64,000 bases of DNA from Albidovulum aestuarii (GTDB lineage: Bacteria; Pseudomonadota; Alphaproteobacteria; Rhodobacterales; Rhodobacteraceae), in contig NZ_JASBQQ010000002.1 in NCBI RefSeq assembly GCF_029961185.1, forward strand, positions 372,001 to 436,000, given 5' to 3'. This document shows positions 1 through 64,000 of this stretch, one piece after another. Made by a program: the position numbers and the translations under genes. Numbering within the stretch: the stretch's first letter is position 1; each line of letters opens with the position of its first letter. Below the pieces are notes generated by a model that saw only the letters and a list, made by a program, of their open reading frames with translations, searched no databases and had not been told where the DNA came from.

Positions 1-2
1 TT

Positions 3-707
3 GCGCCCTTCGACAACACCAATGTCCGCAAGGCGCTGAACATGGCGATCGACAAGCAGGCGATCATCGACGTGGTGTTCCAGGGCTCAGGTCAGGCAGC
101 GAAGAACCCGATCCCGCCGACCATCTGGTCCTACAACGACGCGATCGAGGACGACAAGTACGATCCCGAAGCCGCCAAGGCCGCGCTTGAGGCCGAAGGC
201 GTCACCGATCTAAACATGAAGGTCTGGGCAATGCCGGTGCAGCGCCCCTACAACCCGAACGCCCGCCGCATGGCCGAGCTGATCCAGGCCGACATGGCCA
301 AGGTCGGCGTGAATGTCGAGATCGTTTCCTACGAATGGGGCGAGTATCTTGACCGCTCGAAGGCCGAGGATCGTGACGGTGCCGTGCTTCTGGGCTGGAC
401 CGGTGACAACGGCGATCCGGACAACTTCCTTGCCGTGCTTCTTGGCTGTGACGGTGTCGGCGGCTCCAACCGCGCCCAGTGGTGCAATGATGAGTTCGAG
501 GCGCTGATCCAGAAGGCGAAGGTCGTGTCCGATCCGGCAGAGCGCACGCGGCTTTATGAAGAGGCGCAGGTCGTCTTCAAGCGTGAAGCGCCCTGGGCCA
601 CGATCGCCCACTCGGTCGTCTTCATGCCCGTCAGCCCGAAAGTGACCGGTTACAAGGTCCATCCGCTTGGCGGCCATATCTTCTATGGCGTCGATATCGC
701 CGAGTAA
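3..707 (+). CDS. Peptide-type ABC transporter substrate-binding protein, 3' part
   Basis: This is the C-terminal 234 residues of a family 5 extracellular solute-binding protein (DppA/OppA type); the N-terminus and signal peptide lie off the left edge. The frame is open from the first bases. Typical late-domain features are visible: 'VRKALNMAIDKQAI' near the start, 'YDPEAAKAALEAEG', and a 'GWTGDNGDPDNFL' stretch close to the 'W.gD..dp.n' segment of dipeptide-binding proteins. It would act in the periplasm and deliver ligand to the permeases at 1868-3777. A GC-rich hairpin follows the stop, then the M24 hydrolase gene. The ligand cannot be told from sequence; the neighbourhood suggests a small amide or N-heterocycle conjugate rather than general peptides (inference). 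Confidence 0.9.
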   Translation, partial: APFDNTNVRKALNMAIDKQAIIDVVFQGSGQAAKNPIPPTIWSYNDAIEDDKYDPEAAKAALEAEGVTDLNMKVWAMPVQRPYNPNARRMAELIQADMAKVGVNVEIVSYEWGEYLDRSKAEDRDGAVLLGWTGDNGDPDNFLAVLLGCDGVGGSNRAQWCNDEFEALIQKAKVVSDPAERTRLYEEAQVVFKREAPWATIAHSVVFMPVSPKVTGYKVHPLGGHIFYGVDIAE

Positions 708-719
708 GATCATTAGAGC

Positions 720-744
720 GGGCGGGGCCAATGCGGCCCCGCCC
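720..744 (+). promoter_or_regulatory. GC-rich intercistronic hairpin after the binding-protein gene
   Basis: Ten-base perfect arms (720-729 and 735-744) enclose a five-base loop. There is no strong T run, so it is more likely a 3' mRNA-stabilising or attenuating hairpin than a full terminator. Such hairpins are common after binding-protein genes, which need more product than the permeases downstream. Confidence 0.6.
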
Positions 745-767
745 ATTTCCCGGGGGGGAGCCCTTTC

Positions 768-1868
768 ATGACTGACCGCTACGCCGCACATCGCGCGATT
801 GCGCGCGATTTGGGTGTCGATGCCGTGGCACTGGTGCCGGGGCCGAATTTCGAACGCCTCTATGACGCGTCTTTCGGCACCAACGAGCGGCCGATGGTCA
901 TCGTCATTCCGGCCGAGGGTGCGCCCACGGCCCTTGTCCCCAATCTTGAATTGACCTCCTTTGCCAAACTCGGCTTTGAAGGAGAGGTTTTCGACTGGCG
1001 CGACCAGACCGGCTACAATGATGCCTTCGCCGCGATGGCGGGGCACCTGCCTCTCGGCTCGGTCGCAGTCGAGGGTCAGGTTATGCGGGTCTTCACTCAT
1101 CACGCCCTGACTGTCGCCAATCCGGGCCTGAATGTCGTTGATGCTGAATACCAGATCGCAGGGTTGCGGCTGAAGAAGACACCCGAAGAAATAGCCGCCC
1201 TGTCCGAAGCGATCCGGATATCAGAGGCTGCGCTTGGCGAAACGCTCGATCAGATCCGGGCCGGCATGACAGAGGCACAAGTCGAACGCATCCTTGTCGC
1301 CGCCCTCTTCGCCCATGGCGCCGACGATCAGGCCTTTGGCGCGCTGGTCGCCGCCTCGGATAATTCCGCCCATTCCCACGCCCATGCCCGCGACGATTAC
1401 CAGATCCAGCCGGGCGACGCGCTGTTGATCGACTTCGGCGCAAAGAAGCACCGTTTCTGCGCTGATATCACCCGCACCGTCTTTGTCGGCCATGCTACGG
1501 ATGAGGCGCAGGCCGTCTATGACACCGTCCTGCGCGCCAATCTCATGGGCCACGCCCGCACCGAGCCCGGCGCAACGGCCCACGACGTCGATGACGCGGT
1601 CATCTCGGTGCTGGAAGCCTCGCCCTTCGCCGACCGCATCCGCACCAAGACCGGCCATGGGTTGGGCCGCGACGTGCATGAGGCGCCGTATATCATGCGC
1701 GGCAATCCTCAGGTGCTGGAACCCGGCATGGTCTTTACCAACGAACCCGGACTTTACCGCACCGGTCCCGGCGGTTTTGGTGTTAGGATCGAAGACGATG
1801 TTCTTGTCACTGAGACCGGGTCCCGCTCGCTTACCACATTTCCCAAAGAACTGAGGATCGTCGGCTGA
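768..1868 (+). CDS. M24 family metallopeptidase / Xaa-Pro peptidase-like hydrolase
   Basis: A 366-residue protein with the two-part architecture of aminopeptidase P, creatinase and ectoine hydrolase: an N-terminal creatinase-like domain (about 1-135) and a pita-bread catalytic domain (about 140-360). The five metal ligands of the family are visible: Asp222 (LIDFG), Asp233 (ADITRT), His297 (TGHGLG), Glu326 (TNEPGLY) and Glu342 (RIEDDV). There is no signal peptide, so it is cytosolic. The stop overlaps the next start by one base (TGATG), placing it inside the transporter operon. Family members cleave Xaa-Pro peptides or C-N bonds in small molecules such as creatine and ectoine. Its position between binding protein and permeases suggests it splits the imported compound (inference). 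Confidence 0.88.
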   Translation: MTDRYAAHRAIARDLGVDAVALVPGPNFERLYDASFGTNERPMVIVIPAEGAPTALVPNLELTSFAKLGFEGEVFDWRDQTGYNDAFAAMAGHLPLGSVAVEGQVMRVFTHHALTVANPGLNVVDAEYQIAGLRLKKTPEEIAALSEAIRISEAALGETLDQIRAGMTEAQVERILVAALFAHGADDQAFGALVAASDNSAHSHAHARDDYQIQPGDALLIDFGAKKHRFCADITRTVFVGHATDEAQAVYDTVLRANLMGHARTEPGATAHDVDDAVISVLEASPFADRIRTKTGHGLGRDVHEAPYIMRGNPQVLEPGMVFTNEPGLYRTGPGGFGVRIEDDVLVTETGSRSLTTFPKELRIVG

Positions 1869-2875
1869 TGTTCCGCTATCTCCTCTCGCGCCTCCTGACG
1901 TTTCTGCCGACTTTCTTCGGCGTGACGATCATTTCCTTTGCCTTCATCCGCATGCTGCCCGGCGATCCGATCATCGTCATGGCGGGCGAACGCGGGGTAA
2001 GTGAAGAGCGCTATGCCGAACTCATCCAGCAGTTCGGTTTCGATCAGCCGATCTGGCGACAATACCTCGACTATCTCGGCGGTGTCGTGCAGGGCGATCT
2101 GGGGCAGAGCTTTGTCACCAAGAAACCGGTCTGGGACGAGTTTTTCGCGCTTTTCCCGGCGACACTGGAACTCTCGATCTGCGCGATGATCTTCGCCGTA
2201 GCCCTCGGCCTGCCCGCAGGCGTCATTGCCGCCGTGAACCGGGGCAAGCTCTTCGACCGGACGCTGATGTCGACCGCCCTTGTTGGCTATTCAATGCCGA
2301 TCTTCTGGTGGGCGCTCCTGCTGATCATCGTCTTTTCCGGCATGCTCGGGATCACGCCCGTTTCGGGCCGGATCAGCTTGCTCTACTACTTCGACAATCC
2401 GTCCGGCTTCATGCTCTGGGATGCGCTCGTGTCAGACCAGAAGGGGGCGTTCTGGTCCGCACTTCATCACCTGATCCTGCCGACGATCGTTCTGGGCACC
2501 ATTCCGCTGGCCGTCATCGCCCGCCAGACCCGGTCAGCGATGCTGGAGGTGCTGAGCGAAGACTATATCCGGACCGCGCGTGCCAAGGGCCTCGCGCCCG
2601 GCCGCGTCAACGGTGTCCACGCGCTTCGTAACGCCCTGATCCCGGTTATCACGGTGATCGGCCTCAGTGTCGGCACCCTTCTAGCCGGCGCGATCCTGAC
2701 CGAAACCATTTTCTCATGGCCTGGCATCGGCAAGTGGATGGTCGATAGTATCTTCCGCCGCGACTACCCGGTCGTGCAGGGCGGCCTCTTGTTGATCGCC
2801 GTCATGGTGATGATCGTGAACCTGACCGTGGACGTGCTCTACGGCCTCATCAATCCCAAGATCAGGAAACGCTGA
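1868..2875 (+). CDS. ABC transporter permease, DppB type
   Basis: A 335-residue inner-membrane protein with the opening helix 'LLSRLLTFLPTFFGVTIISF' and the family segment 'MLPGDPI' typical of DppB/OppB. The EAA loop for ATPase contact is seen around 'YIRTARAKGLAPGRVNGVHALRNALIPV'-like sequence near residues 230-260. Six or so transmembrane segments are apparent. It overlaps the hydrolase stop and its own stop overlaps the next start, so it is translationally coupled on both sides. It forms the channel with the 2875-3777 permease. Confidence 0.93.
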   Translation: MFRYLLSRLLTFLPTFFGVTIISFAFIRMLPGDPIIVMAGERGVSEERYAELIQQFGFDQPIWRQYLDYLGGVVQGDLGQSFVTKKPVWDEFFALFPATLELSICAMIFAVALGLPAGVIAAVNRGKLFDRTLMSTALVGYSMPIFWWALLLIIVFSGMLGITPVSGRISLLYYFDNPSGFMLWDALVSDQKGAFWSALHHLILPTIVLGTIPLAVIARQTRSAMLEVLSEDYIRTARAKGLAPGRVNGVHALRNALIPVITVIGLSVGTLLAGAILTETIFSWPGIGKWMVDSIFRRDYPVVQGGLLLIAVMVMIVNLTVDVLYGLINPKIRKR

Positions 2876-3777
2876 TGGCTCTGACGCCCGTAACCTCCGG
2901 GACCTTGCGGAACCGCCCCGGCCGCCTGCAGGAATTCTGGTACTATTTCCGTGAAAACCGTGGCGCCGTCATCGGACTCTGGGTTTTCGCGGCCTTCATC
3001 GTCGTGGCCCTCTTCGCGCCGATCCTCGCCCCGCACGACCCAACCCAGCAATTCCGCGATGCGCTGCTGCAACCGCCCTTCTGGGAAGAAGGCGGCAGCC
3101 TGACCTATCCCTTGGGCACCGACGCGGTCGGTCGCGACATGCTCTCGCGGCTTCTGCACGGCGCGCGCTATTCCTTCTATGTCGGCATCATCGTCGTGAC
3201 CTTCGCGGCCTCCGGCGGGATCGTCATCGGCCTTCTGGCGGGCTTTGCCCCGAAATGGGTAGATACGATCATCATGCGAGTGATGGACATCATCCTCGCC
3301 TTTCCCTCTCTGCTGCTCGCTCTCGTTCTCGTCGCGATCCTAGGGCCATCACTCACGAATGCCATGATCGCGATCGCTATCGTGCTGCAGCCACATTACG
3401 TCCGGCTCACGCGCGCGAGCGTGCTGTCAGAGAGGTCGAAAGATTACGTGACGGCGGCCCGTGTCGCCGGCGCAAAACAGACGCGACTGATGTTCATCAC
3501 CGTGCTGCCGAACTGCCTATCACCGATCATCGTGCAGGGGGCGCTCTCGTTCTCGACCGCGATCCTTGATGCCGCCGCCCTTGGCTTTCTCGGCATGGGC
3601 GCGCAACCCCCCACCCCCGAATGGGGCACGATGCTGGCCGAGGCTCGCGAATTCATCCTGCGCGCCTGGTGGGTCGTGACCTTCCCCGGCGTTGCGATCC
3701 TGATCACCGTCCTTGCCATCAACCTGATGGGCGACGGGCTGCGCGACGCGCTCGACCCGAAACTGAAGCGGAGCTGA
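2875..3777 (+). CDS. ABC transporter permease, DppC type
   Basis: A 300-residue permease with a cytoplasmic N-tail and first helix ('[25 protein letters not shown]'), the DppC/OppC signature '[21 protein letters not shown]', and an EAA-type loop near '[18 protein letters not shown]'. Five further helices follow. It starts on the last base of the preceding stop codon and is followed after four bases by the ATPase gene. It pairs with the DppB-type subunit in the inner membrane. Confidence 0.93.
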
Positions 3778-3781
3778 GCCG

Positions 3782-4759
3782 ATGCCCCTTCTCGATATCC
3801 GAAACCTCTCGGTCGATTTCGCCACCGCCTCGGGCCAGTTCCGCGCCGTCGATGGCGTCGATGTAAACGTCGATACCGGCGATATCCTTGCGATCGTCGG
3901 CGAATCCGGCTCCGGCAAGTCGGTTTCCATGCTTGCCATGATGGGGCTCCTGCCCTGGACCGCGACGATCACCGCCGATGTGATGAGCTTTGGCGGTCAG
4001 GACCTGCGGGGCCTGACGCCCCGCCAGCGCCGCAAGATCATCGGCAAGGATATGGCGATGATCTTTCAGGAACCGATGTCGTCCCTGAACCCTTGCTTCA
4101 CCGCCGGGTTCCAGATCAAGGAGGCTTTACGACTGCATCTCGGCCTCGACGCGAAAGAGCGTCACGCCAAGGCCATCGAACTGTTCGAGATGGTCGGCAT
4201 CCCCGCGCCCGAGGATCGGCTCAAGGCCTTCCCGCACCAGCTGTCGGGCGGCATGAACCAGCGGGTGATGATCGCGATGGCCATCGCCTGCAGCCCGAAG
4301 CTGCTGATCGCCGACGAACCGACAACCGCGCTCGATGTGACCATTCAGGCGCAGATCCTCGACCTTCTGACCGGGCTTCAGCGCGAAACCGGAATGGCGC
4401 TGATCCTGATCACCCATGACATGGGCGTCGTGGCCGAAACCGCCGAGCGGGTGCAGGTGCAATATGCGGGCCAGAAGGTGGAGGAACAGCCCGTGGGCGA
4501 TCTCTTCGAGACGCCTCATCACCCCTATACGGCGGCCCTGCTGGCGGCGCTCCCTGAGCGCGCCACATCGCGCAAACTGCCGACCATCCCCGGCGTCGTG
4601 CCCGGCCAGTTCGACCGGCCGATGGGTTGCCTTTTCTCGCCCCGCTGCCAGTTCGCGGATGACAGATGCCGCAACACGCCGCCCGCGCCCTGCGGCCCGG
4701 AACTCGGCCTCGCCCGCTGCCACTATCCCCTGAACGCCAAAGCGGAGGCAACGGCATGA
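3782..4759 (+). CDS. ABC transporter ATP-binding protein, DppD type
   Basis: A 325-residue ATPase with Walker A GESGSGKS, signature LSGGMNQR, Walker [13 protein letters not shown] and the switch His in 'LITHDMGVV'. The C-terminus carries the oligopeptide-transporter extension with clustered cysteines ('[14 protein letters not shown]'), known in some homologues to bind an Fe-S cluster. Its stop overlaps the following start by four bases (ATGA). It drives import together with the DppF-type partner. Confidence 0.94.
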
Positions 4760-5712
4760 GCACCCCGGTCGTCATCGCCGAAAACCTCACCCGCCACTAC
4801 GACGTCAAGGGCGGCCTGTTCTCCAAGGGCGGCACAGTGCGCGCCGTCTCTGAAACGAGCTTCAAGCTTGAACCCGGAAAGACCCTCGCCGTCGTCGGCG
4901 AGTCGGGCTGCGGCAAGTCCACCCTCGCCCGCCTGATCACGATGATCGAGGAACCGACCTCAGGCACCTTCTCCATCGGCGGTCAGAACGTGACGCCGGA
5001 GACCTGGGCCTCGCATCGCGCCGATGTGCAGATCGTGTTTCAGGACCCCTATGGATCACTGAACCCGCGCCAGCGGATCGGTTCGATCCTTGAGGAACCG
5101 CTGAAGATCAACCGCCCCGACATGCCCGCCGCCGACCGCGAGGCCAAGGCGCGCGACATGCTGAAGCTCGTGGGCCTGCGCCCGGAGCATTTCGACCGTT
5201 ACCCTCACATGTTCTCGGGCGGCCAGCGCCAGCGCATCGCGGTGGCCCGCGCGCTGATGCTGGAACCGAAGGTGCTGGTGCTGGATGAACCCGTCTCGGC
5301 CCTCGATCTGTCGATCCAGAGCCAGATCCTGAACCTTCTCGTGGACCTGCAGGAACGGCTCGGCCTTGCTTACTTGTTCATCAGCCATGACCTCTCCGTT
5401 GTGAAACACATGGCCGACGACATCATCGTCATGTATCTCGGCCGCCCGGTCGAGGTCGGGCCTAAGGCAGAGATCTTCGCAAAACCGCGTCACCCCTATA
5501 CCAAGGCGCTCCTCTCGGCGACGCCAATGGCCGACCCCAAGGCGAAGAAGACGCGGATCAAGCTGGAAGGCGAACTGCCCTCGCCCCTGAACGTGCCCGC
5601 AGGCTGCGCCTTCGCGCCGCGCTGCTGGAAGGTGAAGGACAAGTGCCGCGCCGAACGTCCGGTGCTTGGGGATGAGGTGCATCCCGCCGCCTGCTTCTTC
5701 CCCGAAGCCTGA
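4756..5712 (+). CDS. ABC transporter ATP-binding protein, DppF type
   Basis: A 318-residue ATPase with Walker [10 protein letters not shown], signature FSGGQRQR, Walker [13 protein letters not shown] and 'FISHDLSVV'. I chose the ATG at 4756, which overlaps the DppD-type stop in ATGA; an in-frame ATG 90 bases upstream would add an Arg/Pro-rich tail lying wholly inside the previous gene. The C-terminal cysteine-bearing oligopeptide domain is present ('[14 protein letters not shown]'). It is the last gene of the transporter operon. A 100-bp gap holding an operator-like motif and a hairpin separates it from the amidohydrolase. Confidence 0.93.
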
Positions 5713-5752
5713 CGGAAGGTGTGTTGAAACCAACCTGACGCAGCGCCAAACC

Positions 5753-5768
5753 ATTTGCCTGCAAACAG
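5753..5768 (+). promoter_or_regulatory. Candidate MarR operator upstream of the enamidase-like gene
   Basis: The sequence ATTTGCCTGCAAACAG contains the inverted repeat TTTGC-CT-GCAAA. Twelve of 16 bases match a motif at 13692-13707 in the promoter region of the divergent marR gene. Two matching palindromes in the two control regions of one catabolic locus suggest a shared operator. There is no experimental support; a 12/16 match can arise by chance. Confidence 0.45.
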
Positions 5769-5774
5769 CTCTTG

Positions 5775-5813
5775 TGGGACCATCTCCGCCATAACGTCAA
5801 GGAGATGGTCCCA
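5775..5813 (+). promoter_or_regulatory. Hairpin occluding the ribosome-binding site of the amidohydrolase
   Basis: Thirteen-base perfect arms (5775-5787 and 5801-5813) are separated by 13 bases. The right arm contains GGAGA, the only good Shine-Dalgarno for the ATG at 5813, and its last base is the A of that start codon. In RNA, the folded form would block initiation, which suggests translational control or a termination decoy. It could also be a DNA-level operator. Confidence 0.6.
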
Positions 5814-7009
5814 TGGCTGATCCCGCCCCCGCCGCCACCAGCAAGACGAAACTTGTCATCCGCAATATCGGCCAGATCCTCTCGGGCAAGATCGAGGAAC
5901 CGCTGATCGACGGCGATTGCGTGGTCTGCGACGGCGACCGGATCACGGCGGTGGGCTACGAGAAGGACCTCGACACCGACCGGGCGACGACCGTGGTTGA
6001 TGCCAAGGGCGTGACCCTCTGCCCCGGCCTTATTGACAGCCATGTGCATCCCGTGATCGGTGACTACACGCCCCGCCAGCAACAGCTGAACTGGATCGAT
6101 TCCTGCCTCCATGGCGGCGTCACCACGATGATCTCGGCGGGTGAGGTACACGCACCGGGCCGTCCTAAGGACATCGTCGGGCTGAAGGCCATGGCGATCG
6201 CCTCGCAGCGCTGGTACGAAAACTTCCGCCCCTCGGGCGTCAAGGTCCATTCCGGTGCGCCCGTGCTCGAAGAGGGCATGGTCGAGAGCGACTTCAAAGA
6301 CTTGGCCGATGCGGGCGTGAAACTGCTGGGTGAGGTCGGGCTCGGTTCCGTCAAGGCCGGCGAGACGGCGGCCCAGATGGTCAAATGGGCCCGCAAATAC
6401 GGCATCCAGTCGACCATCCATACCGGCGGCCCCTCGATCCCCGGCTCCGGCCTCATCGACAAGGATGTGGTGCTGGAGGCGGATGCCGACATTATCGGCC
6501 ATATCAACGGCGGTCACACAGCCCTTCCCGACGACCAGATCACCTGCCTTTGCGAAAGCTGCCTGAGGGGTATCGAAATCGTCCATAACGGCAACGAACG
6601 CGCGGGCCTCCTCGCCATGCGCACCGCCTTTGAACTTGGCCAGCCCGAGCGCATCATCCTCGGCACCGACGCGCCTGCTGGCTCCGGCGTGCAGCCACTC
6701 GGCATCCTGCGCATGATCGCCATGCTCTCCAGCCTCGGTGACATCCCGCCCGAGATTGCCTTCTGCTTTGCCACCGGCAACACGGCAAGGATGCGCGACC
6801 TCGATTGCGGCATCATCGAACCGGGCAAAGCGGCGGATTTTGTCCTTATCGACATGGCCCAGCACGCGCCCGGCGGCTCGATGCTGGCCTCCATCCATCA
6901 GGGCAACCTGCCAGGTGTTGGCATGACCGTGATCGACGGAATTGTCCGCACCACCCGCAGCCGCAACACGCCCCCCGCCACGCGGCTACCGGAAATTGTC
7001 GAGACTTGA
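5813..7009 (+). CDS. Enamidase-like amidohydrolase
   Basis: A 398-residue member of the metal-dependent amidohydrolase superfamily. Visible ligand-type residues: His77 and His79 (DSHVHP), Glu174 (LGEVGLG), His203 (TIHTGG), His230 (IGHINGG) and Asp286 (GTDAP). The overall pattern, including 'HGGVTTMISAGE', 'PGRPKDIVGLKA' and the ending 'SRNTPPA', closely follows what I recall of enamidase from Eubacterium barkeri, which hydrolyses 1,4,5,6-tetrahydro-6-oxonicotinate to 2-formylglutarate and ammonia. No signal peptide, so cytosolic. It converges on a 6-hydroxynicotinate reductase-like gene, whose product would be its substrate. It is separate from the transporter operon by a hairpin-bearing gap. 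The family match is strong; the exact substrate is inferred. Confidence 0.8.
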   Translation: MADPAPAATSKTKLVIRNIGQILSGKIEEPLIDGDCVVCDGDRITAVGYEKDLDTDRATTVVDAKGVTLCPGLIDSHVHPVIGDYTPRQQQLNWIDSCLHGGVTTMISAGEVHAPGRPKDIVGLKAMAIASQRWYENFRPSGVKVHSGAPVLEEGMVESDFKDLADAGVKLLGEVGLGSVKAGETAAQMVKWARKYGIQSTIHTGGPSIPGSGLIDKDVVLEADADIIGHINGGHTALPDDQITCLCESCLRGIEIVHNGNERAGLLAMRTAFELGQPERIILGTDAPAGSGVQPLGILRMIAMLSSLGDIPPEIAFCFATGNTARMRDLDCGIIEPGKAADFVLIDMAQHAPGGSMLASIHQGNLPGVGMTVIDGIVRTTRSRNTPPATRLPEIVET

Positions 7010-7053
7010 TGTCACTTTCTGTCGGAAAAAAACTCCCGCCGGAGGCAAACCGG

Positions 7054-7108
7054 AGCATGCGGGCCCTGCCCGCATGCTACAGATAACTTGCGCCCGGGAA
7101 CCGGGCGC
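7054..7108. terminator. Two hairpins between convergent genes
   Basis: Two strong palindromes fill the 114-bp gap between convergent genes: arms 7054-7064/7068-7078 (11 bp, 3-base loop) and 7090-7097/7101-7108 (8 bp, 3-base loop). Neither has a clear T run. They probably end or protect the two opposing transcripts. Confidence 0.5.
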
Positions 7109-7123
7109 TCAATTTGAATACAC

Positions 7124-8569
7124 CTACCGGTCTCTCCTGACGGTCACACGCCGCTCGATCTCTCCGGCAATCTCCTCGACCCGGCGCACCTGATCCATAT
7201 GGCCGCCGAGGGCGGCATAGTCCGACAGCCGCATGGTGAACTCGATGGGCGCCACCAACGCGGGCGTTGGCACATAGCCAAAGGCGTTCGACGGCATCTC
7301 GGTCACGTCCGCCATGAAGGTGATGCCGCCGCCGGGCCAGACATAACACTCCGCCCCGCCGCAGGTCACATTCGTCACCGCCTCGCGAACGGATCGCGTC
7401 AGCCGGACCGGATTTTCCGTCACACCGGCCCGCAGGGACCCGCCGGCCCCGCCCATGAAGACGACCGAGGTCATCGACGGCTCGCAGTTCTCGGCGATCC
7501 TCTCAACCGATTGCCTGAGACTCTCCGGAAGCTCGGTCGGCACCGGCCGCAGATCGGCGTCGAGCACATAATACCCAAACTGCTCGCCTGTAGTGGAAAC
7601 CATCAGCAGCGTCAGGCCTGGCCGTGCGGGCGCTCGCCAGGGCCCAAGGATCGTCAGCGGGTCCGATATATTCGTGCCGCCCCAGCCGGTTCCTGGCTCG
7701 GCCACGCGGAAATAGCGGCCCGGCGTCGATTTGTGGCCGAGGATCTTGATCCCCGTCGGCTCAACCCCCAGGACCTTACCCGCCTGATGTTCGGAAAGGA
7801 CGCCGGTGATGTGATCGTCCACCACCACAACCTCATCGACCAGCCCATGCCATTGCTTGGCGAACATGCCGATTGTCGCGGACCCGCAGCCGACCCGCAT
7901 CAGATGCTCTTCCTCGCCATTCACAATGGGCGGCCTGCCCGCCTGCAACACAACGTCGGCCCCGCCGTCGATACTCATCTCCACCGCTTCGCGATTGCAC
8001 AGGCGCAGAAGCGCATCGCAGGTCACCCGGCCCTCCTTCTTGCCACCACCCGTCAGGTGATGCACGCCGCCGAGCGATAGCATCTGCGAACCGTATTCGG
8101 CCGTCATCACATGGCCGATGGGCTCGCCATCGACCCTCACCGGCGCCGCCTCAGGCCCCAGATAGCGGTCGGTGTCGATTTTCACCTTGGCCCCGCAATA
8201 GGAAAATATCCCTTCGGTCACGATGGTGACCATGTCCACACCGTCATGATCCTGCGCCACGATGAAGGGGGCGGGCTTGTAGTCGGGATAGGTCGTGCCC
8301 GCGCCGATGGCGGTTATGAAGGGCCGGTCGGTCCTGAGCAGGTCACCGTCCCACTCGCCCGCCTCAAGTTCCAGGAAGGGCACGACCTGGCCATCACCCT
8401 CCTTGGCCGCTTCCAGCACCGTGAACGGGTCGAGCCGCACCAGTTCACCGCCCTCATTGGCATAGCGGTCGCAGGCCCCGGCGCGGCCCTCGGCGATATA
8501 ACACATGACCGGACAGGCATCGCATCTGATCTTGTCTTTCATACGGGATTCAACGGCTTGCCTGACCAT
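7124..8569 (-). CDS. 6-hydroxynicotinate reductase-like Fe-S protein
   Basis: A 481-residue protein. Near the N-terminus it has a four-cysteine cluster site C16-x2-C19-x3-C23-x9-C33. The rest is a large domain with many glycine-rich motifs ('GGVHHLTGGGKKEG', 'MGGAGGSLRAGV'). I recognise the family as 6-hydroxynicotinate reductase of E. barkeri, a ferredoxin-dependent Fe-S flavoprotein that reduces 6-hydroxynicotinate to tetrahydro-6-oxonicotinate. The start at 8569 has a good GGAGGG site and lies one base after the hydroxylase stop. It is the last gene of the five-gene minus operon and converges with the enamidase-like gene. The combination with a molybdenum hydroxylase and enamidase strongly supports a reductive N-heterocycle route; the actual ring compound is not proven. 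Confidence 0.75.
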   Translation of the reverse strand: MVRQAVESRMKDKIRCDACPVMCYIAEGRAGACDRYANEGGELVRLDPFTVLEAAKEGDGQVVPFLELEAGEWDGDLLRTDRPFITAIGAGTTYPDYKPAPFIVAQDHDGVDMVTIVTEGIFSYCGAKVKIDTDRYLGPEAAPVRVDGEPIGHVMTAEYGSQMLSLGGVHHLTGGGKKEGRVTCDALLRLCNREAVEMSIDGGADVVLQAGRPPIVNGEEEHLMRVGCGSATIGMFAKQWHGLVDEVVVVDDHITGVLSEHQAGKVLGVEPTGIKILGHKSTPGRYFRVAEPGTGWGGTNISDPLTILGPWRAPARPGLTLLMVSTTGEQFGYYVLDADLRPVPTELPESLRQSVERIAENCEPSMTSVVFMGGAGGSLRAGVTENPVRLTRSVREAVTNVTCGGAECYVWPGGGITFMADVTEMPSNAFGYVPTPALVAPIEFTMRLSDYAALGGHMDQVRRVEEIAGEIERRVTVRRDR

Positions 8570-8570
8570 G

Positions 8571-11270
8571 CTAACCCTCCCTAGCCGTCCGGATCGCCGC
8601 CAGAACCCGGTCCGGTGTCGCAGGCAGCCGCTTCACGCGTGCACCGCAGGCATGGCGTATCGCCGAGAGAATCGCGGGTGCGGTCGGGATCAGCACATGT
8701 TCGCCCAGCCCCTTGGCACCATAAGGCCCGTTCGGGTCAGCCACCTCGACGATATGCGAGGTGATCGGCGGCACGTCCCCGATCGTCGGGATCAGGTAGT
8801 CGTGCAGATTATCGGTGCGGCCGGGGATATACTCCTCCATCAGCGCGAGCCCGATCCCCTGTGCAACACCGCCATGGATCTGCCCCTCGACCAGAACCGG
8901 GTTGATCGCGCGGCCCACATCATGGGCGGCGTGGATGTGATCCAGCTTGACGGTGCCAAGCGCAGTATCCACGGTCAGCTCCACCATCTGCGCGGTATAA
9001 CCGTAAACGGCATAGGGCACACCCTGCCCGTTCTCGTCCAGAGGCGAGGTCGGCGGGTCATAGGTCTCTGCCGCCTCAATCACATAGCCATCGCCCTTGG
9101 GCAGCACGGCACGATGCAGGGTGCCGTCCGGCGCCGTCACAGTTACTTCACCCCGCGCGACGGCGATCCGGCCCTCGGCGGCATTGGTCAACCTCAGAAT
9201 ATCCGCACGCAACCCCAGCCCTGTCAGCCGGGCCGCATTGCCCGAGACATAGGTCTGGCGCGAGGCAGAGGTCTTGCCGGCATCGGGTGTGACGCCCGTA
9301 TCCGGGCCGACAAGCTCCACAGCGCGGATGTCCACGCCCAAAGCCTCGGCGAAAATCTGGGCGATGACCGTGTTGGCCCCCTGGCCAATATCCATCGCGC
9401 CCTGATGCAAGACGATCCGCCCGTCGCCTGTGATCCCGGCGCGGATTGTCGAGGGGTTCGGCAGCGAGGTGTTTCCACAGCCATACCAGCCGCAGGCGAT
9501 GCCGACACCTTTGCGAAAAAAACCCATCTTCTTATTGAATTCTTTCGCTTTTTCTAATGCTACACCCCATGCAGGGCGCAGCGCATCCAGACAGGGTTTG
9601 ATCCCCACCGCCCCGTCGAAGACCTGCCCCGTCGCGGTCGGAATGCCATTGTCGAGCGCGTTCAGATGCCGGAACTCCAGCCGGTCTATCCCGAGCTTTT
9701 CAGCCAGATCGTCGAACAGGAACTCCTGTGCGATGGCGGCCTGCGGTACGCCGAAACCACGGAAGGCACCCGCAGGCACGCAGTTGGTATAGACGCCTTC
9801 CGTATGCGCGACATAATCCGCATGGGCGTAAGGCCCACCCGCATGGACCGGCACCCGGTTGGCTACGGTCGGCCCCCAGGAGGAATGCGCGCCGGTGTTG
9901 AAGGTGCCGTCGAAGGCAAAGCCCGACAGCCTGCCATCCGTCGTCGCCCCAACCCGCACCCGCATCAGCGCCGGATGCCGCTTCGTCGTGGAAGCCATTG
10001 ATTCCGCGCGTGAATAGGTCATCCGCACGGGACGTTTCAGATGGAACGCAGCCAGCGCCACATGCGGGTGGAATGAGATGTCGAGCTTCGACCCGAAACC
10101 GCCGCCAACCGCCGTCGGAACTACCCGCACCGCCTCGGGAGAAAGCCCCAGAATCTCCGCCACCGAATCCCGTGCCATGACCGGGGCCTGCGTGCCGCCG
10201 TGAACCTCGATCCGATCCTCAACCCAATCGGCATAACCCGCCTCGGGTTCGATATAGGCGTGTTCGATGAACCGGGTCTCGAACTCCCCCTCCGCCACGA
10301 TATCAGCCCTTGCGAGCGCCGCCTCGGCATCGCCCTTCTTCACGAAGCCCCGGCACATGACATTCGCGGCATGACCTTCGTGGAACGGTTCGAGCGCCTT
10401 CGCGTCAGCGGGTTCTCTTGCCGCGTTGACCGGGCTCCAACTGATTGGAAAAGAAGCAAAATCCAGCCCAGTCATGATCCTGGCCGAACCAACCACCGCC
10501 GCAACGGCCTCGCCCCGGAACCGGGGAATCTCTTCGGCATAGACCGGCTGGTCGATGAAACCGGGAATGGTGCCGAAGAGGTTCCGCCCCGGCACATCAC
10601 GGGCGGTCAGGATCAGGTCCAACCCATGGGTCCGACGCCATGTTTCAAGGTCTCCGAAGGTGAAGCGGGCATGGTCATGCGGTGAACGTATTACCTTTAA
10701 AACCAATGCGTTATCCGGCGCGACATCGTCGCTGAAAGCCTCTCGCCCCTCGACCTTTCGGGCGCCGTCCAGACGCACGATTCCAGCGCCGACGCCGGTC
10801 CGGTCCTCGGCGGGTGAGGCCACCCCCATCACCGCGTCGATGATCTTGCGGTAACCGGTGCAGCGGCAGAGGACACCGCCCAAAGCATCCTCGACCTCGC
10901 GTTCGGAGGGTGTGGGATTGACGCGCAGAAGGGCTGTCGCGGCGACCATCATACCCGGTGTGCAGATGCCGCATTGCGCCGCACCATGGTTCAGGAATGC
11001 TTCCGAAAGATCTGAAAACAAACGATCATTGTCACGCAAACCTGCGAGTGTTTCGACCGCGCGTCCCGCCGCCGCTGCGACCTGAGTGATGCAGGAACAG
11101 ACCGGCGCGCCATCCACCAGAACAGTGCAGGCGCCACAATCCCCGGCATCGCAGCCGACCTTCACATCAAGGCAGCCGAGGTCGTACCGCAGGACCGAAG
11201 AAAGCCGCTCCAGACCCCGTGCTTCATATCGAACATCCCGCCCGTTCAGGGTGAACCTCAGCTCTGTCAT
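8571..11270 (-). CDS. Molybdenum hydroxylase, [2Fe-2S] domain fused to molybdopterin subunit
   Basis: An 899-residue fusion of the small and large subunits of the xanthine dehydrogenase family. Residues 1-160 carry the plant-type cluster C40-x4-C45-x2-C48-x11-C60 and the second cluster site 'QCGICTPG...CRCTGY'. From about 180 onward comes the molybdopterin subunit with 'AFRGFG' and the catalytic glutamate in 'AKGLGEHVL'. The start at 11270 overlaps the FAD-subunit stop in ATGA; an upstream in-frame ATG lies inside that gene. It should hydroxylate an N-heterocycle next to the ring nitrogen with water as oxygen source and pass electrons through Fe-S and FAD. In this operon nicotinate or a relative is the likely substrate (inference). 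Cytosolic. Confidence 0.85.
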   Translation of the reverse strand: MTELRFTLNGRDVRYEARGLERLSSVLRYDLGCLDVKVGCDAGDCGACTVLVDGAPVCSCITQVAAAAGRAVETLAGLRDNDRLFSDLSEAFLNHGAAQCGICTPGMMVAATALLRVNPTPSEREVEDALGGVLCRCTGYRKIIDAVMGVASPAEDRTGVGAGIVRLDGARKVEGREAFSDDVAPDNALVLKVIRSPHDHARFTFGDLETWRRTHGLDLILTARDVPGRNLFGTIPGFIDQPVYAEEIPRFRGEAVAAVVGSARIMTGLDFASFPISWSPVNAAREPADAKALEPFHEGHAANVMCRGFVKKGDAEAALARADIVAEGEFETRFIEHAYIEPEAGYADWVEDRIEVHGGTQAPVMARDSVAEILGLSPEAVRVVPTAVGGGFGSKLDISFHPHVALAAFHLKRPVRMTYSRAESMASTTKRHPALMRVRVGATTDGRLSGFAFDGTFNTGAHSSWGPTVANRVPVHAGGPYAHADYVAHTEGVYTNCVPAGAFRGFGVPQAAIAQEFLFDDLAEKLGIDRLEFRHLNALDNGIPTATGQVFDGAVGIKPCLDALRPAWGVALEKAKEFNKKMGFFRKGVGIACGWYGCGNTSLPNPSTIRAGITGDGRIVLHQGAMDIGQGANTVIAQIFAEALGVDIRAVELVGPDTGVTPDAGKTSASRQTYVSGNAARLTGLGLRADILRLTNAAEGRIAVARGEVTVTAPDGTLHRAVLPKGDGYVIEAAETYDPPTSPLDENGQGVPYAVYGYTAQMVELTVDTALGTVKLDHIHAAHDVGRAINPVLVEGQIHGGVAQGIGLALMEEYIPGRTDNLHDYLIPTIGDVPPITSHIVEVADPNGPYGAKGLGEHVLIPTAPAILSAIRHACGARVKRLPATPDRVLAAIRTAREG

Positions 11271-12109
11271 GGCCGCCCCCCAGCCGTCCGGCATGCGTCC
11301 AGCAGGCGTATGGCAAGCGTATGGCATGCGTCCCGACGATAGTCTGCCCCCGCCCGCACGTCGTCGATAGGGGAAAGCCCCGCAAAATGATCGCGTCGCA
11401 CCGCCCCGGCCATCTCATCCGGACCAAGACCGATCAGATCGCGTTCGAGCGCCGTCAGCCGCATCGGCACCGGTGAGGCCGCCCCGGCGGCCAGCCGCGC
11501 CTCGGCCACGCGATCGCCGTCCAATCGGACAAGTCCGGCGAGCGAGACGATGGAGATGACGAGATAGGCGCGGCTGCCCAGCTTCTCAAACCCCGTCCGG
11601 ACGTCGCCCGCGACATCCGGCAACAGCAGTGCAGTCACCACCTCGCCTGCCCTCAGATCCGTCTTTCGAACCCCGGTCACGAAATCGGCCAGCGCCACTT
11701 CGCGCCGCCCGGTGGCGGAGGCAAGCTCCACCGCGGCGTCGAGGGTCAGGAGGGTCGGCACCCCATCCGCCGCAGGCGAGGCGTTGCAGATATTGCCCGC
11801 GAGTGTCGCGGTGTTCTGGATCTGGACCGAGCCCACCTGCCGCCCGGCAATCTTCAGCCCGTCGAAAATCGGGGGCAGATCAGCGCGGATCACCTCGGCC
11901 CATGTCACTCCCGCCCCGATCCGCCATCGCCCATTGTCACGGGCAATGCCCTTCAACCCGGAAATCGCGGTCACGTCCAGCACCCGTCCCGGCGCGGGCC
12001 GGTCGCCAAGCGCCGGGAATACATCCGTTCCGCCCGCCAGCACGACCGCAGGCGCCTCTGCCAGAAAGCCCAGCGCGTCCTCCAGCCGTTCGGGGCGGTA
12101 GACCACCAT
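11267..12109 (-). CDS. Molybdenum hydroxylase FAD-binding subunit
   Basis: A 280-residue CoxM/XdhB-type FAD subunit. It shows the FAD motifs 'VLAGGTDV' near the N-terminus and 'QIQNTATLAGNICNASPAADG' near residue 100, typical of the PCMH-like fold. I chose ATG 12109, two bases after the preceding stop; a longer version would overlap that gene. The stop overlaps the fused hydroxylase gene. It transfers electrons from the [2Fe-2S] domains to an acceptor such as NAD. Confidence 0.88.
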   Translation of the reverse strand: MVVYRPERLEDALGFLAEAPAVVLAGGTDVFPALGDRPAPGRVLDVTAISGLKGIARDNGRWRIGAGVTWAEVIRADLPPIFDGLKIAGRQVGSVQIQNTATLAGNICNASPAADGVPTLLTLDAAVELASATGRREVALADFVTGVRKTDLRAGEVVTALLLPDVAGDVRTGFEKLGSRAYLVISIVSLAGLVRLDGDRVAEARLAAGAASPVPMRLTALERDLIGLGPDEMAGAVRRDHFAGLSPIDDVRAGADYRRDACHTLAIRLLDACRTAGGRP

Positions 12110-12110
12110 C

Positions 12111-12698
12111 TCAGCGCAGCCCGTCCTTGCCCTCGGCCTCTTCATGCGTCAGCCCGCCCACGCGCGGCAGGGGCCGCCCGCTGTCGGTCACGGCAACGGC
12201 CACGAGGATTTCGTTGGCGCGGGGGGCGTCGTTCACCCTGACTTCCATCCCGTCAAAATGCGACCGCACATAGGCGGCGTCCTTGTGGCCCAGAGGCACG
12301 TCCAGAGGATGGCCCATCGGCCCTTGCTTCTTGTTCGAGGGCACCAGCGCCGCCCCCTTCTCCACCGCCTTGCGCAAAGGCGCACCAAGGCGGGGATGCA
12401 GGATCGCGGCGGCATGTTCCAACTCACCATTCTCGCCCACCAAAGCCGCCTTGCCATAGCTCTGCGCCTGATCAGGCGTGATGCCGAGCGCCTTGACGCA
12501 GGCCTCGCCCAATGTGCCGCCCAACTCCTCGCCGATCTGCATCAGCGCCTCCAGATCGGGTTCATAGCGGCCCGCGAAGGGGTTCTCGATCACCGCGATG
12601 GCGGCGGCGCGGCGGGTGGGCGGGGAAATCGCCTGCCCCATCTCGGTCCTCACCTCCTCGACCACGGTCACGATCTTGCGGATCTTCGCCTGTGTCAT
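12111..12698 (-). CDS. PF06684 'amino acid synthesis' family protein, function unknown
   Basis: A 195-residue soluble protein recognised as the family named 'amino acid synthesis' (PF06684); that name rests on little evidence. Conserved-looking segments are 'IAVIENPFAGRYEPDLEALM', 'GKAALVG..GELEHAAAILHP.LG', 'VPSNKKQG' and 'VPLGHKDAAYVRSHFDG'. It overlaps the UPF0280 gene by four bases upstream and sits one base from the FAD subunit start, so it is expressed with a heterocycle-degrading enzyme set. It may process an intermediate after or beside the enamidase, or assist maturation. No catalytic assignment is possible from sequence. Confidence 0.75.
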   Translation of the reverse strand: MTQAKIRKIVTVVEEVRTEMGQAISPPTRRAAAIAVIENPFAGRYEPDLEALMQIGEELGGTLGEACVKALGITPDQAQSYGKAALVGENGELEHAAAILHPRLGAPLRKAVEKGAALVPSNKKQGPMGHPLDVPLGHKDAAYVRSHFDGMEVRVNDAPRANEILVAVAVTDSGRPLPRVGGLTHEEAEGKDGLR

Positions 12699-13618
12699 CG
12701 CTTTTCCTCCCTTATGGCCGGAAGGTCCGCGCCAAGTGACCGGACCTCATCCTGAAGCGACAGGAAAATGGCGCGGGCCAAGCCGCGCCCGATCAGTTCT
12801 GCCGCATATTTTTCGCCCGCGTCGAGCGCCCTGGCCCGTTCGCCCGGGGTCAGCGGACCGACATCCACCGTGACCGGCCGGGTCCCCAGATCGCTGTCCG
12901 GCGCGAGGTCGCGCGCAGGGCGGCGGATGATGCCGGAATGGCCCGGCAGATCGACCGCATTGGCGATCATGGTGGCGGCGGCATCGGCCCCGGCCGCCGT
13001 CCGGGCCAGCACGGTCACCGCGTCGGCGATGCCGAGCGAATGGCTGCGCCCGCGCCAACCCGATGTCGCGATGCCGCCGATCCCGTCCCCGGCACCGATG
13101 CCGATCAGCGCAAGGGGCGCCGTGCCGGGGCGACCATCGGCGATGCCGACCCGGTAGCGTGCGGTGCCTTTCAGCCAAAGTGCGACATCACCACCATTAT
13201 TCACCGCCGCACTGTCGAGCCCACTTTCTGCGGTGACGGCGGCAAGGATATGATCGGCCACCGCCCCCGCGACAGCGGCCATCGGCGTGATGAAGTCCGG
13301 CCGGAACGGGGCGACCGCCGAGGCCATAGCGCGAGCGACCTGGCCCTGTGGCAAGGCCCCCTGCCCGACGGGTGTACGCAGGACCGGCAGTTCGGCGACA
13401 AGCTGTTCGAGAAGCCCCTCAAAGGCCATAACCGCCCGTGCCTCGGCGGCACGAACCGCATCCTCAGGCCCCTTTAAATCGAGGATGATGTCGATCGGTC
13501 CCTGCACGAGCCGCAAGCGCCCGCCTTTTGCGGCACGCCCGATCCACGGCAGGTGCCCGCCAACCGCATTGTCCCGGGCGGGCGTATCAGCTTGGACGGA
13601 CATGGCTGGGGCAGGCAT
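12695..13618 (-). CDS. UPF0280 family protein (ApbE-like superfamily)
   Basis: A 307-residue protein of the UPF0280 family, placed in the same superfamily as ApbE flavin transferases. Visible: 'FITPMAAVAGAVADHIL', 'VNNGGDVALWL' (compare the ApbE N.GGD motif) and 'GIGGIATSGWRGRSHSLGIADAVTVLA', which combines the ATSG, His and Asp positions used by ApbE for FAD and metal binding. First gene of the minus operon, with a GAGG site seven bases before ATG 13618. As I recall, 6-hydroxynicotinate reductase carries covalently bound flavin; a flavin transferase encoded with it would make sense (inference). Other roles are possible. Confidence 0.72.
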   Translation of the reverse strand: MPAPAMSVQADTPARDNAVGGHLPWIGRAAKGGRLRLVQGPIDIILDLKGPEDAVRAAEARAVMAFEGLLEQLVAELPVLRTPVGQGALPQGQVARAMASAVAPFRPDFITPMAAVAGAVADHILAAVTAESGLDSAAVNNGGDVALWLKGTARYRVGIADGRPGTAPLALIGIGAGDGIGGIATSGWRGRSHSLGIADAVTVLARTAAGADAAATMIANAVDLPGHSGIIRRPARDLAPDSDLGTRPVTVDVGPLTPGERARALDAGEKYAAELIGRGLARAIFLSLQDEVRSLGADLPAIREEKR

Positions 13619-13691
13619 CGGCTGGCCTCAACTCATCATGGCCCCGGTTGTCGGGGCTTTGGACTCACACCCAGATTACCACCCCAAAAAC

Positions 13692-13710
13692 GTTTGCTGT
13701 CAAACAGTTT
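13692..13710. promoter_or_regulatory. Candidate MarR operator in the divergent control region
   Basis: GTTTG-CTGT-CAAAC (13692-13705) is an inverted repeat, and AAAC-A-GTTT (13702-13710) overlaps it. The unit GTTTGCTGTCAAACAG matches the motif at 5753-5768 in 12 of 16 bases. It lies 74 bases before the UPF0280 start and about 110 bases before the marR start, a suitable place to control both. Confidence 0.5.
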
Positions 13711-13817
13711 CGACGGTGCGGTTTGCACACTTCCAGATTGACTTGTCTTTATCGGACGAAGCCTTACAGTCACAAGTGAACCTCACGTCACCCACGATCA
13801 GCCGGAATTGGACCAAC

Positions 13818-14234
13818 GTGACGGAAAAGCCGGGATATCGCCTCGAAGACCAGGTTGGTTTCAAGCTGCGGCTGGCCAATCAGCGTCATCTGGAGATCTT
13901 CGCGTCGGAGATGCCCGACCTGACCCCGCGCCAGTTCGCGGTACTGGCGAAGCTGAGGGATGAGGGCACGACGTCGCAAAATCAGTTGGGCCGGCTTGTG
14001 GCGATGGATGCTGCCACAACGAAGGGCGTTGTGGAGCGGCTGAGCCGGAAGGGGATGATCGCGACAGCGCCCTCGCCCACCGACCGGCGGCGGATCGAGA
14101 TTTCGCTGACCGATGAGGGTCGCGCCGTTCTCGAACATCTCGTCCCGATCGCGGCGCAGATTTCGGAACGGACATTGCGCAACCTCACCCCACGCGAACG
14201 CGCGCGGCTTCTTGACCTGCTCGACAAGCTCTGA
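13818..14234 (+). CDS. MarR family transcriptional regulator
   Basis: A 138-residue winged helix-turn-helix regulator from the GTG at 13818. The core reads 'LTPRQFAVLAKLRDEG', recognition region 'QNQLGRLVAMDAATTKGVVERL', then the wing 'DRRRIEISLTDEG', the classic DxRxxxxxLT signature. The frame stays open far upstream, and GTG 13776 would add 14 residues; I favour 13818 because family members are 135-150 residues long. It is transcribed away from the UPF0280/heterocycle operon, as expected for a local repressor responding to an aromatic ligand. It converges on tRNA-Leu. Confidence 0.85.
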   Translation: MTEKPGYRLEDQVGFKLRLANQRHLEIFASEMPDLTPRQFAVLAKLRDEGTTSQNQLGRLVAMDAATTKGVVERLSRKGMIATAPSPTDRRRIEISLTDEGRAVLEHLVPIAAQISERTLRNLTPRERARLLDLLDKL

Positions 14235-14261
14235 ACACACCGGTCCTGAAAGGGGTAGGAG

Positions 14262-14348
14262 TGGTGCGGTTGAGAAGACTCGAACTTCCACGGGGGTTAG
14301 CCCACAGCGACCTCAACGCTGCGCGTCTACCAATTCCGCCACAACCGC
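14262..14348 (-). tRNA. tRNA-Leu (anticodon GAG)
   Basis: Read on the minus strand this is an 87-base tRNA including encoded CCA. Acceptor stem GCGGUUG pairs with CAACCGC, followed by A-CCA. The D-loop has GGUAGAC, the anticodon loop is UUGAGGU (anticodon GAG, reading CUC/CUU), a long variable arm typical of leucine tRNAs follows, and the T arm has GUUCGAGUC. No integrase or repeat at the 3' end suggests island insertion. Confidence 0.96.
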
Positions 14349-14383
14349 ACCGGGCCCGGGTGTGCCCCGGGCGAGGTGGGCGC

Positions 14384-14412
14384 TTCTTAGCCAAACGCTC
14401 TGGCAATGTGAA
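14384..14412 (-). promoter_or_regulatory. Possible sigma-70-type promoter of tRNA-Leu
   Basis: On the minus strand, TTCACA (14407-14412) and TAAGAA (14384-14389) are separated by 17 bases and lie 36 bases before the mature 5' end of the tRNA. Boxes match the consensus only partly. Confidence 0.35.
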
Positions 14413-14433
14413 GGGGGATTTTAGGCCTTGCGC

Positions 14434-14489
14434 AAAAAAGACCGGCGTCGCCTTTTCCGGCCCGGGCAAGGTGGGATCAAACCCGCCTT
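14434..14489 (-). terminator. Weak hairpins and T run after the ABC ATPase gene
   Basis: Downstream of the minus-strand ATPase stop are an 8-bp stem (14468-14475/14482-14489, one G-T pair) and, further on, a run of six T on the minus strand (14434-14439) after short CCGG arms. This is a plausible but imperfect end of the seven-gene operon. Confidence 0.35.
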
Positions 14490-14497
14490 ACCCCAGA

Positions 14498-16135
14498 TCA
14501 GGAGGCCTTTTCCGCCCGTTCCTTCAGCAGCTTGGTCAGCCAGTCCGGGTCCATCTCGGGCACCGAGGACAGGAGAAGCTCGGTATAGGGATCGTGCGGC
14601 GGCTGGAACATCTCGTCCTTTGGGCCCTGTTCGACCACCCTGCCCCGTTGCATCACGACGACCTCGTCTGCGATGGCGCGAACCGTCGCGAGATCATGAG
14701 TGATGAACATATAGGCCAGGTCGAACTCGGTCTGGAGCCGGTCAAGTAGCTTCAGGATGCCTTCGGCCACCAGCTGATCCAAGGCCGATGTCACCTCGTC
14801 GCAGATGATGAACTGAGGTTCGGCCGCGAGCGCCCTTGCGATGCCGACCCGTTGCTTCTGCCCGCCCGACAACTCTGACGGCAGGCGGTCGATGAACTTG
14901 TCGGGTTCCAGTTCAATGAGATTCAGCAAATCGCGGATGCGTTCGGTCAACGCCTTGCCCTGAAGCCCGAGATACATCTGCGCGGGGCGGCCGATCAGTT
15001 CGCGCAGGCGCAGCTTGGGGTTCAGCGCGGTATCGGCCATCTGATAGATCATCTGCGCCTGACGGAGCTGTTCGCGTGTCCGTTGCCGATAGTCGGCGGG
15101 CAGCGCCTGACCGTTGAACAGGACCTGACCCTGTCGTGGCGGCAGAAGCCCGGTGATCACCCGCGCCGCTGTCGATTTGCCCGACCCGCTTTCACCGACC
15201 ACGGCGACCGTGCGGCGCTTGTGGATGTCGAAATTGATGTTCTTCAGGATGTCGACCTGGCCGTAACCCGCCGTAACCCCCTTGACCGAAACGACCGGAA
15301 CCGTGCCCTTTTCCACCGGCGGCTGGGTGGCGCGGGCATGGCTGCGCACGGCCCAGAGGGTCTTGGTATAGGCCTCTTTCGGGCTGGCGAGCATCGTGCG
15401 GGTGTCGGCTTCCTCCACCTCGTCGCCACGGAGAAGCACTTTGATCTTGTCGGCCATCTGCGCCACGACCGCGAGGTCATGGGTGATGTAGATCGCCGCC
15501 GTGTCAAACTGCGCCACGATATCGCGGATCGCCGAGAGGACCTCGATCTGTGTGGTCACGTCGAGCGCGGTCGTCGGTTCGTCGAAGATGATCAGGTCGG
15601 GGCGGCAGGCCATCGCCATCGCCGTCATCGCCCGCTGTAACTGGCCGCCCGACACCTGATGCGGATAGCGAAAGCCGATCTCGTCCGGATCGGGCAGTTG
15701 CATACGGCGGTAAAGCTCCACCGCGTCGTGCTCCGCCTCGCCGCGCCCCATCACGCCATGCTGGACCGGCGCTTCGCTGTACTGGTCGATCAGCTTGTGG
15801 GCCGGGTTGAAGCTCGCGGCCGCCGATTGCGCGACATAGGCGATGCGCTTGCCCCTGAGGCCCCGTTTCGTGGCCTCGGACGCTTTCATCAGGTCGATGC
15901 CGTCGAAGTCGATCGTGCCGCCGGAAATGCGGCACCCGTCGCGGGTGAACCCCATCGCGGCGAGGCCGAGCGTCGACTTGCCCGCGCCGCTTTCGCCGAT
16001 CAGGCCCAGCACCTCACCCTTGTTCAGCGTCAGGTCCACGCCCTTGATGATCGGCGACCAGGTTTCGTCGGAACGACCCTCGATCTGGATGTTGCGCATC
16101 GTCAGGAGGACGGGCTTTTCCTTCATGTCTTTCAT
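14498..16135 (-). CDS. ABC transporter ATP-binding protein with two nucleotide-binding domains
   Basis: A 545-residue protein in which DppD- and DppF-like ATPases are fused. Domain 1: Walker A GESGAGKS, signature VSGGQLQR, Walker [13 protein letters not shown]. Domain 2 (from about 285): Walker A GESGSGKS, signature LSGGQKQR, Walker B FIICDEVTSALD. In the second Walker B the usual Pro is Val. The linker near 270-285 lacks the cysteine-rich oligopeptide tail seen in the 3782-4759 protein. It is the last gene of the operon, four bases after the permease. It powers import for the 18137-19705 binding protein. Confidence 0.92.
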   Translation of the reverse strand: MKDMKEKPVLLTMRNIQIEGRSDETWSPIIKGVDLTLNKGEVLGLIGESGAGKSTLGLAAMGFTRDGCRISGGTIDFDGIDLMKASEATKRGLRGKRIAYVAQSAAASFNPAHKLIDQYSEAPVQHGVMGRGEAEHDAVELYRRMQLPDPDEIGFRYPHQVSGGQLQRAMTAMAMACRPDLIIFDEPTTALDVTTQIEVLSAIRDIVAQFDTAAIYITHDLAVVAQMADKIKVLLRGDEVEEADTRTMLASPKEAYTKTLWAVRSHARATQPPVEKGTVPVVSVKGVTAGYGQVDILKNINFDIHKRRTVAVVGESGSGKSTAARVITGLLPPRQGQVLFNGQALPADYRQRTREQLRQAQMIYQMADTALNPKLRLRELIGRPAQMYLGLQGKALTERIRDLLNLIELEPDKFIDRLPSELSGGQKQRVGIARALAAEPQFIICDEVTSALDQLVAEGILKLLDRLQTEFDLAYMFITHDLATVRAIADEVVVMQRGRVVEQGPKDEMFQPPHDPYTELLLSSVPEMDPDWLTKLLKERAEKAS

Positions 16136-16139
16136 CGCC

Positions 16140-17063
16140 TTACTCCTTCAATCCGCTGGCGCGGTGCAGCATCCAGTCCACCACGAAGTTGACCGCCACT
16201 GTCAGAAGCGCGATGGCACCGGCGGGCAAGAGCGGCGTGACATCGCCGAAGGTGATCAGCGCCGCGTTTTCACGCACCATGGAGCCCCAGTCGGCGGTCG
16301 GCGGCTGAATGCCGACGCCGAGGAACGAGAGCGCCGAAATGGCGAGGAAGACGAAGCAGAAGCGCAGCCCGAACTCTGCGACCAACGGCGCCATGGCGTT
16401 CGGCAGGATCTCGCGCGTGATCAGCCGCCAGAGTCCCTCCCCCCTGAGCTTCGCCGCCTCGATATAGTCCATCACCACGATGTTCTGCGCGACAGACCGC
16501 GCCAGCCGGAAGACCCGGGTGGAGTCGATGACGGCGATGACGAGGATCAGGGTGATGACCGAGGTGCCGAAGATCGTCAGAAGCAGGAGCGAGAAGATCA
16601 GCGACGGAATTGCCATCAGAATATCGACGACCCTGCTGAGAATCTGGTCCAGCCAGCCGCCGACCGTGGCCGCCAGAAGCCCGAGGATCGAGCCGATGAA
16701 AAAGGCGAGCGCCGTCGTCATGAAGGCGATCCCGACCGTGTTCCGCGCCCCGTAGACGAGGCGGGTGAACATGTCGCGGCCAAGGTTGTCGGTGCCGAAG
16801 ATATGCGGCGCCTCCCATGGCAGGAACTGGCCGCCGACGACCTCACGCTCGGCAAAGGGCGCGATCACCGGGGCGAAGACCGCCACGAGGATGTAAAGCA
16901 GGATGATGAACATCCCGAAAGCGGCGGTCAGCGGCGCGGTGCGCATGGCTTTGCGCAGGTTGCCGCGCGACAATGCGATGACCGCCGTGCGGAAGACCCA
17001 GCCCAAGGCCAGCGCCCCGGCGACAACGACAGCGATCCAGAAAAGGGTGATCAGAAGAGACAT
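16140..17063 (-). CDS. ABC transporter permease, DppC type
   Basis: A 307-residue inner-membrane permease with the signature 'FGTDNLGRDMFTRLVYGARN' and an EAA-type loop near 'DYIEAAKLRGEGLWRLITREILPNA'. An extra N-terminal helix ('LITLFWIAVVVAGALALGWVF') precedes the usual first helix, making the N-terminus longer than in the 2875-3777 homologue. It starts 11 bases after the DppB-type gene stop. Confidence 0.9.
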   Translation of the reverse strand: MSLLITLFWIAVVVAGALALGWVFRTAVIALSRGNLRKAMRTAPLTAAFGMFIILLYILVAVFAPVIAPFAEREVVGGQFLPWEAPHIFGTDNLGRDMFTRLVYGARNTVGIAFMTTALAFFIGSILGLLAATVGGWLDQILSRVVDILMAIPSLIFSLLLLTIFGTSVITLILVIAVIDSTRVFRLARSVAQNIVVMDYIEAAKLRGEGLWRLITREILPNAMAPLVAEFGLRFCFVFLAISALSFLGVGIQPPTADWGSMVRENAALITFGDVTPLLPAGAIALLTVAVNFVVDWMLHRASGLKE

Positions 17064-17074
17064 CTTAGCACCCC

Positions 17075-18031
17075 TTACTTGCGATGGATCAGACGCGGGT
17101 TCGACAGGGTCGACAACACGTCAGCGGTGAGATTGAGAAGCACATAGGCCGCGGCAAAGATCAGCGCGACCGCCTGCACGACCGGGAAGTCGCGTTTGGC
17201 CACGCTGTCCACCATGAGCTGGCCGAGGCCGGGATAGACGAAGACCACCTCGACCACCACGACGCCGGTGATGAGATAAGCAAGGTTCAGCGCGATGACG
17301 GTGATGATCGGCGCCAGCGCATTCGGCAGCGCGTGTTTCAGGATCACCCGCATCGGGTTGATGCCCTTGAGCCGCGCCATCTCGATATAGGGCGAGGCCA
17401 GAAGGTTGATGATCGCCGCACGGGTCATCCGCATCATATGGGCCGTGACGACCAAGGTCAGCGTCAGTGCAGGCAGGAAGGCACGATAGAGGCCCTCTCC
17501 GAGGGTGGTATCGGCATCCATCCGCGTCATCGACGGGAATAGACCAGACTGAGCAAGGACGAAGATCAGGATATAGGCGACGAAAAATTCCGGAAATGAG
17601 ATCGAGGTCAGCGCGGCCGCATTGGCGGCGCGGTCGAAGATCGAGTTCCGGTAGAGTGCCGCGAGAATGCCAAGCACCAGCGACAGCGGCACCGCGATTG
17701 CGGCTGCATAGAGGGCGAGGAAGAGCGTATTGCCAAGCCGTGTGGCGATCAGGTCCGCAACCGGCCGCTTGTTGCCCGAAAGCGATGTACCAAAATCGCC
17801 CTGAATGGCGCCCCCAAGCCAGTTGAAGTAACGCTGATAGGCTGGCAGATCGAGCCCGATTTCCTTGCGAAACGCGGCCAGCGTTTCCTCGGTCGCTGAC
17901 TGACCGAGAATGGCCTTGGCGAAGTCCCCCGGCAAAAGCTCGGTCGCGCTGAAGATGATAACCGAAATCACGAACAAGGTAAGCAGCCCCAAGCCGAGGC
18001 GCTTGGCGATCATCGTCCAAATCAGGCCCAT
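17075..18031 (-). CDS. ABC transporter permease, DppB type
   Basis: A 318-residue permease with an N-terminal helix, the family 'LLPGDFAKAILGQ' segment and an EAA-type loop near 'PYIEMARLKGINPMRVILKHALPNA'. It follows the binding-protein gene after a 105-base gap that contains a GC-rich hairpin and precedes the DppC-type gene. It forms the channel with that subunit. Confidence 0.9.
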   Translation of the reverse strand: MGLIWTMIAKRLGLGLLTLFVISVIIFSATELLPGDFAKAILGQSATEETLAAFRKEIGLDLPAYQRYFNWLGGAIQGDFGTSLSGNKRPVADLIATRLGNTLFLALYAAAIAVPLSLVLGILAALYRNSIFDRAANAAALTSISFPEFFVAYILIFVLAQSGLFPSMTRMDADTTLGEGLYRAFLPALTLTLVVTAHMMRMTRAAIINLLASPYIEMARLKGINPMRVILKHALPNALAPIITVIALNLAYLITGVVVVEVVFVYPGLGQLMVDSVAKRDFPVVQAVALIFAAAYVLLNLTADVLSTLSNPRLIHRK

Positions 18032-18103
18032 CCCGGTTCTCTCCTGTTGTTTTTTTGTCCGGTCACTTCACGAAAACCGGTTGGTCCCTTCGGGGACGAA
18101 TAA

Positions 18104-18127
18104 GCCCCGGCACTTGCGCGCCGGGGC
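18104..18127 (-). promoter_or_regulatory. Hairpin after the Tat-type binding-protein gene
   Basis: Eight-base arms GCCCCGGC (18104-18111) and GCCGGGGC (18120-18127) flank an 8-base loop just after the binding-protein stop. It parallels the hairpin at 720-744 and probably sets a higher mRNA level for the binding protein than for the permeases. Confidence 0.55.
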
Positions 18128-18136
18128 CTTGTCAGA

Positions 18137-19705
18137 TCAGGCGAACCACCAGCGTTCGTAGAGGCGCAGGCCGTCGAGGCCCTGGTTGGTGCCGATGACC
18201 TCGGGCACGCCGACCTTGTCGGAATGCGCGTTGACGTAGCTTGCGAACATCGGGATGACGACGCCGCCTTCGTTGGCGCAGATGTCCTGCATTTCCCAGT
18301 ACATCTGGCGACGTTTGTCATCGTCCAGTTCCGACCGCGCGGAGACCAGGAGTTCGTTGAACCGGGCATGATCCCAGAAGCTGTCGTTCCACGGCGCGCC
18401 CGCGCTGTAGGCGACCGAGAACATCAGGTCTTCGGTCGGACGGCCACCCCAGTAGGAAGCGCAGAACGGCTTCTTCATCCAGACGTTGTCCCAGTAACCG
18501 TCGCTGGGCTCACGCACGACCTCGATGTTGATCCCGGCAGCGGCGGCCCGTTCGGCATAAAGGACGGCGGAGTCGACCGCGCCCGAGAAGGCGGCGTCAG
18601 CAGCCGAAAGCTGGACCGAAATCGAATCCATCCCGGCCTCTTTCAGGTAGAACTTGGCCTTGTCCGGATCGTAGGTCTTCTGCTCCAGTTCGGTGTTGAA
18701 GTAGCGCTGACCGCGACCGATCGGGTGGTCGTTACCGGCGCTGCCGAAGCCGCGCAGGATCTTTTCAACCAGCTCGTCCCGGTCGAGACCGTATTTCAGC
18801 GCCTGACGGATGTTGTTGTTGTCGTAGGGCGACAGCCGCGTATCCATAGGGAAGACGAAATGCTGGTTGCCGGTCACCGGCAGGACCTTGATGCCCGGCG
18901 CGCGTTCCAAGAGCGACACGGTGTTCAGATCAACGCCGTCGATCACATCCACTTCGCCGGTGATCAGCGCGTTCTGGCGCGCCGCCGCATCGACGATCGA
19001 CAGCGCGTCGATCCCGTCGAACCAGGCCCGGTCGGATTTGAAGTAGTTCGGGTTGCGGCTCATCTTGACCGAAACGCCCGGCTCGAAGCTGTCGAGCACA
19101 TAGGCGCCGGTGCCATCCGTCGTCGTCACGTCGATCTTGCCGTCGGCCGAGGGCAGAACGACCAGGTGATAGTCGGCGAGGATGAACGGGAAGTCGGCAT
19201 TGCCGCCCGAAAGCGTGATAACGACGTTCTGACCGTCCGCCTTGATATCGGTGATCGGGTCGACATAGGGCTTCGCGGCCGATTTCGACTCTTCGCCACG
19301 GTGGTAGTTGATCGAGGCGACGACGTCGTCCACCGTCATCGCCTTGCCGCTGTGGAAGGTCACGCCTTCGCGGATCTTGAAGGTCCAGGTCACGGCATCT
19401 GCCGAGGCTTCCCAGCTTTCGGCAAGTTCGCCGACCAGCGTACCGTCCGGCGCGATTTCCGTCAGCGTATTGCAGCGTGCGGTGTTGAAGCTCTGCACGA
19501 AGGTAGAATCCCAGGTCGCGGGATCGAGGCTGTCGGTGGTGTTGCCGCTGGCAAGCGCGATGCGCAGGACGCCGCCGCGCTTGGGCTCGGCCATCGCCTT
19601 GCGCACGCTGGCGGGCAGGATCAGGCCCGCGGCGCCAAGGGCGGTCGCGCCCTTGAGCAGACCGCGACGGCTGAGGCCACCGGTTCCGTTAGTGAAGTTC
19701 GACAT
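18137..19705 (-). CDS. Tat-exported family 5 substrate-binding protein
   Basis: A 522-residue peptide-type solute-binding protein. The N-terminus has a twin-arginine signal (SRRGLLKG followed by a hydrophobic stretch and 'AMA'), so it is exported folded through Tat rather than Sec. The body has the family pattern 'LRIALASGNTTDSLDPATWDS', 'GVTFHSGKAMTVDDVVASI' and 'IRQALKYGLDRDELVEKIL'. It is preceded by an enolase-superfamily gene and followed by its permeases, all on the minus strand. Ligand unknown; Tat-type relatives in roseobacters are found with many catabolic operons. Confidence 0.9.
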   Translation of the reverse strand: MSNFTNGTGGLSRRGLLKGATALGAAGLILPASVRKAMAEPKRGGVLRIALASGNTTDSLDPATWDSTFVQSFNTARCNTLTEIAPDGTLVGELAESWEASADAVTWTFKIREGVTFHSGKAMTVDDVVASINYHRGEESKSAAKPYVDPITDIKADGQNVVITLSGGNADFPFILADYHLVVLPSADGKIDVTTTDGTGAYVLDSFEPGVSVKMSRNPNYFKSDRAWFDGIDALSIVDAAARQNALITGEVDVIDGVDLNTVSLLERAPGIKVLPVTGNQHFVFPMDTRLSPYDNNNIRQALKYGLDRDELVEKILRGFGSAGNDHPIGRGQRYFNTELEQKTYDPDKAKFYLKEAGMDSISVQLSAADAAFSGAVDSAVLYAERAAAAGINIEVVREPSDGYWDNVWMKKPFCASYWGGRPTEDLMFSVAYSAGAPWNDSFWDHARFNELLVSARSELDDDKRRQMYWEMQDICANEGGVVIPMFASYVNAHSDKVGVPEVIGTNQGLDGLRLYERWWFA

Positions 19706-19766
19706 GTTGTCCTCCTTGTCGAGTCTTTGTCGTTTTTCTTGATTACGGCCCCCCGGACGCTCCGGG

Positions 19767-20876
19767 TCAAGCCTCTAACGCGCTCTTTTGATATTTCGCC
19801 CGGCCGAGCCAGTCGGGATTGATCTCGACGCCCCAGCCGGGACCATCGGGAATACGGAGCTTGCCATCCTGAACAGCGTAGGGACCGCCGAGGAACAGAT
19901 CCTGCTGCCAAGGATAATAATCCTCCCCCTCGATGGAAAATTCGAGGTATTTGCCAGCGTTCGGGATCGCCCCCAGAAGATGCATCGTGCATATCGTCAC
20001 AAGCGACAGGTTGGCGCTGTGCGGGGTGCAGGGCAAGCCTGCCTTGGCGGCAAGCTCGGCCACGAGCAGCGTTCGGGCGATGCCGCCCATATACATAACG
20101 TCAGGCTGGACGATGTCGACCGCGCGCATGTCGATCATGCGTTTCCATGTGGCGAGGTCCCAGTCCTGCTCGCCCCCGGTCACGTCGATATCGAGCGTAT
20201 CGGTGACCTCTTTGGTCTGCTCCAGTTGCCAGTAGGGACAGGGCTCCTCGAAATGGCCGACCCCCTCGGCCTCCAAGAGCCGCCCGACCTCGATGGCGCG
20301 CTTGGGGGAAAAGCCTGAATTGCCATCGACCAGCTTTGCGATTCCGTCGCCCAGCGCGCCGGCGACAACCGGCACGACCGCTTCGGTCCGGCCCGGCCAT
20401 TCGTCGACATCGCGGCCGCATTCCGCCCCGACCCGCCATTTGAACGCGTCAAATCCCTGTTCATCGCGCAGGCGGATGAAGCGCGCAGCCTCATCCTCGG
20501 GGGTAATGTCGCGCTTCATCGACGAGGCATAGGCCCTGATCCAGCCCGGCTTGCCGCCGAGAAGTTCGACCACCGGCTTGCCTTCACGTCGTCCGCGCAG
20601 GTCCCACAATGCTGTGTCGAGCCCCGCCAAGGCACGGCAGCGGTAGGAGCCGGGGAATTTGTGCTCTTTTTCCTCGATCCGCTGGACAAGGCCGAGAATG
20701 TCGTCCGTGCCCGCCCCTAGCGCATGGGGCGCGACCTGACGGTGCAGGATCAGTGCGGTGATATCGGCGTTGTAGGTAGAGCACTGCCCCCAACCAGTCG
20801 CACCGTCCTCTGCCGTGACCTTCACGAACGAAACAAATTCATTCGAAAAGGTTTCCAGGCAAGAAATCTTCGTCAT
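19767..20876 (-). CDS. Mandelate racemase / muconate lactonizing enzyme family protein
   Basis: A 369-residue member of the enolase superfamily, probably a dehydratase, epimerase or lactonase acting on a carboxylate substrate. I start at ATG 20876 ('[10 protein letters not shown]'), which matches the family's usual beginning; an in-frame ATG at 20957 would add 27 residues without family character. Catalytic positions visible: K146-x-R148 on strand 2, metal ligands Asp184, Glu210 and Glu236, and Asp259/His286 ('QPDVMYMGG', 'PHSAN') forming the His-Asp dyad. With both Lys146 and His286 it resembles the mandelate-racemase subgroup. It lies between racemase-like and transporter genes in one direction, so it acts on the imported compound or its product. 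Confidence 0.85.
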
Positions 20877-21031
20877 TCCGCGATGGTCTCCCCCCAAAGG
20901 AACGACCGCGAGACTGAGCGTTGAGTCACGCAGCCAGACCAACGTATTGTCTGACATTAATCGCCCTCACATGAAATACGACGCTTCGCGACGAAAATAC
21001 GACACGTTTGCGGTTTTTATTGATTGAGCCG

Positions 21032-21715
21032 TTAATTAACCGCGAACTCCACCACGCGCGTGACGAGGCAATCGAGCGTATCGATCAGCGGAAGGTCAGC
21101 GGGCAGGCCGGGCATGAGAATCGACAATTCCGTGCAGGCGACAGCAAGATGGTCGCAGTCCTGCCCGTCGATGAAGCCACGTGCAAGGCGTTCCAGACCC
21201 GCCGTTTCGGCAGCCCCCTTGCGGCCCGCCTTGACCGCGCGGATAACGGCAAGCAGGGCGTCTTCGTCATCCGACCAGACCGGTTCCAGCCCCTTGGCGG
21301 CAAAAGTCGGTCCAAACACGCCCGCGATCCGCACGGCGGGCGAGGCGAGCATACCGACCCGCCGGGCACCTTTCGCGGACAGGTCCGCTGCCGTCGCCTC
21401 GATCATGTCGAGAAACGGCAGCCCGGTCGCAGCCTTCACATCCGGCGCATAGGCATGCGCCGTGTTGCAGGGCATGGCGAGTGCCTCCGCCCCCGCCCGT
21501 TCCAGATCGCGGGCCATAGCGGCGAGGACGGGGCCGGGATCTTCGCCCGTCCCCTCAATCAGTGCCTTGATGCGGCTTGGCACCTGCGGGTTCTGATGCA
21601 CGATGAGGGGGATGTGGTCGGCGTCATCCACCGCCGGCCGGGCGGCGATGACCTTCTGCATCAGAAGCACGGTCGCGTCCGGTCCCATGCCCCCGAGAAT
21701 ACCCACGCGCCGCAT
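21032..21715 (-). CDS. Aspartate/glutamate racemase family protein
   Basis: A 227-residue protein with the opening 'RVGILGGMGPDATV' of the aspartate racemase/YgeA family and the two catalytic cysteines Cys83 (MPCNTAH) and Cys194 (ACTEL). I start at ATG 21715, where the family begins; the frame is open for another 48 codons upstream through the end of the preceding gene. It would racemise an amino acid or isomerise a related carboxylate by two-base chemistry in the cytosol. It follows the HisD-like gene by 16 bases and is probably co-transcribed with it. Confidence 0.85.
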   Translation of the reverse strand: MRRVGILGGMGPDATVLLMQKVIAARPAVDDADHIPLIVHQNPQVPSRIKALIEGTGEDPGPVLAAMARDLERAGAEALAMPCNTAHAYAPDVKAATGLPFLDMIEATAADLSAKGARRVGMLASPAVRIAGVFGPTFAAKGLEPVWSDDEDALLAVIRAVKAGRKGAAETAGLERLARGFIDGQDCDHLAVACTELSILMPGLPADLPLIDTLDCLVTRVVEFAVN

Positions 21716-21731
21716 TACCACTCCTACCCGT

Positions 21732-23045
21732 TCAGCCGTTTCGGGCCGGTCTAAGGTTGAACGCCTCGCCGGGAAAGTATTTTTCCAGCCGGATATCGGC
21801 CGAACGGGCATGGCCCTCCATCCCCTCAAACCGCGAGATGCGGGCGGTGACGGCGGCAAGGTCGCGCAGCGCCTCGGGCTGCACTTCCTGCCATGTCACG
21901 GTCTTGAGGAACTTGTGGACCGAAAGCCCGCCCGTGTAGCGCGCCGCCCCCGATGTCGGCAGGACGTGGTTCGTCCCCGCCGCCTTGTCTCCGAAGGCCA
22001 CCGTCGTCTCGGCCCCAAGGAAGAGCGAGCCATAGGCCGAAAGCCGGGACTTCCACCACGGAAGGTCAGCAGCCTGAACATGCAGATGTTCCGGCGCGAC
22101 GCGGTCGGCATGGGCGGCCATCTCTTCGCGGTTCTCGCAGATCACGATCTCGCCCAGCGCCTCCCACGCTGCTTCGGCGGCGCTGCGGTTCGGCTGCGGC
22201 AGTTCGGCGATGCAATTCGGGATATGGGCGCTGACGGCCTCGGCGAAAGCGGTGCTGTCGGTCACCAGCCAGACGGGCGAGGTCTGGCCGTGTTCGGCCT
22301 GTCCGATCAGGTCCCAGGCGACGAGATAGGGATCGGCGGACTTGTCGGCGATGACGAGGCTGTCGGTGGGGCCCGCGAACATGTCGATGCCGACCCGGCC
22401 GAACAGCTGACGCTTGGCCTCGGCGACATAGGCATTGCCGGGACCGACGAGGATATCGGCTGGTGGCAGGCCGAACTGGCCATAAGCCATCGCCGCGATG
22501 CCCTGCACGCCCCCAAGCGCCAGAATGCGGTCGGCGCCGCAATAGTCGAGCGCATAGAGGATCGTGGCCGGAATACCCTTACCCGGGCGCGGCGGCGACA
22601 CCGCGCTGATATGGCCGACGCCCGCCACCTTGGCCGTGGTGACGGTCATCAGCGCCGAGGCGATGTGGCTGTAACGCCCGCCCGGCACATAGGCCCCGGC
22701 GGACGAGATCGGGATCAGACGCTGACCGGCCTTGAGGCCCGGGCGCAGTTCGATCTCGGTCTCGCTGCAACTGTCGAGCTGGGCCTGCGCGAAGCGGGCG
22801 ATATTGTCATGCGCGTAGCGGATGTCGTCCTTGAGCTGCTGCGGCACGGAACTGGCGGCTTCCTCGATCACCGCGCGCGGGACGACGATATCCCCGGCCC
22901 AGCCGTCGAGCTTTTCGGCATAACGCTGGGTCACGACCTCACCACCCGCCTCGATCTCGGCCAGCATACGGGCCACGGTCGCCGGAACATCGGCCGCAAC
23001 CTCTTCGCTCGTGGTCGTCGATTGTTTGAAAAAGGTGATACCCAT
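21732..23045 (-). CDS. Histidinol dehydrogenase family protein, HpsN-like
   Basis: A 437-residue NAD-dependent dehydrogenase of the HisD family. HisD catalytic residues are kept: Glu319-His320 (APEHL), zinc-site Gln249 and His252 (GQAEHG), an Asp in 'FGDKAAGTNHVLPT', and a late His in 'GMEGHARSADI'. The phrases 'GAYVPGGRYSHIASA' and 'GAARYTGGLSVHKFLKTVTWQ' resemble sulfopropanediol 3-dehydrogenase (HpsN) more than biosynthetic HisD. Enzymes of this family oxidise an alcohol to a carboxylate in two steps. No his genes are nearby; it heads a catabolic operon with a divergent LysR gene. No other gene of dihydroxypropanesulfonate degradation is in the window, so the substrate stays open. Confidence 0.8.
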   Translation of the reverse strand: MGITFFKQSTTTSEEVAADVPATVARMLAEIEAGGEVVTQRYAEKLDGWAGDIVVPRAVIEEAASSVPQQLKDDIRYAHDNIARFAQAQLDSCSETEIELRPGLKAGQRLIPISSAGAYVPGGRYSHIASALMTVTTAKVAGVGHISAVSPPRPGKGIPATILYALDYCGADRILALGGVQGIAAMAYGQFGLPPADILVGPGNAYVAEAKRQLFGRVGIDMFAGPTDSLVIADKSADPYLVAWDLIGQAEHGQTSPVWLVTDSTAFAEAVSAHIPNCIAELPQPNRSAAEAAWEALGEIVICENREEMAAHADRVAPEHLHVQAADLPWWKSRLSAYGSLFLGAETTVAFGDKAAGTNHVLPTSGAARYTGGLSVHKFLKTVTWQEVQPEALRDLAAVTARISRFEGMEGHARSADIRLEKYFPGEAFNLRPARNG

Positions 23046-23105
23046 AATCGCGCCGTTCCTTTCCTGTCATTTCGCAGCGGGGGCTTGACCGGACCCCGCC
23101 GTAAG

Positions 23106-23119
23106 TTCAACTTTCTGAA
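23106..23119. promoter_or_regulatory. Candidate LysR box
   Basis: TTCA-ACTTTC-TGAA is an inverted repeat with a T-N11-A core, the general shape of LysR-type operators. It lies in the 105-bp region between the divergent lysR and HisD-like genes. Confidence 0.45.
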
Positions 23120-23150
23120 AACTATGACCCCGATGCGGAGCCGTCAGACC

Positions 23151-24116
23151 ATGCTCGCCAAAGGCATTACCCTTCGCGCACTGGAGCTTTTCGAAGCGGT
23201 TGCGCAGTCCGGCACCGTCGCCGAAGGCGCGCGGCTGATGGGGCTCAGCCTTCCGGCCGCCTCGCAACAGCTTTCGAACCTTGAAAACTCGCTGGGCTGT
23301 CCGCTTCTCGACCGCAGCCACCGGCCGCTGCAACTGACGCCCGCCGGCCGCGTCTTCCTGCACCGCACCCGCGACGCGCTGAGCCGCATACGTCAGGCGC
23401 AGGCGGAACTGACCGTTCTGGACATCTCGCACCTGACCAGCCTGCGGGTTGGCATGATCGACGATTTCGACGCCGAGATCACACCCGAACTGGTGATCGC
23501 GCTGGCCAAGAACCTGCGCAACTGCGACTTTCGCCTGACCACGGGCCCCAGCCACGACATGATCGCCCGCATGGCGAACCGTCAGCTTGACGTCGTGGTG
23601 TCGGCCGCCCCCGCCGATGCAGTGCAGGGCACGGTCGAATACCGCCTTCTGCGCGACCCCTATGTGTTGGCTGTACCGCGCGGTTTCGACCTGCCCAAGG
23701 GCAAGGAGATGGAGGCGCTCGCGGCGCTGCCGCTGCTGCGTTATGACCGCGGCCAGCTTATGGGGCGGCAGATAGAGGCGCATCTGGCGCGTCACCGCAT
23801 CGCCCTGCCCGACAGGTTCGAGATCGACAGTAACCAGTCGATCATGGCGCTGGTGGCAAACGGCGTCGGCTTTTCGATCACCACGCCGCTCGCGGTTCTG
23901 CGGGCACGCGCCTTTCTCGACCGGGTGACGATCCATCCTCTGCCTTTGGCCGCGATGTCGCGCACGATTTCGCTCTTCGCGGCGGCCGATCAGTCCAGCC
24001 ATGTCGCGACCGAAATCACCCGGACCCTTCGCGCCCTGATGACGGCTCGGCTCATCCGTCCGGCCAAGGACTTCGCGCCTTGGCTTGGGGATTCCTTCGC
24101 TGTCATTCCGGCTTAA
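23151..24116 (+). CDS. LysR family transcriptional regulator
   Basis: A 321-residue regulator. The N-terminal helix-turn-helix reads 'ITLRALELFEAVAQSGTVAEGARLMGLSLPAASQQLSNLE', followed by an effector-binding domain. I chose ATG 23151, ten bases after GGAG; ATGs at 23124 and 23133 are in frame but lack a ribosome-binding site. The frame runs open far upstream but that part is opposite the HisD-like gene and is not coding. It is divergent from the seven-gene operon and probably controls it in response to the operon's substrate. It converges with soeC. Confidence 0.9.
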   Translation: MLAKGITLRALELFEAVAQSGTVAEGARLMGLSLPAASQQLSNLENSLGCPLLDRSHRPLQLTPAGRVFLHRTRDALSRIRQAQAELTVLDISHLTSLRVGMIDDFDAEITPELVIALAKNLRNCDFRLTTGPSHDMIARMANRQLDVVVSAAPADAVQGTVEYRLLRDPYVLAVPRGFDLPKGKEMEALAALPLLRYDRGQLMGRQIEAHLARHRIALPDRFEIDSNQSIMALVANGVGFSITTPLAVLRARAFLDRVTIHPLPLAAMSRTISLFAAADQSSHVATEITRTLRALMTARLIRPAKDFAPWLGDSFAVIPA

Positions 24117-24168
24117 CTCGGCGATCACATTCGGGCCCTGAACGCTGCAATTCAGACCGTTAGGCGGC

Positions 24169-24206
24169 AAAAACGGGCGGCCCGGCAAGCGGGACGCCCG
24201 TCTTTT
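24169..24206. terminator. Bidirectional terminator between lysR and soeC
   Basis: A long stem: outer arms ACGGGCG (24173-24179) and CGCCCGT (24195-24201), one mismatch, inner arms CCCG/CGGG, loop GCAAG. It is flanked by an A run on the left and CTTTTC on the right, so it can end transcripts in both directions. Confidence 0.75.
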
Positions 24207-24248
24207 CGCCACGTGGAAGCGTAGCTTCAGGAAAGTGGAATGTTGCGG

Positions 24249-25124
24249 CTATCGCTGACCGTAGTAGAGACCGACAACATGTTCCGCCTCGGCAAAGAAC
24301 AGCCAGCGCGCGGCAAAGGCCCCCATCAGGTGGATGGCGGCGATCACCGCCAGAACGAAGGGATGCGGCGGCATGAACAAAAGCATCAGCCCGGGCAGGA
24401 TTGCCGCCAGCGTGACGGCAATCCGGCGCAGGGTCGCAGCATGCTTGCGCCCGACCACATGGATCATTTCCTTCATCAGGTAGTTCGGTCCGGTATGGGG
24501 CTGGGCGAGAACCCGGACCTTGCCGACGGACCCGAGCCCCGTGGCCGACCCCATCGAAGCGCCGACCTCGCCAAACCGCTGGTCACCCAGCTTGAAGGCC
24601 GCGATCATCAGGACAGCGAGAAGGGCACAGAGGACAGCGGCCATCAGCGCCTGCCCCGTCATGATCGCCCCACCGGTCGCGGCGAAGGCGAGGAACAGCG
24701 CAGGCGTCGCCCAGAAGTTCCAGCGCGGCACGGTCTTGAGCTGCGTGTAGATCATCGAGGTGGCGATGACCGTGGCAAGGCAGAAGGCCGCGCCGACAAG
24801 ACCGAAGAATGGCGGCAGGCCGCCGCCGAATATCGCGGCCAGCGCGACGGGGGCGAGCAGAAGGAGTGCCGCGACCGCCGCCCAGCCCTCGCGGCTCAGC
24901 CAGCTTGTCCGCCACTGGGTGAAGGCGCGCCATGCCCGCTGGGGATTACCAAGGTGGAAGGTGGAGGCCAGAAGCCCGATCACGGCAAGGCCGTAGCCCA
25001 GCCCCCAGATCAGGAAGGCCTGCACCCCGTAGACCGGCAGGAGCCCGAGGGCGAGGAAGGCCAGAAGCCCGAAACCAGCGCCTGAAAGCGTCGTGAAGAC
25101 AATGACCGAAGGTGCCGGATGCAT
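24249..25124 (-). CDS. soeC: Sulfite dehydrogenase membrane anchor, DmsC/NrfD-like
   Basis: A 291-residue polytopic membrane protein of the DmsC type with about eight hydrophobic helices ('VIVFTTLSGAGFGLLAFLAL', 'VQAFLIWGLGYGLAVIGLLA' and others). I start at ATG 25124, which shares a base with the soeB stop. It anchors the soluble SoeAB dimer to the inner membrane and passes electrons to quinone. It is the last gene of a possible pta-soeABC run and is followed by a bidirectional terminator. Confidence 0.82.
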   Translation of the reverse strand: MHPAPSVIVFTTLSGAGFGLLAFLALGLLPVYGVQAFLIWGLGYGLAVIGLLASTFHLGNPQRAWRAFTQWRTSWLSREGWAAVAALLLLAPVALAAIFGGGLPPFFGLVGAAFCLATVIATSMIYTQLKTVPRWNFWATPALFLAFAATGGAIMTGQALMAAVLCALLAVLMIAAFKLGDQRFGEVGASMGSATGLGSVGKVRVLAQPHTGPNYLMKEMIHVVGRKHAATLRRIAVTLAAILPGLMLLFMPPHPFVLAVIAAIHLMGAFAARWLFFAEAEHVVGLYYGQR

Positions 25125-25861
25125 TAGATTTTCTCCAGTATTCTGTCGAGCCATCCGGCAAAGCCGGTGGTCTTCACGTCAAGCAGCGGCGCGAGGATAT
25201 CGACCTGCTGTTCGGGTCCCTTGGGGCGCGGCGGCAGGTATTTGTTGACCGGTTTCGTGTCCATCTCGGGCATGAGGTCATAGCCGCCACGCTCGGCGAC
25301 CAGCTTGCTCACGTCGCTGTCAGGATCGCCGAGATCACCGAAATGCCGCGCGCCTGCCGGACAGGTGCGGACGCAGGCGGGCTGGCGGTCCTCTTCGGGC
25401 AGGTTCTCATTGTAGATCCGGTCGACGCAGAGCGTGCATTTCTTCATCACCCCCGCCGCCTGATCGAGTTCGCGCGCACCGTAGGGACAGGCCCAGGCGC
25501 AAAGGCCGCAGCCGATGCAGGCATCTTCGTTGACCAGAACGATCCCGTCCTCGGCGCGTTTGTAGCTGGCGCCGGTCGGACAGACGGTCACACAGGGCGC
25601 GTTTTCGCAATGGAGGCAGGAGCGCGGGAAGTTGATGACCTGCGCCGGGCCCTGGTCGGGCTGTACCTCATAGCTGTGCACCCGGTTGAGGAACGTGCCG
25701 GAAGGCTCTGATCCGTAAGCGTTCTGGTCCGATAGAGGCACGCCATAGCCCTGATCGTTCCAGCCCTTGCAGGCGGTCACGCAGGCATGGCAGCCGACGC
25801 AGGTGTCAAGATCGATGACAAGGCCGAGCTTCTTGGCGGAGGGGGGCGGAAGGGCGGTCAT
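25124..25861 (-). CDS. soeB: Sulfite dehydrogenase iron-sulfur subunit
   Basis: A 245-residue ferredoxin-type protein with four [4Fe-4S] sites: C21-x2-C24-x2-C27-x3-C31 at the N-terminus, 'CLHCENAPCVTVCP', 'CIGCGLCAWACP' and 'CTLCVDRI...CVRTCP'. I start at ATG 25861, overlapping the soeA stop in ATGA; a longer frame upstream would sit inside soeA. It carries electrons from SoeA to the membrane subunit SoeC. Confidence 0.86.
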   Translation of the reverse strand: MTALPPPSAKKLGLVIDLDTCVGCHACVTACKGWNDQGYGVPLSDQNAYGSEPSGTFLNRVHSYEVQPDQGPAQVINFPRSCLHCENAPCVTVCPTGASYKRAEDGIVLVNEDACIGCGLCAWACPYGARELDQAAGVMKKCTLCVDRIYNENLPEEDRQPACVRTCPAGARHFGDLGDPDSDVSKLVAERGGYDLMPEMDTKPVNKYLPPRPKGPEQQVDILAPLLDVKTTGFAGWLDRILEKI

Positions 25862-28644
25862 GGGCGGTTCCTCTTTGCGGAGGGAACGGGCGACGGGATG
25901 GAGGGGAAGGCCGGTTGCGATTCCTCCGGCGGGCCGGCCTTTTCGATCCTGACGCGCAGGTCGAACCATGCGGCCTGTCCGGTGATCGGGTCGGAGTTTG
26001 ACCAGCGCATCCCGTCACCCTTTTCCGGCAGAAGTTCGTGGATCAGGTGATTGAGAAGAAAGCCCTTTGTCGCCTCCGGCGCATCCGGGTCCAATGCCCA
26101 GGCACCCTTCCGCTTGCCAATCGCGTTCCAGGTCCAGATCGTATTTTCGTTCAAGGCGGCCATATGGGCCACCGGAACGGTGATTTCCCCGGAAGGCGAG
26201 GTCACGCGGGCCCAGTCGCCGTCCTGAAAACCGTTCGCTTCCCAGATCTTGGTCGGCACGTAGAGCGGGTTATGCCCGTGGATCTGCCGTAGCCATGCAT
26301 TCTGCGAGCCCCAGCTGTGGTACATCGCCATCGGCCGCTGGGTCAGGGCATGGACCGGATAGTCCGCCCCGGCACTGTCGCCGAAAGGCTCATACCAGAT
26401 CGGCAACGGGTCCATCGTGGTCCGGACCCTTTCGCGCAGATGCTCGGGCGGCTGACGCTCACCGTGGCCTTCGGCGGCAAGGCGGAAGCGCTGCATCGGT
26501 TCCGAGTAGATCGAGAAGAGATAGGGCTGCGGCTTGTCATAAAGGCCAAGCTCCACCGCCCAGTCCTGATAGGCCATGTTCCACGGTTTGAAGAACTGCG
26601 CCTCGTCGGGGATATGGGCGATGGCGAAGCCGCCATTGTCGATATAGCGCTGCAACTGGTCCGGGTTCGGCGCGCCACGCCCGGTTTGATCGCCATTTCC
26701 GCGCCAGCCCATAAGAGGACCGACACCGGGGCGGCGTTCGTGGTTGACCATGTAATCCGCGTAATCGCGGTACTTGGCCTTGCCTTCTTCATCCACAAAG
26801 CCGGGCAGTTTCAATCGGTTACCCAGTTCCACCAGCACCGACTGGAAACCGCGCACCTCACGGTCAGGCTCGATCACCGGCCAGCGGATCGCATCCGCCG
26901 CCGCCTCTGCCTCGCAGATCGGGCGATCAAGCAGAGAGATGCAGTCGTGCCGTTCCAGATAGGTCGTGTCGGGCAGGATCAGGTCGGCATAGGCCACCAT
27001 TTCGGAGGCATAGGCATCGGAATAGATGATGCGCGGGATCTTGTAGTCGCCATCTGCATCCTTGTCGGTCAGCATCTCCATCACCGCACGGGTGTTCATG
27101 GAGGAGTTCCACGACATGTTCGCCATGTAGAGCAGCATCGTGTCGATCTTGTAGGGATCGCCCGCATGCGCGTTGGGGATGACCATATGCATGAGGCCAT
27201 GGGCACTCATCGGGTTTTCCCAAGTGAAGGCCTTGTCGATGCGTGCCGGGCTGCCGTCGGGGTTCAGCGCAAGGTCGTCCGGCCCGTGGACAAAGCCCAG
27301 ATGCGGGCCGTTCAGCGGCGTGCCGGGATTGAAGCCGCAATGCGGTTTCGGATGCGCCTCGGGCGGTTTGGGATAGGGCGGCTTGAAGCGGAAACCGCCG
27401 GGGGTTTCGACCGAGCCGATGAGGATCTGCAGAAGGTGCAGCGCGCGGCAGGTCTGGAAACCGTTCGAATGGGCCGAGACGCCACGCATGGAGTGAAAGG
27501 CCACGGGACGGCCGACCATCTGGCTGTGGGTGTCGCCCCGGAAATCGGTCCATTCCTGATCGAGGACGACGGGTTCATCGAAAGCCGCCCTGGCGATTTC
27601 GGCCGCGAGACCCTTGATGCGGGCGGCGGGGATGCCGGTGCGCTCGGCCACCGCCTCGGGCGCGTATTCGTCGGAAAGGTAGCGCTCGGCGAGGTGCTGA
27701 AAGACGGTGCGGGCGCCCTTATGGGTCGCGCCAAGGTCGGGCTGCACACCCTTCTTGTCAAAGGGCGCGGGCTTGCCGGTTTTCTTGTCGATGACGAGGA
27801 GCTTGCCGTCCTTGTCGCGCAGCAGCAGGCCCCTGCCCGGCCCCTCGGCCTCATCCACCAGACAGGGCGCGTTGGTGAAGCGGGCGAGATAGTCTAGGTC
27901 GATCTTGCCGGCCTTCAGAAGCTCATGGATCAGCGACAGGATCAGCAAACCGTCGGTGCCGGGCGTGATGCCGTACCAGTCGTCCGCAACGCCATTATAG
28001 CCGGTGCGTATCGGGTTGACGCCGATCACGCGTGAGCCCCGCGCCTTCAGCTTGCCGATACCGATCTTGATGGGGTTGGAATCGTGGTCCTCGGCCACGC
28101 CGAAAAGGATGAAAAGCTTCGCCCGGTCCCAGTCCGGCTGGCCGAATTCCCAGAACGCCCCGCCCATCGTGTAGATGCCGCCGGCGGCCATATTGACCGA
28201 GCAGAACCCGCCATGGGCCGCATAGTTTGGGGTGCCGAAACCCTGCGCCCAGAAGCTGGTGAAGCTCTGCGACTGGTCACGGCCGGTGAAGAAGGCGAGT
28301 TTTTCAGGCGCGGTTTCGCGCAGCGGCTTCAGCCACGAAACGGCCGTCTGAAGGGCTTCCTCCCAGGAAATCTCCTCGAAGGCCCCCGATCCCCGGGGGC
28401 CTACTCGTCGTAAGGGCGCGCGCAGCCGCGAGGGGGCCGTGACCTGCATGATGCCCGACGACCCTTTGGCGCAGAGGACGCCCTTGTTCACCGGATGGTC
28501 GCGGTTGCCTTCAATATATGAAATCTTGCCCGACTTCAGATGCACATTGATGCCGCAGCGGCAGGCGCACATGTAGCAGGTCGTCTTCCTCACCTCGTCC
28601 GAGATTTTGGGAGAAGTGTCCAGTTTCGGCTGCTGATAGGTCAT
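25858..28644 (-). CDS. soeA: Molybdopterin sulfite dehydrogenase catalytic subunit
   Basis: A 928-residue member of the DMSO-reductase family. The N-terminal [4Fe-4S] site is C23-x2-C26-x3-C30-x27-C58, then three molybdopterin-binding regions ('FFTGRDQSQSFTSFWAQGFG', 'HSMRGVSAHSNG', 'WARVTSPSGE'). There is no Tat signal, so the enzyme faces the cytoplasm like SoeABC of Allochromatium, unlike periplasmic DMSO reductases. Position directly after xsc-tauE-pta, whose pathway releases sulfite in the cytoplasm, supports sulfite oxidation to sulfate. A polysulfide or other oxidoreductase role cannot be excluded from sequence alone. Confidence 0.82.
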   Translation of the reverse strand: MTYQQPKLDTSPKISDEVRKTTCYMCACRCGINVHLKSGKISYIEGNRDHPVNKGVLCAKGSSGIMQVTAPSRLRAPLRRVGPRGSGAFEEISWEEALQTAVSWLKPLRETAPEKLAFFTGRDQSQSFTSFWAQGFGTPNYAAHGGFCSVNMAAGGIYTMGGAFWEFGQPDWDRAKLFILFGVAEDHDSNPIKIGIGKLKARGSRVIGVNPIRTGYNGVADDWYGITPGTDGLLILSLIHELLKAGKIDLDYLARFTNAPCLVDEAEGPGRGLLLRDKDGKLLVIDKKTGKPAPFDKKGVQPDLGATHKGARTVFQHLAERYLSDEYAPEAVAERTGIPAARIKGLAAEIARAAFDEPVVLDQEWTDFRGDTHSQMVGRPVAFHSMRGVSAHSNGFQTCRALHLLQILIGSVETPGGFRFKPPYPKPPEAHPKPHCGFNPGTPLNGPHLGFVHGPDDLALNPDGSPARIDKAFTWENPMSAHGLMHMVIPNAHAGDPYKIDTMLLYMANMSWNSSMNTRAVMEMLTDKDADGDYKIPRIIYSDAYASEMVAYADLILPDTTYLERHDCISLLDRPICEAEAAADAIRWPVIEPDREVRGFQSVLVELGNRLKLPGFVDEEGKAKYRDYADYMVNHERRPGVGPLMGWRGNGDQTGRGAPNPDQLQRYIDNGGFAIAHIPDEAQFFKPWNMAYQDWAVELGLYDKPQPYLFSIYSEPMQRFRLAAEGHGERQPPEHLRERVRTTMDPLPIWYEPFGDSAGADYPVHALTQRPMAMYHSWGSQNAWLRQIHGHNPLYVPTKIWEANGFQDGDWARVTSPSGEITVPVAHMAALNENTIWTWNAIGKRKGAWALDPDAPEATKGFLLNHLIHELLPEKGDGMRWSNSDPITGQAAWFDLRVRIEKAGPPEESQPAFPSIPSPVPSAKRNRP

Positions 28645-28733
28645 GTGCGTTCCCCGCTCCCCTGCGCCGGCAGGAGTTTGTTCATCTTCTCTTTACACGG
28701 CAACCCGTTGAACCCGAATTGCATTTTTTCGAA

Positions 28734-29747
28734 CTAAACGTTCGCTTTCGTCATGTTGGCCTGCAACGCAGTGACGGCGATCATCAATTCGACATCGGCA
28801 GCCGTGCAGCCGCGCGAGAGGTCGTTGGCCGGTTTTGCGAGCCCTTGCAGCACCGGGCCGATGGCCATGGCGCCGCCGATCCGCTGGGCGATCTTGTAGC
28901 CGATATTGCCTGCGTCGAGGTCCGGGAAGACGAAGACATTGGCGCGACCTTCCACGGGCGAGCCCTTTGCCTTGGTGGCGGCGACCGAGGGCACGAAGGC
29001 CGCGTCGAACTGCAACTCACCGTCGAGGATCAGGCCGGGATGGGCGGCGCGGGCCAGGTCCGTCGCTTCCTGCATCTTCGACACCGCCGGATGGGCGGCG
29101 CTGCCCTTGGTGGAGAAGGAAAGCATCGCAACGTGCGGGTCTGCGCCCGTCAGGGTGGTCAGCGAGCGGGCGGATTGTCCGGCGATGGTCGCGAGTTCTT
29201 CGGAGCTCGGGTCGATGACCAGCCCGCAATCGGAAAAGACCACGGCCCCTTTGATCGCGTGGTGCGGCGCTTCCATGATCATCAGGAAGAAGGACGAAAC
29301 CAGCGCCTCGCCCTTCGCCTTGCCGATGCACTGGATCGCTGCGCGGACAGTGTCGGCGGTGGTGTGAACCGCCCCACCGACGGTGCCGTCGGCCAGCCCC
29401 TCGCGGACCAGCATCGCGGCATAGGTCAGGGGGTCGCGCAGGGCTCCGGCCGCGCGTTCCGCGGTCATCCCCTTGTGCTTGCGCAGGTCGTGATAGGCCG
29501 CGGCAAGGCTCGTGTAATGCGGTGACGTGGTAGGGTCGTGAATGGCGAGCCCCTCGGCCTCCGCCCCGCCCTGCCGGGTCAGTTCGGCTGAGACAGTGGC
29601 ATGATCCCCGACAAGGATGATCCGCGCCAGCCCGCGCGCCCGTGCGGCCAGAGCGGCCCCGACGATGCGCGGATCTTCGCCCTCGCTCATTGCGATGCAG
29701 GTATCGGCCCGGGTTGCGGCCGTAAAGATACGGTCCTGAACGCTCAT
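28734..29747 (-). CDS. pta: Phosphate acetyltransferase
   Basis: A 337-residue enzyme converting acetyl phosphate and CoA to acetyl-CoA and phosphate. Family segments: '[32 protein letters not shown]', '[22 protein letters not shown]' and '[21 protein letters not shown]'. It is the short, single-domain form without the N-terminal regulatory domain. It follows the sulfite exporter gene by 13 bases and completes the route from Xsc-derived acetyl phosphate to central metabolism. Confidence 0.92.
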
Positions 29748-29760
29748 GAGCTCCTCCTCT

Positions 29761-30510
29761 TCACACGAACGACCGGGCCAGCCCCAGAACGGACAGAGCG
29801 ATCAGAAGCATGATCGCCACGCGGCGGAAGCTTTGCGGAGTGGCGGACAGGAACCGGCGCCCGCCCAGCCAGATACCCGCGACCAGAAGCGGCGCGGCGA
29901 ATGCCAGCGTCACGAACGTGTCATGCGTCACCATCCCGTTCGCCCACATCAGTGGCAGCGCCACCATGTCGATTGCGGTCAGATAGGCAACCATGGTTGC
30001 GCGAAAGATCGCCGCCGGAATGGGCTGCGCCGCCATGAAGGCCGCGACCGGCAGGCCGCCCACCGCCGCCCCATTGGCAAAGCCCGAAACCAGACCGACG
30101 CCCGCGTGACCGACGAGCCCGATCTTGCGGTGAAGCGTCCAGCCCGTCAGCAGGATCAGCGCCATGACGAGGATCAACAACGAAATCGCGATCCGCGCCC
30201 GGTCCTCACCCACCCGCGCCAGAAGCGCGACGGAAATTGGCATGACCACAGCTGCGCCCGCCAGCATCGACAGGACCCGTTTCCATTCGATCTTTCCCGC
30301 CACGCCCCGCGCCTGCAAGAGCGTCATGGCGATCTCGGCGATCACCACGACCGGCACGAGAAAGACCGGGTTGGTCGCAAGGCCCGCTGCGGCGACGACA
30401 AGGGCCGAAAAGCCAAAGCCGGAATACCCCCGGACAAAGGCCGCCGCGAAGAAGGCGAAGGCAAGCCACAGGCCCGCCCCCGCCCCCAGATCGAAGGGAA
30501 GCGTCATCAC
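29761..30510 (-). CDS. tauE: TauE/SafE family sulfite exporter
   Basis: A 249-residue membrane protein with about eight helices and the glycine-rich repeats of the family ('[20 protein letters not shown]', '[19 protein letters not shown]'). Its start overlaps the xsc stop in ATGA. Encoded between xsc and pta, it most likely exports sulfite formed by Xsc, as proposed for TauE/TauZ in other bacteria. A second family member is at 59610-60428. Confidence 0.85.
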
Positions 30511-32285
30511 GCTCCTTTTTGCGGACGCATGTCAGCCTTGTTGATGCCCGCCACCGCGACCGGCTTCTTCATGGCGTCACGACGGAAGGGCTCTCCCAGT
30601 TCCTGGTTGATCATGGCTTCGATCAGCGTGGTCTTGCCATGCTTCATCTGGTCCTCGATCGCCTTCGCGAGCGCGTCGGTCAGTTCCTGCTGCGTGCGGG
30701 CGACCACGCCCTGCAACCCGCAAGCCTTGGCGATGCCGGCATAGGAGACCTGAGTGTCAAGCTCGGTGCCCACGAAGTTGTCGTCGAACCACAGGGTGGA
30801 GTTCCGCTTCTCCGCACCCCACTGGTAGTTGCGGAAGACGATCTGGGTCACTGCGGGCCATTCCTCGCGCCCGATAGCGGTCAGTTCGGTGACCGCGATG
30901 CCGAAGGCACCGTCACCCGAGAAACCGACGACCGGCACCTCCGGGCAGCCGATCTTGGCGCCGACGACCGAAGGCAGTCCGTAACCACAGGGGCCGAAAA
31001 GGCCGGGGGCGAGGTACTTGCGGCCCTCTTCGAAGGAAGGATAGGCGTTGCCGATGGCACAGTTGTTGCCGATGTCCGACGAGATGATCGCGTTCTTCGG
31101 CAGCGCCGCCTGAATGGCGCGCCATGCTTTGCGGGGGCTCAGCCAGTCGGGCTTCGCGGCACGGGCGCGTTCGTTCCAGGTGGTGCCGGGATCGTCCTGC
31201 TCGTGATCCATCGAGGTCAGTTCCTGCGCCCAGGCCGACTTGGTCTTGGCGATCAGCGCCTTGCGGTCATCGCGGCCCGCATCGCCGGCGCTGTCGGCCA
31301 GCTTGTCGAGGATCGAGGTTGCGACCTTCTTGGCGTCGCCGATGATGCCGACAGTGACTTTCTTCGTCAGGCCGATCCGGTCGGGGTTGATATCGACCTG
31401 GATGATGGCCGCATCCTTGGGCCAGTAGTCGATGCCGTAACCCGGCAGGGTCGAGAACGGGTTGAGACGGGTGCCGAGCGCCAGAACCACATCGGCCTTG
31501 GCAATCAGCTCCATCCCCGCCTTGGAGCCATTATAGCCCAGCGGACCGGCGAACAGGGGATGCGAACCGGGGAAGGCATCGTTGTGCTGGTAGCCGACGC
31601 AGACCGGTGCGGTCAGGCGCTCGGCCAGTTTCATCGACGCGCCGATAGCGCCACCGAGGACCACGCCCGCACCGTTCAGAATGACCGGGAACTTGGCGTT
31701 CGACAGCAGTTCGGCCGCTTTTGCCAGCGCCTCTTCGCCACCGGCGGGACGTTCGAATTCGACAATCTGCGGCAGCTCGATATCGATCACCTGGGTGAAG
31801 AAATCGCGCGGCACGTTGATCTGGGCCGGGGCCGAGGCGCGCTTGGCATTCAGGATCACGCGGTTCAGAACTTCAGCCATGCGGCTGGGGTCGCGGACCT
31901 CTTCCTGATACGCGACGCAGTCGGCGAACATGCGCATCTGTTCCATTTCCTGGAACCCGCCCTGCCCCATCGTCTTGTTGGCGGCCTGTGGTGTGACCAG
32001 AAGAAGCGGGGTGTGGTTCCAGTAGGCGGTCTTTACGGCGGTGACGAAGTTGGTGATGCCGGGGCCGTTCTGGGCGATCATCATCGACATCTTGCCGGTG
32101 GCGCGGGTGTAGCCGTCGGCCATCATCCCGCCCGAGCCCTCATGGGCGCAGTCCCAGAAGGTGATGCCCGCTTCGCCGAAAATGTCCGAGATCGGCATCA
32201 TCGCCGAACCGATAATGCCGAAGGCATGTTCGATCCCGTGCATCTGCAGGACTTTTACAAAGGCTTCCTCGGTGGTCATCTTCAT
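30507..32285 (-). CDS. xsc: Sulfoacetaldehyde acetyltransferase
   Basis: A 592-residue thiamine-diphosphate enzyme that converts sulfoacetaldehyde and phosphate to acetyl phosphate and sulfite. It begins 'MKMTTEEAFVKVLQMHGIEH', the usual Xsc start; a longer frame adds 17 residues of no family character. The TPP motif 'GDGAFGIAVTELTAIGREEW...NYQWGAEKRN' is near the C-terminus, and 'AHEGSGGMMADGYTRATG' near residue 50 contributes the catalytic Glu region. A pair of TauR-type repeats lies upstream at 32368-32400. It is the first gene of the xsc-tauE-pta operon. Confidence 0.95.
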   Translation of the reverse strand: MKMTTEEAFVKVLQMHGIEHAFGIIGSAMMPISDIFGEAGITFWDCAHEGSGGMMADGYTRATGKMSMMIAQNGPGITNFVTAVKTAYWNHTPLLLVTPQAANKTMGQGGFQEMEQMRMFADCVAYQEEVRDPSRMAEVLNRVILNAKRASAPAQINVPRDFFTQVIDIELPQIVEFERPAGGEEALAKAAELLSNAKFPVILNGAGVVLGGAIGASMKLAERLTAPVCVGYQHNDAFPGSHPLFAGPLGYNGSKAGMELIAKADVVLALGTRLNPFSTLPGYGIDYWPKDAAIIQVDINPDRIGLTKKVTVGIIGDAKKVATSILDKLADSAGDAGRDDRKALIAKTKSAWAQELTSMDHEQDDPGTTWNERARAAKPDWLSPRKAWRAIQAALPKNAIISSDIGNNCAIGNAYPSFEEGRKYLAPGLFGPCGYGLPSVVGAKIGCPEVPVVGFSGDGAFGIAVTELTAIGREEWPAVTQIVFRNYQWGAEKRNSTLWFDDNFVGTELDTQVSYAGIAKACGLQGVVARTQQELTDALAKAIEDQMKHGKTTLIEAMINQELGEPFRRDAMKKPVAVAGINKADMRPQKGA

Positions 32286-32367
32286 GGCGGGTCTCCCTCG
32301 GGAACAGGCTGTTGCAGGGGATATCCCCCTTTTCATGATGTACTTACGCCGGGAAATGCGCCGCCCT

Positions 32368-32400
32368 GTAGGGCCAGTCGCAACACCTAGTTAGGTCCAG
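32368..32400 (-). promoter_or_regulatory. TauR-type direct repeats upstream of xsc
   Basis: On the minus strand CTGGACCTAA (32391-32400) and CTGGCCCTAC (32368-32377) are direct repeats with a 23-base period. The first matches exactly the TauR half-site consensus I recall from Rhodobacter capsulatus (CTGGACYTAA). They overlap the 3' end of tauR and precede xsc by about 80 bases. Confidence 0.7.
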
Positions 32401-33859
32401 ATTGACGTTGCGCTTCGGCGATCAGGCCGATCCCGTCCGGAATGCGGGTCTGGGCGATCGAGGAATAGGCGATCCGATAGTAGTTGCGGGGCGCCGTGCC
32501 CGGGGCAAAGAAGATACGTCCCGGCTCGATCAGCACGCCCTTTGGACGCAGCCGCGCCGCCAGGAGGTCGGTATCAATATGGTCGGGCGCCCGCATCCAG
32601 AAACTCGACCCGCCAAAGGCGCCCTGCCCGGCGATTTCCAGCCCATTCAGGCGGATCGCTTCGTCCATCGTTGTGCGGCGGCGCTTATAGGCCTGATTGA
32701 GCCGGTTGATCAGCGCGTCGTAGTGGCCAAGCGACAGAAAATAGGCGACCGTGCGCTGGATATGGCCCGGCGCATGGCGCAGCATCGCAGCCCTCAGCGC
32801 GCGCGCCTCGCGGATGAAGGCCTCGGACGCCACGACATATCCCAGCCGCAGTCCCGGAAAGAGCGATTTGGAGAAGGAGCCGACATAGATCACCCGCCCT
32901 TCCCGGTCGAGTGATTTGAGCGCAGGCGCGGCGGGCTTCAGGAACGACATCTCGAATTCGTAGTCATCCTCGACGATGACGAAATCCTCCCGTTCGGCCC
33001 GTTCCAGAAGCGCAGTGCGGCGATCGACGGGCATGGTGGCATTGGTCGGGCATTGATGGCTCGGCGTCGTGAAAAACACCTCTGTCCCCTCAGGAACCGC
33101 ATCGGGCGAAGCACCGTGACTATCCACGTCCACGGGTCGCACCTGTATTCCCAACTGCCCAAGGATAGCCCTAAGTCCCGGGTAGCAGGGATTTTCTACT
33201 GCGGCCATGCCGTCCGGTTTCAGCAATATCTGGGCCGCGAGCCAAAGCGCGTTCTGCGCCCCCATCGTCAGCAATATCTCTTCAGGCCGGGCACTGATCC
33301 CGCGGCGTGGCAGGATCGATCGGATGATGTATTCGATCAGCATCGGATCATCGCGTTCGTAAAAATCGGCCGTCAGAACCTCGAAATCCCGCTTACCGAG
33401 GGCGCGGAGCGCGCATTGCCGCCAGTTCTGATGGTCAAAGAGCGTCGCATCCGCCTGCCCGTAGATGAACGGATAGGGATAGGATTGCCAGTCCTGCGGC
33501 TTCGCGATCAGCTCGTGGCGGGAAAACCGGCGGCCGATGATGCGCTCCCAGTCAACGGAATCGCCATGCGGCCGTTCCGACGGGGTAAAGGCCGGATGGA
33601 TCGGCGCGGTATCGGACACGAAATAGCCCGACCGCCCGCGCGAGGTGAGATAATCGCCGGACACAAGCTCGGTATAGGCCAGCGTCACGGTGATCCGGCT
33701 GACCCCCAGATGCCGGGCAAGCCCGCGGCTCGACGGCATCTTCTCGCCCGGACGGAAGCGGCCGCGCAGAATGCCGTCGGCCACCATCTGCTGGATCTGC
33801 TGCTGCAGCGTCCCGTTGGAACCCGGAGCAAGGAAGAAGGATTCGGCGGGGATCGACAT
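32387..33859 (-). CDS. tauR: MocR-type regulator of taurine utilisation
   Basis: A 490-residue GntR/MocR regulator: an N-terminal winged helix (about 15-85, 'RPGEKMPSSRGLARHLGVSR') joined to an aminotransferase class I domain (about 120-480) with the PLP lysine in 'GSFSKSLFPG'. In R. capsulatus TauR activates tpa in the presence of taurine. Here it sits immediately upstream of xsc in the same direction, with repeat pairs before xsc, tpa, tauA and its own start, consistent with a regulon of four promoters. Aminotransferase activity is not expected to be its role. Confidence 0.9.
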   Translation of the reverse strand: MSIPAESFFLAPGSNGTLQQQIQQMVADGILRGRFRPGEKMPSSRGLARHLGVSRITVTLAYTELVSGDYLTSRGRSGYFVSDTAPIHPAFTPSERPHGDSVDWERIIGRRFSRHELIAKPQDWQSYPYPFIYGQADATLFDHQNWRQCALRALGKRDFEVLTADFYERDDPMLIEYIIRSILPRRGISARPEEILLTMGAQNALWLAAQILLKPDGMAAVENPCYPGLRAILGQLGIQVRPVDVDSHGASPDAVPEGTEVFFTTPSHQCPTNATMPVDRRTALLERAEREDFVIVEDDYEFEMSFLKPAAPALKSLDREGRVIYVGSFSKSLFPGLRLGYVVASEAFIREARALRAAMLRHAPGHIQRTVAYFLSLGHYDALINRLNQAYKRRRTTMDEAIRLNGLEIAGQGAFGGSSFWMRAPDHIDTDLLAARLRPKGVLIEPGRIFFAPGTAPRNYYRIAYSSIAQTRIPDGIGLIAEAQRQSGPN

Positions 33860-33861
33860 GT

Positions 33862-33893
33862 CTGGCCTTATCAGGGGTCGAGTCTGGACTTAT
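33862..33893 (+). promoter_or_regulatory. TauR-type direct repeats at the tauR start
   Basis: CTGGCCTTAT (33862-33871) and CTGGACTTAT (33884-33893) are direct repeats with a 22-base period, three bases from the tauR start codon. They read toward the membrane-protein gene at 34063, opposite to tauR, unlike the other three pairs, which read with their genes. Autorepression of tauR or activation of 34063 would both fit. Confidence 0.6.
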
Positions 33894-34062
33894 TGGCAGC
33901 ATGCCCTTTCTGCCGACATCGTCAAGCTTCGGGTGAGTTGGGTGACGGTGATTGCATTCAGACCAATCCAGCGCCGTCGCAAAACGGCCAATCGGTCACC
34001 TTTTTGTTGCCATGCCTCTCGGCGACGACTGACCGGACTGCTTTCGACAGGAATGAAACATT

Positions 34063-35652
34063 GTGTCTGATGCTACCAACACGTTGATTGTAAACGAAAC
34101 CCGCTCCCGACCCGTAGCAGGGCAAGCTGTTGGTGTTCTGATCTCAATTGCGATGCCGATCCTTCTGCTGGCGGCGCTCTGGGGTCATCAGATCAATGTC
34201 GACACGGCCTGGTATCTGGTCGCCACACGGGATTGGCTGGATGGTGCACGCCTCTATGTCGATCTCTTTGAGATAAATCCACCGCTGAATTTCTATCTCA
34301 CCGTTCCACCCATCCTGTTGTCCGACCTGATCGGCATCAGCGCCCCGAACGCACAATATGTCGTTTTGTGCCTTGCGATCTTTCTCAGCCTGCTGGGCTG
34401 CCAGCAGATGATCCCTTCAGCGCCGGAGATGCCCGAGTCTCGTCGCAACTTCTTTCTGTTCGGGTTGGGAATTGCGCTGATCGCGCCAGCCATGAACGAT
34501 GTCGGCCAACGCGAGCATGTGATGGTCATCCTGACCGCACCCTGGCTTGTATCCTTGCTTCCGCGTCACCGACCACTACCGCTTGGCAACCGGCTCCTGC
34601 TGGCCGCAATTGCCGCGCTGGGAATCTGTCTGAAACCATATTTCGTACTGATCCCGGCAGCCGTCACGTTGTGGCTGGTTGTCTCGTCACGATCGCTGCG
34701 CCCGATCCTGTCGGCCGGGAATCTGGTCATGCTGTCGGTCGGGGTCAGCTATCTTGCAGCCGTCTACATTCTTCATCCGGAGTACTACCAGGACGTGATC
34801 CCCCTTGCGCGGGACGTCTACGGTGCGATTGGCTTTCTTGACGATCGCGTCTTTGGATACTTCGCGATCATTACATCTCCCTTCATCCTCTTTTCCATTG
34901 TTCTGCTGCTTGGCCGGAGCATCCCGGAAGGCACCGGCCTGTTCGCTTCGGCTGTCTTGGCTGGCGTCGGGTTGTATTTCACCCAGTGGAAGGGCTTCAA
35001 CTACCACACAGTCCCACTCGAAGCCTTCGCGCTGGCCGCATGCTTCTGGGTCCTGTCACGCTCACACCGCGTAACCGCAATAGCGGCAACGGTAACAATC
35101 GGCATTCTGGGTTCAGGCTTTTGGGATTATTATCAAGGCATGTACCGGAACCCCGCGATGGGTTTCCCCCAGCGGGTCGTCAACGCCGGACTGCAACCAC
35201 AGAGCGTCACAAGCCTGTCGACCCACGTCTTTTCCGGCCCACCGATTGCGCTCGACCTGGGTGCGGATTGGGGCAGCCGCTATGCCCACCTGTGGCCGAT
35301 CCCCGGCGCTCTCAATGCGCTGTCCGACATGGACTGCAGCACCAATCCCGAAAGATGCGCCCAGTACCATGCGGTGCTTGATCACACTCGGCAAAGTGTC
35401 ATCGCCGATCTCAAGGTGACCCGGCCTGACATGCTGATCCTCGACAGGGACAACCCATACATCACCGATACCGACTTTACCTGGGACGATTTCATGCGGA
35501 ACGACCCAGCCTGGCAGACAGTCATGGATGACTACCGGTTGGCGATGATCGACAGCACCTACGATGTCTGGATACGCTGTACGCAGCCGACTGCCGCCTA
35601 TGCCAAAAAATGTGGGGCACTGAGCAATGAAAGCCTGCCCCAACCACAGTGA
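34063..35652 (+). CDS. Polytopic membrane protein, GT-C glycosyltransferase-like
   Basis: A 529-residue inner-membrane protein starting with GTG ten bases after AGGA. About ten hydrophobic helices cover residues 25-345, followed by a soluble C-terminal part of about 170 residues. The first periplasmic loop has acidic residues in the arrangement 'NVDTAWYLVATRDWLDG' and 'YVDLFEINPPLN', like the metal- or lipid-sugar-binding loop of GT-C enzymes (ArnT/PMT type). The tail has three cysteines (two in 'DCSTNPERC'). It would transfer a sugar from a polyprenyl carrier. It stands alone between tauR and tpa with no glycan genes near, so its role in this cluster is unclear. Confidence 0.7.
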   Translation: MSDATNTLIVNETRSRPVAGQAVGVLISIAMPILLLAALWGHQINVDTAWYLVATRDWLDGARLYVDLFEINPPLNFYLTVPPILLSDLIGISAPNAQYVVLCLAIFLSLLGCQQMIPSAPEMPESRRNFFLFGLGIALIAPAMNDVGQREHVMVILTAPWLVSLLPRHRPLPLGNRLLLAAIAALGICLKPYFVLIPAAVTLWLVVSSRSLRPILSAGNLVMLSVGVSYLAAVYILHPEYYQDVIPLARDVYGAIGFLDDRVFGYFAIITSPFILFSIVLLLGRSIPEGTGLFASAVLAGVGLYFTQWKGFNYHTVPLEAFALAACFWVLSRSHRVTAIAATVTIGILGSGFWDYYQGMYRNPAMGFPQRVVNAGLQPQSVTSLSTHVFSGPPIALDLGADWGSRYAHLWPIPGALNALSDMDCSTNPERCAQYHAVLDHTRQSVIADLKVTRPDMLILDRDNPYITDTDFTWDDFMRNDPAWQTVMDDYRLAMIDSTYDVWIRCTQPTAAYAKKCGALSNESLPQPQ

Positions 35653-35698
35653 AACGCGCAGCAGCCGTTACTCGGTCAGGGTCCAGAGCGTATTGACC

Positions 35699-35740
35699 AA
35701 AAAAAAAGAGCCGGGGAAGCCACATCTGGCATCCCCGGCT
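35699..35740 (-). terminator. Rho-independent terminator of tpa
   Basis: On the minus strand, arms AGCCGGGGA/TCCCCGGCT (35709-35717/35732-35740) with an inner GCC/GGC pair form a long stem followed by a run of nine T (35699-35707). It ends the tpa transcript and may also serve the + gene, which has only ATCTTTAAA after the stem. Confidence 0.85.
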
Positions 35741-35795
35741 ATCTTTAAATCTGATGAGCGTTACGGCCCGACCAGTCGGCGCCCATACGGAACTC

Positions 35796-37175
35796 TCAGC
35801 TGAAGACCTTGGTCAGCGCCTTGTCGATCGCGCCGGTGATCTGGTCGATATCGTCGGCGGTCGCGATCAGCGCCGGTGACAGGCACAGCGTGTTGTTGAA
35901 GCCCGGCAGCGAACGGTTGGTCGCGCCGATGATCACGCCCTGCGCGCCGCATTCGGCGACGACGGCCTGCACCTTCTTCTCTTCGACCGGCTCCTTGGTC
36001 TGACGGTCGGCCACCAGTTCGGCGCCACAGAACAGGCCCTTGCCGCGCACATCGCCGATCACCCGGTGTTTTTCCATCAGCGCGCGGAGATTGTTCATCG
36101 TCCGCTCGCCCATCTTCACCGTGTTTTCCAGCAGGCCCTCATCCTCGATGATCCGCATGTTCTCGATCGCCGCCGCCGGACCGGCCGTGCAGCCACCAAA
36201 GGTGGAGATGTCGCGGAAATAGTTCATCGGGTCGGACGAGTCGTCCTTGAACATGTTGAAGACCTCTTCGGTCGTCACCATGCAGGCGATGGCGGCATAG
36301 CCCGAGGCGACGCCCTTGGCCATCGTCACGAAGTCCGGCTTGATGCCGTAGTGCTGATAGCCGAACCAGGTGCCGGTGCGGCCGACGCCGCAGACGACTT
36401 CGTCGATATGCAGAAGGATGTCGTACTTCTTGCAGATCTCCTGCACGCGCTCCCAGTAACCCTGCGGCGGGGTGATGACGCCGCCACCGGCGGTCACCGG
36501 CTCAAGGCAGAGCGCGCCGACCGTATCGGCGCCTTCGCGCAGGATCACTTCCTCGATCGCGTCGGCGGCGCGTTCGCCGTAATTCTCCACATCCCACTGC
36601 TTGCGGTATTCCAGGCAATGCGGAACCTTGACGAAGCCCGGCACGAAGGGGCCGTACTGCGCGTTCCGCTCGTCCTGCCCGCCCGCGGACATCGTCGCGA
36701 TGGTCGCGCCGTGATAGTCGCGGTCGCGGTAGAGGATCTTGTGCTTCTTGCCACCGTACCGCTTGTGGGCGATCTGGCGGATCATCTTGAAGGCCTTCTC
36801 GTTGGCCTCCGATCCGGAGTTGGTGTAGTAGACCCGGCTCATGCCCGGCATCTTCTCGATCAGCTTCTTGGCGAAGAGTGAACCGGGGATCGAACCGGCC
36901 GAGTTGGCGAAATAATTCACCTTGATCAGCTGGTCATAGACCGCCTTGGCGATGGATTCGCGGCCATAGCCCACATTCACCGTCCAGACGCCGCCGGACA
37001 CCGCGTCGAGCAATTCAGTGCCCTTGGCATCCCAGACACGCATACCCTTGCCTTCGATGATGACCCGGGGATCCGAGGTTTCGAACGGCTTGTGCTGAAT
37101 CAGGTGATGCCAGAGATGGGCGCGGTCAGCCTCGACCACCTCGGAAATATCGTTTGAATAGACGGAGTTGTTCAT
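35796..37175 (-). CDS. tpa: Taurine--pyruvate aminotransferase
   Basis: A 459-residue class III PLP aminotransferase that converts taurine and pyruvate to sulfoacetaldehyde and alanine. Motifs: 'YTNSGSEANEKAFKMIRQIAH', the PLP-stacking Asp in 'LHIDEVVCGVGRTG' and the Schiff-base lysine in 'VTMAKGVASGYAAI'. I chose ATG 37175 ('MNNSVYSNDISEVVEADR') with AGGTGAAG upstream; ATG 37232 would add 19 residues. It is divergent from tauABC across a 408-bp control region carrying two repeat pairs. Confidence 0.93.
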   Translation of the reverse strand: MNNSVYSNDISEVVEADRAHLWHHLIQHKPFETSDPRVIIEGKGMRVWDAKGTELLDAVSGGVWTVNVGYGRESIAKAVYDQLIKVNYFANSAGSIPGSLFAKKLIEKMPGMSRVYYTNSGSEANEKAFKMIRQIAHKRYGGKKHKILYRDRDYHGATIATMSAGGQDERNAQYGPFVPGFVKVPHCLEYRKQWDVENYGERAADAIEEVILREGADTVGALCLEPVTAGGGVITPPQGYWERVQEICKKYDILLHIDEVVCGVGRTGTWFGYQHYGIKPDFVTMAKGVASGYAAIACMVTTEEVFNMFKDDSSDPMNYFRDISTFGGCTAGPAAAIENMRIIEDEGLLENTVKMGERTMNNLRALMEKHRVIGDVRGKGLFCGAELVADRQTKEPVEEKKVQAVVAECGAQGVIIGATNRSLPGFNNTLCLSPALIATADDIDQITGAIDKALTKVFS

Positions 37176-37283
37176 CTTCTTCACCTTAATTGACGTCTGC
37201 CGCTCCGCTCGCACATGCTCATTGCCGAACATCGCCGTGGCTCGCGGTCTTACATCGAAATCATCATGAAACCGCCGACACCC

Positions 37284-37316
37284 GTAGGGCCAGAGCGGCC
37301 GCTCATCTATAGCCAG
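37284..37316 (-). promoter_or_regulatory. TauR-type direct repeats upstream of tpa
   Basis: On the minus strand CTGGCTATAG (37307-37316) and CTGGCCCTAC (37284-37293), period 23 bases, read toward tpa and lie 110-140 bases before its start. The lower copy is identical to the second xsc repeat. They fall in the 408-bp gap 37176-37583, which holds no gene I can support. Confidence 0.6.
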
Positions 37317-37466
37317 TTCTGAGTCGAGATTTCACTTTCCGAAATATATGCTTCCCGGTCGTGGAAGCCGATAGGCACCGCTTGCCTGCGACCGTCCTGC
37401 GGCGCCGAATACCGGAGCATATAAGACGCCAAACGAAGTGGCGGCATCGCGTGGACGCCGCAGATT

Positions 37467-37500
37467 CTGGACATATGAAACACACCGATTCTGGCCCTAT
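37467..37500 (+). promoter_or_regulatory. TauR-type direct repeats upstream of tauA
   Basis: CTGGACATAT (37467-37476) and CTGGCCCTAT (37491-37500), each preceded by GATT, are direct repeats with a 24-base period reading toward tauA, about 85-115 bases before its start. Confidence 0.65.
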
Positions 37501-37583
37501 GCCAAAACACAGCAAACTCGCATCGTAGTAGAGATCACGGTGCAGTCAGAACCAAATCGGATCACATCAGGGAGAGAGACTGA

Positions 37584-38585
37584 ATGAACAACCGGACTTT
37601 GAAGACCACAGTCGCCGCCATCGCGCTTGTAACCGCGGGTGGCCAGGCTGCGCATGCGCTCGACGAAATCACCGTTGCCTATTTCCTCGAATGGCCGATG
37701 CCGTTCGAATACGCCAAGGTCAAAGGCACCTACGAAGAAGAGATGGGCGTCAAGATCAACTGGCGCAGCTTCGACACCGGCACCGCGATGTCGGCCGCCA
37801 TGGCCTCGGGCGACGTGCATATCTCGGTCAGCCAGGGCGTGCCGCCCTTCGTCGTCGCGACCTCGGCCGGTCAAGACCTTCAGGCCGTCGACGTAGCCGT
37901 GTCCTATGCCGAGAACGACAACTGCGTCGTGCGCACCGATCTTGAGATCGACAAGGACAATGCGGGCGAACTGGCGGGCAAGAAGGTCGCCGTGCCGATC
38001 GGCACTGCCGCGCATTACGGCTTCCTCAAGCAGATGGAACATTTCGGCGTCGACACGGCTTCGATGGAAATCGTCGACATGGCGCCGCCCGACGGCGCTG
38101 CCGCCTTCGCGCAGGGCTCGCTCGACATGGTCTGCGGCTGGGGCGGCGCGCTGCGCCGGATGAAGGAGCATGGCAACGTCCTGCTGACCGGGGCCGAGAA
38201 GGAAGAGCTTGGCATCCTGGTCTTCGACGTGACCTCGGCACCCGCCGCATTCGCCGCGGAAAATGGCGACCTGCTGGCGAAGTTCCTGAAAGTGACAGCC
38301 GACGCGAACGCAATGTGGGCCGATGAGGCGAACCATGCCGAAATGCTGCCGGTCATCGCCGCGGATGCCGGCATGGACGAGGCCGCGACGGCCGAGACCA
38401 TGGCCACCTTCGTCTTCCCGACCGTGGAAGAGCAGCTGAGCGCCAAATGGCTCGGCGGCGGCGCGCAGAGCTTCATGAAGGGCGTAGCCGACGTCTTCGT
38501 CGCCGCGGGCTCCATCGACGCGGCGCTCGACAGCTATGACGGTGCGGTGAACACCGACGGGCTGACCGCCGCCTCGGGCATGTAA
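37584..38585 (+). CDS. tauA: Taurine ABC transporter substrate-binding protein
   Basis: A 333-residue periplasmic protein with a Sec signal peptide (about 1-25, ending 'QAAHA'). The body resembles TauA/SsuA-type sulfonate-binding proteins ('SGDVHISVSQGVPPFVV', 'GKKVAVPIGTAAHYGFLKQ', 'DMAPPDGAAAFAQGSLDMVCGWGG'). A GGAGAGAG site precedes the ATG. It delivers taurine to TauBC. Divergent from tpa and under the same type of control repeats. Confidence 0.9.
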   Translation: MNNRTLKTTVAAIALVTAGGQAAHALDEITVAYFLEWPMPFEYAKVKGTYEEEMGVKINWRSFDTGTAMSAAMASGDVHISVSQGVPPFVVATSAGQDLQAVDVAVSYAENDNCVVRTDLEIDKDNAGELAGKKVAVPIGTAAHYGFLKQMEHFGVDTASMEIVDMAPPDGAAAFAQGSLDMVCGWGGALRRMKEHGNVLLTGAEKEELGILVFDVTSAPAAFAAENGDLLAKFLKVTADANAMWADEANHAEMLPVIAADAGMDEAATAETMATFVFPTVEEQLSAKWLGGGAQSFMKGVADVFVAAGSIDAALDSYDGAVNTDGLTAASGM

Positions 38586-38604
38586 GGTACCAGTTGAACC
38601 GGGT

Positions 38605-38622
38605 CCGGGCGGCAGCGCCCGG
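38605..38622 (+). promoter_or_regulatory. Intercistronic hairpin between tauA and tauB
   Basis: Seven-base arms (38605-38611/38616-38622) with a four-base loop lie 20 bases after the tauA stop, inside a 135-bp gap. As for the other two binding-protein genes, it may stabilise the tauA message. Confidence 0.5.
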
Positions 38623-38720
38623 CCCCCACCACTCACGGAAGGGGCTGCGCCCGGCGCAGTCCCGCCGAGTGAACATCGCGCGACGCGATCTTCCCGTCCA
38701 AACCTCAAGAAAGTGGCGAA

Positions 38721-39527
38721 ATGGCCGGACTTTCCATACAGAATATCTCGATGCGCTTCGACCTGCCCAACGGCTCGTCGGTGCAGGCATTGAAGAATGT
38801 CAGCCTCGATCTGGCGCCGGGAGAGCTTCTGAGCGTCCTTGGCCCGTCGGGCTGTGGCAAGACCACCCTTCTCAATATCGCGGCGGGCTTCCTCGCGCCG
38901 ACCGAAGGCACATTGACACTGAACGGCCACCCGGTCACCGGGCCCGATGCCGAACGTGGCATGGTGTTCCAGCAGGGTGCTTTGTTCGAATGGATGAACG
39001 TGCGTGACAATGTCAGCTTCGGTCCCCGGATGCGCGGCCAGAAAGAGGCAGACTACGGCAAGGAGGTGGACCACCTTCTCGACATCGTCGGGCTCAGGGA
39101 CTTCAAGGAAAAGGCGATCTATGAACTTTCCGGCGGCATGCAGCAGCGCGTGGCCCTTGCCCGCTGCCTGGCCAACCACCCGGATGTCATCCTGATGGAC
39201 GAACCCTTGGGCGCGCTCGACGCGCTGACGCGGGAAAAAATGCAAAGCCTTGTCCTCAAGCTCTGGAAAGAGACGGGCAAGACCATCATCCTCATCACCC
39301 ACTCGGTGGAAGAGGCGTTGCTTCTGGGTGAGCGCCTGCTGGTCATGGCCCCGCGCCCGGGCCGCATCCACAAGGAATACCGCCTGCCCTTCGCCGATCT
39401 CGGCGTCGGCAAGGACCTGCGCGAGGTCAAGAAACATCCTGACTTCGCGGTGAAGCGCGAAGAGATCCTCGCGATGATCTGGAACATGGAAGAAGAAATC
39501 ATGGGACGCACGGAGGCAGCGCAATGA
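38721..39527 (+). CDS. tauB: Taurine ABC transporter ATP-binding protein
   Basis: A 268-residue ATPase with Walker A GPSGCGKTT, Q-loop 'GMVFQQGALFEW', signature LSGGMQQR, Walker B VILMDEPLGALD and 'LITHSVEEAL'. It belongs to the TauB/SsuB group. The stop overlaps the tauC start in ATGA. Confidence 0.93.
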   Translation: MAGLSIQNISMRFDLPNGSSVQALKNVSLDLAPGELLSVLGPSGCGKTTLLNIAAGFLAPTEGTLTLNGHPVTGPDAERGMVFQQGALFEWMNVRDNVSFGPRMRGQKEADYGKEVDHLLDIVGLRDFKEKAIYELSGGMQQRVALARCLANHPDVILMDEPLGALDALTREKMQSLVLKLWKETGKTIILITHSVEEALLLGERLLVMAPRPGRIHKEYRLPFADLGVGKDLREVKKHPDFAVKREEILAMIWNMEEEIMGRTEAAQ

Positions 39528-40798
39528 CCGGTCTGATCATCCTTGCGGTCTATGTCGCAATCTTCGTGGGCAGTTTCATCGTCACGAAGTTTCTTGTCCA
39601 TAAAACACGACGCGACTTCACCTCGCTGAAGACCGTAACCTTCGGTGACGAAAGCGCCGTGTCGCCCAACCGGGTCGCCAGCGTCGTCTCGATCCTGACA
39701 CTGTTCCTGATCTGGGGCTCGTTCACCGGGTCGAAACTCCTGCCCTCGTTCCTGCACGCGCCGGGGCCGACCACAGGAGAAGCGGAACTGACCTATACGC
39801 TTGAGGCCGAAGATGGCAGGCGCGACGACGCCACCATCGCAATTCTCATTCACAAGCACGGCGAAGAGGTCACTGAGCCGGCAATCGAGCCCGGCGACGG
39901 TTTTGCCAAGAACGACGTCATGACCATGGCGTCCGGACGGACCACGACGATCATCTTTGATAAGAATGATGAGATCACCCGCAAGATGGGCGCAAAGGTT
40001 GTGGCCGTCGATGGCAAGCCGATCGCCCCCGGGCAGACCGTCGAAATCGACGCGGGCACTGTGTCCCTATCCGACAAGGGCGCAATCCAGTTCGCGCCAC
40101 CGCTCGGTCTGCAGATGGACCCGATCTGGCTGCCCGCGCCGGAATCTGTGGTCAGCCGGTTCGTGGAGATCCTGAAATCCGGCTATCGCGGCAGCACGCT
40201 CTTGGAGCATCTCGGCTATTCGCTCTTCCGTGTTGTCGTCGGATTTGTCTGCGGCGCGATCGTCGGCATCCCGCTCGGCTATGCGATGGGCCTGTCCAAC
40301 TGGTTCCGCGGCTGGTTCGACCCGATTGTCGAATTCATGCGTCCGGTGCCACCCTTGGCGCTGATCCCGCTCGTCATCATCTGGGCCGGTATCGGTGAGA
40401 CGGGCAAGATCATCCTGCTGTTCCTCGCCGCGCTCTGGATCATGGCCATCGCCGCCCGGTCCGGCGTGTCCGGTGTGCGGATTACAAAGATCCACGCCGC
40501 CTACTCGCTCGGTGCCACCAAACCGCAGATCATGCGCCATGTCATCGTGCCGAACTCGCTGCCCGACATCTTCACCGGTGCGCGGGTGGCGATGGGGGTC
40601 TGCTGGGGCACGGTCGTCGCGGCCGAGCTTGTCGCCGCCGAAAAGGGTGCGGGCATGATGATCATGGTCGCCTCCAAGTTCCAGCTGACCGATATCGTCA
40701 TCATGGGGATCATCCTGATCGGCCTGATCGGCTTCGGCATCGATATCCTGATGCGCATGGCCGAGAAGTGGCTGGTGCCCTGGAAGGGCCGCGCCTGA
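39524..40798 (+). CDS. tauC: Taurine ABC transporter permease with long N-terminal insertion
   Basis: A 424-residue permease, about 150 residues longer than Escherichia coli TauC. Helix 1 is at about 3-24 and helix 2 at about 52-72; between about 75 and 205 lies a hydrophilic, probably periplasmic region ('EAELTYTLEAEDGRRDDATI', 'IIFDKNDEITRKMG', 'TVEIDAGTVSLSDKG'). The permease core follows from about 215 with the EAA loop 'AYSLGATKPQIMRHVIVPNSLPD'. It pairs with TauB to import taurine. A strong terminator follows. Confidence 0.9.
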   Translation: MTGLIILAVYVAIFVGSFIVTKFLVHKTRRDFTSLKTVTFGDESAVSPNRVASVVSILTLFLIWGSFTGSKLLPSFLHAPGPTTGEAELTYTLEAEDGRRDDATIAILIHKHGEEVTEPAIEPGDGFAKNDVMTMASGRTTTIIFDKNDEITRKMGAKVVAVDGKPIAPGQTVEIDAGTVSLSDKGAIQFAPPLGLQMDPIWLPAPESVVSRFVEILKSGYRGSTLLEHLGYSLFRVVVGFVCGAIVGIPLGYAMGLSNWFRGWFDPIVEFMRPVPPLALIPLVIIWAGIGETGKIILLFLAALWIMAIAARSGVSGVRITKIHAAYSLGATKPQIMRHVIVPNSLPDIFTGARVAMGVCWGTVVAAELVAAEKGAGMMIMVASKFQLTDIVIMGIILIGLIGFGIDILMRMAEKWLVPWKGRA

Positions 40799-40830
40799 CG
40801 CACAGCTTACAGAACAACGCTCCCACCTGA

Positions 40831-40856
40831 CCCGGCCATAAAGGCCGGGTTTTTTC
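40831..40856 (+). terminator. Rho-independent terminator of tauABC
   Basis: CCCGGCC-ATAAA-GGCCGGG (40831-40849) is followed by a run of seven T (40850-40856, last base C excluded). Confidence 0.92.
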
Positions 40857-41231
40857 TTTATTGTTCCCGCGCGGGTTGGGAATTCGGTATCGCATAACTT
40901 GGGATTTTAATAAAAACAGAATGTTTCCAGCCTATTAATTGGGCAAATGGGGCAAACCTGCCGTAATCCTTAAGTTGCTGCATCGGGTGCTTTTCTGGCC
41001 CGCGGAACCGCCTTTCAGGCCACAATCCCGACGAGTGACAAAAATGGGTGGCGAACCGTCAACGATCGTTTCGACTACGGAACCATTGCCCAGTGCTGAC
41101 AATCATGGCTGCCCCAAACCAGTCCGGAATCAGGAAAAACCCCGCCTTGGCTGAGCCGCATTCCCGCTCTTTCCTAAGCTCATCCAGTCACGGCCGCGCG
41201 TTCAGGCGGTCAGAAAGCGTAACGAGGACCA
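40857..41231. other. Intergenic stretch without recognised gene
   Basis: This 375-base region is visibly richer in A and T at its left end (around 40895-40945) than the coding DNA around it. I found no convincing coding frame, tRNA, repeat array or terminator. It probably contains the promoter of the Hint-like gene at 41232; a run around GGATTTTAATAAAAACAG could be an UP-type or promoter element. Confidence 0.5.
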
Positions 41232-41774
41232 ATGAAAACTGCTTACGAGTCTATGAATTCCGCAACCGAACGCCCGCTGCCGCCCGGCCGGGGCGCTTTG
41301 ATCCCGGAAAGCCCCCGCCCCTCCCGCCGCATAGCGACCCCTGTCATCTGGACCCTGCCGGGTCTCATTGGCACCGCCCGTGTGGAGACCTCTTTTGGCG
41401 CGCTGCCGGTTCAGGCGTTACGCAAGCACGATCCCCTGCGCACCGTTCAGGGCAGCTACGTTCGCGTGTCCTGTGTCGTGGCCAACCATCTAGACGCGGA
41501 TTTCCTGAGCGCCAATCCGGACGCGCAGCCGATCCGGATCATGGCAGGGTCGCTTGGGCCGAATTGTCCGAAAACCGATCTTCTCGTCTCCCCCGCACAG
41601 AAGATCAATGTCAGCCCCGGTCAGTTCCGGCAGGATTTCCGCATGGCGCGCGAACTTCTGGACAAGCCGGGCGTGATGCGGGCGCCGCAGGCCCTGGTGA
41701 GCTATTACAGCTTTCAGTGCACGGCCCCGGCGGCGGTTCTGGTGGAAGGCCTCTGCGTCAGCGCCGATGCTTAA
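41232..41774 (+). CDS. Hint-domain-like protein without the catalytic cysteine
   Basis: A 180-residue protein with no signal peptide. The central part ('[25 protein letters not shown]', '[28 protein letters not shown]') follows the Hint_2 pattern of roseobacter Hint-domain proteins, in which a Cys-Phe-Thr start is followed by 'PVEAL..GD', a basic region and 'DLLVSP.H'. Here the expected initial Cys is replaced within '[10 protein letters not shown]', and the final 'SP.H' histidine is Gln. Self-splicing or autoproteolysis is therefore unlikely. The last four bases overlap the 3' end of the convergent rlmE gene. Function unknown. Confidence 0.65.
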
Positions 41775-42508
41775 TCGGCCAGGTCATCCTCCGGCACGCC
41801 CCGGAACCCGGTGGCGACGACGAACTTTTCCGAACTGTCGGCACGGCTTGCGGGCGGTTTCACATTCGCGACCTTGGTGAAGGCGCGTTTCAGTAGCGCC
41901 TGCAACTCGTTTTCAGCCCCACCCGCCAGAACCTTGGCAACGAAGGTGCCGCCCTCTTCCAGAACGTCGAAGGCGAAATAGGCCGCCGCCTCGCACAAAG
42001 CCACGATGCGCAGATGGTCGGTGCCCTTGTGGCCGGATGACGCGGCCGCCATGTCGGACATGACCACATCGGCCCTGCCGCCCAGCCATTCCTTCACCTT
42101 CTCATCGGCGTCGTCCGAGAGGAAATCGAGCTGATGGATCTCGGCTCCGGCGATGGGTTCGACCTCCTGCAGGTCGACGCCCAGAACCGTGCCCACCTTC
42201 TTGCCGGATTTCTGGCCAAGCGCGTTCACCCGCTCTACCGCCACCTGACACCACCCTCCCGGCGCACAACCCAGGTCCACAACCCGCGCGCCGGGCACGA
42301 GGAAGCGGAACTTGTCGTCAAGCTCAAGGATTTTGTAGGCCGCCCTGCCCCGGTAGCCTTCCTTCTTGGCCCGCTGCACATAGGGATCGTTCAACTGGCG
42401 TTCGAGCCAGAGGGTCGAGGACAGTTTCCGCCCCTTTGCGGTCTTGACCCGCACCCGAAGGTCGCGCTGCCCGCGTCCTGATGTGTTGCCCGAAGGTGTC
42501 TTCGCCAT
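41771..42508 (-). CDS. rlmE: 23S rRNA (uridine-2'-O)-methyltransferase
   Basis: A 245-residue SAM-dependent methyltransferase of the RrmJ/RlmE family that methylates U2552 of 23S rRNA. The catalytic K-D-K-E set is seen in context: '[11 protein letters not shown]' (Lys), '[13 protein letters not shown]' (Asp), 'FVAKVLAGG' (Lys) and '[15 protein letters not shown]' (Glu). SAM-binding motif '[15 protein letters not shown]'. About 35 residues longer than the E. coli enzyme because of a basic N-terminal tail. Follows the Ppx/GppA gene in the same direction, a common roseobacter pairing. Confidence 0.95.
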
Positions 42509-42597
42509 GTCCCCTGCCCGTCGCGGGCCCTCAGTTCTACTTCCCGGTTCAAATACGCACCCAGCGCCGCCAAGGCAATCGCGCGCGGACCGAAGGT

Positions 42598-43710
42598 TCA
42601 GAACGGCCCGTCCTCAAGTACCCCGTCAGCCGACATTTGGGCGTAAAGCAGGCCCTCGCGCAGGCCACGGTCGGCAACCGAAAGGCGGTTGGTCGGCCAG
42701 ATCCGCATCAGAGCCTGAAGGATCGCAGCCCCCGACATGATCAGCGAATGCCGGTCGCGGCCGATCCTTGGATCGTTGCGCCGCCCTTCGGGCCCCATGT
42801 GAAGGTATTCGCGGATCACCTTGTCAATCTGGTCCGATGTCATCCGCAACCCGTCGACCTTGGTCCTGTCATAACGCTTAAGCCCCAGATGACTGGCCGC
42901 GACCGTCGTCACCGTGCCCGAGGTGCCGATGATCTGGAACCCCTCGCGCGGCTGGCTGGCATTGTAGGGGGAGAAATCAGCGAGGTTTTCCTCGAAGAAC
43001 CAGCTCATCAGCGCGAAACGGGCCGCGTCATCCTCCACATCATGGAACTGGTCCTTCAGCGTCGCAACGCCGAGCGGGACCGAAATCCAGTCCACAACCT
43101 TGGCAGCCGGGAACGGGCTTTCGGCCGGATGGAAGCCCGCATGAAGCCGCATGATGGCGCGCGGCCGATCATGGCGGGGCACGGCGGAAAGATCGATCCA
43201 GACCAGCTCGGTCGAGCCGCCGCCGATATCGACGACCAGCAGCTGCTCGGTCTTTGTCGACACCAAAGGCGCGCAGGACACAACCGCCAGCCGCGCCTCT
43301 TCCTCGGGCTGGATGATCTCCAGGGGCAGGCCGGTTTCCTTCTTGACCATGGAAATGAATTCCGCGGCATTCTTGGCCCGACGGCAGGCCTCGGTCGCCA
43401 CCAGACGCATCCGCTTCACGTCGTGTTGTTCGATCTTGCGGCGGCAGATCTGCATCGCTTGCACTGTGCGCGCCATCGAGCCGCGCGACAGGCGACCGGA
43501 CGCTTCCAGCCCGTGCCCGAGTTGGACCGATTTCGAAAAACTGTCGATCACATGAAACTGACTGCCCTTCGGCTGGGCAATCAGCATGCGACAACTGTTG
43601 GTTCCGAGATCCAGCGCCGCATATAGCTGCGCTGGGTCCGGCCTTGGGGTGCCTGGCGGCTCTACCGATCTCGGGAACGCGCCCGCACCTCCGGGACGCC
43701 TGGGCGCCAT
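42598..43710 (-). CDS. Ppx/GppA family phosphatase
   Basis: A 370-residue member of the ASKHA fold exopolyphosphatase/guanosine pentaphosphatase family. Phosphate loops are visible: '[17 protein letters not shown]' near residue 32, '[13 protein letters not shown]' and '[16 protein letters not shown]'. It lacks the long C-terminal domains of E. coli Ppx. The N-terminal 30 residues are proline- and arginine-rich; a later start is possible. It hydrolyses polyphosphate or pppGpp in the cytosol; which cannot be told. Upstream of rlmE by 89 bases. Confidence 0.9.
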
Positions 43711-43983
43711 CTTTGCGCCCTCCGATTTGCTGTTACCTTCAACTTAGACGCAGCCTCGACAGCAATCAAGTTGCCTCAAACTGCCAAATTCATGCATCCG
43801 TTCATCGCCACAACCTCAAATGCGTGGCGCTTGGGCAACGTGCACCCATCTCGGACAGGCCGCCTCCATTATTTTCGCTTGAGATGCAGCCACTTGTCTT
43901 AGACTTGTCGCAATCTGTCTGCCTGCGGCGATGGCCGGGTGGTCCGAAACATCTGGGCAGGACATAAAAGAAATGGGTGGGGC

Positions 43984-44664
43984 ATGAAAAAGAGCATTCT
44001 GGCCGTTATGGCCATCTGCACGGCTACTTGTGGTTGGGCCGGTAGCTTTGACGGTGGCACGGAAGATCAGACCATAACCGAACCGGTCGCCGCATATGAC
44101 TGGTCTGGCGGTTATGCCGGTCTTGGACTGGGGATAAGCACCGGGTCCGTGGCATGGGAAGCGATCGGTTTCGGCTTCGGCAACGACGCCGATTTTGAAG
44201 GGGAGTCATTCTCTCTGCGTGCAGGCTATGATTGGCAGCGCGGCAACTTTGTTTTCGGCGGCCTGATTGAAGGCGGGTTTGGGACGATTACATCGGTCGA
44301 TGATGTCGATACAGTACTGAATTGCGGATCCGCCGGCGGCTGCACGACTGATATCGAAAACTACTTCTCCATCCGGGCCCGTGTCGGCCGCACGTTTGAC
44401 CGAACCTTGGTCTTTGCTACGGTGGGCTCTGCTTCAGCCGATGTCACCGCAAGCACGCCGGTTTTCGGTATCCACGGCGAGGACAGTATGAACGGATGGG
44501 CTGCCAGCCTTGGCGTCGAACACGCCGTTCGCGACAACATCTCGGTTTCGGCAGAATACGTTCACAACGACCTTGGCAGTCTGCCGATTCCGTTCGCTTG
44601 TGGCGCATGCCAAACCGATATCAAATTCGGCTCGCTTCGTATCGGCGCCAACTATCGCTGGTAA
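43984..44664 (+). CDS. Outer membrane beta-barrel protein
   Basis: A 226-residue porin-like protein. Signal peptide at about 1-19 (start 'MKKSILAVMAICTATCGWA'; the upstream ATG at 43939 lacks one). 'DWSGGYAGLGLG' near residue 40 and alternating aromatic/hydrophobic strands are typical of the Omp25/OmpA-like eight-stranded family, and the last residue is Trp within 'RIGANYRW', the outer-membrane assembly signal. Two cysteine pairs in loops ('NCGSAGGCT' and 'CGACQ') are noteworthy. A strong terminator follows, so it is expressed alone. Confidence 0.88.
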   Translation: MKKSILAVMAICTATCGWAGSFDGGTEDQTITEPVAAYDWSGGYAGLGLGISTGSVAWEAIGFGFGNDADFEGESFSLRAGYDWQRGNFVFGGLIEGGFGTITSVDDVDTVLNCGSAGGCTTDIENYFSIRARVGRTFDRTLVFATVGSASADVTASTPVFGIHGEDSMNGWAASLGVEHAVRDNISVSAEYVHNDLGSLPIPFACGACQTDIKFGSLRIGANYRW

Positions 44665-44690
44665 ACAGTTCATACAGTTCAAATTACGCT

Positions 44691-44729
44691 ACGCCGCCCC
44701 CGACCAATCCGGGGGCGGCGTCGTTTTTT
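44691..44729 (+). terminator. Rho-independent terminator of the barrel protein gene
   Basis: Perfect 12-base arms (44691-44702/44710-44721), 7-base loop and a run of six T (44724-44729). Confidence 0.95.
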
Positions 44730-44916
44730 GTCCGGGAGGTTTCCACCGGTTTTCGTTGCGGTCAGGTCGACCATGCACCCGGTGGGCACTGGAGTGGTAT
44801 CCGCAGGACCGCTATCAAAGGCGGCAACGTCGCTCCGGTCCCGCACAATGTCGAAAACCGGCACTGATGTGCGGGTTGCGACGAGTATTGAGGGCGCGAA
44901 CCGAGAAGGAATCGTC

Positions 44917-45213
44917 ATGGCTGAAGTCACAATCGTCTACTGGCGCGACATCCCGGCCCAGGTCATCGTCGGCAAGGGCCGCCGCGGCACGAAAAAGCCG
45001 CTGCCAGAGCGCTTTGAGCAGGCCATCGACCGCGCCGCGATGAAGACGGGTGCGGCCGGAACCGATGACTATCTCGCCGAATGGCGCAAGGCCGAGCCCT
45101 TCACTGTTGAGGGCGAGGACGAAGAGGTCGCGAACGCCCAGGTGGCGCGGATCGACGCCGAATACGACAAGGAGCGCATCAAGGCGCTCATCGACAACGA
45201 TGGCTGGGCGTGA
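44917..45213 (+). CDS. 'Virulence factor' family small protein (PF13769)
   Basis: A 98-residue acidic protein beginning 'MAEVTIVYWRDIPAQVIVGK', recognised as the family named virulence factor (PF13769); the name is not informative. I start at ATG 44917, since the open upstream frame has no family similarity. The protein is followed after 28 bases by the MTHFR gene. In roseobacters this small protein regularly accompanies an MTHFR and a corrinoid methyltransferase, so it is likely an accessory part of that C1 system. Confidence 0.78.
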   Translation: MAEVTIVYWRDIPAQVIVGKGRRGTKKPLPERFEQAIDRAAMKTGAAGTDDYLAEWRKAEPFTVEGEDEEVANAQVARIDAEYDKERIKALIDNDGWA

Positions 45214-45241
45214 CGCCTGATTTTTTGACCGGAGGGTTGCA

Positions 45242-46165
45242 ATGGCACTTCTGAATTTCCGCCGCAAGGAAACCGCGGCACCCTCGGGTGCGAACGCCGC
45301 CGTCGAGGCCTTCCTGCAAGGCTACTCGATCGAGGTCATGCCGCGCACCGCTGAGAAGGTCGAGGATTTCCGCGATCTGTTGCCCACCGGCACGCGTGTC
45401 TACATCGCCCATATCGACGGGACGCCGATCGAGGACATGGTCGCGACCGCCAAGCGCATCGCCGCCGAGGGCTTCCCGGTTATGCCGCACTTCCCGGCGC
45501 GCATCATCAAGGACAAGGCGACGCTCGCCGACTGGATCGCCCGCTATAAGGGTGAGGCCGATGTCAAGCAGGCGCTCCTGCTGGGCGGCGGCATCTCCAA
45601 GCCGCACGGCGATTTCCACTGCTCGATGCAGCTGATGGAGACCGGCCTCTTCGACGGCTTCGACCGCCTGCATGTTGCCGGCCACCCGGAAGGTAACAAG
45701 GACATCGACCCTGACGGGTCCGACAAGAACGTGATGGACGCGCTGCGCTGGAAGCAGGCCTTCAAGGACCGCACCGACGCCAAGATGGCGATGGCCACCC
45801 AGTTCTGCTTCGAGGCGAAACCGGTGATCAAATGGGTCAACTGCCTGCAGGCCGAAGGCATCGACATCCCCGTCCATATCGGCGTCGCGGGCCCCGCGAA
45901 ACTGCAGACCATGATCAAGTTCGCCATTGCCTGCGGCGTTGGCCCCTCGCTGAAGGTTCTGCAGAAGCGCGCGATGGATGTGACGAAGCTCCTCCTGCCC
46001 TATGAGCCGAACGAGTTCATCACCGAACTTGCCGCCCACAAGAAAGCCAATCCGGACTTCGGCATCGAATCCGTGCACTTCTTCCCGCTCGGCGGTATCA
46101 AGACGAACGCAACCTGGGCCATTGAAAACGGCGGCGCGTCTGCCGTCCCCGCCGCTCAGGCCTGA
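45242..46165 (+). CDS. Methylenetetrahydrofolate reductase-like protein
   Basis: A 307-residue TIM-barrel flavoprotein. Family features: the catalytic-type Glu in 'YSIEVMPRTAEKVEDF', 'TRVYIAHIDG', 'LLLGGGISKPHGDFHCS', 'VAGHPEGNKDI' and 'AGPAKLQTMIKFAIACGVG'. It interconverts methylene- and methyl-tetrahydrofolate. The sequence is a distinct branch from E. coli MetF and has no NADH-binding specialities that I can point to. An AGGAGGG-like site (GGAGGGTTGCA) precedes the start. Encoded with a methyltetrahydrofolate:corrinoid methyltransferase, it probably works in the oxidative direction on methyl groups from methylated amines or similar (inference). Confidence 0.88.
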   Translation: MALLNFRRKETAAPSGANAAVEAFLQGYSIEVMPRTAEKVEDFRDLLPTGTRVYIAHIDGTPIEDMVATAKRIAAEGFPVMPHFPARIIKDKATLADWIARYKGEADVKQALLLGGGISKPHGDFHCSMQLMETGLFDGFDRLHVAGHPEGNKDIDPDGSDKNVMDALRWKQAFKDRTDAKMAMATQFCFEAKPVIKWVNCLQAEGIDIPVHIGVAGPAKLQTMIKFAIACGVGPSLKVLQKRAMDVTKLLLPYEPNEFITELAAHKKANPDFGIESVHFFPLGGIKTNATWAIENGGASAVPAAQA

Positions 46166-46192
46166 AGACATAACAAAGAGACAAGGTGAACC

Positions 46193-47152
46193 ATGACCCG
46201 CACCGTCCTGGAATCGAAATCGAAAACCGTCGTCATCGGCTTTGACGAGCCGTTCTGCGTGATCGGCGAGCGGATCAACCCCACCGGGCGCAAGAAGCTG
46301 GCGGCCGAGCTTGAGGCGGGCAACTTCTCCACCGTCGAGAAGGACGCGCTGGAGCAGGTCGCCTGCGGCGCGATGGTCCTCGATGTAAACGCGGGCGTGG
46401 TTTACAACTCGAACCCCAACCCCAATGAGACCGAACCGCCGCTGATGACCAGGATGATCGAGATCGTCCAGGGGCTCGTCGATGTGCCATTGTGCATTGA
46501 CTCGTCGGTACCCGGCGCGCTGGAAGCGGGTCTGGCGGCGGCGCAGGGCCGTCCGCTCCTGAACTCTGTCACCGGTGAAGAGGACCGTCTGGAACTCGTC
46601 CTGCCGCTCGTGAAGAAATACAACGTGCCGGTCGTGGCGATCTCCAACGATGACACCGGCATTTCCGAAGACCCGGATGTCCGCTTCGAGGTGGCCAAGA
46701 AGATCGTGCAGCGCGCCGCCGATTTCGGCATCCCGGCGCATGACATCGTGGTCGACCCGCTGGTGATGCCGGTGGGCGCGATGGCGACCGCTGGCCGCCA
46801 GGTCTTTGCGCTGGTGCAGCGCCTGCGCGAGGAACTCGGCGTCAACACGACTTGCGGCGCCTCGAACATCTCGTTCGGCCTCCCGAACCGGCACGGCATC
46901 AACGCCGCCTTCCTGCCGATGGCGATCGGCGCGGGCATGACCTCGGCAATCATGAACCCGGTCCGTCAGGTGGAAATGGAGGCGATCCGCGCCGCCAACT
47001 TCCTTTCGGCCCACGACCCCAACGGCGGTGAATGGATCCGCTTCGCCAAGGTTCTGGAAGCCGTCGAGGGCGGCATGAGCTTTGCCGAGGCTTCGCAATC
47101 GCAAAGCCAGGCTGCCTCGGGCCGCCGCGGCGGCCGCCGCGCCCGCGGCTGA
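46193..47152 (+). CDS. Methyltetrahydrofolate:corrinoid methyltransferase
   Basis: A 319-residue pterin-binding TIM barrel like AcsE and the middle domain of MetH. Visible: 'VIGERINPTGRKKL', 'QVACGAMVLDVNAGV', 'LCIDSSVPGALEAGL', 'LLNSVTGEEDRLE', 'ISNDDTGI' and 'GASNISFGLPNRHGINAAFL'. It exchanges methyl groups between tetrahydrofolate and a corrinoid protein. The C-terminus ends with a Ser/Gln repeat and an Arg/Gly-rich tail (last 15 residues), unusual in the family. No corrinoid protein or substrate methyltransferase is encoded beside it here. Terminated by a hairpin at 47172. Confidence 0.88.
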   Translation: MTRTVLESKSKTVVIGFDEPFCVIGERINPTGRKKLAAELEAGNFSTVEKDALEQVACGAMVLDVNAGVVYNSNPNPNETEPPLMTRMIEIVQGLVDVPLCIDSSVPGALEAGLAAAQGRPLLNSVTGEEDRLELVLPLVKKYNVPVVAISNDDTGISEDPDVRFEVAKKIVQRAADFGIPAHDIVVDPLVMPVGAMATAGRQVFALVQRLREELGVNTTCGASNISFGLPNRHGINAAFLPMAIGAGMTSAIMNPVRQVEMEAIRAANFLSAHDPNGGEWIRFAKVLEAVEGGMSFAEASQSQSQAASGRRGGRRARG

Positions 47153-47171
47153 TACCCGTCAACCTGATCTG

Positions 47172-47201
47172 AAAAGGCCCCGGCTCCGACCGGGGCTTTT
47201 T
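47172..47201 (+). terminator. Rho-independent terminator of the MTHFR operon
   Basis: GCCCCGG/CCGGGGC stem (47177-47183/47190-47196), extended by A-T pairs, with five T at the end. Confidence 0.92.
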
Positions 47202-47291
47202 CATTCGCCTACACGTATTACATCCATTTCCGATCCGGGCACGCGATGCCGCGGATGCGTAGTCCCGGAACCTTCGCCAGTCCGGTGACCG

Positions 47292-47325
47292 GGCAAAAGA
47301 AAAGGCCGGGGAAATCCCCGGCCTT
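47292..47325 (-). terminator. Rho-independent terminator of tsf
   Basis: On the minus strand 11-base arms (47302-47312/47315-47325, effective loop about four bases) are followed by TTTTCTTTTG. It sits 22 bases after the tsf stop. Confidence 0.88.
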
Positions 47326-47347
47326 CTTTGACTTTCCTGCCGTTGGC

Positions 47348-48223
47348 TCAGGCGCCGCGGGTCTTGGCGACTTCGGCTGCGAAGTCTTCCTTTTCCTTCT
47401 CGATCCCCTCGCCGACAGCAACGCGGGCGAAACCGGTGATCTCGACGCCGGCATCTTTGGCCGCCTGGGCCACAGTCACGTCCGGGTTGATCACGAATTT
47501 CTGGCCGAGAAGGGTGACCTCCTCGAAGAACTTCGCCATCCGGCCAACGATCATCTTCTCGATGACTGCTTCAGGCTTGCCCGACTCGCGAGCCTGTTCG
47601 GTCAGAACGGCCTTTTCACGCTCGACGAGCGACGGGTCGAGGTCGGCCTCGGACAGCGAGGCGGGCGAGGTCGCGGCGATGTGCATCGCGATCTGCTTGC
47701 CAATGCCGCTGTCCGCGCCCTTCAGACCGACCAGAACGCCGATCTTGCCCATGCCTTCGGCAGCGGCGTTGTGGACGTAGGATACGACCGAGTCGCCCGT
47801 GACCGAGACCATACGGCGGAGCGTCATGTTCTCGCCGATCTTGGCGATGGCGGCTGTGACCTTCTCGTCCACGGTCGCGCCGTCAACCTCGGTCACCTTC
47901 AGCGCGTCGAGATCAGAGGCGCTGAGCGCGGCATTGGCGATCGACGAGACCATGGACTGAAACTCTTCGTTCTTTGCAACGAAGTCGGTTTCCGAGTTCA
48001 CCTCGACAGCCACGCCCTTGCCGCCCGAGACGGCGACGCCGACGAGGCCTTCGGCAGCAACGCGGCCGGATTTCTTGGCGGCCTTTGCAAGGCCCTTGGT
48101 GCGCAGCCAGTCAACGGCGGCATCCATGTCGCCATTGGTTTCGGTCAGCGCCTTCTTGGCGTCCATCATGCCTGCGCCGGTGGATTCGCGCAGTTCCTTC
48201 ACCATTTGTGCGGTGATAGCCAT
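47348..48223 (-). CDS. tsf: Elongation factor Ts
   Basis: A 291-residue guanine-nucleotide exchange factor for EF-Tu. Signature '[20 protein letters not shown]' at the N-terminus and '[18 protein letters not shown]' in the middle are diagnostic. It follows rpsB with a 98-base gap carrying two hairpins, the standard rpsB-tsf arrangement. Confidence 0.98.
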
Positions 48224-48257
48224 GTCGGCTCTCCTTCGAAGATTTATCAGCGGATCA

Positions 48258-48312
48258 GGCGGGGACTATCCCCGCCCGATGAAAATCATGTGACAGCGGG
48301 GACGTAACCCCG
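48258..48312 (-). promoter_or_regulatory. Two hairpins in the rpsB-tsf gap
   Basis: Arms GGCGGGG/CCCCGCC (48258-48264/48270-48276, 5-base loop) and CGGGG/CCCCG (48297-48301/48308-48312) lie between the genes. Neither has a T run, so they may tune readthrough from rpsB into tsf or processing of the message. Confidence 0.5.
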
Positions 48313-48321
48313 GCCCTTGTC

Positions 48322-49095
48322 TCAGGCTTCGGCGGCGGCCTCTTCGGCCACGGCTTCCTCGGCCGGGGCCTCATCCATCGCGCCAATGTCGATGCCAGCG
48401 GCACCCATCTGGGCGGTCATGCCTTCAAGGGCGGCACGGCTGACGAGGTCGCAGTAAAGCGCGATGGCGCGGGCGGCGTCGTCGTTGCCCGGGATGATGT
48501 AGTCCACACCTTCCGGCGAGCAGTTGGTGTCGACGACGGCCACGACCGGGATACCCAGCTTCTTGGCTTCCAGGATGGCGAGGTCTTCCTTGTTCACGTC
48601 GATGACGAAGAGCAGATCGGGAACCCCGCCCATTTCGCGGATACCGCCCAGCGAGGCTTGCAGTTTCGCCTGCTCGCGCTCCATGCCGAGGCGCTCTTTC
48701 TTGGTCAGGCCTTCGGCGCCCGAACCCAGAACCTCGTCGATGTTCTTCAGGCGGCTGATCGACTGGGAAACGGTTTTCCAGTTGGTCAGCGTGCCGCCCA
48801 GCCAGCGGTGGTTCATGTAGTACTGCGCGCATTTCTCGGCAGCTTCGGCGATCGGCTTGGCAGCCTGACGCTTGGTGCCGACGAAGAGGATGCGGCCGTT
48901 CTTGGCCACGGTTTCGCGGATGACGTTCAGCGCCGCGTCCAGCATCGGGACGGTCTGCGTCAGGTCGATGATGTGAATGCCGTTGCGGTCGCCGTAGATG
49001 TATTCGCCCATCCGCGGGTTCCAGCGCTGGGTCTGGTGGCCGTAGTGAACGCCGGCTTCCAGAAGCTGACGCATAGAAAATTCAGGCAGTGCCAT
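48322..49095 (-). CDS. rpsB: 30S ribosomal protein S2
   Basis: A 257-residue ribosomal protein with the diagnostic '[20 protein letters not shown]', '[14 protein letters not shown]' and '[16 protein letters not shown]'. The C-terminus is an Ala/Glu-rich tail, as often in alphaproteobacteria. First gene of the rpsB-tsf operon; a promoter is suggested at 49213-49241. Confidence 0.98.
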
Positions 49096-49212
49096 GTCCG
49101 TTTTCCTTTCCGGTTTCTACCTCGGCGAAGCCAATCAGGGATCTCTCCCAACCGGCGGACCATTCGGGGATGTCTCCCCCGAGGGCCCAAGCCTCGCCTG
49201 TGAAGTGGCGCG

Positions 49213-49241
49213 CGTATAGTCCGGAAACCTTGCGGGCGCAA
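49213..49241 (-). promoter_or_regulatory. Probable rpsB promoter
   Basis: On the minus strand TTGCGC (49236-49241) and TATACG (49213-49218) are separated by 17 bases, about 120 bases before the rpsB start. Confidence 0.55.
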
Positions 49242-49289
49242 GCCCCCCTTGACATTGCCGGGGGGCGAGCATGCGCGGGACGCGCCTTG

Positions 49290-50018
49290 CTAAAGGGCGT
49301 GAAGCCAGCCAATCAGCGGCATAAGGGCCCGCGCGCGGTTCAGTGCCTCGTCCACGGCTTTGTCGGTGCCGATCCAGCCGGGCATCATCCGCCCCTCCAT
49401 CGTGCGGGCGACGATACCCTTGTAGCGCAGCAGGTAATCCCAGTCCGGCGCGGGATCAAAACCCTTCGGAATATTCTTCAGATGCGGCTCGTCGAGATGG
49501 CAGCCCACAGCGGCCGCCTGTTCAAGCGCCACCAGCAACGCATCCCGCTCGGCTGCTACCTTCAGCCGGTCGCGATAGCGCGCCAGAACCGGTCCGTCGA
49601 AGCCCCAGCGCCCGGCGCCGCAGCCCACGCCATCCGCATCCAGCACAAAATGAAAGCCCGCCCCCCGCGTCGGGTGATCCCCCGGCCAGAAGATCAGGTG
49701 CAGCATCGGTTCATAGGGAGACTTGTCAGCCGAAAACCGGACATCCCGGTTGATCCGGCGCAGTGAACCGTTGAGCTTCGCCTCGGCCTTCAGGCCCGGC
49801 TCCATCGCTGCCATGCCGGGTCGCAGCGCCTCGATGAAATCCAGCGCTGGTTTTTTCCAAAACGCCTCGTACCGGTCGCGATTGGCTTCGAACCAGCTGC
49901 GCTTGTTGTTTTCCTTCAAGTCGGAAAGAAATGAAAAGGTCTCGGGGGAAAAACCGTTGAAGGGCGGCAAGGCTGCCTCCTTGAGTTGCTTTGCGGTTAT
50001 GACAACGACACTATGCAT
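49290..50018 (-). CDS. DUF2461 family protein
   Basis: A 242-residue soluble protein of the DUF2461 (TIGR02453) family. Diagnostic: 'FNGFSPETFSFLSDLKENNKRSWFEANRDRYE' pattern near the start, 'INRDVRFSADKSPYEPMLHLIFW' and 'FDPAPDWDYLLRYKG' near the end. I start at ATG 50018; ATG 50057 is possible but would overlap the divergent cupin gene. Function unknown. The two divergent starts are 33 bases apart, so their promoters overlap the opposing coding regions. Confidence 0.82.
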   Translation of the reverse strand: MHSVVVITAKQLKEAALPPFNGFSPETFSFLSDLKENNKRSWFEANRDRYEAFWKKPALDFIEALRPGMAAMEPGLKAEAKLNGSLRRINRDVRFSADKSPYEPMLHLIFWPGDHPTRGAGFHFVLDADGVGCGAGRWGFDGPVLARYRDRLKVAAERDALLVALEQAAAVGCHLDEPHLKNIPKGFDPAPDWDYLLRYKGIVARTMEGRMMPGWIGTDKAVDEALNRARALMPLIGWLHAL

Positions 50019-50050
50019 ATCATCTTTTCCGACCCCGAGAGGAGCCCGCG

Positions 50051-50386
50051 ATGCCAATCGCAGAGTTCATGCGCAACCTTCCGGCTATCGACATCCCCTT
50101 TCTGGACGACGTCGTTTCCACCAACGTGATCCGTTCGGAACACGGGCTGGCGGTATTCTTTACATTCCACACAGCGGTTGATCTGCCCGCCCACTCACAC
50201 AAAGCCCAATGGGGTACGGTGCTTCAGGGTGAGATTGAGTTGACCATCGAGGGCGACACCCGCACATACCGCCCCGGAGAGACCTATTCGATCCCTTCGG
50301 GGGCGACCCACTCCGCGCGGATCACGGCCGGAACGGTGGTACTAGATGTCTTTGAAGAGCCTGACCGCTATCCCCTGCGCGGCTGA
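50051..50386 (+). CDS. Small cupin-domain protein
   Basis: A 111-residue single-domain cupin. Motif 1 is 'HTAVDLPAHSHKAQWGTVLQGEIEL' (two His and, in place of the usual Glu, Gln), motif 2 is 'YRPGETYSIPSGATHSARI' with one His. It may bind a metal and a small ligand; role unknown. It precedes psuK by 48 bases and may be in the same operon. Confidence 0.8.
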   Translation: MPIAEFMRNLPAIDIPFLDDVVSTNVIRSEHGLAVFFTFHTAVDLPAHSHKAQWGTVLQGEIELTIEGDTRTYRPGETYSIPSGATHSARITAGTVVLDVFEEPDRYPLRG

Positions 50387-50434
50387 CGTCGCGCCCGGCT
50401 TGCAGTATCCCGGCTTTCACGGCAAAGGACGGGA

Positions 50435-51328
50435 ATGACACTCCGTCCCGACATTCTCTGCATCGGCTCGGTCCTCTGGGACATTATCGGCCGCACGCCT
50501 GCCCATATGGGCGCGGGCGCCGATGTTCCGGGCCGCATCACCCGGCTGCCGGGCGGCGTGGCGATGAACATCGCGATGACGCTCGGTCGCTTCGGTCTGC
50601 ATCCGGCGCTTCTGACCGCCATCGGCCGCGATCCCGAGGGCGATGAACTGGTCGCCGCCTGCGCACGGATGGGGCTGGTGACCGATCACATCTACCGCTC
50701 CGACGATCTGCCGACCGACCGCTACATGGCGGTCGAGGGGGGTAACGGGCTGATCGCGGCGATTGCCGATGCACATTCGCTGGAGGCCGCAGGGGACAAG
50801 ATCCTGCGCCCGCTCATGGACGGCACGCTCGGCGGCACGGGCGAACCATGGTCCGGTCCCATCGCGCTTGACGGCAACCTCACCACCGGGCTTCTGGCCG
50901 ATATCGCCCGGTCGGAGGCTTTCACCGCCGCCGATCTGCGCATCGCCCCCGCCTCGCCCGGCAAGGCCGAGCGTTTGCTGCCGTTGCTGCCGGTCCGAAA
51001 CGCGACGCTCTATGTGAATCTCGAAGAGGCCGGCCTTCTCTGCCATCGCCGCTTCGACACTGCGCCTCAGGCGGCTGAGGCCCTGATCAACCGAGGCGCG
51101 GCGCGGGTTCTGGTCACCAACGGCGGCCAGACGACCGCCGACGGCACTGCGGATGGCGTCGTCGCAGCCGAGCCACGCCCGGTCCTGGTCACCCGCGTGA
51201 CAGGCGCGGGTGACACCTTCATGGCGGCCCATATCGTCGCCGAAACCAGGGGAGCGAGCCGCGAGGACGCTCTGCGCGACGCGCTCGACGCCGCCGCCCA
51301 TTATGTGTCCGGAGATATCGGATCGTGA
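50435..51328 (+). CDS. psuK: PfkB family kinase, probable pseudouridine kinase
   Basis: A 297-residue ribokinase-fold kinase. 'GGVAMNIAMTLGRFG' near residue 35 and the anion-hole motif 'VTGAGDTFMAAH' near 260, with the catalytic Asp, define the PfkB family. Substrate is inferred from the overlapping psuG gene (four bases, GTGA): PsuK phosphorylates pseudouridine to its 5'-phosphate, which PsuG then splits. Cytosolic. Confidence 0.87.
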   Translation: MTLRPDILCIGSVLWDIIGRTPAHMGAGADVPGRITRLPGGVAMNIAMTLGRFGLHPALLTAIGRDPEGDELVAACARMGLVTDHIYRSDDLPTDRYMAVEGGNGLIAAIADAHSLEAAGDKILRPLMDGTLGGTGEPWSGPIALDGNLTTGLLADIARSEAFTAADLRIAPASPGKAERLLPLLPVRNATLYVNLEEAGLLCHRRFDTAPQAAEALINRGAARVLVTNGGQTTADGTADGVVAAEPRPVLVTRVTGAGDTFMAAHIVAETRGASREDALRDALDAAAHYVSGDIGS

Positions 51329-52242
51329 CCGACCTGCCCCTCACATTCTCACCCGAAGTCACCGAAGCCCACGCCAATGGCGCCCCGGTTGTCGCGCTGG
51401 AATCGACGATCATTACGCATGGCATGCCCTACCCGCAGAACCTTGAAACGGCGCACCGGGTAGAGGCCGAAATCCGCGACCACGGCGCCGTGCCTGCCAC
51501 CATCGCGGTGATGAAGGGCAAGCTGCATATCGGCCTGACCCCGGATGAACTTGAAAGGCTGGCGCAGGCCAGCGACGTGATGAAACTGTCGCGCGCAGAC
51601 ATCGCCGCCTGCCTCGCGCAGGGCCGGACGGGGGCCACAACCGTCGCCGCGACGATGATCGCCGCGCATCTGGCAGGCATTCACGTCTTCGCCACGGGCG
51701 GCATCGGCGGCGTGCATCGCGGCGCTGAAACCAGCTTCGACATTTCGGCCGATCTTCACGAACTGGCCCGGACCCCTGTCAGCGTTGTCGCGGCGGGTGC
51801 CAAGGCGATCCTTGACCTGCCGAAGACGCTGGAAGTTCTGGAAACCCTCGGCGTGCCGGTCATCGCCTACGGACAGGATGATTTTCCCGCCTTCTGGTCA
51901 CGCTCCTCGGGTCTCGCAGCGCCCCTGCGGATGGACCGAGCATCGGAAATCGCCGCCGCCCACCTGATGCGCGCGCGTCTCGGACTCGACGGCGGCCAAC
52001 TGATCGCCAATCCGATCCCTGAGCCGGATGAAATCGCCCGAGATCAGATAACACCGGTCATCGAAACCGCGCTCAAGGAAGCCGAGGCGCAGGGCATCGC
52101 CGCCAAGGCGGTGACCCCCTTCCTTCTTTCACGCATTTTCGACCTGACCGACGGCCGCTCGCTCAAGGCCAATATCGCCCTTGTTCTAAACAATGCCCGT
52201 CTCGGCGCGGCCATCGCGACCGAAATCTCCCGCGCCACCTGA
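51325..52242 (+). CDS. psuG: Pseudouridine-5'-phosphate glycosidase
   Basis: A 305-residue enzyme that cleaves the C-C glycosidic bond of pseudouridine 5'-phosphate to uracil and ribose 5-phosphate. Diagnostic stretches: 'VALESTIITHGMPYPQNLETA', 'VMKLSRADI', 'GATTVAATMIAAHLAGI' and 'FATGGIGGVHRGAE'. Starts with GTG overlapping the kinase stop. Length fits the E. coli enzyme (312). Confidence 0.95.
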   Translation: MTDLPLTFSPEVTEAHANGAPVVALESTIITHGMPYPQNLETAHRVEAEIRDHGAVPATIAVMKGKLHIGLTPDELERLAQASDVMKLSRADIAACLAQGRTGATTVAATMIAAHLAGIHVFATGGIGGVHRGAETSFDISADLHELARTPVSVVAAGAKAILDLPKTLEVLETLGVPVIAYGQDDFPAFWSRSSGLAAPLRMDRASEIAAAHLMRARLGLDGGQLIANPIPEPDEIARDQITPVIETALKEAEAQGIAAKAVTPFLLSRIFDLTDGRSLKANIALVLNNARLGAAIATEISRAT

Positions 52243-52303
52243 CCCCCCCATTGTCGGCAGGGTGCGAAGCCCCTACATTCGCGTGGGGACGGGGACAGGA
52301 ACC

Positions 52304-53026
52304 ATGAGCGCGGACAAAGACGGACACGAACACGGCATGCTCCAGCCGCCGCGCAGGCGCGGCCTGCTGGCGCGGTTCCGCGCGAACTTCCTGACCGGTC
52401 TCGTCGTGATTGCCCCCATCGGGCTCACGCTCTGGCTGATCTGGTCCGTCACCGGCTGGATCGATGGCTGGGTCCTGCCCTTCGTCCCGGACAAGTACCA
52501 GCCCCACCGGATCCTGCACACGCTCTTTGGCGTCGACTACGTAATCAACCTGCGCGGCATCGGCGTCATCCTCGCGCTGATCTTCACTGTCTTCGTCGGC
52601 TGGGTCGCCAAGGGGCTGATGGGCCGTTCGCTGATCGGTTGGGGGGAAAGCCTTGTCGACCGGATGCCGGTCGTGCGCTCGATCTATTCCGGCGTAAAAC
52701 AGGTCGCCGAAACGGTGCTGAGCCAGACCGAGTCGAAATTCGACAAGGCCTGCCTCATCGAATACCCGCGGCAGGGTATCTGGGCCATCGGCTTCGTCTC
52801 CACCGCCGCCAAAGGCGAAGTGCTGGCAAAACTGCCTGATGACGAGGTGATGACCGTCTTCCTGCCGACGACGCCGAACCCGACCTCAGGCTTCCTGCTC
52901 TACCTGCCCAAGCGCGACGTGAAGTTCCTCGACATGTCGGTCGAGGACGCCGCGAAACTCGTCATCTCGGCGGGGCTGGTCTATCCCAACGGCAAGGACA
53001 AGGCACCGCCGCCCGACGGTCAATAA
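52304..53026 (+). CDS. DUF502 family membrane protein
   Basis: A 240-residue inner-membrane protein with two helices (about 30-50 and 85-106) and a C-terminal soluble domain ('YSGVKQVAETVLSQTESKFDKACLIEYPR', 'FLPTTPNPTSGFLLYLPKRDV'). The motif set is that of DUF502. I start at ATG 52304 (after GGGGACAGGAACC); the open upstream frame is not family-like. Function unknown. It converges on the patatin gene with five bases between stops. Confidence 0.87.
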   Translation: MSADKDGHEHGMLQPPRRRGLLARFRANFLTGLVVIAPIGLTLWLIWSVTGWIDGWVLPFVPDKYQPHRILHTLFGVDYVINLRGIGVILALIFTVFVGWVAKGLMGRSLIGWGESLVDRMPVVRSIYSGVKQVAETVLSQTESKFDKACLIEYPRQGIWAIGFVSTAAKGEVLAKLPDDEVMTVFLPTTPNPTSGFLLYLPKRDVKFLDMSVEDAAKLVISAGLVYPNGKDKAPPPDGQ

Positions 53027-53031
53027 CCGTT

Positions 53032-54069
53032 TCAGGCAATCAGCAGCCCCGGATCGACGCTCGACTCGCGGTTGAGTTTGTCCCCGTGACGCGCAAGAAA
53101 ATCGTCTGCCGCGGCCCGCCCCGCCGCCTTCAACTCCCACAGAAGACCCGGATGGGGCGCAAGCTTGCTGCGCGCATTCAGCCGATTCATCAGCCCGTCA
53201 TCGGCGATGAGATGCAAAAGCACATCCTTCATCGCGCCTTTCTCCATCCGCCCCTCGGCGATCAGCCGCTTGGCAAATCGGATGGCCCGCAATTCGCCCA
53301 GGAGAGACGCGTTGAAGCTGATCTCGTTGATCCGGTCGAGGATATCCTGCGCCGAGCGCGGCAGGCCCTCGCGCTGCTGGGGGTTGATGCTCACCACCAC
53401 GATATCGTCCGGCAGGTCAGGCGCGTAGAGCGGAAAGAGCGCGGGATTGCCAGTATAGCCGCCGTCCCAGTAGGCCTCCATCCCGCCCGTCTCCGGGTCC
53501 GGCAGCTCCACCGCCTGAAAGATGGTCGGCAGGCAGGCCGAGGCGAGGATCGCATCGGTGGAAATCTCAACCCCCGAAAACACCCGGATCTTCCCGGTCT
53601 GCACATTCGTCGCGGCAACAAAAAACGCGGGACCTGACGCTCCGCAGACAAGGTCAAAGCGAAACTGCTCGACGACACGTTCCAGCGGATTGCTGTAGAA
53701 CGGACCGTAATCGTAGGGGCTGAACAGTCGCGTGAATGTTTCCGCCGGTGAAAACGGCGCGAACCGGTCGGTCATCTCTTCCCAAAGACTGGTCGCGGGC
53801 AGAAACGCCCGAAACCAGCCCGCGAGCCGCATATCGCCGACCGCGCCAACCTGCGCCCAGAGCCAGTCGAGGTTGTCCCGCGCGCCCTGCCGTCCGCCCA
53901 TGGCCAGACCCGCCTTCAGCGCGGCCCCGTTCAGCGCCCCGGCCGAGGTCCCCGATATCCCGGCGATCTCGATCGTCTCGTCTTCCAGAAGCCGGTCGAG
54001 CACGCCCCAGGTAAACGCCCCATGCGCACCGCCACCCTGCAACGCAAGATTGATCCGTCTGACAGACAT
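53032..54069 (-). CDS. Patatin-like phospholipase
   Basis: A 345-residue serine hydrolase. Oxyanion loop 'LQGGGAHGAFTWGV' near residue 10, nucleophile elbow 'GTSAG' near 44 and the Asp of the catalytic dyad in 'YWDGGYTGNP' near 215. I start at ATG 54069 because the patatin domain begins there; the open frame continues into the next gene's end upstream. Acyl hydrolysis of phospholipid or of polyhydroxybutyrate-associated lipid is possible. It follows the 3-hydroxybutyrate dehydrogenase gene by 136 bases in the same direction. Confidence 0.88.
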   Translation of the reverse strand: MSVRRINLALQGGGAHGAFTWGVLDRLLEDETIEIAGISGTSAGALNGAALKAGLAMGGRQGARDNLDWLWAQVGAVGDMRLAGWFRAFLPATSLWEEMTDRFAPFSPAETFTRLFSPYDYGPFYSNPLERVVEQFRFDLVCGASGPAFFVAATNVQTGKIRVFSGVEISTDAILASACLPTIFQAVELPDPETGGMEAYWDGGYTGNPALFPLYAPDLPDDIVVVSINPQQREGLPRSAQDILDRINEISFNASLLGELRAIRFAKRLIAEGRMEKGAMKDVLLHLIADDGLMNRLNARSKLAPHPGLLWELKAAGRAAADDFLARHGDKLNRESSVDPGLLIA

Positions 54070-54205
54070 CGCGACGCCGATTTCCCTTCTTCTTGACCGA
54101 ATTACTCCGGGGGTCGTCAATTGGTGCGCCATTGGTTCAAGAACCAATGGACGACGGGCAGCGCCCCCGGCGGGTCGGCCCGGCGTCAGCCGGGACGAAA
54201 CCGGA

Positions 54206-54979
54206 TCAGAGCGCGGTCCACCCGCCATCGACCGAAATGGTCGTGCCGGTGATCTGCGCTGCGGCCTTCGAACACAGGAACACGGTCGTGCCGCCGATCT
54301 CCTCAACCGTCGCGAACTGCTTGGAAGGCTGGCGCTGCAACATCACCTCGCGGATCACCGTATCGCGGTCCATCCCGTGCACCTTCATCTGGTCGGGGAT
54401 CTGCGCCTCGACCAATGGCGTCAGAACGTAACCCGGGCAGATCGCATTGCAGGTGATCCCCTGCCCCGCCGTCTCCAGCGCGACGGTCTTGGACAAGCCC
54501 ACAACCCCGTGCTTGGCGGCGATATAGGCCGACTTGTAGGGCGAGGCGGTCAGGCCATGGGCCGAGGCGATGTTGACGATACGCCCCCAGCCCGCCGCCC
54601 GCATCTTCGGCAGCGCGGCCGCCGTCGTATGGAAGGCGGAAGACAGGTTGATCGCAAGGATCGCATTCCACTTCGCGACCGGGAACTCATCGACCGGGGC
54701 CACGTGCTGGATCCCGGCGTTGTTGACAAGGATGTCGCAATTCCCGGCGGCCTCGACGAGCGCCCGGCATTCATCGCCGTCCGACATGTCAGCCTTGATG
54801 TAGCGCGCACGCACCTTGAACTCCTTGGCGAGTGCCGCCGCCAGAGCATGATCTTCATCCCGGTCGGTGAACGAGTTCAGCACCACGTCCGCCCCGCCCC
54901 GCGCCAGTTCCCGCGCGACACCAAGGCCGATGCCGGAATTGGATCCGGTGACGATGGCGGTCTTACCCTTCAGCTGCAT
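54206..54979 (-). CDS. bdhA: 3-hydroxybutyrate dehydrogenase
   Basis: A 257-residue short-chain dehydrogenase. NAD motif 'TGSNSGIGLG', 'NNAGIQHVAPVDEFPVAKW' and the catalytic Ser-Tyr-Lys in 'IVNIASAHG...YKSAYIAAKHGV'. 'CPGYVLTPLVEAQIPDQ' and 'FLCSKAAAQITGTTISVDGGWTAL' are characteristic of BdhA. I start at ATG 54979; the earlier open frame has no family support. Converts 3-hydroxybutyrate to acetoacetate. Confidence 0.92.
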   Translation of the reverse strand: MQLKGKTAIVTGSNSGIGLGVARELARGGADVVLNSFTDRDEDHALAAALAKEFKVRARYIKADMSDGDECRALVEAAGNCDILVNNAGIQHVAPVDEFPVAKWNAILAINLSSAFHTTAAALPKMRAAGWGRIVNIASAHGLTASPYKSAYIAAKHGVVGLSKTVALETAGQGITCNAICPGYVLTPLVEAQIPDQMKVHGMDRDTVIREVMLQRQPSKQFATVEEIGGTTVFLCSKAAAQITGTTISVDGGWTAL

Positions 54980-55090
54980 GATTGGCCCCGTATCTTGTTG
55001 CGTCGCGGCAAGACTACATGCTGCGGCAGCAAAGAACAGGGTGATTCCCGCATCACGGGCAAGGCACCGCCGACACCGCAAAAACCCAAG

Positions 55091-55166
55091 AAAAAAAACG
55101 CCCGCACGAAGCGGGCGTTAAGTTATTGAGGCAGGTTTCATACAGGCAAGAAACCTATCGAGCAGT
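55091..55166 (-). ncRNA. Candidate small RNA with its own promoter and terminator
   Basis: On the minus strand, a promoter at 55173-55201 would start an RNA of about 70-76 bases near 55166. It contains a short stem GGTTTC/GAAACC and ends in a strong terminator: 9-base arms (55097-55105/55111-55119), 5-base loop, and a run of eight T. No minus-strand gene lies upstream of the terminator, so it needs an independent transcript. A seven-codon ATG...TAA frame is present but short. The two nearest genes (bdhA on the left, binding protein on the right) point away. Confidence 0.6.
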
Positions 55167-55172
55167 GCCTTC

Positions 55173-55201
55173 TTTATACGCGGTCCTTCGCCACCGGCCA
55201 A
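55173..55201 (-). promoter_or_regulatory. Promoter of the candidate small RNA
   Basis: On the minus strand TTGGCC (55196-55201) and TATAAA (55173-55178) are separated by 17 bases, close to the sigma-70 consensus. Confidence 0.6.
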
Positions 55202-55279
55202 GCTAAAAGTTTGAAAAGGCTGGAAAGCCCGGCTAGCTTCACCGCCAACGAAGAACGGGCAGCGGGGATTGTCTACGAA

Positions 55280-57094
55280 ATGAGACCGGTTTTATTCACA
55301 TGGCTACATTGGATCGCGTTCGCTGCCGTCTTTCTTCTTACCGCGCCATCCACCCATGCCGAGCCGCAGCATGGCATAGCTATGTATGGACGCCCGGCCC
55401 TACCACCCGATTTTGTGTCGCTGCCTTACGCCAATCCCGATGCGCCGAAAGGCGGGCGCATCGTCTTTGGCGAACCGGGCGGCTTTGACTCCCTCAACCC
55501 CTACATTCTGAAAGGCTCCGCTCCCTGGGGGCTCGGGCTTCACACCGTCGAAAGCCTGATGGGCCGCTCGATCGACGAACCCTTTACGCTCTATGGCCTT
55601 CTCGCCGAATCGGTGGAGACGGATGAGGCCCGGACGTGGGTCGAATTCACGCTTCGGCCCGAAGCGCGTTTCTCCGACGGCAGCCCGGTGACCATCGACG
55701 ACTTGATGTGGAGTTACGAGACCCTGGGCACCAAGGGACATCCCCGCTACCACACAGCCTGGGCGAAGGTCGCGAAGATGGAGCAGACCGGCGAGCGTTC
55801 GGTGCGCTTCACCTTCAACACCGAGGACCGGGAACTGGCCCTGCTGATGGGCATGCGCCCGATCCTGAAAATGGCGCAGTGGGAGGGAAAGACCTTCGAG
55901 GACGCCGCGCTCGACGTGCCGACCGGTACCGGCCCCTATGTGGTCGCCGGGTTCGAGCCGGGTCGTTACATAACCTTCAAACGAAATCCCGACTACTGGG
56001 GCAAGGATCTGGCCTTCAACCGGGGCCAGCATAATTTCGACGAGATCCGTTACGACTATTTCGGCGACGGCGATGTGGTGTTTCAGGCCTTTACTGGCGG
56101 CGAAACCTCCAGCCACCGGGAAACCAACTCCGCGAAATGGGCCAGTCACTACGACTTCGCCGCGATCCAGTCGGGCGAGGTGGTGAAGTCCGAGATCGAA
56201 AACCAGCGCCCCTCGGGCATAACCGGTTTCGTCATGAACACACGCGAACCCGTCTTTGCCGATTGGCGGGTGCGCGAGGCGATGCTTCTGGCCTTCAATT
56301 TCGAATTCATCAACCAGACACTGAATGGAGGTACTGAGCCGCGCATCCTGTCCTATTTCTCGAACTCGGTCCTTGCCATGGGCGCTGGTCCGGCGACCGG
56401 AAAGGTGGCAGACCTCCTCGCCCCCTTCGCCGCCGACCTGCCCCCGGGCACGATCGAAGGCTACGCCCTGCCCGAGGGCAATGCCGACCGTGCCGTCGAC
56501 CGCGGCAATCTTCGCAAAGCGACGAAGCTTCTGGAAGAAGCAGGCTGGACCGTTCACGGCGGCACGTTAACGAACGCCGAGGGCAAGCCCTTCACCTTCG
56601 AACTCCTGCTGGCTTCGGGCGCGACAGAAACCCAGTCCATCGCCGATATCTATATCGAGGCGCTGAAGAACCTCGGCATCTTCCCGACCGTCACCACGGT
56701 CGACAGCGCCCAGTACAAGGAGCGCACGAACAACTACGAATTCGGCATGGCCTGGTACACCCGCGCGCTGTCGCTGTCCCCCGGCAATGAACAGTTCCTT
56801 TACTGGGGGGCAAAGGGCGTCACTGAACCCGGAAGCCGCAACTGGATGGGCATGAACTCCCCCGCCGCCGAGGCGATGATCAAGGCCATGGTCGAAAGCC
56901 GCAGCCAGGAAGATTTCATCGCCGCCACACAGGCCCTCGACCGCGTGCTGACAGCAGGGCGCTATGTCATCCCGGTCTGGTTCTCGCGCGTCTCGCGCAT
57001 TGCCCATTCCTCGCATCTTCACTACCCGGACCGAATTCCGCTATACGGGGACTGGCCGGGCTTTCAGCCTGAAACATGGTGGTATGAGGAATAG
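55280..57094 (+). CDS. Extracellular solute-binding protein family 5, YejA-like
   Basis: A 604-residue periplasmic protein with a Sec signal (about 1-28, '...LLTAPSTHA') from ATG 55280; an in-frame ATG at 55211 would put 23 residues before it. Segments 'FVSLPYANPDAPKGGRIVFGEPGGFDSLNPYIL', 'FTLYGLLAESVETDEARTWVEFTLRPEARFSDG' and 'FSRVSRIAHSSHL' match the YejA branch that binds oligopeptides such as microcin C. No yejBEF permease or ATPase genes are adjacent; a short lipoprotein gene follows after three bases. Confidence 0.88.
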   Translation: MRPVLFTWLHWIAFAAVFLLTAPSTHAEPQHGIAMYGRPALPPDFVSLPYANPDAPKGGRIVFGEPGGFDSLNPYILKGSAPWGLGLHTVESLMGRSIDEPFTLYGLLAESVETDEARTWVEFTLRPEARFSDGSPVTIDDLMWSYETLGTKGHPRYHTAWAKVAKMEQTGERSVRFTFNTEDRELALLMGMRPILKMAQWEGKTFEDAALDVPTGTGPYVVAGFEPGRYITFKRNPDYWGKDLAFNRGQHNFDEIRYDYFGDGDVVFQAFTGGETSSHRETNSAKWASHYDFAAIQSGEVVKSEIENQRPSGITGFVMNTREPVFADWRVREAMLLAFNFEFINQTLNGGTEPRILSYFSNSVLAMGAGPATGKVADLLAPFAADLPPGTIEGYALPEGNADRAVDRGNLRKATKLLEEAGWTVHGGTLTNAEGKPFTFELLLASGATETQSIADIYIEALKNLGIFPTVTTVDSAQYKERTNNYEFGMAWYTRALSLSPGNEQFLYWGAKGVTEPGSRNWMGMNSPAAEAMIKAMVESRSQEDFIAATQALDRVLTAGRYVIPVWFSRVSRIAHSSHLHYPDRIPLYGDWPGFQPETWWYEE

Positions 57095-57097
57095 AGC

Positions 57098-57211
57098 ATG
57101 AAGAAACTGGTCCTTGTCGCGCTGCTGACCGCCCTTGCGGCATGCAATACCGTCGCGGGCGTCGGCGACGATGTCTCGGGTGGCGCGCGCACGGTGCAAA
57201 GCTGGTTCTGA
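57098..57211 (+). CDS. Entericidin-like small lipoprotein
   Basis: A 37-residue protein. Signal peptide 'MKKLVLVALLTALAAC' ends in a lipobox with lipidated Cys16; the mature part of 21 residues ('NTVAGVGDDVSGGARTVQSWF') fits the EcnA/EcnB family. It lies three bases after the binding-protein stop, so probably co-transcribed. Entericidins are envelope lipoproteins with a proposed stress or toxin role. No second entericidin is next to it. Confidence 0.82.
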   Translation: MKKLVLVALLTALAACNTVAGVGDDVSGGARTVQSWF

Positions 57212-57252
57212 TCCGGCCTGTCCCTGTCGCAATGCCGTTACACTATACGTGT

Positions 57253-57266
57253 ATCGCGTGCGCGAT
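57253..57266. promoter_or_regulatory. Inverted repeat before arsC
   Basis: ATCGCG-TG-CGCGAT lies 22 bases before the arsC start, with ACAC-TATAC-GTGT just to its left (57240-57252). Possible operator; no ArsR gene is in the window. Confidence 0.4.
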
Positions 57267-57287
57267 TGACAGCGTCAGGAACGACCA

Positions 57288-57761
57288 ATGAACATTCTCG
57301 TCCTTTGCACCGGCAACTCAGCCCGGTCGGTTCTTCTCGAAGTGATCCTGAACGCGGAGTCCAATGGCCGCATAAAGGCGTTCTCGGCCGGATCGCAGCC
57401 GAAGGGTGATGTTCACCCCGAAACTCTGGCGCTGCTTTCCCGGAAGGGGCTGCCGATGACGGGTCTGCGATCGAAATCCTGGGATGAATTTTCAGGGCCC
57501 GACGCGCCGGCCATGGATGCGGTGATCACCGTTTGCGGCTCTGCGGCCGCAGAGGCCTGCCCTATGTGGCCCGGCACACCCATCCGCGCCCATTGGGGCG
57601 TCGAGGACCCGGCCGCCGCAGCAGCGGATGACCAGCCTCGCGCGTTCGAAGAGGCCTATTCGCAATTGCGGGCCTATGCACGCGCGTTTCTCAAGCTGCC
57701 ATTTGAAACGATGGAGCCTGAACAGCTTGGCAGAACCCTGCGGCTGATCGGAGCGTCCTGA
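57288..57761 (+). CDS. arsC: Arsenate reductase, low-molecular-weight phosphatase type
   Basis: A 157-residue protein of the LMW protein-tyrosine-phosphatase fold. P-loop 'LCTGNSARS' has nucleophile Cys7 and Arg13 (CX5R). Further Cys in 'TVCGSAAAEACPMWPG' fit redox relay positions of thioredoxin-type ArsC. It reduces arsenate to arsenite. The next gene begins on the base after its stop, an aquaglyceroporin that would let arsenite out, as in the Sinorhizobium meliloti ars operon. Confidence 0.85.
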   Translation: MNILVLCTGNSARSVLLEVILNAESNGRIKAFSAGSQPKGDVHPETLALLSRKGLPMTGLRSKSWDEFSGPDAPAMDAVITVCGSAAAEACPMWPGTPIRAHWGVEDPAAAAADDQPRAFEEAYSQLRAYARAFLKLPFETMEPEQLGRTLRLIGAS

Positions 57762-58409
57762 ATGCTGCGCCGCCTTGCCGCCGAAGCCCTCGGCACCGCC
57801 TTTCTGCTGATCGCCGTCGTCGGATCTGGCATCATGGCCGAGACGCTTGCGGACGGGAACGTGGCGCTGGCGCTTCTGGCCAATTCAACCGCGACCGGTT
57901 TCGCGCTTTACGTTCTGATCACCGCGCTCGGCCCGGTTTCGGGGGCGCATTTCAATCCCGCCGTCACGCTCGCCTTCGCGCTGATGCGACAGATTACGCC
58001 CGGAATGGCGCTGGCTTACGTGGTCACGCAGATCCTCGCCGGGATCGCCGGAGTCTGGATCACCCATGTGATGTTCGCGCAGGAAATCCTTCAGGCCTCC
58101 ACCACCGCGCGCACGGGCACCGCGCTCTGGGTCGCCGAGATCGTTGCCACTTTCGGCCTCCTCTTCGCGATCCTCGGCGGGCTGAAACAGGCGCCCGCGC
58201 AGGTGCCTGCGCTGGTCGGCGCCTATATCGCCGGGGCCTACTGGTTCACCGCTTCGACAAGTTTCGCCAACCCCGCCGTCACCATCGCGCGCGGCTTCAC
58301 CGACACCTTCGCGGGGATCGATCCGGCCCATATCGCGGCCTATATCGCCGCGCAGATCGTAGGTGCTGTCATCGCCGCATTTTCTTTGCCCCGGCTCTTT
58401 TCTGTCTGA
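57762..58409 (+). CDS. aqpS: Aquaglyceroporin, AqpS-like
   Basis: A 215-residue MIP channel with six helices and two NPA motifs: 'HFNPAVT' (Asn65) and 'SFANPAVT' (Asn170). The Arg that usually follows the second NPA is replaced by Val, widening the selectivity filter, which I recall from AqpS proteins that pass arsenite. Directly joined to arsC. Export of arsenite down its gradient would replace an ArsB pump. Confidence 0.82.
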   Translation: MLRRLAAEALGTAFLLIAVVGSGIMAETLADGNVALALLANSTATGFALYVLITALGPVSGAHFNPAVTLAFALMRQITPGMALAYVVTQILAGIAGVWITHVMFAQEILQASTTARTGTALWVAEIVATFGLLFAILGGLKQAPAQVPALVGAYIAGAYWFTASTSFANPAVTIARGFTDTFAGIDPAHIAAYIAAQIVGAVIAAFSLPRLFSV

Positions 58410-58454
58410 GCGAACAGGTGCAGACTGGACCCCGGAACGACCGGAGGTCTTACG

Positions 58455-58781
58455 ATGAAATGGCACCATGTTCAGGAAAACTGGTCCGCCTTCTACGAGG
58501 CGATCATCGACAAATGGCCCGATGCCGACGAGGCCGAACTGGATGAGATCGACGGCGACCAGCGCGCCTTCATCCTCTACATCGCGGAACTGACGGAACA
58601 AGAACCGGGCGACGCCCGCGAAGAGATTCGCGAATGGCTCTCTGGTGAACTGCCCTCCGACGTCGTGATGGACCCTCGCCACGACGACCAATCGATCCGG
58701 CTGTCGGGCAAGTACCTGCCCGAGGGCGAAGATGAATACGACGACGATGCCCGCTATGGCGATGATGGGCCGAACGAGTAG
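58455..58781 (+). CDS. CsbD-like small acidic protein
   Basis: A 108-residue protein. The first 65 residues ('WHHVQENWSAFYEAIIDKWPDADEAELDEIDGDQRAF...') follow the helical pattern of CsbD stress proteins (W..v.gnW...k..i...W..L...dl..i.G....L). The C-terminal 40 residues are very acidic. Preceded by GGAGG. Function unknown; CsbD relatives are stress-induced. Confidence 0.6.
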   Translation: MKWHHVQENWSAFYEAIIDKWPDADEAELDEIDGDQRAFILYIAELTEQEPGDAREEIREWLSGELPSDVVMDPRHDDQSIRLSGKYLPEGEDEYDDDARYGDDGPNE

Positions 58782-58836
58782 GCAAGACAACGTTTTGGGC
58801 AAAAGCGTTTCGGTTTCGCCGTGAGGTGGAACACCA

Positions 58837-59616
58837 TCACTCTTCGACGCGCAACCACTCCGCTATTCCACCGGGCAGTTCCGGGCGAAAATAGGCGATG
58901 ATCCGGCCGTCCTCCGGCGCTGCTGCCCCGACCTGCCACGGGCTGATCCCGTGCAAGGCCAGACGGTGGATCAGCACGGCTTCACCCGGCCCGGCATGCA
59001 GAACCACGCGGGGACAGGTGGCAAAGACCTCGCGCCGGGCGGCGTGATAGACGTTAGTCACATCGACATCCGGCCAATCTGCTGCGGCATAACCCGCGAA
59101 GGCCTCGCGAAAGGCGCGTGCCATGATCCTGTGGCTGCCTTCCCAGATGACCGGCGGGCTTGCCCCTTCACCCGTCTCCGTCAGCGGCAGGCCTAGGATA
59201 TAGGCATGCGGTTCGCGGACCATTCGCCGCCTTTCGGGACCGACCGGCAAAATTCCATCGATATGGGCCGCGTCGCGGGTCAGCCGGTAGGTATAGGCCG
59301 CATCGCTTTCCGCCTCCCATGGCTGCGGATAGCCGGGATAGACGGCCGATAGCTGCGCCCGGTGGAGTGGCAGCATGCCGTAAAGCGCGGCAATTGCGGA
59401 CATGGCCGCGCCCTCCAGCGCAACACCTCCGACCGCCGCATCGGACTCGTTTGGCAGAAGGTCAAGACCGACATCCCATGTCCCGCCGCAGCGCAGCGGC
59501 TCGGTGCTCTGCGCCAGCGCCTCCCGCGCCAGAGGCAGCGCCGCGCTTGCCCAGCGTGCGATCGCCGGATCGGGCCCGAACCGGGCCCAGCCCCGCGCCG
59601 CAAGCCCGGCTACCAC
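58837..59616 (-). CDS. Uncharacterised protein, possibly phytanoyl-CoA dioxygenase-like
   Basis: A 259-residue protein from the GTG at 59616, which overlaps the end of the upstream permease gene by seven bases. The longer open frame is opposite-phase shadow of that permease. Segments 'AYILGLPLTETGEGASPPVIWEGSHRIM' and 'HAGPGEAVLIHRLALHGISPW' resemble the two halves of a Fe/2-oxoglutarate oxygenase of the PhyH type, but I cannot place a full HxD...H triad. No signal peptide. Treat as hypothetical. Confidence 0.5.
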   Translation of the reverse strand: MVAGLAARGWARFGPDPAIARWASAALPLAREALAQSTEPLRCGGTWDVGLDLLPNESDAAVGGVALEGAAMSAIAALYGMLPLHRAQLSAVYPGYPQPWEAESDAAYTYRLTRDAAHIDGILPVGPERRRMVREPHAYILGLPLTETGEGASPPVIWEGSHRIMARAFREAFAGYAAADWPDVDVTNVYHAARREVFATCPRVVLHAGPGEAVLIHRLALHGISPWQVGAAAPEDGRIIAYFRPELPGGIAEWLRVEE

Positions 59617-60428
59617 CCTGCTGCCTTGCGCAGCATGTTGACCGCAACCAGGGCGAGGAAGACCGCGAAGACCCGTTTCAGCGGTTTCGGGTCCATCGCA
59701 TGGGCAAGCCTGACCCCCCATGGCGTGGTGATCAGCGTCATGGCGATGATCACCACGAAAGCGGGCAGGTTGACCGCCCCGACCGTATAGGGCGGCCCGC
59801 CCTCGACCTGCGTCAGAAGGAACCCGGCGACCGAGGGCACCGCGATCACCAGACCGAACCCCGCCGCCGTCGCCACCGCCCGGTGGATAGGCGTGGCGTA
59901 AAGGCTCATCAAGGGCACGCCGAACGACCCGCCGCCGATACCCATAAGGACCGAAAGGAAGCCCACGAGCGGTGACAGCACCGCCCTGCCTGCCCCGATC
60001 GGCATGGCCGACCCCAACCGCCACTCCGACCGACCGAGGCCGAGGTAGAAGGCCACGACCAGCGCCAGGCATCCAAAGATCGCCTGCAGCGCGGGCGTCC
60101 TGAGCTGCGCCACCGCCAGAACGCCGAGCACGGCGCCGATGGCAATCCCCGGCGCCCAGCCCTTCAGGATCGCCCAGTCGACCGCGCCCTTGCGGTTATG
60201 GGCCAGAACCGACCGGATCGAGGTCACGATGATGGTGGCAAGCGAGGTGGCAAGGCAGACCTGCATCAGGTCCGGCCCATGATAGCCGAGCCCGGAAAAC
60301 GCGTAGAAGAACGCAGGCACGAGGATGATCCCGCCCCCAACCCCCAGAAGACCGGCGATCACGCCCGCAAAGGCACCGATTGCCAGCAACAAGGCCAGCA
60401 TCGGCATGAGTTCCCCTATTTCTGGCAT
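59610..60428 (-). CDS. TauE/SafE family permease
   Basis: A 272-residue membrane protein with the two family repeats ('GVIAGLLGVGGGIILVPAFFY' and 'PLVGFLSVLMGIGGGSFGVPLM') and about eight helices. It differs from the taurine-cluster TauE by its canonical double GxGGG motif. Exports sulfite, sulfoacetate or other organic anions in the family; substrate here unknown. Overlaps the next gene. Confidence 0.85.
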   Translation of the reverse strand: MPEIGELMPMLALLLAIGAFAGVIAGLLGVGGGIILVPAFFYAFSGLGYHGPDLMQVCLATSLATIIVTSIRSVLAHNRKGAVDWAILKGWAPGIAIGAVLGVLAVAQLRTPALQAIFGCLALVVAFYLGLGRSEWRLGSAMPIGAGRAVLSPLVGFLSVLMGIGGGSFGVPLMSLYATPIHRAVATAAGFGLVIAVPSVAGFLLTQVEGGPPYTVGAVNLPAFVVIIAMTLITTPWGVRLAHAMDPKPLKRVFAVFLALVAVNMLRKAAGW

Positions 60429-60511
60429 TCCGATCCCTCTCGCCCATTCTTAACGCCAGATAGCCGCTTTGCCGGAAATTGGCCAGATCAGTTGACCGGA
60501 TAGACGCGCGA

Positions 60512-61543
60512 TCAGGACGCCAAGGCGGCCATCGGCTCAAGCGCCGCGTCGATCACCTCCAGCCCCGCACCCGGCCGGTTCGCGCGCTCGGACAACACGC
60601 GCCGCCAGCCGCGCGCGCCGGGCTGGCCGTGGAAGAGGCCCAGCATGTGGCGGGTGATCTGATGGAGCCGCCCGCCACCTTCCAGATGCCGCGCGATATA
60701 GGGCCGCATCCGCTCCACCACCTCGAACCGGTCAGGCGCGGGCTCACCGCCAAAGATGCGGGCATTGGCCCCGGCCAGCACCTCGTAAGGCTCGTGATAG
60801 GCAGCGCGCCCGATCATCACCCCGTCGAGCCCCTCGGCCAGAAACGCCTCGGCCTGATCCAGCGTGGTGATCCCGCCATTGACCGAGATATGCAGATGCG
60901 GAAATGCCTGTTTCATCGCCATGACCAGTGGATAGTTCAAGGGCGGAATATCGCGGTTTTCCTTCGGGCTCAGCCCCTGAAGCCAGGCCTTACGGGCATG
61001 GATCTGGAAGCGGGTGACACCGGCCGCCGATACGGTCTCGAGAAAGGCCGGCAGCACTTCCTCCGGCACCTGATCATCGACCCCGATGCGGCATTTCACC
61101 GTCACCTCGACAGGCGAGACCGCGATCATCGCCGCGACACACTCGGCCACAAGCGCGGGCCGCTCCATCAGCACCGCGCCGAAACATCCCGACTGCACCC
61201 GGTCCGACGGACATCCGACATTGAGGTTGATCTCGTCATAACCGAAATCGCCCGCGATCCGCACCGCCTCGGCCAGTTCCGCCGGATCAGACCCGCCAAG
61301 CTGAAGGGCCACAGGATGCTCCGCCGCGTCGAACCCCAGAAGCCGCGCGCGATCGCCATGGATCACCGCAGGCGCGGTGACCATTTCGGTGTAAAGCAGG
61401 GCCTCGCGCGACATGAACCGGTGAAAGTAGCGACAGTGACGATCCGTCCAATCCATCATCGGCGCAATGGACAGACGCGCCGCGCGCCGGACCTTTGCGT
61501 CCTCAGGATTGCTGCCGATCTTCGCCGCCGTCATCATTCCCAT
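60512..61543 (-). CDS. dusA: tRNA-dihydrouridine(20/20a) synthase
   Basis: A 343-residue FMN enzyme that reduces uridine in the tRNA D-loop. DusA features: 'LSIAPMMDWTDRHCRYFHR', 'EINLNVGCPSDRVQSGCFGAVLM' with the catalytic Cys in 'SGCFGA', 'VTVKCRIGVDD' and 'FQIHARKAWLQGLSPKENR'. In the same direction as the TauE-like gene, 83 bases away. Confidence 0.95.
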   Translation of the reverse strand: MGMMTAAKIGSNPEDAKVRRAARLSIAPMMDWTDRHCRYFHRFMSREALLYTEMVTAPAVIHGDRARLLGFDAAEHPVALQLGGSDPAELAEAVRIAGDFGYDEINLNVGCPSDRVQSGCFGAVLMERPALVAECVAAMIAVSPVEVTVKCRIGVDDQVPEEVLPAFLETVSAAGVTRFQIHARKAWLQGLSPKENRDIPPLNYPLVMAMKQAFPHLHISVNGGITTLDQAEAFLAEGLDGVMIGRAAYHEPYEVLAGANARIFGGEPAPDRFEVVERMRPYIARHLEGGGRLHQITRHMLGLFHGQPGARGWRRVLSERANRPGAGLEVIDAALEPMAALAS

Positions 61544-61680
61544 CTTTCCGCCGAACCCGGGCGTCCCAATCTCCCCGGCGCCGCACCATGTGGCACCGAA
61601 AGCGGCTCATAGCATCATTGCCAAGGGAAACGCCACCGCAACCGCCAGCCTTGCCCGGACCATAGCCTCCTGCAAACCCA

Positions 61681-61712
61681 ATAAAAAACGCGCGGGCCAA
61701 AGCCCGCGCGTT
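61681..61712 (-). terminator. Rho-independent terminator of the NMT1-type binding protein gene
   Basis: On the minus strand 11-base arms (61687-61697/61702-61712, 4-base loop) are followed by a T run. It lies 22 bases after the binding-protein stop. Confidence 0.9.
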
Positions 61713-61734
61713 CCCCTCTCACCTGAGACAGGCC

Positions 61735-62718
61735 TTATTGCAGCGCCTTGTCGGTGATCGCATGGGTCCAGGCCCCTTCCGGCGCCTTGGAGATCACCGG
61801 GTCCGAGCCGCCGCCCAGAAGAGTCGCAACCGTCCGCTCATAATCCGCCGGATCAAGCGCGCCGTTCGATCCCGCCGTCAGCTTGGCAATCTCGCCCATC
61901 ATGCGCTTCTGATGACCTTCGGTCTGGGCACCCGTCTCGTCATTGTCGAGAACGATCATCGCCGCCTCGTCCGGGTTCTCCTCGGCCCATTTCCAGCCCT
62001 TCATGCTGGCGCGGACGAAGCGCACCATCTTGTCCTCGAAGGCCGGGTCGGCAAGCTTGTCTTCCAGCACGTAAAGCCCGTCCTCCATCGTCGCCACGCC
62101 CTCGTCCTGATACTTGAAGGTGACGAGGTCATCGGGGCTGATACCGGCGTCAATCACCTGCCAGTATTCGTTGTAGGTCATGGTCGAAACGCAGGCGGCC
62201 TGCTTCTGCAGCAGCGGATCGACGTTGAAGCCCTGCTTCAGCACCTCGACCCCGTCGGCCCCACCGGTCGTCGGAATGCCAAGCGTCGCCATCCAGTTCA
62301 GGAACGGGTACTCGTTGCCGAAGAACCAGACGCCCAGCGTCTTGCCCTTGAAATCTTCGGGCGAGGCCACGCCCGATTCCTTCAGGCAGGTCAGCATCAT
62401 GCCCGACGACTTGAAGGGCTGCGCGATGTTCACCAAGGGCAGGCCCTTTTCCCGCGCGGCGAGTGCTGCCGGCATCCATTCGACCGTCACATCGGCCCCG
62501 CCGCCCGCGATCACCTGCGTCGGCGCGATATCCGGGCCGCCCGGCAGGATGGTGACATTCAGGTCTTCCTCGTCGTAAAAGCCCTGCTCCTTGGCCACGT
62601 AATAGCCCGCGAACTGGGCCTGCGTGACCCATTTCAGCTGCAGCGTCACATCGTCCGCCGCCCATGCGCCGCCCGCCATCAGGCTCAGCGCCGCAGCACT
62701 CATCATCAGTCTTTTCAT
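61735..62718 (-). CDS. NMT1/THI5-type ABC transporter substrate-binding protein
   Basis: A 327-residue periplasmic protein. Sec signal at about 1-20 ('MKRLMMSAAALSLMAGGAWA'); ATG 62718 has AAGGAGG upstream, so the longer frame is rejected. 'VTLQLKWVTQAQFAGYYVAKEQGFY' is the NMT1/THI5 domain entry seen in ThiY-type and RibY-type binding proteins. It probably binds a pyrimidine (thiamin precursor) or riboflavin-like compound (inference). Last gene of the right-edge minus operon with two permeases upstream. Confidence 0.85.
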   Translation of the reverse strand: MKRLMMSAAALSLMAGGAWAADDVTLQLKWVTQAQFAGYYVAKEQGFYDEEDLNVTILPGGPDIAPTQVIAGGGADVTVEWMPAALAAREKGLPLVNIAQPFKSSGMMLTCLKESGVASPEDFKGKTLGVWFFGNEYPFLNWMATLGIPTTGGADGVEVLKQGFNVDPLLQKQAACVSTMTYNEYWQVIDAGISPDDLVTFKYQDEGVATMEDGLYVLEDKLADPAFEDKMVRFVRASMKGWKWAEENPDEAAMIVLDNDETGAQTEGHQKRMMGEIAKLTAGSNGALDPADYERTVATLLGGGSDPVISKAPEGAWTHAITDKALQ

Positions 62719-62740
62719 TGTCACATCCTCCTTGTTGTCG

Positions 62741-63589
62741 TTACCGCCCTCTTTGCGAGGGATGCCAGAAAGTGGCCGCGCGTTCGAGCGTTGCCACCAA
62801 ACCGTAAAATGCCGAACCGGCCAGGGCCGCCACGGCAATCTCCGCCCAAACCATGTCGAGCGCAAGCTGTCCGACGGCGGTGGAGATGCGGAACCCCATC
62901 CCCTTGATGGGTGAGCCGAAAAATTCAGCGACGATGGCGCCGATCAGGGCAAGCGTGGTCGCGATCTTCAGCCCGTTGAAGATGAAGGGCATCGCCGCAG
63001 GCAGGCGCAGCTTCATCAAGGTCTGCCAGTAGCTCGCCGAATAGGTCGCCATCAGGTCGCGCTGCATCCGGTCGGTGGCGGCAAGCCCCGCCACCGTGTT
63101 CACGAGGACGGGGAAGAAGACCATGACGACGACGACGGCCGCCTTCGACTGCCAGTCGAAGCCGAACCACATTACAAGGATCGGCGCGATGCCGACGATG
63201 GGCAGGGCCGCCACGAAATTGCCGACAGGCAAAAGGCCCCGTTGCAGAAAGGGTGAGCGGTCGATCATGACAGCCGTCAGCACCGCCGACCCGCAGCCGA
63301 TCAGGTAGCCCGACAGCGCGCCCTTGAGGATCGTCTGCACGAAATCGCCCCAAAGGATCGGGACCGACGATTTCAGCGTCCCCCAGATCACCGAGGGCGC
63401 AGGCAGGATCACGCCCGGCACATTGAGCCCCCGCACAATGCCCTCCCAGAGAATGAGCAGCGTCACGCCGAAAAGCGCCGGGACAAAGAGCCTGACCGCC
63501 CTGGTCTTCGCCACCGGCTGCCGCGCCAGCCAGGCGTTGAAACCCCAGGCCGCCAGCCAGAAGAGTATCGCGCCCCAAAGCCAGTTCAT
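62741..63589 (-). CDS. ABC transporter permease, TauC/SsuC type
   Basis: A 282-residue permease. Six helices; the family core 'GVILPAPSVIWGTL', 'ALPIVGIAPILVMWFGF' and an EAA loop near 'TYSASYWQTLMKLRLPAAMPFIFNGL'. It starts by overlapping the other permease's stop in ATGA. Two different permeases with one binding protein make a heterodimeric channel. Confidence 0.88.
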   Translation of the reverse strand: MNWLWGAILFWLAAWGFNAWLARQPVAKTRAVRLFVPALFGVTLLILWEGIVRGLNVPGVILPAPSVIWGTLKSSVPILWGDFVQTILKGALSGYLIGCGSAVLTAVMIDRSPFLQRGLLPVGNFVAALPIVGIAPILVMWFGFDWQSKAAVVVVMVFFPVLVNTVAGLAATDRMQRDLMATYSASYWQTLMKLRLPAAMPFIFNGLKIATTLALIGAIVAEFFGSPIKGMGFRISTAVGQLALDMVWAEIAVAALAGSAFYGLVATLERAATFWHPSQRGR

Positions 63590-64000
63590 CGCGCCATCCC
63601 CATGCGGGCCAGAACCGATCGCTCAATCACCCCGATGATCACGACGAGCCCCGCCGCCAGCGTCGCGGCGGCGAAAAGCGCCGCCCAGATCTGCACGGTC
63701 TGACCGTAATAGCTTCCCTGCAACAGCCGCGCGCCCAACCCGGCGACGGCGCCCGAAGGAAGTTCAGCGACGATCGTGCCGACGACGGCGGCGGCGACGG
63801 CCACTTTCAGCGAGGCGAAGAGATAGGGCATGGAGGCCGGAAGGCGCAGTTTCCAGAAGGTCTGCCCGCGCGACGCATTGTAGGTCGACAAGAGATCAAG
63901 CTGCATCCCGTCGGGGCTCCTCAGCCCCTTCACCATGCCGACGACGACAGGGAAGAAGGTCAGATAGGCCGCGATTACCGCCTTGGAAAGCAACGGCGGC
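63586..64000 (-). CDS. ABC transporter permease, TauC/SsuC type, 3' part
   Basis: The C-terminal 137 residues of a second permease; the start lies beyond the right edge and the frame is open to it. 'TFFPVVVGMVKGLRSPDG' and the EAA loop 'TYNASRGQTFWKLRLPASMPYLFASL' are homologous to the 62741-63589 permease. Its stop overlaps that gene's start. Confidence 0.85.
   Translation of the reverse strand, partial: PPLLSKAVIAAYLTFFPVVVGMVKGLRSPDGMQLDLLSTYNASRGQTFWKLRLPASMPYLFASLKVAVAAAVVGTIVAELPSGAVAGLGARLLQGSYYGQTVQIWAALFAAATLAAGLVVIIGVIERSVLARMGMAR

Follow-up and report, generated by a model that had tools for sequence, protein, structure and literature searches.

Which compound is degraded by the gene cluster at positions 5813-13618 of the window (the whole stretch of DNA analysed, 64,000 nucleotides), and by which route? 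The first-pass annotation had reported adjacent genes for a molybdenum hydroxylase, a protein resembling 6-hydroxynicotinate reductase (Hnr) and an enamidase-like hydrolase, and we found all of them open and in place (5813-12145). The hydroxylase is indeed present, but it is encoded by two genes (a fused FeS and molybdenum subunit, and a FAD subunit) and not by one. We favour reductive nicotinate catabolism as the function of this gene set, with a probability of roughly 0.8 judging from the sequences.

Organisation of the locus and proposed pathway

The genes concerned are the following:

5813-7009, forward strand: enamidase-like amidohydrolase (398 aa)
7124-8569, reverse strand: Hnr, 6-hydroxynicotinate reductase-like (481 aa)
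8571-11327, reverse strand: hydroxylase, fused [2Fe-2S] and molybdopterin subunit (Pfam Fer2_2, Ald_Xan_dh_C, MoCoBD_1, MoCoBD_2)
11267-12145, reverse strand: hydroxylase FAD subunit (Pfam FAD_binding_5, CO_deh_flav_C)
12111-12698, reverse strand: PF06684 (AA_synth, DUF1185) protein (Pfam 245.5 bits; 2QTP 325 bits)
12695-13618, reverse strand: UPF0280 / COG2122 protein (NCBIfam NF003322, 338.1 bits, cut-off 290)
13812-14234, forward strand: MarR-family regulator (Pfam MarR), divergent from the hydroxylase-reductase operon

The operon (UPF0280-PF06684-FAD-Mo-Hnr) has spacings of -4, -35, -61 and +1 bases, and the translations indicate that the true starts of the fused subunit and the FAD subunit are probably near 11270 and 12109, respectively. 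The enamidase gene is on the opposite strand to Hnr, convergent with it, and lies 100 bases downstream of dppF. Of 60 Hnr loci, 48 encode a protein at least 40% identical to a Sulfitobacter MarR query. Here the MarR protein is probably a repressor of the main operon.

In the route that we propose, the molybdenum hydroxylase would convert nicotinate to 6-hydroxynicotinate, which Hnr, by homology, would reduce to 1,4,5,6-tetrahydro-6-oxonicotinate. The enamidase would then open the ring, yielding 2-formylglutarate and ammonia. The carbon might thereafter pass through glutarate and glutaryl-CoA, a course that has been reported for Azorhizobium.

The putative ring-opening enzyme

The enamidase matched the Eubacterium barkeri enamidase (2VUN) along residues 12-395 (phmmer, 370.5 bits, E 9.5e-110), with 46% identity in the alignment. 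This was the sole distinct PDB sequence matched at E ≤ 1e-5, and no solved amidohydrolase with another substrate matched at that level. The pattern HxH, Glu, His, His, Asp, which we take to be the ligands of the binuclear metal site, is invariant in all eight rows of the alignment (H66, H68, E163, H192, H219 and D275 in 2VUN sequence numbering). Together, these matches suggest that the enzyme opens the ring of 1,4,5,6-tetrahydro-6-oxonicotinate.

Hnr was found in 103 of the 295 sampled genomes of the family (Rhodobacteraceae); the reductive route for vitamin B3 would thus be common there, a point of modest importance. All 43 enamidase orthologues (at least 71% identity) were in these 103 genomes, and none in the 192 genomes lacking Hnr (Fisher 1.9e-23), a count that leaves out three weaker hits (42-46%), one in a genome with Hnr (G109) and two in genomes without it (G048, G235). 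This association is therefore not due to chance. The remaining 60 of the 103 genomes lack an enamidase orthologue, hence Hnr alone does not imply the exact pathway. Among 47 enamidase loci (at least 20 kb), 16 had no Hnr within reach. Hnr, enamidase and PF06684 also occurred together in nine Bacillota or delta-type loci (L127-L134, L136). We uphold the claim that the three activities belong together, and the reductive 6-hydroxynicotinate route fits best; the identity to 2VUN and the co-occurrence with Hnr in 43 of 43 cases speak for it.

Hnr

Searches of Pfam and NCBIfam gave no match for Hnr, and we found no match to any family with another proven substrate. Relatives occur in 26 plasmid records, 17 of which are annotated as 6-hydroxynicotinate reductase. 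Hnr was 42-45% identical to eight rows taken from enamidase-containing loci of Bacillota and delta-type bacteria, for the most part anaerobic lineages. An identity of 42% between the Hnr of Bradyrhizobiaceae SG-6C and that of E. barkeri has been published (PMC3511419). Cysteines 16, 19, 23, 33, 228 and 362 are invariant in 61 of 61 rows and could serve as ligands of Fe-S clusters. The structure model of Hnr matched nothing in the PDB with Foldseek at E ≤ 0.001. The E. barkeri Hnr carries one [2Fe-2S] and two [4Fe-4S] clusters, for which six invariant cysteines look few.

The molybdenum hydroxylase

The top single PDB chain for the molybdenum subunit was an aldehyde oxidoreductase (363.6 bits), whereas three chains of E. 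barkeri nicotinate dehydrogenase (3hrd) matched it in three stretches (238 + 207 + 111 bits). The FAD subunit scored 99.5 bits with xanthine dehydrogenase and 90.2 bits with nicotinate dehydrogenase (3hrd_C). As judged by such scores, the hydroxylase is not diagnostic of nicotinate as the substrate. We call window-type the arrangement seen here, i.e., a FAD subunit plus a fused FeS-Mo subunit. Among the 60 Hnr loci, 46 had a window-type hydroxylase, nine a NicB-type, five neither and none both, which fits alternatives for one step. Each type was found with each of two hydrolases, the enamidase and a caprolactamase-like HyuAB. The two hydroxylases look interchangeable, and so do the two hydrolases.

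The hydroxylase differs in type from both the NicB-type and the split E. barkeri enzyme, and the Hnr clade of this locus is well separated in the tree (support 100*, three rows). Both observations would suit a shift in the specificity of Hnr and enamidase within the clade, the substrate then being some other N-heterocycle carboxylate of the 6-oxo or hydroxylated kind. We regard such a shift as improbable: proteins of named Bradyrhizobium loci share 71-74% identity with Hnr and 71-73% with the enamidase, we saw no sign of an unusual branch length, and either hydroxylase type can be found with either hydrolase.

The transporter and peptidase block

Upstream of the enamidase are the following genes:

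1-707, forward strand: DppA-type solute-binding protein, C-terminal part (the whole gene, L126:9115-10707, 530 aa, starts left of the window)
768-1868, forward strand: M24 Xaa-Pro-type peptidase (Pfam M24; best PDB 4rgz, 158 bits)
1868-5712, forward strand: dppBCDF, dipeptide-type ABC transporter (Pfam/NCBIfam)

The nearest transporter is thus of peptide type, a point against nicotinate and one from which the first-pass annotation had argued that the substrate or the lower pathway differs. The metal-ligand residues of M24 are present (alignment by inspection). The gene occurs in nine of 22 genomes of the genus, and is missing from six of the 14 that have an enamidase of the type found here. 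We found no Dpp set near the enamidase in the examined stretches of these six genomes, where the upstream genes were a TRAP transporter with a two-component system (four), a FAD_binding_3 gene (one) or a LysR regulator (one). Dpp and M24 are a variable part of the locus; the transporter is therefore a weak sign of another substrate, and we set aside a peptide-derived heterocycle as the main substrate.

A related possibility keeps the same enzymes and changes the entry compound, a nicotinate conjugate (e.g., nicotinuric acid or another amide) that would be imported by Dpp and cleaved by M24 before hydroxylation. The genes dppA-M24-dppBCDF-enamidase are closely packed on one strand, and M24-dppBCDF-enamidase is intact in one genome (G010) where Hnr is about 590 kb away. 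Yet M24 is absent from the six genomes above, and its PDB matches are Xaa-Pro peptidases. Branched-chain-type ABC genes accompany 41 of the 60 Hnr loci of other genomes, and none of the 60 has a Dpp (at least 60%) or M24 (at least 50%) set of this kind; a single one (L110) has a distant Dpp set (34-46%). We consider entry as a conjugate very unlikely.

The partner proteins UPF0280 and PF06684

UPF0280 and PF06684 are near-constant partners of Hnr. UPF0280 is present in 100 of the 103 family genomes with Hnr, and we found nothing under that name in the open-licence literature. Foldseek matched it to 2o34 and to ApbE entries, the latter with probabilities of 0.99-1.0 and E-values of 7e-5 to 1e-3 at TM-scores of only 0.3-0.5, and hhalign aligned it to ApbE over 94 columns (probability 92.4, E 5e-7). 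Its fold is ApbE-like. The ApbE flavin transferase has a catalytic His, and its target carries an acceptor motif of the Dxx(S/T/C)(G/A)A(T/S) kind. We found no His among the UPF0280 columns with one residue in at least 52 of 58 rows, and the motif in none of 61 Hnr rows, hence we did not retain the simple reading of UPF0280 as an ApbE flavin transferase acting on Hnr. We propose that it most likely acts as a maturation factor of Hnr, and flavin transfer is one way in which it could do so.

PF06684 occurs in 57 of the 60 Hnr loci and 37 of the 47 enamidase loci. It is not strictly bound to the enamidase: loci that have HyuAB but lack an enamidase carry it too. We propose that it is a helper at the ring-opened product, where it might aid enamine/aldehyde tautomerisation, deamination or decarboxylation. 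PMC2954203 suggests a branched-chain amino-acid protein and cites the transporter neighbours of SPO0826. These neighbours are of the kind that accompanies Hnr clusters here, so a nicotinate context may explain them, and we did not retain the branched-chain amino-acid role.

That UPF0280 and PF06684 accompany Hnr almost throughout opens a direct approach to the function of both families in these loci. It is possible, although we would not bet on it, that a reusable pyridine-degrading core of the reductive kind is made up of Hnr, UPF0280 and PF06684 and is combined with swappable hydroxylases (window-type, NicB-type) and ring-opening hydrolases (enamidase, ATP-dependent caprolactamase-like HyuAB). 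UPF0280 would then be a dedicated maturation factor of Hnr, the Hnr fold would be new to the PDB, and PF06684 would help on the released enamine or formyl acid. If true, this would give a function to two unassigned families. Two loose ends lend themselves to testing, namely the Hnr model, for which Foldseek found no PDB counterpart at that threshold (E ≤ 0.001), and what looks like an exchange of enamidase for a HyuAB-type hydrolase.

The lower route

The later genes of the E. barkeri pathway had been noted as absent, and we likewise found neither hydroxymethylglutarate dehydrogenase, methyleneglutarate mutase nor the other later genes among the Pfam-checked proteins (selected reading frames) encoded between roughly 10 kb left of the window and position 37 kb. 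It had been concluded that either the substrate or the lower pathway differs from what is known. This dilemma is not supported: the lower route may follow that of A. caulinodans, which according to PMC3511419 goes from THON to TCA intermediates via glutarate; absence of the E. barkeri genes is then expected. The genome encodes a protein (L220) matching glutaryl-CoA dehydrogenase at 610 bits (3gnc, Burkholderia) and 565 bits (human), its top PDB match being 4w9u, named only acyl-CoA dehydrogenase (713 bits). A second candidate, L219, was rejected as isovaleryl-CoA dehydrogenase-like. Glutaryl-CoA dehydrogenase also serves lysine and tryptophan breakdown and is not specific to the nicotinate pathway.

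Comparison with known systems

Novelty in an aerobe is not supported: PMC3511419 describes a nicotinate degradation cluster in Azorhizobium caulinodans, Bradyrhizobium japonicum, Rhodopseudomonas palustris HaA2 and Bradyrhizobiaceae SG-6C. According to the same paper, SG-6C grows on nicotinate with transient 6-hydroxynicotinate, the genes being linked by homology and not by mutants. The pathway kind is already known and this cluster is most likely an ordinary member; some aerobes share the reductive nicotinate route with anaerobes. Bradyrhizobium-type loci with a hydroxylase in reach (L160, L086, L088, L105 and others) have the NicB-type and adjoin a branched-chain-type transporter, whereas here we find FAD and fused FeS-Mo subunits and a Dpp-type transporter. 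Among the papers listed for homarine and for trigonelline, no title or abstract opening tied the cluster to these compounds, and we found no open-licence work that joins at least three of the topics nicotinate, 6-hydroxynicotinate, ring reduction, hydantoinase and Rhodobacteraceae.

The nicotinate fermentation genes of E. barkeri were reportedly described by Alhapel in 2006. The locus resembles them in its enamidase (46% to 2VUN), its hydroxylase family and its putative Hnr homologue. It differs in the fusion of the FeS and Mo parts, which are split in E. barkeri, and in that no hydroxymethylglutarate dehydrogenase or methyleneglutarate mutase was seen nearby.

Acinetobacter baylyi has a trigonelline pathway that includes TgnF and is reported (Perchat, 2018) to open the ring with an oxygenase and to involve neither Hnr nor enamidase. 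In contrast, both are present here. Homology of TgnF to the PF06684 protein is stated in PMC7913881. What the two systems have in common is a pyridine-carboxylate pathway with a semialdehyde at its end and a PF06684 protein among its members.

Gene organisation

Five minus-strand genes, from the UPF0280 gene to that of the 6-hydroxynicotinate reductase-like protein (Hnr), overlap or touch one another (successive gaps of -4, -35, -61 and +1 bases), and a MarR gene is divergent from them. On the plus strand, dppA, an M24 peptidase gene, dppBCDF and the enamidase gene form one tight series (gaps of 60, -1, -1, 4, -94 and 100 bases), which begins left of the window in the stretch L126. The first-pass annotation had placed hydroxylase, Hnr and enamidase in one neighbourhood, and this was confirmed: the Hnr and hydroxylase genes touch, and the enamidase gene is convergent with that of Hnr.

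L126:1566-8255, TRAP transporter, histidine kinase with a Cache domain and regulator of the NtrC type, outside the window and just left of the Dpp block
L126:9115-10707, plus, dppA, starting left of the window
5813-7009, plus, enamidase
7124-8569, minus, Hnr-like reductase, last of the five-gene run
8571-11327, minus, hydroxylase fused FeS+Mo subunit, five-gene run
11267-12145, minus, hydroxylase FAD subunit, five-gene run
12111-12698, minus, PF06684/AA_synth protein, five-gene run
12695-13618, minus, UPF0280 protein, five-gene run
13812-14234, plus, MarR gene

Beyond a tRNA-Leu gene lies what is probably a separate catabolic operon (14498-23045), coding for another ABC transporter of peptide type together with a member of the mandelate racemase family, a racemase of the Asp/Glu/hydantoin group and a protein resembling histidinol dehydrogenase. 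Further on (24249-28644, 28734-29747, 30507-33859 and 35796-37232) lie a DmsC/Fer4/molybdopterin oxidoreductase set, a phosphate acetyltransferase, a TPP enzyme, a GntR-aminotransferase regulator and a class III aminotransferase, which we take to resemble a set for taurine/sulfonate breakdown (24249-37232).

Identity of the enzymes

At E ≤ 1e-5 the enamidase matched just one distinct PDB sequence, that of the Eubacterium barkeri enamidase 2VUN (370.5 bits, 46% identity), and its expected metal-ligand residues were invariant in eight aligned rows. No Pfam or NCBIfam model matched Hnr. Relatives of Hnr occurred in 26 of 72,556 plasmid records (60-80% identity), 17 of them annotated as "6-hydroxynicotinate reductase", and Hnr shared 42-45% identity with eight rows representing Bacillota, sulfate reducers and further delta-type lineages. 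The hydroxylase belongs to the xanthine dehydrogenase family, and its PDB matches tie it to no one substrate. The likeness to 2VUN supports the earlier reading of hydroxylase, ring reductase and enamidase as a candidate reductive N-heterocycle pathway, and we give a probability of roughly four in five to these genes being a reductive nicotinate catabolic set. A protein of the same genome matched glutaryl-CoA dehydrogenases with 610 and 565 bits, its top match (713 bits) being an entry named only acyl-CoA dehydrogenase; this candidate would fit the glutarate route, without being specific to it.

The AlphaFold2 model of Hnr (61 sequences; mean pLDDT 85.5, pTM 0.83) was less reliable near residues 54-89 and towards the C-terminal end. 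Foldseek found no PDB match at E ≤ 0.001 (best E 0.023, probability 0.04), which suggests, without proving it, that the modelled fold is so far absent from solved structures. The E. barkeri Hnr carries three Fe-S clusters; only six cysteines were invariant in the 61 rows, few for that number.

The UPF0280 model (mean pLDDT 91.4) matched 2o34 with E 2e-9; for its matches to ApbE flavin transferases the best E was 7e-5, with TM-scores of only 0.3-0.5. The family has the conserved motifs NNGGD, ATSG and ADAAAT; the ApbE catalytic His is not conserved in it, and Hnr has no ApbE acceptor motif. Flavin transfer is kept as an option for UPF0280 because the E. barkeri Hnr reportedly has a covalently bound flavin, for which the literature searched gave no paper matching all terms. 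PMC5764234 gives the family a role in homocysteine synthesis with DUF39.

In the PF06684 tree (186 rows), the window copy fell in the larger of two clades, together with Bacillota and delta-type copies; many other clusters have a second, separate type. The homologue TgnF presumably belongs to trigonelline breakdown. According to PMC7913881, TgnF stimulates succinate-semialdehyde oxidation in Acinetobacter, and no such stimulation was observable with HcdD, that study's own PF06684 homologue.

Distribution and exchange of components

Hnr was present in 103 of the 295 Rhodobacteraceae genomes and in 33 of the 398 genomes of the phylum sample (one of them marginal, E 2e-4). Enamidase orthologues (71-100% identity) were found in 43 of the 295, all with Hnr, a count that omits three matches of 42-46% (G109, with Hnr; G048 and G235, without). 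UPF0280 occurred in 101 family genomes, 100 of which had Hnr, and the sole match without it (G155) sits at a contig end; three Hnr-bearing genomes lacked UPF0280 (G008, G132, G245). Some relatives have an in-frame stop in the enamidase gene (G059, G079, G250), and Hnr has several stops in G014 and is split in two pieces in G310, reflecting either decay or sequencing error.

We then collected 60 Hnr loci of 15-20 kb, hand-picked from family and phylum-sample genomes, and seven of the 26 plasmid matches. UPF0280 was present in all 60 and PF06684 in 57. The hydroxylase was window-type in 46 (Mo subunit ≥50%), NicB-type in nine (≥45%), neither in five and never both; the hydrolase was enamidase (≥60%) in 22 and HyuA (≥55%) in 14, never both. 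Window-type hydroxylases were accompanied by a nearby enamidase (14), one elsewhere in the genome (7), Hyu (11) or neither (14), NicB-type ones by enamidase (5), Hyu (2) or neither (2), and the five remaining loci had a nearby enamidase (3), one elsewhere (1) or Hyu (1). Hydroxylase and hydrolase therefore look interchangeable around one core. A strict swap between enamidase and Hyu is countered by the plasmid locus L061, which has an enamidase plus a more distant HyuA/HyuB pair (42/36%, under the thresholds). For the HyuA of one cluster the nearest model was caprolactamase alpha, with 482.5 bits against a cut-off of 1000 for that model, a likeness that would agree with ATP-driven lactam opening. 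Such HyuA/HyuB genes lie near the Hnr-UPF0280-PF06684 core with no enamidase in reach in L060, L062, L064, L065, L068, L116 and other loci. On an Hnr tree of 117 rows, made by a quick method and with some long branches, the HyuA label needed six changes, and the window grouped with Defluviimonas salinarum and one genome of its own genus (100*).

The transporter

Among 22 genomes of the genus, 20 had the enamidase, 21 Hnr and nine M24. The first-pass annotation took the peptide-type transporter as a sign that either the substrate or the lower pathway differs from the known one. That argument is weak: among 14 genus genomes with a window-type enamidase (≥92%; one partial, G681), M24 was present in eight and absent in six. 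We regard as unlikely a set that acts on a different N-heterocycle carboxylate with shifted specificity of Hnr and enamidase. Directly before the enamidase, four of these six (L239-L242) have a TRAP transporter, presumably of TAXI type, a histidine kinase with a Cache domain and a regulator of the NtrC type, 73-93% identical to L126:1566-8255 of the window's own genome; L244 has a FAD_binding_3 gene and L243, a short contig, a LysR gene. G010 keeps the M24-Dpp-enamidase unit whole, with Hnr some 590 kb away. None of the 60 Hnr loci had the window's DppB (60%) or M24 (50%), and 41 had branched-chain-type transporter genes, whose permease is only distantly matched in the window's genome (29-43% identity for the four best matches). 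The transporter is thus the variable part of the gene set, and Dpp, TRAP or another system may carry the substrate.

Comparison with known systems

Scanning named genomes with the enamidase profile, we kept the best 80 of at least 291 loci, of which 51 had Hnr and 58 PF06684; the 47 of these reaching at least 20 kb had Hnr in 31, PF06684 in 37 and UPF0280 in 32. Five loci (L137, L141, L143, L148, L159) had PF06684 and an enamidase homologue with Hnr not within reach, and the homologue of L137, L141 and L159 (41-45% to the window's) may, judging from identity, be a paralogue. Among the matches listed, at least nine Bacillota or delta-type loci (L127-L134, L136) had Hnr, enamidase and PF06684 together, with UPF0280 detectable in six of the nine, and ten named Bradyrhizobium loci had both genes (Hnr 71-74%, enamidase 71-73% to the window's). 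The gene order of D. salinarum (L171) is identical to that of the window, Dpp and M24 included. PMC9304392 describes a shared upper pathway and a bifunctional enamidase. In Azorhizobium caulinodans, according to PMC3511419, 1,4,5,6-tetrahydro-6-oxonicotinate is converted to TCA intermediates via glutarate. The earlier notion that the pathway is new, or its substrate a different one, found no support. The pathway is of a known kind, and the gene set in the window is probably a further example of it.
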